The notes below the pieces were generated by a model that was given only the letters and a program-made list of their open reading frames with translations, was not told where the DNA came from and made no database searches. A program made the translations under genes and the position numbers. This document shows positions 1 to 40,838 of a stretch of 40,838 bases of DNA, one piece after another. The stretch comes from Paraglaciecola hydrolytica (GTDB taxonomy: Bacteria; Pseudomonadota; Gammaproteobacteria; Enterobacterales; Alteromonadaceae). Position 1 is the stretch's first letter, and each line of letters opens with the position of its first letter. The stretch lies in contig NZ_LSNE01000009.1 in NCBI RefSeq assembly GCF_001565895.1, positions 189,683 to 230,520 of the forward strand. Reading direction: 5' to 3'.

Positions 1-819
1 GCGCCATTGCCAGCCAGCCTTTTTGGCCGTTGATACAGTATAAGGGGGCAGTGGCTCGATGCGTTCGCAAGCTACCGCTTGGGCGCGGTTACAAGGTAGC
101 CAGTGGCTCCAATCTTTAAATTTTACGCCAAGGGTTTTATCTAACAACAGCGCTTTAAAACCGCTGCAATCAAAGAAAAAATCGGCTTCGATAATTCGCC
201 CATCTTCTAAAATGACACCTTTAATATTGCCTGAGTCTTGGTGAGTTGTGACATGTTTGATCTTGCCTTCAACTCGAATGATACCGCGCTCCTCTGCATA
301 GTCACGTAAAAATGCGGCATAGGCCGTGGCATCAAAATGATAGGCATAACGTAAGTGAGATAGCACCGATTTGGGATTATTGTCGGGTAAGATAAATTTA
401 GCCTGTTTGGCCGCGATAGCACAAATGCTGTAGTCTTCGAGCTTGGCAGCATTGCCATTAAGTTTGCTATGCAACCAGTATTGGTGAAAGTCGATGCCAT
501 TCATGTCAACGCCGTGGCCGCCAAAAGGATGGAAATAGCTATCACCTAGTTTGCCCCAGTCACGAAACTCAATACCTAACTTAAAAGTACCCTTGGTGGC
601 AGCCAGAAAGTCTCGCTCGTTAATGCCCAACATAAGATTAAAATTGGCGATATCGGGGATAGTGGCTTCGCCCACACCTATTGTGCCAATTTGTTCAGAC
701 TCTACTAAGGTAATTTTTACGTTTTCTGGCAGCAGCATTTTAGATAAGGCTGCGGCTGCCATCCAACCTGCCGTGCCGCCACCAATGATCGCGATAGATT
801 TAAGATTATGAGTGGCCAT
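1..819 (-). CDS. Flavin-dependent tryptophan halogenase family protein, C-terminus beyond the window
   Basis: The reading frame is open from an ATG at 819 to the left edge, giving the first 273 residues of a protein that is about 500 aa in this family. Visible motifs are the FAD-binding GGGTAGW at residues 13-19, GVGEATIP near 48-55, the lysine K80 in TFKLGIEF (equivalent to catalytic Lys79 of PrnA/RebH), DCSGF, and the start of the halogenase motif (GWQWR) at the edge. Known members oxidise halide with FADH2 and O2 and pass hypohalous acid to the lysine for transfer to an indole or other electron-rich ring. Its start overlaps the stop of the upstream gene by 14 bp, so the two are probably translationally coupled as the last visible gene of a three-gene operon. 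The real substrate is unknown. Residues past the WxWxIP motif, including the conserved Glu-Ser pair, are outside the window. Confidence 0.88.
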   Translation of the reverse strand, partial: MATHNLKSIAIIGGGTAGWMAAAALSKMLLPENVKITLVESEQIGTIGVGEATIPDIANFNLMLGINERDFLAATKGTFKLGIEFRDWGKLGDSYFHPFGGHGVDMNGIDFHQYWLHSKLNGNAAKLEDYSICAIAAKQAKFILPDNNPKSVLSHLRYAYHFDATAYAAFLRDYAEERGIIRVEGKIKHVTTHQDSGNIKGVILEDGRIIEADFFFDCSGFKALLLDKTLGVKFKDWSHWLPCNRAQAVACERIEPLPPYTVSTAKKAGWQWR

Positions 820-2257
820 GTTTATCCCTTAAGTACATCGAGAGTTTTTCTAAATAAAGGTGGTGAGGCGGCATTTTTGATGCCAGATGTGCCATGCCAG
901 CACACATGGCATCGAGTTGGGTTTGCATTGCATCAAAGTCAACTTGCTCAGCCATTCTGTCGTAACGTTCGGGTATTCTGCCAAGACCTGCATGTAGGAT
1001 TGCCCAATCTTGTTGGTTGAAAGGTTCAAAGTCAAAACTAGCTAGGATACCTCGATGTTTATACTGGCTTAACTTTCTGTCGAGTTTCTCATTTGCTTCA
1101 TAAACCACGTCTTGTTGCGCGGCATTGTGCTGTCCTGCATAGTGTGCACGATGAAAGAGTTCGGCGTGCACAACGTCATCAATGAATCGGCGATTGTATT
1201 CGTGGCTTTCTATCCGTGTATCAAGGCTTACCGGGATAAGTTCGAGTAATCGCTCGATGTCTTTTTTCAATAAGATATAGGGCGCTGGAGTCAGAGGCTC
1301 GAAGGCATAAGCAGCATGACTAATGCCAACACAATTGCCTTGCCATGCTTTGTGGCGATAACCAAGTTCAAGCCTTAGGCCATGTTCAGACTCAGTTGTA
1401 TAAGGAGATTCAACTAAGGTCACGATGTGATCTTTGCAACGTAAGGGCGTAATTAACTGCCAGCCGTGTTTGTTACCTGTCACTGAGCGGCAAGCTGGGC
1501 CGGTTTGTGCTTTTGTCTGGGTTTTGTTACTTACCTGCACAGTGCGCTGGCAGGCAAAGTCATTGTTGAGTTTTGACAGTAGTTGGCTGCTAGTGCCACT
1601 GCAGTCGATATATAAGTCTGCCTGTAATTTTGTGCCATCAGCCAATTGCACATAGTCGATATGCCCTTGGCTATGCTCAGGCTTATGGCTATGCTCCAGC
1701 GAGGAAATCTCCTGTTCAATCAGTGTGACTCGTGTTTTATCAAGGTGCTTAGAAAAAATGCCTGACCACTGAGCGGGATCAAAATGGTAGCCATATTCAG
1801 CACGTGACAGAGGTGATTGTGGATTATCGACAGGCGGATGGGCGAAAGTGCCCTTGATTGCCGCTTGCGCGCTAATTAAAAAATCACCTAAGATTGTTTT
1901 GTGCCGTGTCATAAAGTGATGTAACTCTACGCCAGCTGTCGCTGCAAAAGGCAAATGAAAACACTGCATCCACGAGCGTTTGTCATCACCCCAATGTTTA
2001 AAGTGAGTGCCAAATGAAAAGGTGGTATCGGTATCTAAGATTAGCTCTGGCTCTGTTACGCCATATTGTAAATTAAAGTGATAAGCATCTGGTGAACTGA
2101 GGCCTCCATATAGCACATCGCTAGGGCAGGGGGACATTGGTTTCACCCATAATAGAGTGATGTGTTTTGGCAGCGCTTTACTCAAGGCGAGAACCGTCAT
2201 GCTGGCCGCGAGAGTATTACCATAAACGAGAAATTGAGAGGTAGCTGGTTGCGACAT
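806..2257 (-). CDS. Degenerate tryptophan halogenase paralogue (probable pseudoenzyme), 483 aa
   Basis: The length and overall layout match the halogenase family, and it keeps DLYIDCSG near residues 214-221 and the GNCVGIS block near 308-314. The functional signatures are gone. The GGGTAGW loop is replaced by YGNTLAAS at 12-19. GVGEATxP is absent. The catalytic lysine position holds Ser81. The WxWxIP motif reads GWQLITP at 265-271. The conserved Glu-Ser of EPLES is Thr323-Pro324. The frame is nevertheless fully open and sits 3 bp after the preceding halogenase, overlapping the next one by 14 bp. This suggests a maintained protein, perhaps a non-catalytic partner of the flanking enzymes, rather than a decaying gene. 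It is unlikely to bind FAD in the usual way. The family assignment rests on position, length and residual motifs. Confidence 0.8.
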   Translation of the reverse strand: MSQPATSQFLVYGNTLAASMTVLALSKALPKHITLLWVKPMSPCPSDVLYGGLSSPDAYHFNLQYGVTEPELILDTDTTFSFGTHFKHWGDDKRSWMQCFHLPFAATAGVELHHFMTRHKTILGDFLISAQAAIKGTFAHPPVDNPQSPLSRAEYGYHFDPAQWSGIFSKHLDKTRVTLIEQEISSLEHSHKPEHSQGHIDYVQLADGTKLQADLYIDCSGTSSQLLSKLNNDFACQRTVQVSNKTQTKAQTGPACRSVTGNKHGWQLITPLRCKDHIVTLVESPYTTESEHGLRLELGYRHKAWQGNCVGISHAAYAFEPLTPAPYILLKKDIERLLELIPVSLDTRIESHEYNRRFIDDVVHAELFHRAHYAGQHNAAQQDVVYEANEKLDRKLSQYKHRGILASFDFEPFNQQDWAILHAGLGRIPERYDRMAEQVDFDAMQTQLDAMCAGMAHLASKMPPHHLYLEKLSMYLRDKHGHS

Positions 2258-2260
2258 GAT

Positions 2261-3787
2261 TTAGCTCTTCGCTCTTATCAGTTGACTGTTCGAAGCTGCA
2301 CCTATCGCCACTAAAAAGTCGGCATGATTCTTAGCTTGGTTTACCCCGTTTGCGATATCAGTGCGCATGGCTTGGGCTTGCTGTTTAAGCTCTACAAAAT
2401 TGTAATTATCCACACGAGGATCATAATGTTGGGGGCGCAGGTTTTGCCCTAGCATTACTGCTATCCAACTTGGTGGTAAAAAAGATCCAAACTCGTAACG
2501 TTGAACATAACCACGATGCAACCAGTAGTCTATTTTTTCTTGCAAACTGTCAGGCAAGGTCATGTTGCTAAAATAGCGCCACATTTCACTATCGTCACGC
2601 TTTGTCGCCACATAATGTAATAACAGAAAGTCGCGAACCCTCTCGAATTGCAAGGCCATACGGGCGTTGTATTCTGCTTTATCTAAGGTATTTGCTGAAG
2701 GGCTAGGGGATTCGTGGGGAAACAACTCTAGCAGGTTGGTAATGCCTTCTTGGATTAAATGAATCGAGGTGGACTCTAAAGGCTCTAAAAATCCGCCGGC
2801 AAGACCGATGGCAACAACATTGTTTTTCCAAAAATGATTGCGTCGGCCGGTTTTAAAATAGAGTTGTTTGGGCTCACTAAGGGCAGGGCCGTCTAAATTT
2901 TTGAGTAATACCGAAGTGGCTTCATCTTCTGAAATAAATTCATCCCAGTAGACGTGACCGTTACCAGTTCGATGTTGTAAAGGAATGCGCCATTGCCATC
3001 CGGCTTGCCGGGCTGTTGCTCGAGTATAAGGTGACAACGGCCCGTGACGTTCACAGGGTACCGCAACCGCGCGATTACAAGGGAGCCATTGCGACCAGTC
3101 TTGGTAACCGGATTGCAGTGTTTGTTCAATGAGTACGCCGCGAAATCCGGAACAATCTATAAACAAATCGGCACTGATTTGTTGCCCGTCATCTAGGGTA
3201 ATCGCAGTAACATCGCCAGAGCTTTTATCGATAAGGGTATCGACAACGATCCCCTCGATACGCCGCACGCCATTGTTTTGTGCAAAACCACTTAAAAATT
3301 TTGCATAAAGACCGGCATCAAATTGGTAGGCATAACCAAAAGCTTGCTGCAGTGGGCTTTTTCCGTCTTTGGGTAACTGAAATTTATTGTTTTTGGCCGC
3401 CACTATGCCAAACGCGTAGTCGTTTAGCACGCCATAGTCGCCATGTTTTGTGAGTTTTAATAAGTGCTGATAAAAGGCGATACCGTTAATTGTTTGGCCA
3501 AAGTCACCAAAGGGATGAACATAACTGTCGCCTAAACGGCCCCAGTCACAAAACTCGATACCTAACTTGTAAGTCGCTTCGGTCTGCTTCATGAAAGCAC
3601 TTTCATCTATACCTAGACCTTCATTAAACAACCTAATATGGGGCAAAGTAGCTTCACCAACCCCCACGGTACTGATGGTATCTGATTCAACTAGGGTGAT
3701 TGAATTTATTATATTTTTGAGTTTTTTGGAAAGTGCCGCCGCTGTCATCCAGCCAGCTGTACCACCACCAAGAATGCATACTCGCAT
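2261..3787 (-). CDS. Flavin-dependent tryptophan halogenase family protein, 508 aa
   Basis: A full-length member with all hallmark motifs: GGGTAGW at residues 7-13, GVGEATLP at 42-49, the PrnA/RebH Lys79-equivalent K74 in TYKLGIEF, DCSGFRG at 211-217, WxWxIP as WQWRIP at 264-269, and FLEPLES with Glu338-Ser339 matching the catalytic Glu346/Ser347 of PrnA. It should bind FADH2 supplied by a separate reductase and halogenate an aromatic substrate, most often an indole, in the cytoplasm (no signal peptide is visible). It is the first gene of the minus-strand trio. It is transcribed away from the TonB-dependent receptor at 4163, with a 375-bp shared upstream region. Many members of this class sit beside such receptors in Alteromonadales and Caulobacterales without a known substrate, so tryptophan specificity should not be assumed. 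Confidence 0.9.
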   Translation of the reverse strand: MRVCILGGGTAGWMTAAALSKKLKNIINSITLVESDTISTVGVGEATLPHIRLFNEGLGIDESAFMKQTEATYKLGIEFCDWGRLGDSYVHPFGDFGQTINGIAFYQHLLKLTKHGDYGVLNDYAFGIVAAKNNKFQLPKDGKSPLQQAFGYAYQFDAGLYAKFLSGFAQNNGVRRIEGIVVDTLIDKSSGDVTAITLDDGQQISADLFIDCSGFRGVLIEQTLQSGYQDWSQWLPCNRAVAVPCERHGPLSPYTRATARQAGWQWRIPLQHRTGNGHVYWDEFISEDEATSVLLKNLDGPALSEPKQLYFKTGRRNHFWKNNVVAIGLAGGFLEPLESTSIHLIQEGITNLLELFPHESPSPSANTLDKAEYNARMALQFERVRDFLLLHYVATKRDDSEMWRYFSNMTLPDSLQEKIDYWLHRGYVQRYEFGSFLPPSWIAVMLGQNLRPQHYDPRVDNYNFVELKQQAQAMRTDIANGVNQAKNHADFLVAIGAASNSQLIRAKS

Positions 3788-3934
3788 ATAATGTAAATTC
3801 CTATGTTGTTTACTTAGTGTATTTTTTAAATTTTAGAATGTTAATTTAAGTAACGTTTTTACTACAAATCGAAAGACTATCACAAGCCTTGAAAACTACC
3901 ACGCATACTAACATTTTTAAATATATGTTTGAGT

Positions 3935-3953
3935 TATAATGAAAGCGCTTACT
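3935..3953 (+). promoter_or_regulatory. Receptor-1 promoter -10 box with overlapping LacI-type operator (site 1)
   Basis: A perfect -10 hexamer TATAAT (3935-3940) runs directly into TGAAAGCGCTTACT (3940-3953), whose core AAGCGCTT is palindromic with a central CpG, as expected for LacI/GalR operators. It matches the sites at 11510 and 14705 in 13 of 14 positions. A repressor bound here would cover the -10/+1 region of the receptor gene at 4163. No good -35 box is seen. The rest of the 3788-4162 intergenic region is AT-rich and must also hold the halogenase-operon promoter on the minus strand. Confidence 0.7.
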
Positions 3954-3990
3954 TTTTTGTTATAAACTTGTTAATCTTGTGGTGTTGTTA

Positions 3991-4035
3991 CAAAGCAGAG
4001 CTATTTTTGCGCAGCTAATTGTTCAGTCTGCTTTG
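3991..4035 (+). other. Inverted repeat in the receptor-1 leader
   Basis: The arms CAAAGCAGA (3991-3999) and TCTGCTTTG (4027-4035) are perfectly complementary over 9 bp around a 27-nt loop, within which AGCT at 3999-4002 and 4013-4016 could pair instead. It lies between the -10 box at 3935 and the start at 4163, so it would be in the 5' untranslated RNA of the receptor. There is no U-tract behind it, so it is not a terminator. The function is unknown. Confidence 0.4.
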
Positions 4036-4162
4036 CCGTTGTTGAAGACCCTTAGGTATTAAACGTCGGGTTTTTAGTGCGAATAGCTTGTTTCGTTAAC
4101 CACGTTTTATGTAGCGCTCACATAATTAATAAATTAGTAACAAAAAACACACTGGAGAGAAC

Positions 4163-7100
4163 ATGGACACACAAAAAAGATCAATTGTTGCTTCGTCGGT
4201 GAAGGTAGCTCTGTATGGCGCCACCGCACTAATGACATCGTTGGCCGCGCATAATGCATTGGCACAAACGGCTGACGAAGCGGCGACCCTAAATGAAAAT
4301 GAAGAAGTCATTGAAGTCAGAGGTATACGTGGCGCATTAGCCAATGCGGCTGAATTAAAACGTGAATCTAATACTTTTATGGATTCAATTACAGCATCCG
4401 ATGCCAACGCCCTGCCTGACTTGTCTGTTGCCGAAGCCCTTTCTCGGGTGCCAGGCGTGACAGTAACTAAATTCGACATCGGCGCCAATGGCGGCGATTT
4501 CCCGTCGGCTGAAGGCTCAGGTAACTTAATCCGTGGTTTAGGTTTGATACGTTCTGAACTGAATGGCCGTGATGCTTTCACCGCAGATGGTGGTCGTGCC
4601 TTAGATTGGTCAAGTATTCCACCACAAATGATTGAAGGTGTTGATGTTTATAAAAATCAAAGTGCTGATCTGATTGAAGGTGGTATTGGTGGCAGTATTA
4701 ATCTTAGAACCATTGAGCCTTTTGATCGTGATGGACGTTTTGGTGTTATTTCGATAGATGGCACCTATAGCGACTTAAGAAAAGAAACCTCTCCTACATT
4801 TAGCGCGGTATTTGGTGACCGTTGGAAAACCGACAGCGGCGAGTTTGGCCTTGTAGGGTCATTTTCTCATTCTGAATTGAAATCATTATTTAACGGTTAT
4901 CAGTCAGGCGCGATTAATCCAGTTCCGGTTGGTTCTGTTGCAGGTGACAAATATTTTGATGTTGACGTAGAAGATTTTGTTGGCGATTTGATCCCGACTG
5001 CAGGTCAGACGGTTGGTATCATTAACGGTTTTCAACTGCGTGCTACAGAAGTAGATAGAAAACGTAGTAATGTCTACCTAGCGGGTCAATGGCAAAGTAA
5101 CGATGATTCGGTTAAAGCGACGGTTAAGTATATTCGTGTTGACAACAAAGTATTTGATTTAGAACGTACCACAGAGTGGCAAGATGGTGGTGGTGCTTAT
5201 GCGCAAACCACGAGCGATAGCAATATTATCGTGTCTGATGTCCGTCTTAGACCTTTTACCTCATCGGGTGTACCACGTTGCGGTAACGGTGCAACCGGAG
5301 ACGACCCAGCAAACTTCTGTAGTCAACTTATCCCAATAAATGGTGGTTTGTTCGAAGAAGGTGTTATTTCGTCTAACGAAAGCGGCTGGTTTGGTGCACC
5401 TGGTGCGCAAATTGGTAACTTAGGTATAGGTCGAGCAACAGACAGTCAGACCGACGATATAAGTATCAATATTGAATGGCAAGTAGATGATCAATGGTCT
5501 GTTGAATTTGATGCTCATCGCACCACATCTTCTCAGGAATACAGAGAGCAATGGATTGGCTCAACGACTCATTTGGACTTTAGAAGTCGCCCTAATTTAG
5601 ACAGTCCAGAAATTGAGTTTTTTTACAATGATGGCTTTACCTTTAATCAGGGTAATATTGTGGACGCAGGTAACAATGTTGTTCCTTCTGCTGCACCCAC
5701 TTCAACCTCTGATCCTGCAGGCTACTTTATGGGCTATGCGGCAGATACATTTAGAGACGGGGATGGCAAAGCCACGGCTGTTAAAGTGGATCTTACCTAC
5801 GATTTTAATCCAGATGGCGATGATTGGTTCCAGTCGGTTCAGTTTGGTGTACGCCGTGCAGAACGTGAGCAAATCTACCAAAATGCTGGGCTAAACTGGC
5901 AAGGTGTTAGCCAGGCTTGGGATGGCAACGGTATTGCAAGATTTAATGCCTTTGACTCTGAAGTTCATCAGGCATATGACTTTTCTGATTTCCAACGTGG
6001 TGGTGTCGTAGTCGGTGCAAATACTAGTATGGTTTTTGTGCACCCTGATTTGCTGAGAAACCCTGATTTGTTTTATGACTTTTTGGCCACTGAGCCAGAT
6101 TTAAACAATGGCGGCGAAAATAACGATCAATATACCCCTTCTTATTCACCCTTTAGTAATGGTACCGACACGCGCAGGGATGCTCAATATCGTGAACAGT
6201 ACACCGATGCACAAACAGCTAATGTCAATGAAGTGACGACAAATTTATACGCACGTTTTGACTTTGCACAAGATTTTGACAATGGCATGTATGTACAAGG
6301 TAACTTTGGTGTTCGTTATGTCAAAATGGAAACTGACTCAATAGGCTCTTACCAATACAACCAATTTGGCGCAGATGAACAACAAGTTGGTCGTCCACCT
6401 GAAATAGAAGCTATTGATAACATAAGGGATTTCTTACCAGAAACGGCGGCCTATCTTGATCAGGCATCAACCGACAGAAGTCTTGGTCTGAATAAGGATT
6501 ATTATTTGCCTTCATTCAACGTTAAGTTGCATCTTGATGACGAATGGTTAGTCAGATTTGGTTTAAGCAGAGGCTTAACACTACCTGATATCGGTAGCTA
6601 CAGTGCTTCGCAGAATATAGGTGCTGTGACGAGTATTCAATTCCCTGAAATTGAAGAGGGCGATCCCGATCCAATTGGTGCTCTAGGTGCCAATGTGTCT
6701 CGCTTAGTAATCAATGGCGGTAACCCTAATCTGCAAGCGACGGAAGCGACTAACTTAGACTTAGCCCTTGAATGGTATGGCGATGGCGGTAATTATTTCA
6801 GTCTGGCGTTTTTTAATAAACAAATTAAAGACATAGTGCAAACTGGCGCAATTGCTCAAGTTGATGCGATTAATTTAGACGGTAAAGAAGTACCCATTTA
6901 TTATTCAGGTGCTATGAATCAGTCTGATGCTAAGGTTAATGGTTTTGAAGTTTCAGGTCAGTATTTCTTTGATAATCTACCTGGCTTATGGTCAAACTTA
7001 GGCGTACAAGCTAACTATACTAAACTGAATGTTGACGCTGACTCACCTGATCGTTCTCTTGATGCGGATGGCGATGGTATTCCAGATGGTTTTGACGGTA

Positions 7101-7462
7101 TTGTGCGTATAACGACCTTAAACGGTATTATCGGCCAATCAGAAAACTTTGCTAACCTTGTGGGTATTTATCAGGATGATAAGTTAGAAGTACGTATAGC
7201 TTATCAATATCGTGATGAATACCTGAACTCATACGTGACGTTCATCACAGGTAACCCAAATATTCAAGATGACAACTTCTCGTTGGATGCCTCGGTTAAA
7301 TACCACATAACAGATAATCTCCAAGTGAGTTTACAAGGTACTAACCTGACGGATGAACTTCAGACATCTAAGGATATCTTGAATGGAGGAGGAGAAACCT
7401 TCCAACGTTCGAGCTTTATGTTTGATCGCCGCTTCCAGTTTGGGGTGCAATACACCTTCTAG
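4163..7462 (+). CDS. TonB-dependent receptor, Xanthomonas/Caulobacter type, 1099 aa
   Basis: An outer-membrane active importer. A signal peptide ends near residue 35 (ALAQ), followed by a TonB-box-like stretch around EEVIEVRG and a plug domain with the class-typical EALSRVPGVTV, NGRDAF and GGIGGSINLRT elements. A long beta-barrel follows and ends in the terminal-Phe signature FGVQYTF. The length is large but normal for this class, which imports oligosaccharides in Alteromonadales. The ATG at 4163 has GGAG 6 nt upstream. It is divergent from a halogenase operon and controlled by the operator at 3940. The neighbouring GH16, GH3 and GH1 genes make a beta-1,3-glucan oligosaccharide the most likely cargo, but that is inference from context. 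A terminator follows. Confidence 0.93.
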   Translation: MDTQKRSIVASSVKVALYGATALMTSLAAHNALAQTADEAATLNENEEVIEVRGIRGALANAAELKRESNTFMDSITASDANALPDLSVAEALSRVPGVTVTKFDIGANGGDFPSAEGSGNLIRGLGLIRSELNGRDAFTADGGRALDWSSIPPQMIEGVDVYKNQSADLIEGGIGGSINLRTIEPFDRDGRFGVISIDGTYSDLRKETSPTFSAVFGDRWKTDSGEFGLVGSFSHSELKSLFNGYQSGAINPVPVGSVAGDKYFDVDVEDFVGDLIPTAGQTVGIINGFQLRATEVDRKRSNVYLAGQWQSNDDSVKATVKYIRVDNKVFDLERTTEWQDGGGAYAQTTSDSNIIVSDVRLRPFTSSGVPRCGNGATGDDPANFCSQLIPINGGLFEEGVISSNESGWFGAPGAQIGNLGIGRATDSQTDDISINIEWQVDDQWSVEFDAHRTTSSQEYREQWIGSTTHLDFRSRPNLDSPEIEFFYNDGFTFNQGNIVDAGNNVVPSAAPTSTSDPAGYFMGYAADTFRDGDGKATAVKVDLTYDFNPDGDDWFQSVQFGVRRAEREQIYQNAGLNWQGVSQAWDGNGIARFNAFDSEVHQAYDFSDFQRGGVVVGANTSMVFVHPDLLRNPDLFYDFLATEPDLNNGGENNDQYTPSYSPFSNGTDTRRDAQYREQYTDAQTANVNEVTTNLYARFDFAQDFDNGMYVQGNFGVRYVKMETDSIGSYQYNQFGADEQQVGRPPEIEAIDNIRDFLPETAAYLDQASTDRSLGLNKDYYLPSFNVKLHLDDEWLVRFGLSRGLTLPDIGSYSASQNIGAVTSIQFPEIEEGDPDPIGALGANVSRLVINGGNPNLQATEATNLDLALEWYGDGGNYFSLAFFNKQIKDIVQTGAIAQVDAINLDGKEVPIYYSGAMNQSDAKVNGFEVSGQYFFDNLPGLWSNLGVQANYTKLNVDADSPDRSLDADGDGIPDGFDGIVRITTLNGIIGQSENFANLVGIYQDDKLEVRIAYQYRDEYLNSYVTFITGNPNIQDDNFSLDASVKYHITDNLQVSLQGTNLTDELQTSKDILNGGGETFQRSSFMFDRRFQFGVQYTF

Positions 7463-7485
7463 CGTTAGGATTTACGTCATAATGT

Positions 7486-7521
7486 AAAGCCGCCAAAGAT
7501 TGTTCTTTGGCGGTTTTTTTT
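7486..7521 (+). terminator. Intrinsic terminator after receptor 1
   Basis: The stem CCGCCAAAG (7490-7498) pairs with CTTTGGCGG (7505-7513) around a 6-nt loop, followed by a run of eight T and preceded by AAAG. It lies 28 bp after the receptor stop codon. In the reverse direction the T-run is poor, so it mainly serves the plus strand. Confidence 0.9.
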
Positions 7522-7651
7522 GCTTTAGAAAAGGGCTGAATAGGGAAAGTCAACGCAGTCTGCTAAGTGTGGCAGAGCTATGTTGGAGTTTTAATAGATA
7601 AACAGAAGTTGGCAGAGTCTTAAAATGTAGGGAGTTAGCTTAACTCCCGTT

Positions 7652-8653
7652 TTAGTTGATATTTTTTACTGAATCTCTGACTACAAGTTCAGGAATGAAC
7701 AAGTGTTGGATGTCTTCTTTACGATCAATATACAGGTTGTTGAGTACCCAAGAGGCGGCGGTTTTACCGATGTCAGAGATAGGGTAATTGATCGTGGATA
7801 GTTTAGGGTAGGTGTAACGGCTAAAGACTAAATTATCAAAACCAATGACTGAAACATCGTCGGGTATACTGCGACCTTTTTCACGTAAGGCACTCATGGC
7901 TCCGGCAGCCATTTCATCGTTGGCACAGGCGATAGCGCTAAAAGCAATGCCCGTTTCCAGTAGCACCTGAACGCCTTTCTGACCACCTTCCTCTTGAAAG
8001 TTTCCTTCATAAATCAAACGTTTGTTGGGCTTAATGTTAAACTCTTGCAAGGCTCTAAGGTGACCGTCATAGCGGTTTTTGGCATCGGTTTTCCACAATG
8101 GACCTGCTATATATGCAATATCGCGATGGCCTTGTTGCAATAAAAATTTAGTGGCGGTGTAGCCACCCATTTCATTGTCTAAACAAATACAATTAGCGGC
8201 AATTTCTGGAATATAACGGTTGACGGTAACAAAAGGGATCTTGCGAGTTTTTAGCTCAATCAGATATTCATCGGATACGGCTTCAACATGCAGTATTAGT
8301 GCATCACAGCTACGGCTGATCAAAAACTCCACACCTTCTTTTTCACTTTTTTCGTCACTGTGGCCCGCGGTAATAATGGCGTGTTTACCAAATTCACGTA
8401 GTGCTAGCTCAATGTCGCTCATCATTGAGCCATAAAACGAACCGTGTAACTCTGAAACTAAAATACCTACGCTATTTGAACGGTTAGAGGCTAAAGACTG
8501 GGCAACCGTGTTGGGCCGGTAATCTAGCTTCTTCATAGCTTCCAAGACCTTAAGCTTGGTTTTTTCACTGACCAGACTATTGTTGTTAATAACCCGCGAC
8601 ACTGTGGCTAATGAGACGCCCGCCAATTCAGATACTTGATAAATAGTTGCCAT
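7652..8653 (-). CDS. LacI/GalR-family transcriptional regulator, 333 aa
   Basis: The N-terminal helix-turn-helix occupies residues 4-25 (YQVSELAGVSLATVSRVIN), followed by the hinge helix YRPNTVAQSLAS near 46-57 with the Leu-Ala pair that this family inserts at the central CpG of its operator. A periplasmic-binding-protein-like ligand domain fills the rest, with a normal total length. It is the last gene of the minus-strand operon with GH1 and the GPH symporter, 33 bp after the symporter stop. Three 14-bp operators with an AAGCGCTT core lie upstream of its own operon, receptor 1 and GH16, so it is probably the autoregulated local repressor released by a beta-glucan breakdown product. The operator pairing is inferred from proximity and site type. 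Confidence 0.92.
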   Translation of the reverse strand: MATIYQVSELAGVSLATVSRVINNNSLVSEKTKLKVLEAMKKLDYRPNTVAQSLASNRSNSVGILVSELHGSFYGSMMSDIELALREFGKHAIITAGHSDEKSEKEGVEFLISRSCDALILHVEAVSDEYLIELKTRKIPFVTVNRYIPEIAANCICLDNEMGGYTATKFLLQQGHRDIAYIAGPLWKTDAKNRYDGHLRALQEFNIKPNKRLIYEGNFQEEGGQKGVQVLLETGIAFSAIACANDEMAAGAMSALREKGRSIPDDVSVIGFDNLVFSRYTYPKLSTINYPISDIGKTAASWVLNNLYIDRKEDIQHLFIPELVVRDSVKNIN

Positions 8654-8686
8654 ATTTTTAGTTTTATATTCCGTTTTTAAAGCCGA

Positions 8687-10039
8687 TTAAGTTTGCGCTG
8701 TTTGCATCTGAGTTGTTTTGTTTAAGTCATTTTGTAAGTCTACGACTTTACTTTCAGTCAAACGATAGTAACGCATAATAAATGCAACGATCAAAGATGC
8801 AATACCGGGATACACAGCAAACGAAAAAACGATACCCTGTTTGACACTTTCAGTTTGTACTGCATCTGCTTCATAACCGTAAAAAGCTAACAACCAACCC
8901 GCTAACGCGCCACCAATTGCCAAACCAAGTTTAATAAAAAAGACTACTGACGAATAAACAATGCCCGTAATGCGAAGTCCGCTCTTCCATTCACCGTAAT
9001 CCACGGTGTCGGCCATTTTGGCCCACAATAAAGGCGTGGCCATCTGGATAAAAAAGCTCCAGAAAAAGTAGGCCGCAAAGGCTAGGGCAATTTGTTCTGA
9101 GCCAATAAAATAGCTGACAATGCTGATGATAGCAGCGACCACTTGTAAACCTATGTAGGCCTTTACCTTGCCGATTTTTTTGGCGATATAGGGCGAACAA
9201 ATGCAGCCGAGAATATTACCAACCATGCCCAATGTCACAAAAGCCGTGATCAACTCTTCACGTAACAAATAATATTTAACGTAATAAATTGCCAGAGTTG
9301 AACGTAGAACCATGCCTATCAATAAAAACATCGCAGCGCCGCATAATACTCGCCATTGATCATTTTTGAACAAGGCTTTGAAGTCTTGTTTGAGTGTGGA
9401 GTTTTTAGAGGCACTGACAGTAACACGCTCTTTAGTACCAGCAAAACACAGCACAAACAGCACAATACCCAATATGCTTAAGGCACCAATGGTAAGTTGA
9501 TAACCTTTAGCTTTATCACCAGCGCCAAACCAATCAACTAAGGGAATGGTTAGTGAAGTGACTAACAGCCCACCTAACATGGCACATACAAAACGATAAG
9601 ACTGTAGTGATACTCGTTCAGTTGGATCGCTGGTTAATACTGCTCCCAAAGCAGAGTAGGGGATGTTAATGGCGGTATAGGCAATCATTAATAGACTGTA
9701 AGTAACAAAGGCGTAGATGATCTTGCCCTGTGGTGTTAAATCTGGGGTAGTAAAGGCCAAAACACTGATGGCGGCAAAGGGTATGCACAGCCAAATCAAA
9801 TAAGGTCTGAATTTTCCATGGCGAGTATTGGTTCGGTCAGTCAGGGCGCCCATCATGGGATCAGTCACCGCATCTAGTATCCTTACCGCTAAAAACATAG
9901 TACCCACTACCGCAGGCGAGATGCCAAAGATGTCAGTATAAAAAAATGACAAAAATAACATGACCGTTTGAAACACTATATTACTGGCGGTATCACCCAA
10001 GCCGTAGGCAATTTTTTCTTTGATACTCAGTGTTTGCAT
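8687..10039 (-). CDS. GPH-family (MFS) glycoside:cation symporter, 450 aa
   Basis: An inner-membrane secondary transporter with about 12 hydrophobic segments. Family marks are YGLGD near the N-terminus, the DAVTDPMMGALTDRT loop and the following RHGKFRPYL between the early helices, typical of glycoside-pentoside-hexuronide:cation symporters. It probably takes glucosides or short beta-glucan oligosaccharides into the cytoplasm, where the adjacent GH1 would cleave them. The ATG at 10039, 2 nt after the GH1 stop, is the likely start. A TTG at 10045 would overlap that stop and has GAGG closer upstream, so it remains an alternative. It is the middle gene of the GH1-symporter-LacI operon. Confidence 0.9.
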   Translation of the reverse strand: MQTLSIKEKIAYGLGDTASNIVFQTVMLFLSFFYTDIFGISPAVVGTMFLAVRILDAVTDPMMGALTDRTNTRHGKFRPYLIWLCIPFAAISVLAFTTPDLTPQGKIIYAFVTYSLLMIAYTAINIPYSALGAVLTSDPTERVSLQSYRFVCAMLGGLLVTSLTIPLVDWFGAGDKAKGYQLTIGALSILGIVLFVLCFAGTKERVTVSASKNSTLKQDFKALFKNDQWRVLCGAAMFLLIGMVLRSTLAIYYVKYYLLREELITAFVTLGMVGNILGCICSPYIAKKIGKVKAYIGLQVVAAIISIVSYFIGSEQIALAFAAYFFWSFFIQMATPLLWAKMADTVDYGEWKSGLRITGIVYSSVVFFIKLGLAIGGALAGWLLAFYGYEADAVQTESVKQGIVFSFAVYPGIASLIVAFIMRYYRLTESKVVDLQNDLNKTTQMQTAQT

Positions 10040-10041
10040 AA

Positions 10042-11424
10042 TCAAATGACCTCGTTATTGATGAGGTGAGGACGGCTAGTTACAAAATCTCGGTAGGCCT
10101 TGCCACTAGTTTTAATGGTGCGTTGCTGAGTTTGGTAGTCAACATAAACAATACCAAAACGTTTAACATAACCTTCGGCCCATTCAAAATTATCCATCAA
10201 ACTCCAGGCAAAATAGCCTTTGATATTGACCCCTTGGCGAATAGCACTATCAACCGCCATCAAATGGGTTTGGTAATAACTCAATCGATCTTGATCATCG
10301 ACTTTATTATCCAGCATTTTGTCCGGCATGGCAGCGCCATTTTCGGTAATGTAAATGGGCGGGAGTTTATAGGTATTATGCAGATCAAGTAGTAACTCAG
10401 TTAAGCCTTGAGGATAAATTTCCCAGCCCATATCCGTTAAAGGCAGTGGTTTTTCTGTCACTTTGGCAAAGCCATTTTGCATATCAGTTTGGTAAATTTC
10501 ACGCGTGTAATAATTAACACCCATGTAGTCCATTGCTGCTGAGATGATATCCATGTCTCCGTCCACTATGTCGGGTCTATGATCAAGCGGTATCTCATTG
10601 ATAAGTGCCGGGTATTGCCCATCAATCAAGGGTTTGATGTACCACTGGTTAAAGTGTTGGTCGGCTAACTGAGCGGCATTGATGTCTTGTGGTTCATCGG
10701 TAAGGCTATGGCAGGGGGTAAAATTAAGTACAATGCCATTCATACTGTTGGGGCTGTTTTTAGCGAGTACTTCCATCGCTAGACCATGAGCTAGTAATAG
10801 GTGGTGAGCTGCTTTTTTACCAAATTTTGGGCTTTTTAAACCCGGAGCGTGGATGCCAATTTCGTAACCTAGATAAGAGCTGCAGAAAGGTTCATTTAAG
10901 GTAGAGTAGGAATAGACTTTATCACCAAAAGCTTGGCTTACTAAATCAACATAATGTTTGAATTGATAAGCGGTTTCGCGGTTTAACCAGCCACCTTGAT
11001 CTTCTAAATACTGGGGCAAGTCCCAATGGTACAAGGTAACATAAGGTTTAATACCCTTGGCTAACAAACCATCAAGCAAATTAAGATAAAAACTAATGCC
11101 TTGTTGATTTAATTGACCATTTTGCAACATCACTCTTGGCCATGAAATGGAAAAGCGATAAGCATCAACTCCTAAAGAGGCGATAAGGTCTATGTCTTGT
11201 TGCCATAAATTGTAGTGATCACAAGCCACTAAACCGTCAGAACTGTCCCTGATAGCACCAGGCTGCTGGCAAAACCTATCCCAGATGCTTTCTAAACGTG
11301 TATCAGCACCCCCTTCAATTTGAAATGATGCTGTTGCAACACCAAAGGTGAAGTCAGGTGACAACAAGGAGGAATCGCCAGGGATCTGCAATTGAGTCTG
11401 ATTAGTTAGACTTTCCGTTAACAT
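10042..11424 (-). CDS. Glycoside hydrolase family 1 beta-glucosidase, 460 aa
   Basis: A typical GH1 length and TIM-barrel pattern: FGVATASFQIEG near residues 27-38, RFSISWPR at 90-97, acid/base Glu178 in TLNEP, and nucleophile Glu361 in YITENG. The C-terminal block FAWSLMDNFEWAEGY is conserved for the aglycone and sugar subsites. No signal peptide is seen, so it is cytoplasmic and would hydrolyse imported cellobiose- or laminaribiose-type oligosaccharides to glucose. It is the first gene of the operon with the symporter and the LacI regulator, with the operator at 11510-11523 about 86 bp upstream of its start. Confidence 0.95.
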   Translation of the reverse strand: MLTESLTNQTQLQIPGDSSLLSPDFTFGVATASFQIEGGADTRLESIWDRFCQQPGAIRDSSDGLVACDHYNLWQQDIDLIASLGVDAYRFSISWPRVMLQNGQLNQQGISFYLNLLDGLLAKGIKPYVTLYHWDLPQYLEDQGGWLNRETAYQFKHYVDLVSQAFGDKVYSYSTLNEPFCSSYLGYEIGIHAPGLKSPKFGKKAAHHLLLAHGLAMEVLAKNSPNSMNGIVLNFTPCHSLTDEPQDINAAQLADQHFNQWYIKPLIDGQYPALINEIPLDHRPDIVDGDMDIISAAMDYMGVNYYTREIYQTDMQNGFAKVTEKPLPLTDMGWEIYPQGLTELLLDLHNTYKLPPIYITENGAAMPDKMLDNKVDDQDRLSYYQTHLMAVDSAIRQGVNIKGYFAWSLMDNFEWAEGYVKRFGIVYVDYQTQQRTIKTSGKAYRDFVTSRPHLINNEVI

Positions 11425-11509
11425 GATAACTCTCTTTTCTGGTTAAACTTATTCAACAAGTTGAAATTAGCTTTATAAATTTCTAGACATTTTGTAAGGC
11501 GACAATTAT

Positions 11510-11555
11510 TGTAAGCGCTTTCATAAATGTTATACGGATGTTAAGTTTGCGTCAA
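11510..11555 (-). promoter_or_regulatory. GH1-operon promoter and LacI-type operator (site 2)
   Basis: Read on the minus strand, TTGACG (11555-11550), a 17-nt spacer, a -10-like TAACAT (11532-11527), 3 nt, then TGAAAGCGCTTACA (11523-11510). The operator is identical to site 3. On the plus strand the same operator falls inside a possible TTGTAA / TATACG promoter (11509-11514, 11531-11536) that could drive GH3, so one site may control both directions. The remaining 11556-11684 stretch is AT-rich leader with nothing else recognised. Confidence 0.65.
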
Positions 11556-11684
11556 ATGATAATCAATAGAAGTGTGAAATGCTTTTTTAAAATTAACTAA
11601 ATCAATAGTTTAATTGATTGATATTCGACGATATGCGTAACAAATGTATATCCACCTATTTATTTATCTTATTAAGGCAGGTCC

Positions 11685-11822
11685 ATGGCTCAAATTTCCG
11701 GTGTCGCACCAACAATACAATTGGCTCAACCATATTCTGCTCCCAAACAAGGTTTTGTTTTGCATGTCTTAGCTACTCGCCAAACAAGATCTCACACTCA
11801 AGCATCTGGAGTCGCTCGGTAA
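11685..11822 (+). CDS. Candidate 45-aa leader ORF whose stop overlaps the GH3 start
   Basis: An ATG at 11685 follows AAGGCAGG and opens 45 codons that end in TAA at 11820-11822. The last base of this stop is the first base of the GH3 ATG (TAATG), the arrangement used for translational coupling. GH3 itself has only a distant GGAG, so reinitiation after this ORF could matter. The peptide shows no signal sequence and no recognised family. It could be a chance ORF in a long untranslated leader. A different in-frame upstream extension of GH3 from 11618 was judged unlikely because it would bury the lipoprotein signal. Confidence 0.35.
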   Translation: MAQISGVAPTIQLAQPYSAPKQGFVLHVLATRQTRSHTQASGVAR

Positions 11823-14377
11823 TGAAATTTTCACTTTCTTATTTCGCCATACCTGCCGCCCTCTTTACCTTGTCTGCTTGTAGTGATAATCCTGCTATTC
11901 CTAGTAGCGCTAAAAGTAGCGATAACAGCCAGAGTGCGACTCAAGTACCTGATTTTTGGCCCGTATTGGATATTGCGATAAAAACAGACGCAGGGGTTGA
12001 AAAACAGGTCGCTGAGTTATTAGCCAAGATGACCATTGAGCAAAAAGTCGCTCAGACGATTCAGCCAGAAATTCGTGATATCACTGTTGAAGACATGCGC
12101 CAATATGGTTTTGGTTCGTTTTTAAACGGTGGTGGCGCCTTTCCTGACAATAACAAACACGCCACACCTCAAGATTGGATTGCCGTTGCTCAGGCCATGT
12201 ATTTAGCCTCGGTTGATGATTCACTCGACGGTTCAAAAATTCCTACCATGTGGGGCACAGATGCCGTACACGGCCACAACAATGTGATTGGCGCGACGTT
12301 GTTCCCACATAATATTGGTTTGGGTGCCATGCATAATCCCGCCTTGATCAAAGAGATTGCTAAAGCCACGGCTGCAGAAGTAATGGCAACTGGTATTGAC
12401 TGGGTATTTGCACCCACTGTTGCGACTGTACAGGATGACCGCTGGGGGCGAACTTACGAGAGTTATTCTGAAGATCCGGCGATTATTCGCCAGTATTCAC
12501 AGGCCATAGTGGAGGGATTACAAGGCGACCCACAAAGTGGTTATTTTAAAGATGACAATGTTATTTCTACGGTAAAACACTTTGTTGGTGATGGCGGTAC
12601 CGTAAAAGGTGATGACCAAGGTGATAATCTATCTACTGAACAGCAGTTGTTTGAATTACATGCCCAAGGTTATGTTGGCGGCCTAAGTGCCGGCGCTCAA
12701 GTGGTGATGGCTTCGTTTAATAGTTGGCATGGTGAAAAACTTCACGGTCATCAATATTTGCTAACCGATGTACTTAAAAAACGCATGGGTTTTGATGGTT
12801 TTGTGGTGGGTGACTGGAATGGTCATGGGCAGGTCTTAGGTTGTAGCAATGAAAGTTGCCCACAAGCCATGAATGCAGGCTTAGATGTTTACATGGTCGC
12901 CACTCCAGCGTGGAAACCGCTTTACGAAAATACCTTAGCCCAGGTCAAATCTGGCGAAATCCCTTTAGCGCGTTTAGATGATGCCGTTACTCGTATTTTG
13001 CGAGTAAAAGTACGTGCAGGTTTGTTTACTAAACCCGCGCCTTCCGAGCGTAAATACGCCAATTTAAACAATGTAATTGGTAACGATGCCCATCGCGCTG
13101 TGGCTCGACAGGCCGTGCGTGAGTCATTAGTGCTACTTAAAAATAATGGGCAACTATTACCATTAAAAGCCACTCAGGCATTTTTACTGGCGGGTGATGG
13201 TGCCGACAATATTGGTAAACAAAGTGGTGGTTGGACTATCACTTGGCAAGGTACCGGTAACAATAACGATGATTTCCTCGGTGGACATTCCATTTATGAC
13301 GGTATCAAATCGCGGGTTGAAGCCGCAGGTGGCAGTATTGAACTGGCGGTAAACGGCGAATATCAGCAAAAGCCCGATGTTGCTATTGTGGTTTTTGGTG
13401 AAGAGCCTTATGCCGAAGGCAATGGCGATATTGATAACCTTGAGTATCAACGTGGCAATAAAACGGATTTAGCTTTACTGCGAAAATTAAGCGCGCAAGG
13501 TATTCCTACCGTTGCGATTTTCCTCTCGGGTCGACCACTGTGGGTTAATCCAGAACTCAACGCCTCTGATGCTTTTATTGCTGCTTGGTTGCCGGGTAGT
13601 GAAGGGCAGGGGGTCGCCGATGTGATTTTAGCCGATGATTCAGGCAAGGCCGAATTCGACTTTATCGGGCGTTTACCCTTTTCTTGGCCAACCACACCGA
13701 CTCAAACACCTTTAAATTTTTATGATGCAGACTATCAACCGCTGTTTAAACTGGGTTACGGTTTGAGTTATAACAGTCATGCCGAACTAAGTAATGAACT
13801 GTCTGAAGTTGTAGAAAAGACAGAGCAAAATATTCAAACCAAGGTTTTGTTTGAACGCTCTGCCATAACACCCTTGTATGTGGCTATTAATGAGGATAAT
13901 CAAACCCTTAGAATGAATAGCAATAGCCTGATGACACCTAATATTAAAGTGCGTACCACTGATAGAACGGTGCAAGAAGATGCTTTACAGATCACGTGGT
14001 TAACGGACCAAGTTAGTAAATTTAGTTTGCAGAGTGATTTTCCTGATGACTTACGTTCATCGCTAGAAGCCAACAGTAGTTTACAGTTTGATATCAAACT
14101 TAATTCACTCTCAGAGCCACAAATTGAACTGCTAATTGAATGTGGCGATGCCTGCAATGGGCGCGTTGTTTTAAAGGAGCAGCTTGAAAACCAGCAATCT
14201 AGTTGGCAGACAATGAGTATTGACTTAGGCTGTTTTGCTCAACAAGGAGTAGATTTTTCTAAGATATATTCACCTTTTGCTTTAACGGCAAATAAAGATA
14301 CCCAGATTGAATTATCGAATATTCGTTTAGTTGCCAATAGTGCGGATGTAGCGACGATTCAGTGTGCCGCTAACTAA
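11822..14377 (+). CDS. Glycoside hydrolase family 3 lipoprotein (exo-beta-glucanase/beta-glucosidase), 851 aa
   Basis: The start at 11822 gives a lipoprotein signal with lipobox LSAC (Cys20) and Ser at +2, consistent with outer-membrane sorting. The GH3 N-domain covers about residues 55-400, with GTDAVHGHNNV at 145-155, KHF near 252-254 and catalytic Asp331 in VVGDWNGHGQ. The GH3 C-domain follows. The last ~150 residues form a beta-rich domain (SSWQTMSIDLGCF, TQIELSNIRL) like the galactose-binding-type C-terminal domain of Pseudoalteromonas ExoP enzymes. It would release glucose from the ends of beta-1,3/1,4-glucan oligosaccharides at the cell surface or in the periplasm. It lies between the divergent GH1 operon and the GH16 gene, and inverted repeats follow its stop. 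Confidence 0.93.
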   Translation: MKFSLSYFAIPAALFTLSACSDNPAIPSSAKSSDNSQSATQVPDFWPVLDIAIKTDAGVEKQVAELLAKMTIEQKVAQTIQPEIRDITVEDMRQYGFGSFLNGGGAFPDNNKHATPQDWIAVAQAMYLASVDDSLDGSKIPTMWGTDAVHGHNNVIGATLFPHNIGLGAMHNPALIKEIAKATAAEVMATGIDWVFAPTVATVQDDRWGRTYESYSEDPAIIRQYSQAIVEGLQGDPQSGYFKDDNVISTVKHFVGDGGTVKGDDQGDNLSTEQQLFELHAQGYVGGLSAGAQVVMASFNSWHGEKLHGHQYLLTDVLKKRMGFDGFVVGDWNGHGQVLGCSNESCPQAMNAGLDVYMVATPAWKPLYENTLAQVKSGEIPLARLDDAVTRILRVKVRAGLFTKPAPSERKYANLNNVIGNDAHRAVARQAVRESLVLLKNNGQLLPLKATQAFLLAGDGADNIGKQSGGWTITWQGTGNNNDDFLGGHSIYDGIKSRVEAAGGSIELAVNGEYQQKPDVAIVVFGEEPYAEGNGDIDNLEYQRGNKTDLALLRKLSAQGIPTVAIFLSGRPLWVNPELNASDAFIAAWLPGSEGQGVADVILADDSGKAEFDFIGRLPFSWPTTPTQTPLNFYDADYQPLFKLGYGLSYNSHAELSNELSEVVEKTEQNIQTKVLFERSAITPLYVAINEDNQTLRMNSNSLMTPNIKVRTTDRTVQEDALQITWLTDQVSKFSLQSDFPDDLRSSLEANSSLQFDIKLNSLSEPQIELLIECGDACNGRVVLKEQLENQQSSWQTMSIDLGCFAQQGVDFSKIYSPFALTANKDTQIELSNIRLVANSADVATIQCAAN

Positions 14378-14461
14378 AAATTATATAGCTGTACATCCGA
14401 TACCTTAAATTACTACATTTCTATCTTTAACTTTGCTTTCAGTAACATATACGCCTGTTGC

Positions 14462-14626
14462 TGAAAGCCCTTTCAAATAAGCGACTGGTTTTTGTTAACA
14501 AAAACCAGTCGGTAAATACCTGTCTTTGCTAAATCCGATTTTAATTGCTGTTTAAATATGCACCATTGAGTGGGGGGCTTCAGTGTAGCCCCTGTAAATA
14601 CAGTGCAATACCATTGTGTTGGTATT
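14462..14626. repeat. Cluster of inverted repeats downstream of GH3
   Basis: Four symmetrical elements lie in the 401-bp stretch between GH3 and GH16. TGAAAGCCCTTTCA (14462-14475) resembles the LacI-type operators but has a different core. A 30-bp perfect palindrome runs from 14482 to 14511 (arm CGACTGGTTTTTGTT). GGGGCT/AGCCCC (14574-14579 and 14587-14592) and AATACCA/TGGTATT (14607-14613 and 14620-14626) are short hairpins. None is followed by a T-run, so none is a standard intrinsic terminator. The large palindrome is still the best candidate for the GH3 transcript end. Confidence 0.5.
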
Positions 14627-14672
14627 CGTTAATTAAATTAATTTATTTGTTATAAGTGATGTTAATTATTTG

Positions 14673-14718
14673 TTGACCTTTCGTATGCTTTGATTTAATT
14701 TTGTTGAAAGCGCTTACA
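14673..14718 (+). promoter_or_regulatory. GH16 promoter and LacI-type operator (site 3)
   Basis: TTGACC (14673-14678), a 17-nt spacer, TAATTT (14696-14701), 3 nt, then TGAAAGCGCTTACA (14705-14718). The layout is the same as the GH1 promoter on the other strand, and the operator would cover the transcription start. It serves the GH16 gene and perhaps the genes that follow on the plus strand. Confidence 0.75.
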
Positions 14719-14778
14719 TTATTGAAAGTGGTTTCACTTGTTTCACTTGTTTTACTTTTTGCTACTAGGAATTCATGT

Positions 14779-17427
14779 ATGAACATAACAAGTACACATT
14801 TACAAAAACTTACTGCTGTAGCGATGGCGGTTGGTTTGTTTAGTTGCGGAGGAGGCTCAGAATCAAATACTAAATTTGACCTTGTTAATCCCGCAGAACC
14901 GGTGAGCGATTGGACCTTAGTCTGGAGTGACGAGTTTGACGGCGCCAGTATTGATAAAAATAAATGGACCCACGAAATCAACTGTAATGGTGGTGGCAAT
15001 AACGAACAGCAATGTTATAGCGACAGTGCCGAAAACTCTTTTGTATCGGGCGGTACACTTAAGATAGTGGCTAAACCGGCGGAAGAAGGCGCGCCTTTAC
15101 CTTATACCTCGGCACGTTTAAATACGCGTTACAAAGCCGATTTTAAATATGGCCGTTTTGAAATGCGCGCCAAATTGCCTTCTGGACAAGGCTCTTGGCC
15201 AGCCTTTTGGATGTTGCCCACTGATTATGTTTATGGTGAATGGCCTAAGTCAGGCGAAATCGACATCTTAGAAGCGGTTAACTTAAAAGTGGCCGACAGT
15301 GAAGGCAATGTCGAAGCAAACGTACATGGTACTTTGCATTATGGTCAGGCTTGGCCGGCTAACAAACAATCCGGTAAAGCCTATTTGTTACCTGAGATGG
15401 CTAACCCTGCTGATGATTTTCATACCTACGCGATTGAATGGCAAGAAGGTGAAATTCGCTGGTACGTAGACGATTATTTGTTTGCCACGCAAATGAAGTC
15501 AGAAGTGCGCTATAACGGCAAAGGTGAAGCAGTAGGTTTAAAACACCGGGGCTGGTTTGCTGAGTACTTTGATATTGTTACTGGTGAGTTAACCACTCAT
15601 TGGGACAATGCACCTTTTGATCAAGACTTTCATTTACTTCTTAATTTAGCCGTAGGTGGTAACTGGGCGGGCAACGTTAATAATACCGGCATCGATGCCG
15701 CGGCGTTTGCCGATGGACAAACCTACGAAATTGATTATGTACATGTTTATGAATGTGCAATAAATCCAAACACAGGTAAAGGCTGTGAAACCATTCGCGC
15801 TGGCTACAAGGTAGAAGCTAGTGATGAAAATCCAACTGGTGCTTTAGTAATAGGTGAAGCACCTATTCCGTCACCACCATCAACTGGTATTGCGACACCT
15901 ATTACTATTTTTGCTGATGCAGAAAACGCCGGATGGCCTGTATGGGATTGTTGTGGTGGCACCGTGCCTACCATTGAAACTGATAATGCCGAACATGGCG
16001 CGACAGTTGAGTTTGTCATTGGTGCTGCTCCAACCGTAATGGGTTTTAACTCACGTCTTGGTAGTCCTGCAAAAGCCTTTGATGCTTCACCTATGTTAAC
16101 CACTGGCAGTATCAAGTTTGATATGAAAGTCGTTTCGATGCCCAGTAACAGCAGTGCTCCTTGGTTATTCAAAGCTGAATCCAATGATGCAACAACTGCA
16201 GTAGAAATGGATTTGACCCTTGGCAATGATGGCAACCCTATTGTTGCCGGTGAGTGGCAGCACTACGAATTTAGTCTACAGACTCTTGCGGATGCAGGAT
16301 TGGACTTGTCAGGTATCGATGTATTGATGATTTTTCCAGCCTGGGGTGCCGGTGAGGGCGCGGTTTACCGTGTTGATAACGTCGAAATTTCACAGGATGG
16401 TCCGGTTGTTTATCCTGAATTAGTGTTGTTTAGCGATCAAACTAACCTTGATTGGCCAATCTGGGATTGTTGTGGTGGCTCTACGCCAGTTGAAGCGATG
16501 GACGATGCCGAACATGGTCTTACGGCTGAATTTGCCATAGGTGCCGCACCAACTGTAATGGGATTTTTGTCGGCAGAAGGTGTGAGCTTTGATGCAAGTG
16601 AGATACTGGTAGAAGGTGTAGTGCAATTTGATATGAAAGTTGTCAGTGCACCCAGTGATGCCAGTGCAGCTTGGTTGTTTAAAGTTGAAGCGGGCGGTGC
16701 CACTTCAGCGGTTGAGTTACCATTAACCAGCAGTATTGAAGGTATTGCACCTGTTACAGGCCAATGGCAAACCTATACCTTTACTTTGCAATCATTATCG
16801 GATGCAGGTTTGGATGTAAGTGAAATTGATGTAGTGATGGTATTCCCTGCTTGGGGAGCGGGGAACGGCGCGGTTTACCGTATTGATAATGCCAAAATAT
16901 ACAATCCAAATGCCCCTGAAGTACCAGAAGTTGGCCTGACTTTATTCAAAGATATGACGCCAGAACAGTGGTCTATCTGGGATTGCTGTGGTGGCTCTAC
17001 GCCAAGTGTTGAAACCGATGATGCACAACATGGTTCAGTTGCCCAATTTAGTATTGGCGCCGCACCTACTGTAATGGGCTTTCTAGCTGCTGATGACGTT
17101 TATTATGACGCCAGTGCATTGCTTGCTAGTGGTGTTGTCAGGTTTGATATGAAACTTGTCAGCGCTCCGAGTGATGCCAGCGCCCCATGGTTATTCAAAA
17201 TTGAAGCGGGTGATGCCTCTAGTGCGGTTGAGTTGCCTTTAAGTGCAAGCTTAGAAGGCGTAGATCCAGTCGTTGGACAATGGCAAACCTACACGTTTAC
17301 GCTGCAATCATTGTTTGATGCAGGATTAGATATCAGTCAAATCGATGTAGTCATGGTATTTCCAGCTTGGGGTGCAGGTAATGGCGCGGTTTATCGTATC
17401 GATAACGCGGCTATCACCATTCCTTAA
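14779..17427 (+). CDS. GH16 endo-beta-glucanase (laminarinase-type) lipoprotein with three C-terminal repeats, 882 aa
   Basis: The ATG at 14779 has AGGA about 8 nt upstream. A TTG 26 codons earlier lies on the operator and is rejected. The lipobox is LFSC with Cys23, followed by Gly-rich residues, consistent with outer-membrane anchoring. The GH16 domain spans about residues 40-326 with the catalytic block GEIDILEAV, nucleophile Glu160, Asp162 and acid/base Glu165. That block and the overall sequence type point to laminarinase-like specificity. After a Pro-rich linker come three ~165-residue repeats (about 375-540, 547-708, 719-882), each with WDCCGG, IGAAPTVMGF and FPAWGAG.GAVYR.DN, probably carbohydrate-binding. 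It would cut long beta-1,3-glucan outside the cell. It starts the plus-strand group that leads into receptor 2. Confidence 0.93.
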   Translation: MNITSTHLQKLTAVAMAVGLFSCGGGSESNTKFDLVNPAEPVSDWTLVWSDEFDGASIDKNKWTHEINCNGGGNNEQQCYSDSAENSFVSGGTLKIVAKPAEEGAPLPYTSARLNTRYKADFKYGRFEMRAKLPSGQGSWPAFWMLPTDYVYGEWPKSGEIDILEAVNLKVADSEGNVEANVHGTLHYGQAWPANKQSGKAYLLPEMANPADDFHTYAIEWQEGEIRWYVDDYLFATQMKSEVRYNGKGEAVGLKHRGWFAEYFDIVTGELTTHWDNAPFDQDFHLLLNLAVGGNWAGNVNNTGIDAAAFADGQTYEIDYVHVYECAINPNTGKGCETIRAGYKVEASDENPTGALVIGEAPIPSPPSTGIATPITIFADAENAGWPVWDCCGGTVPTIETDNAEHGATVEFVIGAAPTVMGFNSRLGSPAKAFDASPMLTTGSIKFDMKVVSMPSNSSAPWLFKAESNDATTAVEMDLTLGNDGNPIVAGEWQHYEFSLQTLADAGLDLSGIDVLMIFPAWGAGEGAVYRVDNVEISQDGPVVYPELVLFSDQTNLDWPIWDCCGGSTPVEAMDDAEHGLTAEFAIGAAPTVMGFLSAEGVSFDASEILVEGVVQFDMKVVSAPSDASAAWLFKVEAGGATSAVELPLTSSIEGIAPVTGQWQTYTFTLQSLSDAGLDVSEIDVVMVFPAWGAGNGAVYRIDNAKIYNPNAPEVPEVGLTLFKDMTPEQWSIWDCCGGSTPSVETDDAQHGSVAQFSIGAAPTVMGFLAADDVYYDASALLASGVVRFDMKLVSAPSDASAPWLFKIEAGDASSAVELPLSASLEGVDPVVGQWQTYTFTLQSLFDAGLDISQIDVVMVFPAWGAGNGAVYRIDNAAITIP
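15895..17424 (+). repeat. Three tandem in-frame repeats of a binding-type domain inside the GH16 gene
   Basis: The units start near 15895, 16420 and 16939. The TGGGATTG(T/C)TGTGGTGGC element coding WDCCGG recurs at 15943, 16462 and 16978, spaced 519 and 516 bp apart. Units 2 and 3 are more alike than either is to unit 1, which carries a small insertion (SRLGSPAKA). Each unit ends in VYRxDN. The pattern indicates tandem duplication, with the latest step producing units 2 and 3. Confidence 0.9.
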
Positions 17428-17457
17428 GTGATATTAGCGCAACGAAATCAAATGAGG

Positions 17458-17507
17458 ATCAAAGTGATGGCATGTAAGACAGTAACAATGCTGTGCCTCA
17501 CTTTGAT
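17458..17507 (+). other. Hairpin between GH16 and receptor 2
   Basis: ATCAAAGTGA (17458-17467) pairs with TCACTTTGAT (17498-17507). After a single bulged T the stem continues with GGCA (17469-17472) and TGCC (17494-17497), leaving a loop of 21 nt. There is no T-run behind it, and it sits 31 bp after the GH16 stop and 35 bp before the receptor ATG. It could protect a processed GH16 mRNA end or tune expression of the receptor. Confidence 0.55.
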
Positions 17508-17542
17508 GTTTGAAAAAGTTTGAACTTATAAGTAGGGCAATT

Positions 17543-20482
17543 ATGAAACAACAAACCTTCAATAAAAGTCGATTAGCCGCATCTATTGCGTTGCTAATGG
17601 GCAGTACTATGATTTTACCGGCTGTCGCTCAAGAAACCGCGCCAGCAGAAGATATGGAAGTAATACAAGTTAAGGGGATACGTGGCAGTTTAGCGCGTTC
17701 TATGGATATGAAACGTGAAGCCAGTGGGGTAGTTGATGCTATATCGGCAGAAGACATGGGTAAGTTCCCTGATACCAACCTAGCAGAATCATTACAACGT
17801 ATTACTGGTGTGACGGTTAGCCGTTCAAACGGTGAAGGTAGCCAAATTACCGTAAGGGGTTTTGGTCCGGATAAAAACTTGATCACCTTAAATGGCCGAC
17901 AAATGCCAGGTACTGGTAATACTCGTTCTTATAGCTTAGAAAACCTCGCTTCTGAAGGGGTGAGTGCCTTAGAAGTGTACAAAACCGCCCGGGCTGAAAA
18001 CCCCAGTGGTGGTTTAGGCGCAACGGTTAATATCGTTACCACCCGACCTTTGGATGCACCAGGTTTAAAATACTCGGTATCAGGTAAGGGCATTTACGAT
18101 ACCTCTACCGTCGCAGGAGATGAAATAACGCCTGAAGTTGCCGCTTTATATAGCAATACCTTTGCTGATGATAAGTTTGGGGTGGCGATAACCTTATCGA
18201 TGCAACAACGTGATTTTCAACAACAAAGTGCTAACGTACCAGGCTGGCAAGCTGACCAAGGTTTAGGTAACGCTACAGGTGATAACGCCATTGACTTACG
18301 TGCTACTGATGCCGAAGGTGAAAAAGTCGGTCACACCTATTTACCTCGCCAGATTTCTTACAATATCAATGATGTAGAGCGTTCACGTTTAAATGGTCAG
18401 CTTACTTTGCAGTACGCACCTACTGATGATATGAAAATGACTTTGGACTACGTGCGTTCTGAAGCCGAAACCTCCACTAAAGGCCAAGGCTTTGGTGTGT
18501 GGTTTAACTTTGGTGGCAATATCAGTTCTTATCAGTTAGACGAAAATGGCACGGCGATTAACTTTACCGAAACCGCAAATGACTTTGCTCATTCGGCCAA
18601 CCAAGACACCACTTTGGTCAAAGCTGAGTCTATCGGTTTTAACTTTGACTGGCAGGTCACTGACACTATCCATATGGAGTTTGATTACCATGACTCTACT
18701 AATGCCATAGATAATGGTGCGGATAAAGGCAGTCGTCACGCTGGTAATGTCATCATTGCTCCTAATAACATAGTGACTAAAACCTATGATTATTCTAGTG
18801 GCGAAGTACCTCAGTTTTTAATTACTTGGCCGGATAATGCCAAAGAAGCCAACCCAGGCGATTTTGACCCCTTATTTGCGCAAATAAGCCGCGGAGCAGG
18901 TGAGTCATCCATTAAGCAGTTTCAGTTTCACAGTGAATGGGTGAACCCTAGCGACAGCTTTTTAGTTAATGCTAAGTTTGGTTTAGCCCATACTAAGCAG
19001 CAAACAGGCGGTTGGGGGGCTGACAACGGCAACCAAGGTCCAAATGGTTATAATGGCAATATGGCCGTATTCCCAGATAGCATGTTCACGCGCAATGATA
19101 CGGGTAATTTTTTAGATGCGCTGGATGGCGGCGGTAGTGATCTGGTCACCAATTATTATTACACCTTTGATTATGCTGAAATAATCGCGCGTATGGCCGA
19201 TTATTTTGGCATTGATATTGATCCACTGGCAACGGGCGGCATTGATTCTTCAGGTAGTGTCACCGAAGAAACCAGCAGTGCTTATTTGCAAACCGCAATG
19301 TACTTTGAAGTGGCGGATATGCCTATTGATGTCAATGTGGGTCTGCGTTATGAGCAAACTGATGTAAGCAGCCCGGTCTATCGTAAGGTCGAAGATTCGA
19401 TTGTTTGGTCTAACCCTACTGAATGGCAAGTACTGTACAAATCAGGTGAAAACTTGTTGGTCGAGTTTGAAGGCGATTATGACCTGCTGTTACCTAACAT
19501 TGATATTAAAATGGAAGTGACAGACGATGTTGTAGCACGTTTCTCGGCAGGTAAGAGCATCGCAAGACCACCATTAGGTAATTTGATTGGAGCGCTTTCG
19601 TTGTCAGGTAGTCCAAAACCGGGCAGCAGAAACGGTAGTTCAGGTAACACTGGGCTGTTACCCTTTGAATCGACCAACCTTGATCTTTCTTTTGAATATT
19701 ATTACGAAGAAGGTAGTTACGCTGCATTAGGTTTATTTCGTAAAAGTGTGAAAAACTTCATTACTAATACCAATACTAAAGAATCGTTTGAAGGTTTACG
19801 GGATCCGTTAAATGGCCCTCGTGCCGCTCAAGCGATTCAAGATTTAAAAACAGCAGCCGGTGATCCCAGTTTTGTGCCTAGCGATGGTGATGTATTCACT
19901 CAGATCATTGCTAATGGTGGCGGCACTTTAGATGCGGTTACGGGTAATTACATTGTATTGCAAAATGGTGATGATCCCTTAATGGAATGGACTATTAGTA
20001 AACCCACCAACGGTGATACCAGAACAGTAAATGGTGTTGAACTTTCGGTGCAACATATGTTTGGTGAGTCTGGATTTGGTGCGTCTTTTAACGCCACTTT
20101 TGTTACTGGTGACGTTGAATATGATGTAGAAAGTTTTGCCCAGCAGTCGCCTTTAGCGGGCTTAGGTGATTCTGCTAATGCTCAGGTGTTTTACGAAAAA
20201 GACGGTCTGTCAGTGAAGGTGACTTATGCATGGCGTGATGATTATTTGATTGGTGTTGGGCAGGCACAAGGTTCGGCTGAAGCGCCTCCTCAGTTTGGCA
20301 AAGAGTACGCGCAAACCGACATGAGCATCAATTATGATGTGAACGATAACCTAACGGTATTTTTTGAAGGTTTGAATATTACCAACGAAACTGAACAAGG
20401 TTATGGTCGTTATGTCGAGCAATTTTTATTCGCTCGCCAATATGGCCCACGCTATACCTTAGGTGCGCGTTATACCTTTTAA
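17543..20482 (+). CDS. TonB-dependent receptor, Xanthomonas/Caulobacter type, 979 aa
   Basis: The ATG at 17543 is preceded by a weak TAGGG and gives a clean signal peptide ending near AVAQ at residue 30. A TTG 11 codons earlier is not needed. A TonB-box-like MEVIQVKG is followed by the class-typical plug elements SAEDMGKFPDTNLAESLQRI, VTVRGFGP-type ITVRGFGPDKNLITLNGRQMPG split across the plug loop, and GGLGATVNI. A beta-barrel follows, ending in YTLGARYTF. It probably imports glucan fragments made by the GH16 enzyme encoded 115 bp upstream. It is the first gene of the receptor-halogenase-SapC-hydroxylase set. A strong terminator follows directly, which should lower read-through into the halogenase. 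Confidence 0.93.
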   Translation: MKQQTFNKSRLAASIALLMGSTMILPAVAQETAPAEDMEVIQVKGIRGSLARSMDMKREASGVVDAISAEDMGKFPDTNLAESLQRITGVTVSRSNGEGSQITVRGFGPDKNLITLNGRQMPGTGNTRSYSLENLASEGVSALEVYKTARAENPSGGLGATVNIVTTRPLDAPGLKYSVSGKGIYDTSTVAGDEITPEVAALYSNTFADDKFGVAITLSMQQRDFQQQSANVPGWQADQGLGNATGDNAIDLRATDAEGEKVGHTYLPRQISYNINDVERSRLNGQLTLQYAPTDDMKMTLDYVRSEAETSTKGQGFGVWFNFGGNISSYQLDENGTAINFTETANDFAHSANQDTTLVKAESIGFNFDWQVTDTIHMEFDYHDSTNAIDNGADKGSRHAGNVIIAPNNIVTKTYDYSSGEVPQFLITWPDNAKEANPGDFDPLFAQISRGAGESSIKQFQFHSEWVNPSDSFLVNAKFGLAHTKQQTGGWGADNGNQGPNGYNGNMAVFPDSMFTRNDTGNFLDALDGGGSDLVTNYYYTFDYAEIIARMADYFGIDIDPLATGGIDSSGSVTEETSSAYLQTAMYFEVADMPIDVNVGLRYEQTDVSSPVYRKVEDSIVWSNPTEWQVLYKSGENLLVEFEGDYDLLLPNIDIKMEVTDDVVARFSAGKSIARPPLGNLIGALSLSGSPKPGSRNGSSGNTGLLPFESTNLDLSFEYYYEEGSYAALGLFRKSVKNFITNTNTKESFEGLRDPLNGPRAAQAIQDLKTAAGDPSFVPSDGDVFTQIIANGGGTLDAVTGNYIVLQNGDDPLMEWTISKPTNGDTRTVNGVELSVQHMFGESGFGASFNATFVTGDVEYDVESFAQQSPLAGLGDSANAQVFYEKDGLSVKVTYAWRDDYLIGVGQAQGSAEAPPQFGKEYAQTDMSINYDVNDNLTVFFEGLNITNETEQGYGRYVEQFLFARQYGPRYTLGARYTF

Positions 20483-20503
20483 TTAAGGCTGAGGTAATTA
20501 AAC

Positions 20504-20530
20504 AAAAAGCCGCTGATTCAGCGGCTTTTT
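20504..20530. terminator. Intrinsic terminator after receptor 2, probably bidirectional
   Basis: AAAAAGCCGCTG (20504-20515), loop ATT, then CAGCGGCTTTTT (20519-20530). The A-tract and T-tract flank a GC-rich stem in both orientations. It separates the receptor from the halogenase 80 bp downstream, which may have its own weak promoter in 20531-20600, or rely on partial read-through. Confidence 0.88.
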
Positions 20531-20609
20531 ACTTTTAATTAGCGTGATATATTGTTAAAAAGTTCTTATGTCTGAGTATTCAGGCAACAGATAAAGCAGG
20601 AAAGGTTTG

Positions 20610-22166
20610 GTGGATAAGACAACTCGCATTATTACTATTGTTGGTGGTGGCACAGCCGGGTGGTTAACCGCTGGTGTTATTGCCGCAGAGCACATGGCAA
20701 ATAGTGAGCAGGGCATTGAAGTACGTTTAATTGAGTCACCTGATGTAAATATCGTGGGGGTAGGTGAAGGTACGTGGCCAACCATGCGTGGCACCCTTAA
20801 AAAAATGGGCATTAGCGAAACTGACTTTATCCGTGAATGTGATGCCAGTTTTAAACAAGGGGCAAAATTTGCCAAATGGGTAACAGGCGCAGAAAACGAT
20901 GCTTATTATCATCCTTTGGTACTACCTCAAGGTTATGAAGAAATAAACTTAGTGCCTTTTTGGCAACCTCATGGCGATAAAGTGTCTTTTGCCGATGCCG
21001 TCAGTTTTCAAGGCCATTTGTGCGAACGTGGATTAGCGCCCAAACAAAATACTACGCCTGAATACGCACATGTAGCTAACTATGCATATCATCTTGATGC
21101 GGGTAAGTTTGCGGTTTTTCTGCAAAAACACTGCACGCAAAAATTAGGTGTGAAACATATTCTGGATCATGTTATTCAGGTGAATGCTGCGGAAAATGGT
21201 GATATTGCTTCTCTAACTACTAAAAACTCCGGCGACATAAGTGGCGACCTGTTTATCGATTGCTCGGGATTTAACGCCCTGTTGATTGGTCAGCATTATC
21301 AGGTGCCGTTTATCTGCAAAAAACACATATTATTCAACGATAGCGCTTTGGCTTGTCACGTTCCTTATGCCAACAAAAACGATGCAATTGTTTCGCACAC
21401 TGTCTCAACCGGTCAGTCAGCGGGTTGGATATGGGATATAGGTTTACCCTCTCGTCGCGGAGTAGGCCATGTCTATTCCAGCACACATATTAGTGATGCT
21501 AAAGCTGAAGCTGAATTACGAGACTATATACGCACCAGCCGTGCTGATATTGCCGATGAATTAACTATCCGAAAAATTGATATCAAACCCGGCCATAGGG
21601 AGGTGTTTTGGCACAACAACTGTGTGGCGGTAGGCTTGTCGGCAGGATTTTTAGAGCCTTTGGAAGCCTCAGCATTGGTGCTGGTTGAACTATCAGCTCA
21701 AATGATCAGTGAACAATTACCTGCTAGCCGTGCAGTCATGGATATTGTAGCTAAACGTTTTAACGATAAGTTTTTATATCGTTGGGACAGAATTATCGAT
21801 TTTCTAAAATTGCATTATGTGCTGACCAAACGCACTGACAGTCAATATTGGATAGATAATTGTAAAGCTGAAACTATCCCACAAGCCTTACAATCTTTGT
21901 TAACCTTGTGGCGTTACGAATCACCTTGGCACCATGATTTTACGCAGGTTGACGAAGTCTTCCCCTCCGCCAGTTACCAGTATGTATTGTATGGAATGGG
22001 CTTTGAAACGCTAAGCAGAGCCACTCAGCGCCGTTCACAAAATGCCCAACAAGCAGAGCAACAATTCAGAAAAAATACTGAGTTAAGTCAAAAATTAGTC
22101 GCGGGTTTACCCACTAATCGTGATTTAATTAATAAAATCCACCAGTATGGATTGCAAAAAATCTAA
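20610..22166 (+). CDS. Flavin-dependent halogenase family protein with a WxWxIG variant motif, 518 aa
   Basis: It starts at GTG 20610 with AAGG just upstream; a TTG one codon earlier is the alternative. The FAD loop GGGTAGW is at residues 12-18, GVGEGTWP at 50-57, the Lys79-equivalent is K82 in SFKQGAKF, and DCSGF and FLEPLEAS with the catalytic Glu are present. The hallmark WxWxIP reads WIWDIG, with Gly replacing the Pro and a Pro two residues later. It is therefore probably active but belongs to a different branch from the two canonical enzymes at the left end. It lies after receptor 2 and before SapC and a predicted hydroxylase, an order common beside receptors in this group of bacteria. 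Its substrate is unknown. Confidence 0.88.
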   Translation: MDKTTRIITIVGGGTAGWLTAGVIAAEHMANSEQGIEVRLIESPDVNIVGVGEGTWPTMRGTLKKMGISETDFIRECDASFKQGAKFAKWVTGAENDAYYHPLVLPQGYEEINLVPFWQPHGDKVSFADAVSFQGHLCERGLAPKQNTTPEYAHVANYAYHLDAGKFAVFLQKHCTQKLGVKHILDHVIQVNAAENGDIASLTTKNSGDISGDLFIDCSGFNALLIGQHYQVPFICKKHILFNDSALACHVPYANKNDAIVSHTVSTGQSAGWIWDIGLPSRRGVGHVYSSTHISDAKAEAELRDYIRTSRADIADELTIRKIDIKPGHREVFWHNNCVAVGLSAGFLEPLEASALVLVELSAQMISEQLPASRAVMDIVAKRFNDKFLYRWDRIIDFLKLHYVLTKRTDSQYWIDNCKAETIPQALQSLLTLWRYESPWHHDFTQVDEVFPSASYQYVLYGMGFETLSRATQRRSQNAQQAEQQFRKNTELSQKLVAGLPTNRDLINKIHQYGLQKI

Positions 22167-22230
22167 GCTGGCTGTGATAACTAACAATAAATCTAATTAA
22201 AATAAACAAAACAGAATAAATGGAAAGTCT

Positions 22231-22959
22231 ATGCCCAATCATCAATTACTCGATAATGTACGCCACAAAGATTTACGCATCCTAACGCTGCATCAGCCTG
22301 CTTTTGGGGAAAACGCCAGTTATGGTCATGTTTATCTTTCTGAGTTTCGCTATGTACAAGGTGAGTATCCGATCTTATTTCGCAAAAATACCGATACCGC
22401 GCAGTTTGAAGCTATCGCTTTATTTGGTTTAGCTGCCGAAGAAAATTTATTTATGGAAGAAAACGGTTGGAATGCCTCTTATGTGCCATTAACGGTACAG
22501 CGCCGTCCTTTTTTGATTGGGTTTCAGCAAGATAATCAAGCAGAGCCTAAACCTGTAGTACATGTTGATATGGATAGTCCACGTATCAGTAAATCCACCA
22601 CCGAAGGCGAAGCGGTGTTTTTACCCCAAGGTGGACAAACGCCTTATTTACAACACATTAATTCTGTTTTAGGTAGGATCCATAGCGGCCATATTGAAAA
22701 CAAAACCTTCATCGACACACTATTGCAACATGAACTCATCGAATCAGTGGCGATTAAAATGGAATTACATGATGGCAGCAAACTCGAATTTAATAATCTC
22801 TATACCATCAATGAAGAAAAACTGAATGCTCTGCCAGCAGATACCTTGTTTACATTGCATCAACAAGGCTATGTAAATTTAATCTATATGATGATTGCGT
22901 CAATGGCCACCTTGTCACGCTTAATCGATATGAAAAATAAGCGAGTTAGGGGTATTTAG
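22231..22959 (+). CDS. SapC family protein, 242 aa
   Basis: The sequence fits the SapC family: an N-terminal FGENASYGHVYLSEF region, then EYPILFRKN and FEAIALFGL, then the conserved NGWNASYVPLTVQRRPF and an acidic C-terminal half. The family has no established biochemical function, and the name comes from a surface-array locus. No signal peptide or membrane segment is visible, so it is likely cytoplasmic. It follows the halogenase by 64 bp, and its stop overlaps the GTG of the next gene by one base, so the two are translationally coupled. Repeated association with receptors, halogenases and cupin hydroxylases suggests one shared task, possibly modifying a cell-surface component, but this is inference. 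Confidence 0.85.
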   Translation: MPNHQLLDNVRHKDLRILTLHQPAFGENASYGHVYLSEFRYVQGEYPILFRKNTDTAQFEAIALFGLAAEENLFMEENGWNASYVPLTVQRRPFLIGFQQDNQAEPKPVVHVDMDSPRISKSTTEGEAVFLPQGGQTPYLQHINSVLGRIHSGHIENKTFIDTLLQHELIESVAIKMELHDGSKLEFNNLYTINEEKLNALPADTLFTLHQQGYVNLIYMMIASMATLSRLIDMKNKRVRGI

Positions 22960-23966
22960 TGTTGTCGGCTATCAGCGCAGTAGAAGAAATAAACTGTCAC
23001 AGCTACGCCGATTTAACGGATGATATTCTTTGTGCTACACAACCTTTAATACTGCGAGGCCTAGTTAAACACTGGCCTCTGGTATTGGCCGGGCAAGATT
23101 CAAAACAAAGCGCCGCGGATTATTTAACACAGTTTTATAATCAAAAACCGGTTTATGCTATGGTGGCAGCGGCCCAAGAAAAAGGGCGTTTTTTTTACAA
23201 TAGCGATCTTAGTGGTTTTAACTTCACTCGTAAGTCCTATCAACTAGATGCCCTACTCAAACAAGTATTGAGTATGGCCGACCAAAGCGAAACCGAGGCT
23301 GTGTATGTTGGCTCTACCTCGATTAACCATATTCTACCCGGCCTAAGGCTAGAAAATGATATTCCTCAACTAACCGACAAACCTTTAGTCAGCATATGGA
23401 TTGGTAATCAAAGTCGTATTGCTGCTCATTATGATGTGACGGATAATGTGGCCTGTGTGGCTGTGGGTAAACGGCGTTTTACGTTATTTCCCCCCGAGCA
23501 ATTAGATAACTTGTATATCGGCCCTTTGGATTTTACCCCTGCAGGTCAACCCGCCAGTTTAGTGGATTTTCAGCAGCCAGATTTTGCACGTTTTCCTAAG
23601 TTTAAAACCGCACTTGAACATGCGTTAGTCGCAGAACTTGATGCGGGTGATGCAATTTTTATCCCCAGTATGTGGTGGCATCATGTTGAAGCCCTGAGTG
23701 ATTTTAATGTGCTGGTAAATTACTGGTGGCGGCAGGTTGGTGAACATCTAGGCAGCCCCGGTGACGTGCTGAAACACGCTATGCTGAGTATTAAAGATTT
23801 ACCTCAATGCCAGCGCGATGCGTGGCGGCAGTTGTTTGAGCATTATGTGTTTTCACCTGTATCACAAGTGCATATTCCCGACCAAGCCAAAGGCATGCTT
23901 AATCCCATCGATGACGATATGGCGCGTAAACTCAGAGCTATGTTGCTTAATAGTCTTAATCGTTAA
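22959..23966 (+). CDS. Cupin-8/JmjC-type (FIH-like) 2-oxoglutarate-dependent hydroxylase, 335 aa
   Basis: A cupin-like Fe(II)/2-oxoglutarate oxygenase. The iron triad is His157 and Asp159 in AAHYD plus His241 in SMWWHH, and the co-substrate lysine is probably K171 in GKRRFTLFPPEQ. These blocks closely resemble those of the asparaginyl hydroxylase FIH, so a peptide or protein substrate is plausible. It starts at GTG 22959, overlapping the SapC stop (TAGTG), with GTTAGGGG upstream as the ribosome site. It is the last gene of the receptor-2 cassette. Small-molecule hydroxylation cannot be excluded. Confidence 0.88.
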   Translation: MLSAISAVEEINCHSYADLTDDILCATQPLILRGLVKHWPLVLAGQDSKQSAADYLTQFYNQKPVYAMVAAAQEKGRFFYNSDLSGFNFTRKSYQLDALLKQVLSMADQSETEAVYVGSTSINHILPGLRLENDIPQLTDKPLVSIWIGNQSRIAAHYDVTDNVACVAVGKRRFTLFPPEQLDNLYIGPLDFTPAGQPASLVDFQQPDFARFPKFKTALEHALVAELDAGDAIFIPSMWWHHVEALSDFNVLVNYWWRQVGEHLGSPGDVLKHAMLSIKDLPQCQRDAWRQLFEHYVFSPVSQVHIPDQAKGMLNPIDDDMARKLRAMLLNSLNR

Positions 23967-24068
23967 AAGCTAAAATTTTGCTTGAGTTAAGTGCTAATAA
24001 TAGGCCATGGCGCTGATAAAAATATACTGTTAACCTTTGTCAATCTGCGTTTTAAGGTAATCAATGCA

Positions 24069-24926
24069 ATGCGTAATTCTTGGGAAACGACCCTGTTCGC
24101 CAGTTACGATCAACTTATTAGTTATCTGTTGGCCTATTTACCACAAATCATAGGCGCGTTGATCTTATTGGTGCTTGGCTGGGTTATAGCGTGGCTAGCA
24201 GAAAAAATGACCACCAGTATGTTGGCGATGTTGAGTAAACTTGCGAACAGCATGGGCCACACACTGCAGCTAGCTAAAAAAATTGATATCAAACCTCAGC
24301 AGGCGAGGATAGCGGGAAAATTGGTGTTTTGGGTTGTGATGTTGTTTTTCTTTGCTGCCGCAACGTCTAGTTTAGGCATGGATTTTATTGCCTCTTGGCT
24401 CAAAGAGTTTTTGAGTTATGTGCCGCGTATTGTGGCGGCTGGGGTCATTGTTCTTGGTGGCTTTCTACTTGCTAGTGTGGTCAGTTCTATGGCGGCCGCC
24501 GCGGCACACACTGCTGGTTTACAACATAGTCAACGGCTAGGCTCAATGGTCAAGTTGCTGATCATTTTTATTGCATGTGTCATCGGTATTGAGCAACTTG
24601 GCGTCAATATCCATTTCATCACCACTATCATCATTGTACAACTCGGAGTAATTAGCTTTGGGGTGGCTTTGGCCTATGGTTTTGGCAGTAGTGAACTGGT
24701 CAAAAACCTAGCTGGCGCGCGTCAGGCTAAAAAGCACTTTAAACATGGTGATAAACTTAAACTTGGTGACATTGAAGGTCAGTTGCTCGAAATAAGCTCT
24801 ACAATGTTAATTCTTGACTGTGAACATGGGCGCACCTTTGTGCCAGCTAGAATATGCCTTGAATCCTCCAGTGTGATAGTCGATGAGGAACAAGAGGAGC
24901 AACATATCCCCTCAAATACTAATTGA
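24069..24926 (+). CDS. Small-conductance mechanosensitive (MscS-like, TM-helix) channel protein, 285 aa
   Basis: At least three to four hydrophobic segments are visible (about residues 17-40, 80-100, 115-140, 160-195), including two TM-helix-type repeats with LPQIIGALILLVLGWVI and VPRIVAAGVIVLGGFLL. They are followed by a short soluble beta domain (GDKLKLGDIEGQLLEISSTM) like the middle domain of MscS. The Gly/Ala-rich last helix (VALAYGFGSSELVKNL) fits a pore helix. The ATG at 24069 gives a start just before the first hydrophobic segment; a GTG at 23991 is an unneeded extension. It precedes two MgtE-type genes on the same strand by 46 bp, so the group may form an ion-homeostasis operon. Confidence 0.82.
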   Translation: MRNSWETTLFASYDQLISYLLAYLPQIIGALILLVLGWVIAWLAEKMTTSMLAMLSKLANSMGHTLQLAKKIDIKPQQARIAGKLVFWVVMLFFFAAATSSLGMDFIASWLKEFLSYVPRIVAAGVIVLGGFLLASVVSSMAAAAAHTAGLQHSQRLGSMVKLLIIFIACVIGIEQLGVNIHFITTIIIVQLGVISFGVALAYGFGSSELVKNLAGARQAKKHFKHGDKLKLGDIEGQLLEISSTMLILDCEHGRTFVPARICLESSSVIVDEEQEEQHIPSNTN

Positions 24927-24972
24927 TGTGTTGCAAGTTGATGAAAACCTTCGCTCTAAATACGGATAGACT

Positions 24973-25791
24973 ATGACGGCCGCCCAATTAGAACTCAGTG
25001 TACATTTTTTGAAAGTGGAGTCCCAGGCGGCTGCTCGTCAGCTTGAGTTATTAGCTCCTGAACAAGCTTGTTTGCTCTTGCAAAAATCACCTGTTGCCGC
25101 CGTTGTGCAAGTATTACGTGTGATGCTGCCTAATGTGGCGGCCAAAATTTTAATGTTGGTACCAAGTGCTAATGTTTTTAAATGGTTAGAAAAACTGAAT
25201 GCCGCTGATGTGGCGGCCATGTTGCGTTACCTTGATGCTGAGCAAAGAACACAACTCGTTGAGACCTTGCCCCGCAATAAACAAGCCTTAATCAAGATGT
25301 TGATCTCTTATCCAGAATATTCGGTAGGATCCTTGGTGGAAACCGATGTATTGATCCTCGATGAACAGATGCTGGTTGAAGATGCTATGCAGCGCTTGAA
25401 AAACAAACGCCATGGTTATCTACAAGAAATATTTATCGTTAATCAAAGTCGGCAATTAATGGGGAAACTGGCTTTAAGCCAGCTGTTTGTTTTACCCTCA
25501 GCTACTTTGCTGCACAATGTGATGCAAACCCAAGTGAATAGTATTATTGCCAGTTTGGACATCGTGAGCGCGGCTGAGCTGCAATATTGGAAGGGCACAG
25601 ATACTTTGGCGGTAATCAATCGTAAACATGAGTTTGTGGGCGTGTTGCATCATCATAGTTTGCGTCACTTTTTATATCGTAAAGATATACAGCAAAATCA
25701 AAATGAAACGGTTTCTGCTGATCTAGTGGATATTTATGGTGCCACTTTTATGTCAATTATGGATTTAATCAGTCCTGCAAACACTAAATAA
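24973..25791 (+). CDS. MgtE-like cytoplasmic protein: MgtE_N and CBS domains without the membrane domain, 272 aa
   Basis: Residues 1-120 have the helical MgtE_N pattern (LLQKSPVAAVVQVLRVM, ADVAAMLRYLDAEQRTQLVETLP), and residues about 125-245 form a CBS pair (SVGSLVETDVLIL, HEFVGVLHHHSLRHFL). The protein then stops where the transport domain would begin, so it equals the regulatory half of MgtE. In MgtE these domains bind Mg2+ and gate the pore. The complete MgtE gene follows 69 bp downstream, which suggests that this protein modulates that transporter or senses Mg2+ or nucleotides by itself. There is no sign of a frameshifted membrane part in the 25792-25860 gap, so it is not simply a truncated gene. 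Confidence 0.8.
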   Translation: MTAAQLELSVHFLKVESQAAARQLELLAPEQACLLLQKSPVAAVVQVLRVMLPNVAAKILMLVPSANVFKWLEKLNAADVAAMLRYLDAEQRTQLVETLPRNKQALIKMLISYPEYSVGSLVETDVLILDEQMLVEDAMQRLKNKRHGYLQEIFIVNQSRQLMGKLALSQLFVLPSATLLHNVMQTQVNSIIASLDIVSAAELQYWKGTDTLAVINRKHEFVGVLHHHSLRHFLYRKDIQQNQNETVSADLVDIYGATFMSIMDLISPANTK

Positions 25792-25860
25792 GCTGCCAAG
25801 TACATTAGGGCAGTGTGGGTTACTGGTTTAGAAAATTGAGCGACAGGAAGGGAGAAAATC

Positions 25861-27195
25861 ATGCTTAATCAACAACAGCTACTGGATCAAACCACAAGTC
25901 AACTAAACTTCGATTTTTTGCATCATTATCCCTTCAAAAGTGCGCGCCATTTAGAAACGATTGACGCTGGAGATGCAGTAGAAATCTTGCAAGCCCAAGA
26001 GGTTTTTGTGGCGCGTAATCTCTGGCATTTTCTGTCGGCAGGCAGTGCAGAGCAGATATTTTCGTTGCTCAGAACAGATTATGCTTGTCAGCTACTTAAG
26101 AGTTTAGATAGCCACGTGGCCGTCACATTATTAAGCCGAGTAACAGATGATAAGCTGGATGTTTTATTGGCTGCCCTGGATGTTAGCGAAAGTTTGCTCG
26201 CCAAAGAATTTCGTGAGCTGTTAGAGTATCCGGAAAATACCGCTGCCCGATTAATGACCACTAGGGTGAATACTTTTTATGAGGACATGGAAGTGGCTGC
26301 GGTATTGGCCAAGTTAAAACAACTCAAACAAGTGTCGCCTGATGTGGTTTATGTGCTCAATAACAATCAACAATTAGTCGGCGAATGCACCCTAGCCGAG
26401 TTGATCATTGCTGAGCCCGATGACAAGTTAAATATCTTAGCCAAACCTATTAGTACCGTTTTAAGTGCACTGGATAATAAAGAAACCGTTATCGAAAAAT
26501 TTGAAGGGTTTCGCTGTAATGCCATACCCGTTATGGATAGCCATAATCAATTAATTGGTTTGATCCGTTTTTTTGATGTCTATGAAACCACCAAAGAAGA
26601 TTTGGCCAGCGATATGCAAACCATGGTGGGTGCCAGTAAAGAAGAAAAAGCCCTTTCAAGTAGTTGGTTTGCAGTCAAAAAACGTTTACCTTGGTTACAG
26701 ATTAATTTGTTAACTGCCTTTGCTGCTTCTGCCGTGGTAGGGGCGTTTGAAGATCTTATCGCGCAAATTACCGCCTTGGCTATATTGCTGCCAGTAGCTG
26801 CTGGGCAATCTGGTAATGCGGGAGCTCAGGCACTGGCCGTGACCATGCGTGGTTTGACTCTGCGAGAAATTACTCCTAGGCATTGGCTAAAGGTGATGAC
26901 TAAAGAATTATTGGCTGGCTTGCTTAATGGTATTGCCATTGCAGTGACCTGTTCTATTGCCGTGTATTTATGGAGTGGCTCAGTCGGTTTAGCCTTGGTG
27001 ATGGCAATAGCTATGGTCACATCGCTTGCTATTGCTTGTACCGCAGGGGCTATTGTACCTATTGCTTTGAAAAAATTTGGAATGGATCCCGCTCAGTCAT
27101 CGTCCATTGTATTAACTACCATTACCGACATTGTTGGTTTTATGTCATTTCTTGGCATTGCCTTATTATTATCAGACATGTTACCTAAGGGTTAA
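25861..27195 (+). CDS. mgtE: MgtE-type magnesium transporter, 444 aa
   Basis: The full MgtE architecture is present: MgtE_N domain (about residues 25-125), CBS pair (about 125-255), a connecting helix, and five C-terminal membrane helices. The pore block GQSGNAGAQALAVTMRGL and the last-helix motif SSIVLTTITDIVGF with the conserved Asp are visible. It should conduct Mg2+ inward down the membrane potential, closing when the cytoplasmic domains bind Mg2+. It is preceded by AGGAAGGGAG and is the last gene of the channel-MgtE group, followed by a good terminator. The length agrees with characterised MgtE proteins. Confidence 0.92.
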   Translation: MLNQQQLLDQTTSQLNFDFLHHYPFKSARHLETIDAGDAVEILQAQEVFVARNLWHFLSAGSAEQIFSLLRTDYACQLLKSLDSHVAVTLLSRVTDDKLDVLLAALDVSESLLAKEFRELLEYPENTAARLMTTRVNTFYEDMEVAAVLAKLKQLKQVSPDVVYVLNNNQQLVGECTLAELIIAEPDDKLNILAKPISTVLSALDNKETVIEKFEGFRCNAIPVMDSHNQLIGLIRFFDVYETTKEDLASDMQTMVGASKEEKALSSSWFAVKKRLPWLQINLLTAFAASAVVGAFEDLIAQITALAILLPVAAGQSGNAGAQALAVTMRGLTLREITPRHWLKVMTKELLAGLLNGIAIAVTCSIAVYLWSGSVGLALVMAIAMVTSLAIACTAGAIVPIALKKFGMDPAQSSSIVLTTITDIVGFMSFLGIALLLSDMLPKG

Positions 27196-27207
27196 GCACT
27201 TGTAAGC

Positions 27208-27251
27208 CTAAGTCAGTGCGGCTAACTAAATCACTGACTTAGTTAATTTTT
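27208..27251 (+). terminator. Intrinsic terminator after mgtE
   Basis: CTAAGTCAGTG (27208-27218) pairs perfectly with CACTGACTTAG (27232-27242) around a 13-nt loop, followed by TTAATTTTT. It lies 13 bp after the mgtE stop. Confidence 0.8.
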
Positions 27252-27265
27252 GCGCGTTTCTTCAG

Positions 27266-27294
27266 TTGCTTATGGCTTTTATCCTCTATATAAT
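27266..27294 (+). promoter_or_regulatory. Promoter of the rimP-nusA-infB operon
   Basis: TTGCTT (27266-27271), a 17-nt spacer and a perfect TATAAT (27289-27294), followed by GCGGCC. Such a GC-rich discriminator is typical of growth-rate and stringent-controlled promoters of translation genes. Transcription would start near 27301, leaving a leader of about 275 nt before rimP. Confidence 0.75.
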
Positions 27295-27351
27295 GCGGCC
27301 ATCTTTTGAGACGGGCTCCCTCTGATTTGGATAGTAACGTTTCGCATAAAG

Positions 27352-27559
27352 GCAGAAGATTAATAAGTTATACTGTGGCAACTGCTTCATATTAAACGAC
27401 GTACACTTCTGCAACCACTGTCTAAAATGCTGTTATAAACACATTTTAGTGAAATTAGTGGACTAGGGTCCAGAATCAAACAGCCCCGCTTGAAAGGGGC
27501 TTTTTGTTATCCGTTTTGTCGTATTTTATAAACATACTCTGGGCATTAGCCCTTTTTTT
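27352..27559 (+). promoter_or_regulatory. Structured rimP leader with two terminator-like hairpins (candidate attenuator)
   Basis: Elements in order are: complementary arms GCAGAAG (27352-27358) and CTTCTGC (27406-27412); a 12-bp hairpin with one bulge at 27422-27449; AGCCCC/GGGGCT (27482-27487, 27496-27501) followed by T5; and GGGC/GCCC (27541-27544, 27549-27552) followed by T7 immediately before the rimP ribosome site. A rimP leader with a premature terminator is known in other gammaproteobacteria. No intact tRNA gene is present, although a tRNA often sits here in relatives of Escherichia. Confidence 0.6.
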
Positions 27560-27576
27560 GTTTTTGGAGCAAGCTT

Positions 27577-28035
27577 TTGTCACAACTTGAAAAAAAATTA
27601 ACCGACATGCTGGTTGCCCCCGTTGAAGCCTTAGGTTTTGAATTGGTGGGTATCGAGTTTGTCCGCGCGGGTAAACATTCTACTTTGCGTATATATATTG
27701 ATCATCCAGACGGTATTACGGTAGAAAACTGTGCCGATGTCAGCCACCAAGTAAGTGCTGTCATGGATGTAGAAGATCCTATCACTGTTGAATATAACCT
27801 CGAAGTATCTTCACCGGGTATGGATAGACCCTTATTCAAAGAACAACATTATCTGAATTGTGTTGGCGAAGTAGTCTCAGTGCGCTTGAGAATGCCACTT
27901 AACGACAGACGCAATTTTAAAGGTAAATTACTGGCCTGCGAAGCAGGTAACTTAACAGTTCAAGTTGATAACCAAACCTTTGTGTTGGCTATTGTAAATA
28001 TAGAGAAAGGAAACTTGGTTCCTTCATTTGACTAA
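27577..28035 (+). CDS. rimP: Ribosome maturation factor RimP, 152 aa
   Basis: It begins at TTG 27577 with GGAG 7 nt upstream, which fixes the start. The N-terminus ([27 protein letters not shown]) lines up residue for residue with Escherichia RimP. The conserved [28 protein letters not shown] and [13 protein letters not shown] blocks follow, with the C-terminal SH3-like domain at the end. RimP binds the 30S precursor and helps S12 and S19 assembly. It is the first gene of the rimP-nusA-infB operon, and the weak start codon and leader hairpins suggest modest, regulated expression. Confidence 0.96.
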
Positions 28036-28083
28036 GTAAGGAAATAGTTCATGTCTGGCAAGAAAGTAAAAAGTGAGGCAACA

Positions 28084-29577
28084 ATGAATAAAGAAATTTT
28101 ATTAGTGGCTGAAGCCGTATCTAATGAAAAACAGGTTCCAAGAGAAAAAATCTTCGAAGCCTTAGAATTCGCAATCGCTAGCGCTACCAAAAAGAAAAAT
28201 GAAGGCAATATCGAAGTGCGTGTCAGCATTAACCGCGAAACCGGCGATTTTGATACCTTCCGTCGTTGGTTAGTGGTTGCAGATGATCATAAACAAGAAA
28301 ACCCTACGGCGGAAATGTGTATTTCGGCAGCGCAGATGGATGAACCTCATTTGCAATTAGGTGACTTTGTTGAAGAGCAAATTGATTCTATCGCTTTTGA
28401 CCGTATTACGACACAAACCGCCAAACAAGTTATCGTGCAAAAAGTACGTGAAGCTGAGCGCAATCAGGTTATTGCTGAATACGAAGAGCGTGTTGGTGAA
28501 TTAGTCACAGGTACCGTTAAAAAAGTAAATCGCGATAATATCGTCATTGATTTAGGTAATAACGCTGAAGGCGTGATTTATCGTGATGATATGTTACCTC
28601 GCGAAACTTTCCGTCCGGGTGACCGGGTCCGTGGTTTATTGTATGTTATTCGCCCTGAAGCCCGTGGCGCGCAGTTGTTTATCAGCCGTACTCACCCTGA
28701 TATGTTGGTTGAATTGTTCCGCATTGAAGTGCCAGAAATCGCTGAAGAAACGCTGGAAATCAAAGCCGCCGCGCGCGATCCAGGTTCTCGCGCAAAAATC
28801 GCGGTAAAAACCAATGATAAACGTTTAGATCCTGTTGGGGCTTGTGTTGGTATGCGTGGGTCACGTGTACAAGCCGTATCTGGCGAGCTTAACGGTGAGC
28901 GTGTGGATATCGTATTGTGGGATGATAACCCCGCCCAGTTTGTTATTAATGCTATGGCACCTGCAGAAGTTGCCTCGATAGTAGTAGATGAAGATAGACA
29001 TGCCATGGATGTGGCGGTTCAAGCTGATAACTTAGCTCAAGCTATCGGTCGTAGTGGTCAAAACGTACGTTTAGCTAGCCAGTTGACTGGTTGGGAACTT
29101 AACGTGATGACAGTTGAAGATCTTAACGCTAAACATGCAGAAGAAAACGCCAAGGTATTGGCTGTGTTCACTGCAGGTTTAGATATAGATGAAGATTTTG
29201 CCAGCTTATTGGTAGATGAAGGTTTCAGCACCTTAGAAGAAATTGCTTATGTTCCAATCAACGAACTTTTAGACATTGAAGGTTTGGATGAAGACATGGT
29301 TGAAGAATTGCGCGGCCGAGCTCGTGCAACCCTCACAACCCGTGCATTAGCCAATGAAGAAACACTTGAAGCTTCTGAGCCGAAAGAAGAATTGCTGAAT
29401 TTACCCGGTATGGACAGACATGTGGCTTACATATTAGCAAGCCGCGGCATTACCGATCTTGAAGCGCTGGCCGAACAAGGCACAGACGAGATTGCAGATA
29501 TTGAAGAGCTAAACGAAGAAAAAGCGGGTGAGCTGATTATGGCTGCTCGAAATATCGTTTGGTTTAATGAAGAATAG
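28084..29577 (+). CDS. nusA: Transcription termination/antitermination protein NusA, 497 aa
   Basis: The ATG at 28084, with GAGG 6 nt upstream, gives [16 protein letters not shown], matching the family N-terminus; the ATG at 28051 would add 11 residues. Domains in order are the RNA-polymerase-binding N-domain (about 1-125), S1 ([21 protein letters not shown], near 135-200), two KH domains (about 200-345), and two acidic C-terminal repeats (about 365-420 and 440-495). The two acidic repeats are a gammaproteobacterial trait. NusA controls pausing, intrinsic termination and antitermination, and in relatives it regulates its own operon, which fits the hairpins in the rimP leader. Confidence 0.97.
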
Positions 29578-29598
29578 GTCACCAGGAGGAATACCAGT

Positions 29599-32208
29599 AT
29601 GGCAGACGTATCCATAGAAAAACTCGCCACCGATATAGGCACTTCGGTAGACCGTTTAATACAACAGTTTAATAGCGCAGGCATTGTAAAAAATGCTACT
29701 TCTAATGTTACTGAAGAAGAAAAACGCCAATTGCTCGACTTTTTAAGTAAGCAACATGGCGGTTTTGGTTCAGGTGCGCCTAGTCGTATGACTTTACAGC
29801 GCAAGACTACCAGTACGCTCAGCGTCGGTAAGTCGAAAGCCGTAACCGTAGAAGTACGCAAAAAACGTACTTATATTAAACGTACAGACGTAGAAGAGCA
29901 GGCCTTAGCGGAAGAAGAAGCTAAGCGAATTGCGGCTGAGCAACAAGCTAAGTTGCAAGCTGAGCAAGAAAACGCTGAACGTGCCAAAAAAGAAGCGGAA
30001 GAAAAAGCCCAGAAAGCCGCTGAAGCTAAAGCGAAAGCCGAAGCTGAGCGTATTGCACGTGCTGAAAAAGCCAAAAAAGAGGCAGAAGCCCGTCAAGCGG
30101 AAGAATCTTCTTTAAGCCCAGCCGAAAAAGCTGAGCAAGAAAAAGCTCGTGCCGATGCTGAAAAAATTCGCAAGGCACAGGAAGAAGAATCTCAGCGTAA
30201 ACTTGAAGAAGATGCTAAAGCCTCTGCTGATGAAGCTAAAAAACTAGCTGAAGAAAACTCTCGTCGCTGGAAAGAAGAAGAAGAGCGTCGTAAGAAGCAA
30301 GAAGCCGAAGAAGTGCATTTACATTCAAACCGTTATGCGCAAGAAGCGGAAGATGCTGATGATATTCAATCTGAACGTAGCTCACGCCGTCGTAAAAAGC
30401 CGAAGAAAAATGCTGGTTCTGACCTTAAACATGGCTTTAACAAGCCTGCTCAGCCTGTAGAAAAAAGCGCGCGTATTGGCGAATCTATCACCGTTAGCGA
30501 ATTAGCCAGTAAATTGGCGATTAAGGCCACTGAAGTCATCAAAGCGATGATGAAAATGGGCGAAATGGTTACCATTAACCATGTTCTTGACCAAGAAACT
30601 GCGATTTTAGTGGTTGAAGAAATGGGTCACAAATATGAATTGGTTAACGATAACGCCCTTGAAGATGAGTTGTTGGCTGATAACGAAGTACATGATCAAG
30701 ATTCACGTGCACCAGTTGTTACTATCATGGGTCACGTTGACCACGGTAAAACCTCGTTACTCGATTACATTCGTCGTGCCAAAGTGGCTGATGGTGAAGC
30801 GGGTGGTATTACTCAACACATCGGTGCTTATAGTGTTGAAACAGATAAAGGTCGTATTGCATTCTTAGATACCCCTGGTCACGCCGCGTTTACCGCCATG
30901 CGTGCTCGTGGTGCTACCGCAACTGATATCGTGGTACTTGTTGTTGCAGCAGACGATGGTGTTATGCCACAAACTAAAGAAGCCATTCAGCACGCTAAAG
31001 CTGCAGGTGTGCCGTTAATCGTTGCGGTTAACAAAATGGACAAAGATTCTGTTGATGTAGACCGAGTTAAACAAGAGTTGTCACAACTTGAGGTTATCTC
31101 TGAAGAGTGGGGTGGTGAAAACCAATTCCTCTATGTATCGGCGAAAACCGGTATGGGCATCGATGACTTACTTGACGCCATTATTGTGCAAGCTGAAATG
31201 TTAGATCTTAAAGCTGCGCCTACCGGCCCAGCTAAAGGTATCGTTATCGAGTCTCGTCTGGATAAAGGACGTGGACCGGTTGCATCAGTATTGATCCAAC
31301 AAGGTCAACTTAAAGCCGGTGATATACTACTTTGTGGTATTGAATATGGCCGTGTTCGTGCGATGCGTGATGAAAATGGCAAAGAAGTGACGGTTGCAGG
31401 TCCTTCTACTCCGGTTGAAGTGCTTGGTTTGTCCGGCGTACCGCTTGCAGGTGAAGAAGCCTTAGTCGTACAAGACGAACGTAAAGCGCGTGAAGTTGCG
31501 TCTAAACGTAATATGAAACAACGTGAGCTTAAACTGGCTAAACAACAAAAATCTAAACTTGAAAACATGTTTGCCAATATGGAAGCGGGTAAGTTTAGTG
31601 AGTTGAATATCGTCCTTAAAGCTGACGTTCAAGGTTCGGTTGAAGCCATTGCTGAATCACTGATGCGTTTGTCAACTGACGAAGTAAAAGTGAATATCGT
31701 TGGTAGTGGTGTAGGTGGTATTACCGAGACTGACGCTAGTTTAGCGAATGCTTCAAGTGCTATCGTCATTGGTTTTAACGTTCGTGCCGATGCCACTGCG
31801 CGTCGTATCATTGAAGCCGAAGAAATTGATTTACGTTACTACAGCATTATTTATAACTTGATTGATGAAGTTAAGTTTGCCATGACAGGCATGTTAGCGC
31901 CTGAATTCAAACAACAAATCATCGGTTTGGCTGAAGTACGTGACGTCTTTAAATCGCCTAAACTTGGTGCTATTGCTGGTTGTATGGTAATTGAAGGTAA
32001 CGTTAAACGTAGTAATCCTATTCGTGTATTACGTGACAATATCGTTATTTATGAAGGTGAACTTGAATCGCTACGTCGTTTCAAAGACGATGTACAAGAA
32101 GTTCGTAACGGTATGGAATGTGGTATCGGTGTGAAAAACTACAACGATGTACGTGCAGGTGACCAAATCGAAGTATTTGAAATTGTGGAAGTAAAACGCG
32201 AACTATAA
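29599..32208 (+). CDS. infB: Translation initiation factor IF-2, 869 aa
   Basis: The ATG at 29599 follows CAGGAGGA. An IF2_N domain comes first, then a long Lys/Glu/Ala-rich coiled region (about residues 95-245), a second IF2_N-like segment ([17 protein letters not shown]), and the GTPase domain with G1 GHVDHGKT at 378-385, DTPGHAAFT and NKMD. Beta-barrel and C-terminal domains that bind initiator tRNA complete the protein. IF-2 is the GTPase that delivers fMet-tRNA to the 30S subunit and promotes subunit joining. It lies 21 bp after nusA in the same operon. The coiled region is low-complexity and gives many false ORFs in other frames. Confidence 0.97.
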
Positions 32209-32255
32209 TGAGTTAGTCGCACTCTTACACAAGCTTTGATTCAAGATAAATATAA

Positions 32256-32278
32256 ACGGAGGCTAAGGCCTCCGTTTT
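32256..32278 (+). terminator. Partial terminator between infB and rbfA
   Basis: ACGGAGGC (32256-32263), loop TAAG, GCCTCCGT (32268-32275), then only TTTC. The stem is strong but the T-run is short, so it probably attenuates rather than ends transcription. It is 47 bp after the infB stop. Confidence 0.6.
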
Positions 32279-32319
32279 CGCAATTGTGATGACATTTAAT
32301 CATGTCAGGAGAAAAAAAG

Positions 32320-32748
32320 ATGGCCAGAGAATTTTCCCGTACTGATCGTGTAGGTCAGCAAATACATAAAGAAATCGCCAGTATTTTACAAAATGAGTTT
32401 AAAAACCGTGATCCCCGTTTAGGCATGGTGACAGTCTCTGATGTGGAAGTCTCTCGTGACTTAGCCCACTGCAAAATTTTTGTGACTTTTTTCGAAAATA
32501 ACGAAGAGCAAGTGCAAAATTATTTGAATATTTTGTTTGAAAACAAAGGTTTTATTCGTACGTTGTTAGCCAGCCGTATGCGTATGCGCGCTGTACCAGG
32601 ATTAAGTTTTGTGCGTGATAGCTCCTTAACCGAAGGTATACGCATTGCTAACTTGGTTAGCGAAACTCGCAATAAAGATAACGAACGGGCGCGTTTGGCT
32701 GGTCGTGAGTCAGAAATAGACGGTACCTCAGAGCAAAAAGAGGATTAA
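32320..32748 (+). CDS. rbfA: 30S ribosome-binding factor RbfA, 142 aa
   Basis: The ATG at 32320 with CAGGAG 8 nt upstream gives [15 protein letters not shown], matching the family start; an ATG at 32302 adds six residues ahead of the family N-terminus and overlaps that ribosome site. Conserved blocks are [32 protein letters not shown] and the KH-type C-terminal half with [10 protein letters not shown]. RbfA binds the 16S 5' helix and helps late 30S maturation and cold adaptation. It sits between infB and truB and ends 2 bp before the truB GTG. Confidence 0.96.
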
Positions 32749-32750
32749 GG

Positions 32751-33707
32751 GTGGCTAAAAAACGTAAGGGACGCCTAATAGACGGTATCTTTCTACTGAA
32801 TAAATCCTTAGATATTTCGTCTAATCAAGCCATGCAAAAAGTCAGGTGGGCCTTTGGCGCAGCAAAAGCTGGCCATACTGGCGCACTTGATCCCCTTGCT
32901 ACAGGTATGTTGCCTGTGTGTTTAGGTGAGGCCACTAAGTTTTCGCAGTTTTTACTGGATACAGATAAAACTTATCAAGTTACGGCCAAGTTAGGTGTGC
33001 GCACTACAACCTCTGATGCTGCTGGTGAAGTAGTAGAAACAAAAGAGGTTAATGTTACTGCAAAACAGTTTGCTCAAGCATGTGAGCAGTTTCGAGGGCC
33101 AATAAAACAAGTACCTTCAATGTTTTCCGCCTTAAAACATCAGGGTAAACCTCTATATACCTATGCCAGACAAGGCATTGATATCCCTCGTGAAGCTCGC
33201 GCTATTACCATATTTTCGCTAAGTATCGATCGTTTTGACGGCGATGAAGTGGATATGACGGTACATTGCAGTAAAGGCACGTATATCCGTTCATTGGTAG
33301 ATGATATTGGTCAGGTGTTGGGCTGTGGAGCTTATGTCAGCAAACTACATCGAACTAAAGTAACTGATTATCCCAGTGATAAAATGCTCACCCTTGAACA
33401 ACTTGATGTACTCGTTAGTCAAGCTAAAGAACAGGGCATAGAGGTCGCTGAGTTGTTAGATCCTTTATTGCTTCCTATGGACACTGCGGTAAAAGGCTTA
33501 GCAGAAGTCACTTTGAGTGCTGAACAAGTGGTGTATTACAATAATGGCAATTCGGCCAGGCTCGCAGTGTCATCTTCTTCGACGGCTATCCCCGGCGAAC
33601 AAGTACGTGTTTATGCGCCTGATACTCACCTTTTTTTAGGCGTGGGTATATATGAAGAAGGCAATCGAGTGCAACCCAAACGGGTGGTAGTGAGAGAGTC
33701 TGCATAA
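32751..33707 (+). CDS. truB: tRNA pseudouridine(55) synthase TruB, 318 aa
   Basis: Catalytic Asp47 lies in [15 protein letters not shown], and [27 protein letters not shown] and the C-terminal PUA-type domain follow. TruB isomerises U55 in the T-loop of tRNAs and also acts as a tRNA chaperone. It starts at GTG 32751, 2 bp after rbfA, with GAGG upstream. In most relatives rpsO and pnp come next, but here three minus-strand genes intervene. Confidence 0.96.
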
Positions 33708-33732
33708 GGCTACAGCATTATTCTAATATTTA

Positions 33733-33978
33733 TTAACGAGAAAAATTTCGATTCTGAGTATTGGCTTGCAAAGCTTCAAAATAGCGATATATATGTTGGC
33801 GCATTGAAGAACAAGTAGCCAGATAATGCAGTATTTTTTGATAGGCTCCCTTGTCGATATTCGCCACAAATTCTGGTTGATCTCTAGTAAATAATAACCA
33901 CACACCTGACTGGTTTTCATCATAAATACAGGCTGTTACTGGCTCACTTTGCACAGATAGATTGCTGGTGTTTGGCAT
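33733..33978 (-). CDS. Small hypothetical protein, 81 aa
   Basis: The ATG at 33978 has AAGGAG 8 nt upstream on the minus strand, a strong ribosome site. The product is soluble, without signal peptide or membrane segment, and has a balanced composition (VTACIYDENQSGVWLLF, MRQHIYRYFEALQAN). I do not recognise a family. The overlapping frame 33723-33923 lacks such a site and is treated as a shadow. It is convergent with truB, 25 bp apart, with no clear terminator between. Confidence 0.6.
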   Translation of the reverse strand: MPNTSNLSVQSEPVTACIYDENQSGVWLLFTRDQPEFVANIDKGAYQKILHYLATCSSMRQHIYRYFEALQANTQNRNFSR

Positions 33979-34443
33979 TTTCTCTCTCCTTAACTGGCTG
34001 GTATTCAGTGGTTTTTTGACATGTGTTATTCATGCATTGAGCGAGTAGATTGCTGCAGTTAAAAATCAACTAGCCGCACTTTCGTTGTCGCCATTATGTT
34101 TAACATAGCGAAGATTGTGCCACTTAATTAAGTTATTGATTTTCAATAGTTTAGTTAAATGCTAAGTGATTTTTGTAGATGAAATCTGTAAAACTTTCCC
34201 AGATGTGTCTGTTTTTTTCACGTTTGACTAAAATGACAAGACGATTAGCCCTAATCTGCATAGCAATATTGACTTTTTTAATTGAATTATGATCCGCAGA
34301 TTCAACTTGTAAGGGCAATATAGGTTTTATTTTATAGTAAGATTTGTGAACGTGAATTGGCGAGAAGTGTAATTCAATGAATTTTGAGGAACAAAGCAGC
34401 CATTGTTCAGGCTGCTTTGGTTTATAAAAATATCAAATAGAGT
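33979..34443. other. 465-bp non-coding stretch with a hairpin at its right end
   Basis: AT-rich and without a supported gene. A perfect 10-bp stem, CAAAGCAGCC (34392-34401) and GGCTGCTTTG (34410-34419), lies 24 bp past the HPF stop on the minus strand and is the likely end of that transcript, although neither side has a long T-run. TTGACT-like boxes at 34222 and 34269 have no well-spaced -10 partner, so a small RNA here cannot be supported. Confidence 0.45.
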
Positions 34444-34800
34444 TTAGGTTAGATTCATTTCCTGAATGATTTCATGGGCAATTTCAGGCGTTGTCACTGT
34501 TGGTTTTTCATGTAGTTTACCTTTTAAGTGGCCTTTTCTATGTGACAGAGCCGCATCCAGTTTTTTGGCGGCCTTGGCAATGGCGGGATACATCACATGA
34601 TCTGCACCAGTTGCAGAAATTTTACTACCTTCGTAATTCGTGCGTATTTCCACTTCATAGTCGCCGTGTTCTTTGGCAATGATAATGTCGAGAGAAATCA
34701 GAGTAGGGAAGTGGCTGGATATCTTGGAAAACTTTTCATCGACGTATTGTTTAATTCCGTCGCTAATATCTACATGGTGACCAGAAAGCTTTATTTTCAT
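34444..34800 (-). CDS. hpf: Ribosome hibernation promoting factor HPF (short form), 118 aa
   Basis: The sequence fits the HPF/RaiA/YfiA family: MKIKLSGHHVDISDGIKQYV at the start, the KFSKISSHFP helix, then KISATGADHVMYPAIAKAAKKLDAAL with the usual beta-alpha arrangement, and a short basic tail. It lacks the C-terminal dimerisation domain of long HPF. It binds the 30S decoding region in stationary phase and blocks translation. AAGGA sits 7 nt before the ATG. It stands alone here rather than in an rpoN operon, so a second copy elsewhere in the genome is likely. Confidence 0.9.
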   Translation of the reverse strand: MKIKLSGHHVDISDGIKQYVDEKFSKISSHFPTLISLDIIIAKEHGDYEVEIRTNYEGSKISATGADHVMYPAIAKAAKKLDAALSHRKGHLKGKLHEKPTVTTPEIAHEIIQEMNLT

Positions 34801-34959
34801 AGGTTTTCCTTTTGCGTTTAATTTACATACTAGGTTACTTCTTGTGTCTCACTTATCAAGCTTGGGGCAATGTTGCTAAAATGCAAGTTCTGACTGTAAC
34901 TTGTTTGTCATAAAAGGTGAAGTCTCTATGCTCTCTTTGCTGCGGCTAATTTATTCTTA

Positions 34960-35628
34960 CTACTTTTGAAATTCATCTGTTTCGTAATAAAGCGGTTTTA
35001 TTGAGCCACAAAAAGCCAGTTTTTGATAAATTTCATTCTGGCTCGGCACCGCACTAGATGCCCTGAAAGTAGTAATACAACTCACATCATCTAACAGTAA
35101 CAGTAAGTGGTCATAACTTGGGGCACTTTGTAACTGGTGCACTAAAAGTCGCCTGTTGTTATTTAACTCAACACTGTCATATACCTGGGTTGAACTAGAT
35201 GGCTGAGGCTCATCTAACATTCTTAAATAAAGTTGAGTGTCCATGACTAAATCAATATTGGGCAGTGTCAGTGAACCACCTCGGGCGAAATGTCCTAAGT
35301 AAACATCGGCTTTTAAACTTAGCTTTTCACCGCGTATTAAGCTTTGTAAATTAAAGGGTTTGGGTTTAACGGTGACTAGATCCGCATCATTCACTAAATG
35401 CAGTAAAGGGATGTATTTGCTGTCCACTCGGTATATTAACTGAACATTTTGACCAGGTTTATATTGAGGTAATACCGATGCATATAAACTAGAGGCGTGG
35501 GTGACTAATACCATGCCATGAGTGCCCATATATTTGGGATCTAATGGCTGAACCTCGGCGGCTTTTTCTTCTGCACTAAGCAGGGTAGTAAAACAATAGA
35601 GTGTCACAAAAAATAAAATTTTATACAT
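34960..35628 (-). CDS. Secreted or periplasmic hypothetical protein, 222 aa
   Basis: An N-terminal signal peptide is clear (YKILFFVTLYCFTTLLSAEE, cleavage near residue 19-20). The mature part is beta-rich with two cysteines, C184 and C207, which could form a disulfide in the periplasm. Segments such as GQNVQLIYRVDSKYIPLLHL and LKADVYLGHFARGGSL resemble the C-terminal pattern of CsiV-like or peptidoglycan-associated proteins found in marine gammaproteobacteria, but I cannot assign a family with confidence. It is divergent from rpsO, sharing a 282-bp upstream region. Confidence 0.75.
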   Translation of the reverse strand: MYKILFFVTLYCFTTLLSAEEKAAEVQPLDPKYMGTHGMVLVTHASSLYASVLPQYKPGQNVQLIYRVDSKYIPLLHLVNDADLVTVKPKPFNLQSLIRGEKLSLKADVYLGHFARGGSLTLPNIDLVMDTQLYLRMLDEPQPSSSTQVYDSVELNNNRRLLVHQLQSAPSYDHLLLLLDDVSCITTFRASSAVPSQNEIYQKLAFCGSIKPLYYETDEFQK

Positions 35629-35795
35629 CTAGGACTCTTAAACTCACAAAGGTAAACATGGTCAGCGCGATATGCATCGCTTATTAGGTGCATATGGTAT
35701 TTTATCCTCATAGAATTAGAAATAACTCTGAAGTAATTTATCTGACGTATTGCCTTAAACCCTCGGATTATCTGTTGTATAGCCAAACATAGGCC

Positions 35796-35891
35796 TTGCT
35801 ATCTATACATTGATCGCTATAATACGCGCTCATTTTTGGCTTGCTGAATTAGTGATCGGCAGGTCTGTTTAAACTATCCGGTTAACGCCGG
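35796..35891 (+). promoter_or_regulatory. rpsO promoter and leader
   Basis: TTGCTA (35796-35801), 16 nt, then a perfect TATAAT (35818-35823) and a GC-containing discriminator. The leader of about 80 nt carries a CCGG/CCGG hairpin (35878-35881, 35888-35891) close to the ribosome site at 35901. S15 represses its own translation by a leader structure in Escherichia, and a similar mechanism is plausible here but not shown. Confidence 0.65.
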
Positions 35892-35910
35892 TCCTACTTT
35901 GGAGAAAAAT

Positions 35911-36180
35911 ATGTCACTAACTAATGTAGAAAGTGCAAAAATCTTAGCTGATTTTGGTGTTAAAGAAGGCGATACAGGTTCACCTGAAGTACAAGTTGCT
36001 TTGTTAACTAACAACATCAACAAATTACAAGGTCACTTTGCTAAGCACAAGAAAGATCACCACTCACGTCGTGGTTTATTGCGCATGGTAAGTCAACGTC
36101 GTAAATTACTTGACTACTTGAAAAGCAAAAACGTTGAGCGTTATCAGACTCTTATTGAAAAACTAGGCTTACGTCGTTAA
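35911..36180 (+). CDS. rpsO: 30S ribosomal protein S15, 89 aa
   Basis: The ATG at 35911 follows GGAG by 6 nt; an in-frame TTG four codons earlier is rejected. The protein has the standard 89-residue length and conserved blocks [48 protein letters not shown] and a terminal LGLRR. S15 is a primary binder of 16S rRNA helices 20-22. It ends in a strong terminator. No pnp follows, unlike the common rpsO-pnp order. Confidence 0.97.
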
Positions 36181-36193
36181 GACTGGTTTTATT

Positions 36194-36221
36194 AAAAAAA
36201 GACGCCTCGGCGTCTTTTTTT
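36194..36221 (+). terminator. Intrinsic terminator after rpsO
   Basis: A7 precedes GACGC (36201-36205), loop CCTCGG region, GCGTC (36210-36214), then T7. It lies 14 bp after the rpsO stop, ending the transcript before any downstream gene. The A-tract would also allow termination from the other strand. Confidence 0.92.
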
Positions 36222-36289
36222 ATGTCTGGAATAAAGCTGGGGTATCTTGATAACGCTACGCTAGGAATTTAGCGTATGTTCAGAGTCCG

Positions 36290-37747
36290 CTATTGTTTGC
36301 TCTTCTTCCATAAATTCTGAAATTTGGTAAAACAAAAATAACTGTATGGATTCCAGTGGCTGGGGATCAAATCGAGATTTTTACGTTCTGCAAAATTGGA
36401 ACAAAGTTTACTGAGGATCGCTTCTAAACGCTCTGGACTGATAACCGAAAACTTTTTGCGGGTGGTGGCAAAATAGAGATTATTCTCAATGGGCACCACT
36501 ATACGTTTTCCCACTGAGTTAAAGGTCAGATGGCGGGTGGCGGTACGGCAAACCGGTACAAAGGGGTTTTTAGGATTGAGCGCAAAAACGATGGCGTATT
36601 CATAGCGCTCTAAATCCTGATTCTCTCTGTCTTTGGGGATGTAAGTAATACCAAAGCCTTGAGGGAAATGGCCAACAATACTAATAAAGTGCTGGGTGGC
36701 TTCAGCGTTAATTGATTTCATTTGCGCTGCTTTATCTAGTACTAAGGTCGCTTTGGGCAAGTTGTTTAAATTGGATTCTTTTTTAGTTGAAAACACCACA
36801 GAAGCGTAAATTTGTGGGATCTTAAGTAGGTTACCTTCGGCCATTTTGGGCTTAATCGAATCTGTTAACAGGCTTTTAGTAAACTGTAATCGTGCTTTTT
36901 CATTTTCATCAAAGAGTTTTTTTTCTTCTCGGCTGTTGCCCCGATATGTGACCAAACCTACGCCATGTATTAGATAGTTTAATGATTGTTGATAATTTAT
37001 TTTCAACAGGGCAATACGATCGTCATTTTCGAGGACACGGTATTCGTCTAAATTCCCCTCAGGACCTTTAAGGATCAACTGGGCTAAAGGATGTTGCAGG
37101 CCAATATCTTGGATCAAAGCCGCTAAAATAATAGGTACACATACGTCACGTTGAAAAACGGACATGCCTTTTTCTTCTTCACTAAAACGTAGCTCATCTT
37201 GGTATTTTTGTAAGATGTAGCTATTTGTTATTATTTCCTCGTCCAGTAATTTATCCAATAACCTAAGCGCTAATACACCTTTATAAGCAGGTTTTAACTT
37301 TTGATGTAACTCAGGTAATTTTGCGCCTTCGTGGGGTGATAATAACAATAGGGTGCCGAGGAATTTGGCACTATCGGTTTGTGTGTCTTGGTAATCGCAG
37401 CCTTCGCTTAACAATAATATGCTTTCACATAATTTATAAACGCGCTCTTGGCGTTCTTGCTGGGCAAGTTTTTGTATTTTAGTTTCTTCGTTAAGTAAAT
37501 ATTCTGCGCTTTGTAATTCTACTGCAAGTTTGGTTTTATCTTTTGAGTTGGCATTTTCGAGTGCTACGCGAGCTTCTTTTACTTGCGCAGTGAGATGTTG
37601 TTTTTTAGCGATTTCTTTGTCGGCATCAATGAAATATAAAGCCGCATGTTCATACATCGAATCTTTGACTGAGGTATTGCTATGGATATATTTGATGACG
37701 CTGGTTACTTCTTTGGTGTAACTGGACTCACCCATTGGGCCGTGCAT
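36290..37747 (-). CDS. Uncharacterised protein, possibly a degenerate HD-domain protein, 485 aa
   Basis: The ATG at 37747 has AAGG 7 nt upstream. Residues about 45-105 are charged and helical (a likely coiled coil), and the middle is helical with AALIQDIGLQHPLAQLILKG near 213-232. This recalls the HD-phosphohydrolase pattern but lacks its metal-binding His-Asp pair. The last third is beta-rich with RTATRHLTFNSVGKRIVVPIENN. No signal peptide or membrane helix is visible. I do not recognise a family and the HD resemblance is weak. It occupies the place where pnp is often found and is followed on the same strand, upstream of it, by a SpoIIAA-like gene 108 bp away. Confidence 0.7.
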   Translation of the reverse strand: MHGPMGESSYTKEVTSVIKYIHSNTSVKDSMYEHAALYFIDADKEIAKKQHLTAQVKEARVALENANSKDKTKLAVELQSAEYLLNEETKIQKLAQQERQERVYKLCESILLLSEGCDYQDTQTDSAKFLGTLLLLSPHEGAKLPELHQKLKPAYKGVLALRLLDKLLDEEIITNSYILQKYQDELRFSEEEKGMSVFQRDVCVPIILAALIQDIGLQHPLAQLILKGPEGNLDEYRVLENDDRIALLKINYQQSLNYLIHGVGLVTYRGNSREEKKLFDENEKARLQFTKSLLTDSIKPKMAEGNLLKIPQIYASVVFSTKKESNLNNLPKATLVLDKAAQMKSINAEATQHFISIVGHFPQGFGITYIPKDRENQDLERYEYAIVFALNPKNPFVPVCRTATRHLTFNSVGKRIVVPIENNLYFATTRKKFSVISPERLEAILSKLCSNFAERKNLDLIPSHWNPYSYFCFTKFQNLWKKSKQ

Positions 37748-37855
37748 AATATTACCTTCTTCTAGGGCGTGTACCGATTAAACCAAGTGCTACTGTAGTA
37801 CATAAAAAGCCTGTTTAGCCATTCTGTAAAAAATAGAGCAGTTCTAACATTGTAT

Positions 37856-38293
37856 TTAACACGTTTTTTCAGTGTTTATTGCGTTAGCTATAAAGTCCTC
37901 GATAAAGGCAATGGCTTGTTGTTTAGTTTCGAAAAACTGTTGGTTTTCTAACGTTGGTAAGTCACTGTTATTGCGTATCATATTCACTTGATTAGTTAAT
38001 AGTGCCGAATTCATTCGAAAGGCAGATATTACACAGCCTCGTTTAGATGCTTCTTTGTGTAATAGATTGGACGTTTGTTGGGCTTCTGCTGTCAAAGCCT
38101 CAAGGTTTTTGAAATCTCCAAAATGTCCCCAAGGACCAGGCTCTAGTTGATCGATCAGCAAATAAAAATCTTTGTTATACCGTGCGGCAAAACTGTTACC
38201 CACGGCCCCAGAGACAACCGCACAAACTATACGATTTTCTATGCTGAGCCGATAACTGGCATACCTATCTTGATAGCTTAAAACAGTAGTCAT
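37856..38293 (-). CDS. SpoIIAA/STAS-like domain protein, 145 aa
   Basis: A short single-domain protein with alternating strands and helices: RLSIENRIVCAVVSGAVGNSFAARY, a central LLIDQLEPGPWGHFGDFKNLEALTAEA, and a C-terminal helix QQAIAFIEDFI. The pattern of a first strand, an acting-subject loop and GDFKNLEAL fits the STAS-like (SpoIIAA-like) proteins common in marine gammaproteobacteria, whose role is not well defined. The ribosome site is weak. The gene stands between the antiporter and the 485-aa gene on the same strand. Confidence 0.65.
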   Translation of the reverse strand: MTTVLSYQDRYASYRLSIENRIVCAVVSGAVGNSFAARYNKDFYLLIDQLEPGPWGHFGDFKNLEALTAEAQQTSNLLHKEASKRGCVISAFRMNSALLTNQVNMIRNNSDLPTLENQQFFETKQQAIAFIEDFIANAINTEKTC

Positions 38294-38380
38294 TTGAGTG
38301 CTTCATATTTAATCCTTTAATCATAGGCAAACTATTGATATAAAACATATTTGTCAATAAAAAATAGTAATGATTGTTTA

Positions 38381-40273
38381 TTAAATCACAGTGTATTTAG
38401 TTTCGCTAATCTTCTGGGTTTTTTTATCCACGATGCTATCAGTCGTTTGCACCTGACTATCAGGCTCAATTGGCGTCTCGACCACTTTTTTCTCTGCGGT
38501 GATCAGGCTGATAATACGCCAATCAGCTTTGGGTTTAAGGTTGTTATTGGTGGTAAACAAGTGGGCATGGCCATTAAGGTCAATTGCAGCCAACTTAAGA
38601 GAGCGCTCGGCGTATTCATGTTGATATGACTCGTAATTAAATTCTTCGCTTAAGCGGGTGCTTTTTATTTTTGCGCCTTTTGTTACCCAACTGGCTAACT
38701 TGCCATAGGTAATGTCGTCGGCAAATAGCCCAAGATTTTTAGTATAAGATCCTGCTACTTGATGGCTAGGACGTTGTTGTTGTTCATTGTTACTTAAACC
38801 CAGTACGGTGCCTTTACCCATTTCATATTCAAAATGGTAGGTTAACATGGGGTTTAATTGTTTGTAGGGGGACATGATCAAGACTCTACGGTAAGCAGTG
38901 AGATCAATTTTACGTGATGCATGATCAGACATAGGATTACCAAAATAGGTGGAAATATTATCCATCCTAGCCAAACGCAAAGCATCCCAGTTAGTATCTG
39001 TGAGCAAAACTGGAATGTTGTATTCACGTAATTCTTTGGCAAACATGCGGTTAAATTGGCCGGCCCCAAAGATTAAAAATCCATTAGGGGCGGGAGAACG
39101 CATTTTCAAATATTCAGCGACCTTGACCGAAGTCAGACTTTGGATCACTACCGTGGTGATGATCACCAAAAATACCATAGGTACTAATAAATCAACTTGC
39201 TCGTAGTTTAGCGCTTCAAGTTTTAAAGCAAACAGCGCCGATACCGCCGCGGCAACAATACCTCGTGGGGCTATCCAACTGAGTAAGGCGAGTTCTCGCC
39301 AATTAAGTCCCGTGCCAAAGGATGAGGCCATTACCGACAATGGCCTAGCAACAAACATGATTACAATCAATACGACAATAGAGCCCCAACCTACATGGAT
39401 AATCGAATCAATATTGATGCGAGAAGCGAGCAAAATAAATAAACCGGATATCAGCAATACACTTAAGGTTTCTTTGAATTCGAGAATGTCATCTACATCC
39501 ACATTACGCATATTGGCCAGTACCATGCCCATCACAGTGACTGTGAGCAGGCCTGATTCGTGAGCCAACAAGTTAGAGCCTGCAAAGGCACCAAGCATAA
39601 TGGTGAGAATGGCGGTATTAATAAGGTAATGGGGAACCCAGTTGTTGCGTAACATTTGCCCCATTAAATAACCTATTGATGCACCTATGCCAAAGCCAAC
39701 GGCCAAGGTTAAACCAAAGGCATAAAGCGTATGTGATATGGCATCTTGAGTAGCCACTAAGTATTCAAAAACTAATACAGCTAACAAGGCACCGATAGGA
39801 TCAATGACAATGCCTTCCCAACGTAATATGTTGGATATTTTACTACTAGGGCGCACGGTTCTAAGCATAGGTACGATAACGGTGGGGCCGGTAACCGTGA
39901 GAATAGCGCCCAGTAAAAAGGCCATTTGCCACGACATACCCAAAGCAAAATGGGCTACGGGTGCCACAATCAACCAAGTAATGATGACGCCCACAGTACA
40001 TAAATTACGTACCATAGAGCCGTGCCCGCTTAAGTCTTCAAATTTGAGGGTTAAGGCTCCCTCAAACAGTATGATGGCCACCGCCAACGACACGACAGGG
40101 AATAACAAGTCCCCAAACAGGTTGTCAGCATTAATTAAGCCGGTAACTGGACCTACTATGATACCTACTACTAGCAAGGGTAAAATGGCTGGGATCTTAA
40201 TTTTGTAGGCAAAAAACTGACAGGCTATAGAGATTAAACCAACAGCAACTAGGGGAATTATTGGGTCGTTCAA
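38381..40273 (-). CDS. CPA-type sodium(potassium)/proton antiporter with C-terminal TrkA-N-like domain, 630 aa
   Basis: About 12 membrane helices fill residues 1-390, with the exchanger signatures ILFEGALTL, LTVTGPTVIVPML, WEGIVIDPIGALLAVLVFE (the acidic ion-binding pair) and SWIAPRGIVAAAVSALFALKL. A Rossmann-like segment starts near residue 400 (FLIFGAGQFNRMFAKEL) and resembles the TrkA-N/RCK domains that gate transport with nucleotide. The last ~130 residues form a soluble tail ending in a Thr/Gln-rich stretch. It should exchange Na+ or K+ for H+ at the inner membrane. The ATG at 40273 begins just before the first helix. Confidence 0.9.
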   Translation of the reverse strand: MNDPIIPLVAVGLISIACQFFAYKIKIPAILPLLVVGIIVGPVTGLINADNLFGDLLFPVVSLAVAIILFEGALTLKFEDLSGHGSMVRNLCTVGVIITWLIVAPVAHFALGMSWQMAFLLGAILTVTGPTVIVPMLRTVRPSSKISNILRWEGIVIDPIGALLAVLVFEYLVATQDAISHTLYAFGLTLAVGFGIGASIGYLMGQMLRNNWVPHYLINTAILTIMLGAFAGSNLLAHESGLLTVTVMGMVLANMRNVDVDDILEFKETLSVLLISGLFILLASRINIDSIIHVGWGSIVVLIVIMFVARPLSVMASSFGTGLNWRELALLSWIAPRGIVAAAVSALFALKLEALNYEQVDLLVPMVFLVIITTVVIQSLTSVKVAEYLKMRSPAPNGFLIFGAGQFNRMFAKELREYNIPVLLTDTNWDALRLARMDNISTYFGNPMSDHASRKIDLTAYRRVLIMSPYKQLNPMLTYHFEYEMGKGTVLGLSNNEQQQRPSHQVAGSYTKNLGLFADDITYGKLASWVTKGAKIKSTRLSEEFNYESYQHEYAERSLKLAAIDLNGHAHLFTTNNNLKPKADWRIISLITAEKKVVETPIEPDSQVQTTDSIVDKKTQKISETKYTVI

Positions 40274-40376
40274 AACAGATCCTCATGAACAACAAATCAG
40301 ATTATTAGATCAGAACATAGGCACAGGCCTAAGATCAATCTTTATCCCAAAAAAGCCTTATTAGGTGCTGTAAAAA

Positions 40377-40410
40377 CAAAACCCAAATCGAGTTTGGGTT
40401 TTGTTTTTTG
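40377..40410. terminator. Bidirectional intrinsic terminator downstream of the PspB-like gene
   Basis: CAAAACCCAAA (40377-40387) pairs with TTTGGGTTTTG (40393-40403) around the 5-nt loop TCGAG. It is followed by T6 on the plus strand and by T5 on the minus strand. It lies 23 bp beyond the stop of the 88-aa gene and insulates the antiporter, whose upstream region is 40274-40376. Confidence 0.85.
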
Positions 40411-40425
40411 AAAATTTCGCGGGTA

Positions 40426-40692
40426 CTAATTAATTCGTGATTTTTCGGTGGAGCGTAAATCAGATATCTCTTGAGATAATTGATATTTTTTATCTGTGAC
40501 TATGGCTTCAAGTACTTCTAGTCTGGATTTTACCGCAGCTAATTCATTCAGCACATTGGTTTTTTCTGAACTGTTTAAACTTGCATTCAATTTCGCCATA
40601 TCTTTTTTGTGTGAGGTCCAAGTGCCAATCACCACAATGGGCAATACAAACGCAAATAAAATAATTAATACAAACGTCATGCCTTCATCCAT
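40426..40692 (-). CDS. Small membrane protein resembling PspB, 88 aa
   Basis: One N-terminal membrane helix (MTFVLIILFAFVLPIVVIGTW) is followed by a cytoplasmic coiled coil (LNELAAVKSRLEVLEAIVTDKK). The arrangement, the VLP motif in the helix and the length follow phage-shock protein B, which in Enterobacteria works with PspC in envelope-stress signalling. The sequence is diverged and neither pspA nor pspC is next to it, so the call is tentative. AAGGAG lies shortly before the ATG. The 146 bases to the right edge show no further gene. Confidence 0.6.
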   Translation of the reverse strand: MDEGMTFVLIILFAFVLPIVVIGTWTSHKKDMAKLNASLNSSEKTNVLNELAAVKSRLEVLEAIVTDKKYQLSQEISDLRSTEKSRIN

Positions 40693-40838
40693 TTTTATTC
40701 TCCTTAAATTTGCTTAATAAAGTTTAGATAAATATAAAACAACCTTAATATGCAGAGCAGGGATTAGGCCAATTATTATTTTCTATTAAAATCAATATGT
40801 TGGATTAAATATTAGGAAAACTGGTGAAATTTATTTAG

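Follow-up and report, generated by a model that had tools for sequence, protein, structure and literature searches.

A maintained halogenase pseudoenzyme encoded beside intact flavin-dependent halogenases in Paraglaciecola hydrolytica and related bacteria

Results

The halogenase operon and its surroundings

The window, by which we mean the whole 40,838-nucleotide stretch of Paraglaciecola hydrolytica DNA that was analysed, begins within an operon of halogenase genes on the minus strand. Halogenase A (2261..3787) is a canonical flavin-dependent halogenase of 508 aa in which the catalytic motifs are present, halogenase B (1..819) is canonical and cut by the window edge, and the fourth gene, for canonical halogenase C, follows B just outside the window. 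Between A and B lies the gene that we term D1 (806..2257, minus strand), identified by Pfam and by its orthologues, which encodes a pseudo-halogenase of 483 aa with an ATG start and an intact frame. Its start codon lies 3 bp beyond the stop of A, its upstream partner, and its own stop overlaps the start of B by 14 bp, so that the frame and both junctions reported in the preliminary description are confirmed on the sequence. A Pfam search matches D1 to PF04820 (Trp_halogenase) with an E-value of 9.6e-49, compared with 3.9e-177 for the neighbouring A, and both this homology and the Foldseek fold matches described below place D1 in the family. No domain other than Trp_halogenase was found in D1 by Pfam and NCBIfam searches, and no alternative function emerged from searches of solved structures, Pfam and NCBIfam.

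A divergent TonB-dependent receptor (4163..7462, plus strand), with Plug and beta-barrel domains by Pfam, lies on the far side of A. The region that follows (7652-24000) holds a LacI regulator, an MFS sugar transporter, GH1, GH3 and GH16 enzymes and a second TonB receptor, which would make it a glucan-type uptake locus; at its end, a halogenase, SapC and a cupin make up another type of receptor-linked halogenase set. The 5.2-Mb genome as a whole encodes about twenty Trp_halogenase homologues, several of them beside TonB receptors, which is a large expansion.

D1 has lost the catalytic and flavin-binding motifs

Alignment with canonical halogenases shows how far D1 departs from its family. The former FAD loop (2201..2221, minus strand) reads GNTLAAS at residues 13-19 where the canonical sequence is GGGTAGW, and LYGGLSSPD stands at the place of GVGEATLPH. 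Ser81 (2015..2017, minus strand) occupies the position of the catalytic lysine, GWQLITP (residues 265-271; 1445..1465, minus strand) the WxWxIP stretch, and Thr323-Pro324 (1286..1291, minus strand) the position of the catalytic Glu-Ser pair. D1 accordingly has none of the four features expected of a functional halogenase, namely the GxGxxG loop, the catalytic Lys, WxWxIP and the catalytic Glu. All 11 orthologues with an open frame (11/11) are devoid of the Lys, of the Trp of WxWxIP and of both members of the Glu-Ser pair, and their Lys position is S, T or C throughout; the twelfth gene (genome G202) carries one frameshift and was aligned at some of the motifs. Because the same residues are gone in all 11 open-frame orthologues, the losses are not a matter of chance. 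Every substitution listed in the preliminary description was thus recovered, and none of the 11 homologues retains the catalytic residues, the observation that would have told against a maintained pseudoenzyme.

Orthologues and gene order

A profile of four D1 proteins was searched against the family, where orthologues reach E-values of 1e-140 or lower before a drop to 1e-60 for the matches that come next. D1 orthologues occur in 12 genomes in all: 11 of 395 family genomes, from 7 genera, and one (G686) from another class of the same phylum, which was the only new D1 genome among 349 genomes. Searched against 199 genomes of the family in that other class, the profile gave nothing at E 1e-60 beyond this already-known case. 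D1 is therefore no oddity of the window alone. Within the genus of the window, 4 of 22 genomes carry it, among them a relative (G014) with the same operon.

Gene order recurs together with the substitutions, and the arrangement of A, pseudo-halogenase and B is found again in the relatives. Halogenase A lies immediately upstream of D1 in 11/12 genomes, the contig of the remaining one (G149) stopping at that point, and halogenase B lies immediately downstream in 12/12. A receptor-like gene is present in the fetched DNA around D1 in 11/12, the contig of G017 stopping before it; the window's receptor was tested by Pfam, and the other receptor-like genes were recognised by eye from their length and start. 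The preliminary description held that a close relative with the operon but without D1 would count against a maintained role. One genome of the genus (G003), the single one where we came upon other operon genes but no D1, is such a case in part, since D1 is absent there but A is gone as well: what remains (L066 5628-9025) is an intact C, the last three quarters of B and a receptor-like fragment alongside, and tblastn searches for A and D in G003 gave just the weaker matches expected of paralogues. From the sequence remnant, it looks as if A and D had been lost together.

Selection on D1

The dN/dS ratios were estimated by the Nei-Gojobori method for eight pairs of D1 genes, of which seven gave finite values (0.104, 0.094, 0.183, 0.164, 0.192, 0.142 and 0.244). 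The corresponding ranges for the neighbours are 0.028-0.106 for A (7/8 finite), 0.028-0.063 for B (7/8) and 0.029-0.080 for C (5/6). Pairs that include the window genome are saturated, with dS near 2 or infinite; in three D1 pairs at dS 0.5-0.7 the ratio is 0.16-0.19 for D compared with 0.05-0.11 for A, B and C. D evolves at about twice the rate of its neighbours, and 82 columns are invariant across 11 D1 proteins from two classes. The frame is open in 11/12 D1 genes, that of G202 being split by one frameshift that is possibly an assembly error. The catalytic residues are thus missing from a gene that is under purifying selection. The earlier suggestion of a maintained pseudoenzyme is well supported by these comparisons, the dN/dS of 0.09-0.24 being well below 1 though roughly double that of the neighbours.

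The old substrate pocket is conserved and the flavin site is not

Two parts of D1 correspond to the substrate site of canonical halogenases. The segment WMQCFHLPF (residues 96-104; 1946..1972, minus strand), equivalent to the Trp2 substrate-binding segment, is strongly conserved among D1 proteins, and in the equivalent of the substrate-site loop (residues 401-418; 1004..1057, minus strand) Glu411, Asp417 and Trp418 are invariant in 11/11. Defining the pocket regions as the Trp1 and Trp2 segments (described in PMC8269204) together with the BrvH substrate loop (described in PMC5945002), we found that across 11 D1 proteins the pocket segments are better conserved than random blocks (P 0.004), with no such excess for the segments of the flavin and catalytic sites (P 0.23). 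With the regions fixed beforehand, 12 D3 proteins, members of a second subfamily introduced below, gave P 0.009 for the pocket and 0.46 for the flavin and catalytic segments; the pocket regions had been picked after viewing the D1 columns and some D3 columns, so that the D3 test is only partly blind. In the A partners both regions are conserved, with P values for pocket and for flavin plus catalytic segments of 0.014 and 0.009 (partners of D1) and of 0.048 and 0.002 (partners of D3). Since the pocket is conserved and the flavin segments are not, in D1 as in D3, D, as read from these alignments, maintains its own pocket but no longer the flavin site.

A structural model of D1 built from seven sequences is weak (mean pLDDT 64, pTM 0.73), and a control model of A from the same seven sequences reached pLDDT 76 and pTM 0.82. 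The best Foldseek matches of the D1 model are 9luq (Pseudoalteromonas), 6frl (Brevundimonas) and 6y1w (Xanthomonas), with query TM-scores of 0.66-0.71. The halogenase fold is kept in the predicted structure of D1, and the models say no more than this.

A wider set of degenerate halogenases

Other degenerate homologues, which we refer to collectively as D, were spotted in a motif table of the halogenase ORFs in the fetched DNA. We aligned 37 such proteins in groups whose names are our own and which were drawn partly by eye: D1 (11), D2 (1), D3 (13), D4 (1), D5 (3), D6 (4) and four unplaced proteins (those of G885, G979 and G063, and one of two in G097). Outside the 37 stand the frameshifted gene of G202 and three D genes found late, behind halogenases of the Gly type defined below: those of G200, of G158 contig 3 and of G1000 (L083 3045-4461, L091 1-1426 and L208 131-1498), the last from the other-class family. 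Four proteins in the D position are very eroded (425-467 aa) and barely recognisable by sequence (L126 7329-8606, L068 6759-8120, L187 9467-10837 and L222 105-1508).

An intact homologue is encoded alongside D across species: a canonical halogenase lies immediately upstream of 36/37 D genes, mostly a few bases off, and the 37th gene is at a contig end. The window genome by itself has four A-D pairs. The catalytic Lys is gone in 35/37 D proteins, the WxWxIP Trp in 37/37 and the intact Glu-Ser pair in 37/37, with the Glu alone retained in two of the 37 and an unsure alignment for the most eroded members; the Lys position holds 12 different residues across the set. The proteins of G885 and G979, from the other class, keep GGGVAGW or GGGVVGW, whereas their Lys and the Trp of WxWxIP are gone. 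Because they retain the Gly-rich loop without these residues, loss of catalysis in that lineage probably preceded loss of the flavin loop. These homologues from the other class (L188 5769-7205 and L219 4904-6682), with a Gly-rich flavin loop and no catalytic Lys, sit in second position behind A and are possible intermediates. Whether all D proteins share one role is unsure, given how little the most eroded of them (420-467 aa) keep.

A D3 profile searched against 295 genomes of the order gave no new case at E 1e-58. The G885 protein matched 109 of 199 genomes of the other-class family at 1e-65, and just G979 stood out by score; the G1000 pair of that family came up later, so D genes are missed by score alone. 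In a first tree, 24 D rows fall on one side of a branch with SH-aLRT 96. A second, smaller tree, made without 30 rows (eight long-branched D rows, the rest near-copies, four of them D), places 17 D rows on one side of a branch with SH-aLRT 98. A single origin of all D proteins is compatible with these trees, and we do not claim it because long branches may attract each other.

The upstream partner carries a glycine signature

The A partners also group together: 21/23 A rows form one group in the first tree, with two unresolved, and in the second the 23 A rows, like the 17 D rows, are each split by a branch from the other labelled rows (SH-aLRT 90 for A), six unlabelled canonical rows being on the A side. 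Within D1 the branching order of D mostly matches those of A, B and C, and D and A branch in parallel. Few columns separate A from B and C in a set of 53 proteins, namely Arg52, Tyr431, Gly434 and Arg458. Gly434 of halogenase A (2486..2488, minus strand) is the signature position, acidic in most halogenases that have no D behind them. By manual count on the alignment it matches the position that directly precedes Met442 and Phe443 in BrvH, two residues described as lining the substrate site (PMC5945002). The upstream halogenase has Gly in 35/36 pairs, the other having an alignment gap, and 29/37 D proteins have Glu or Asp at the column where A has Gly.

The association was examined in 190 distinct canonical halogenases, each followed by 600 bp or more of DNA. 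Among the 52 halogenases used to find the signature, a D gene follows in 22/22 with Gly and 1/30 without, the latter being the gap case; among the 138 outside its discovery, a D gene follows in 17/19 with Gly versus 1/119 without. The two halogenases with Gly but no D are distant proteins of the GVGEGST type, and the non-Gly case is a 338-aa ORF. We checked the 17 positive cases singly, and several motif columns do not align in the most eroded of them. Seven of the 19 Gly halogenases (L095, L117, L118, L121, L186, L187 and L219) had entered through a D search or sighting, which makes them circular; with those set aside, D follows in 10/12. At stricter distances the overall counts are 37/41 with Gly versus 1/149 without. 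As the genes are related, we claim no probability for the association, and as A and D each form, for the most part, a single lineage, the counts are not independent events.

Discussion

Based on the alignments and gene neighbourhoods presented herein, we lean modestly towards the view that D is a maintained non-catalytic halogenase homologue working as a partner of the upstream canonical halogenase A. The partner role is probably that of a ligand-binding chain in a heterodimer, an arrangement to which adjacency, the parallel branching of A and D and the Gly found in the upstream halogenase point indirectly. The likeliest partner is A alone, because A-D pairs without B exist, and these pairs likewise weaken any requirement for both flanking halogenases. 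We infer contact between the chains, a ligand and an effect on A from what the sequences record, namely loss, maintenance, pairing, signature and pocket conservation. In the proposed mechanism, D would fill one place in a dimer of the type found in Trp-halogenase crystals, with A in the other, or would dock on A; A would make hypohalous acid and halogenate; and D would offer a pocket for substrate, product or another ligand, or would hold A in shape. With a TonB-dependent receptor next to the operon, the substrate may be one that is tied to uptake. The preliminary idea of a substrate-binding subunit is strengthened in that in two subfamilies (D1 and D3) the old substrate pocket is conserved and the flavin site is not, and the ligand may be of another kind.

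Several observations are to be counted against such a partnership. All Trp-halogenase crystals are reported to contain the same dimer, though by the same account Xcc4156 and Thal are possibly monomers when in solution (PMC7336383); the possibility that these related enzymes are monomers weighs against an A-D dimer. Halogenase A keeps every catalytic residue and, to judge from its sequence, looks self-sufficient, D evolves faster, one D1 is frameshifted and two Gly halogenases have no D. The full catalytic set of A, together with a pocket conserved without a flavin site, would also suit a D that is a free-standing ligand binder, that is, a carrier, sensor or chaperone of a pathway intermediate with no stable complex with A. 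We regard this as unlikely, if well worth considering, since the adjacency of A and D and the Gly signature specific to A suggest direct functional dependence on A. Less probable still is a D that has become an enzyme of new, flavin-independent chemistry, its old pocket acting on the product of A or B. The D1 pocket does contain invariant new polar and aromatic residues (Trp96, Gln98, Glu411 and Asp417), and D3 has a different conserved pocket set; but the catalytic site differs among the D subfamilies, with its dozen residues at the Lys position, unlike what one shared chemistry would produce, and no other domain is recognised by Pfam or NCBIfam.

That D has kept an unconventional mode of flavin binding, with halogenating or oxidising activity, is, in our estimate, very improbable. 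The fold is retained in the model, the Gly-rich loop is kept in G885, G979 and one D of G097, and the Lys is kept in 2/37; however, the Lys is missing from all the others, no D has an intact Glu-Ser pair (0/37) or the WxWxIP Trp (0/37), in D1 and D3 the segments for flavin and catalysis are conserved no better than random blocks, and BrvH with just its Lys changed is reported to be dead (PMC5945002), so that this one change kills the enzyme. Least credible of all is a pseudogene decaying within the operon, which would be expected to have a broken frame and a dN/dS near 1. The faster evolution of D and the one frameshifted gene of 12 would fit decay, but it is ruled out by the low dN/dS, the invariant columns and the 11/12 intact frames of D1.

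The proposed partnership between a dead D and an intact A has relatives among known systems. The best sequence and fold matches of D1 are halogenases of the BrvH / Xcc4156 type (PF04820; PDB 6frl and 6y1w, and 9luq from Pseudoalteromonas), which are also the best sequence matches of A and are similar in length and predicted fold; unlike them, D1 is without GxGxxG, the catalytic Lys, WxWxIP and Glu. A closer analogy in organisation is Ams8 of the armeniaspirol cluster of an actinomycete, which is described as a halogenase homologue without the catalytic Lys and predicted to be without FAD binding (PMC13311259). Deletion of Ams8 is reported to abolish the product and Ams8 is proposed to be an auxiliary subunit; the predicted Ams8-Ams9 heterodimer outscores both homodimers, although its authors caution that a high score may be spurious (PMC13311259). 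Like D and A, Ams8 and Ams9 are an inactive halogenase homologue encoded with an intact one. As described, that is one case beside PltA-type halogenases in an antibiotic cluster, with a predicted complex, whereas the D/A pairs are of the BrvH type, lie in receptor-linked operons of many species, fall into several subfamilies and carry a signature residue in the partner. The same account (PMC13311259) recalls the ketosynthase and chain-length factor of type II polyketide synthases, an active and a non-catalytic homologue whose heterodimer tunnel sets chain length; there the complex is proven and the fold and chemistry are unrelated, while an A-D complex is proposed from the patterns given above. 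The statement that such pairing was undescribed for this family therefore has to be narrowed: Ams8/Ams9 is in print (PMC13311259), and our searches of the open-licence literature turned up no description of receptor-linked A-D pairs.

Going beyond the single operon, we put forward, as a tentative proposal whose odds we place below even, an undescribed two-subunit class of flavin-dependent halogenases whose receptor-linked operons occur in two or more classes of a single phylum. Its members would combine a catalytic A lacking the acidic residue beside the substrate site with an obligate dead D in which a substrate-type pocket and, in most cases, the acidic residue are retained. Recognition of the substrate and halogen chemistry would then be split between homologous chains.

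Many "tryptophan halogenases" encoded beside TonB receptors have been named by homology alone, and BrvH is described as slow on indole, its natural substrate being given as not known (PMC5945002). If one class of these enzymes does need a dead partner, assays of single proteins would miss the true activity. One could then also trace the change of an enzyme into a subunit through partly degraded relatives in which the Gly-rich loop survives, and the Gly signature in A makes A-D pairs searchable from sequence by anyone.
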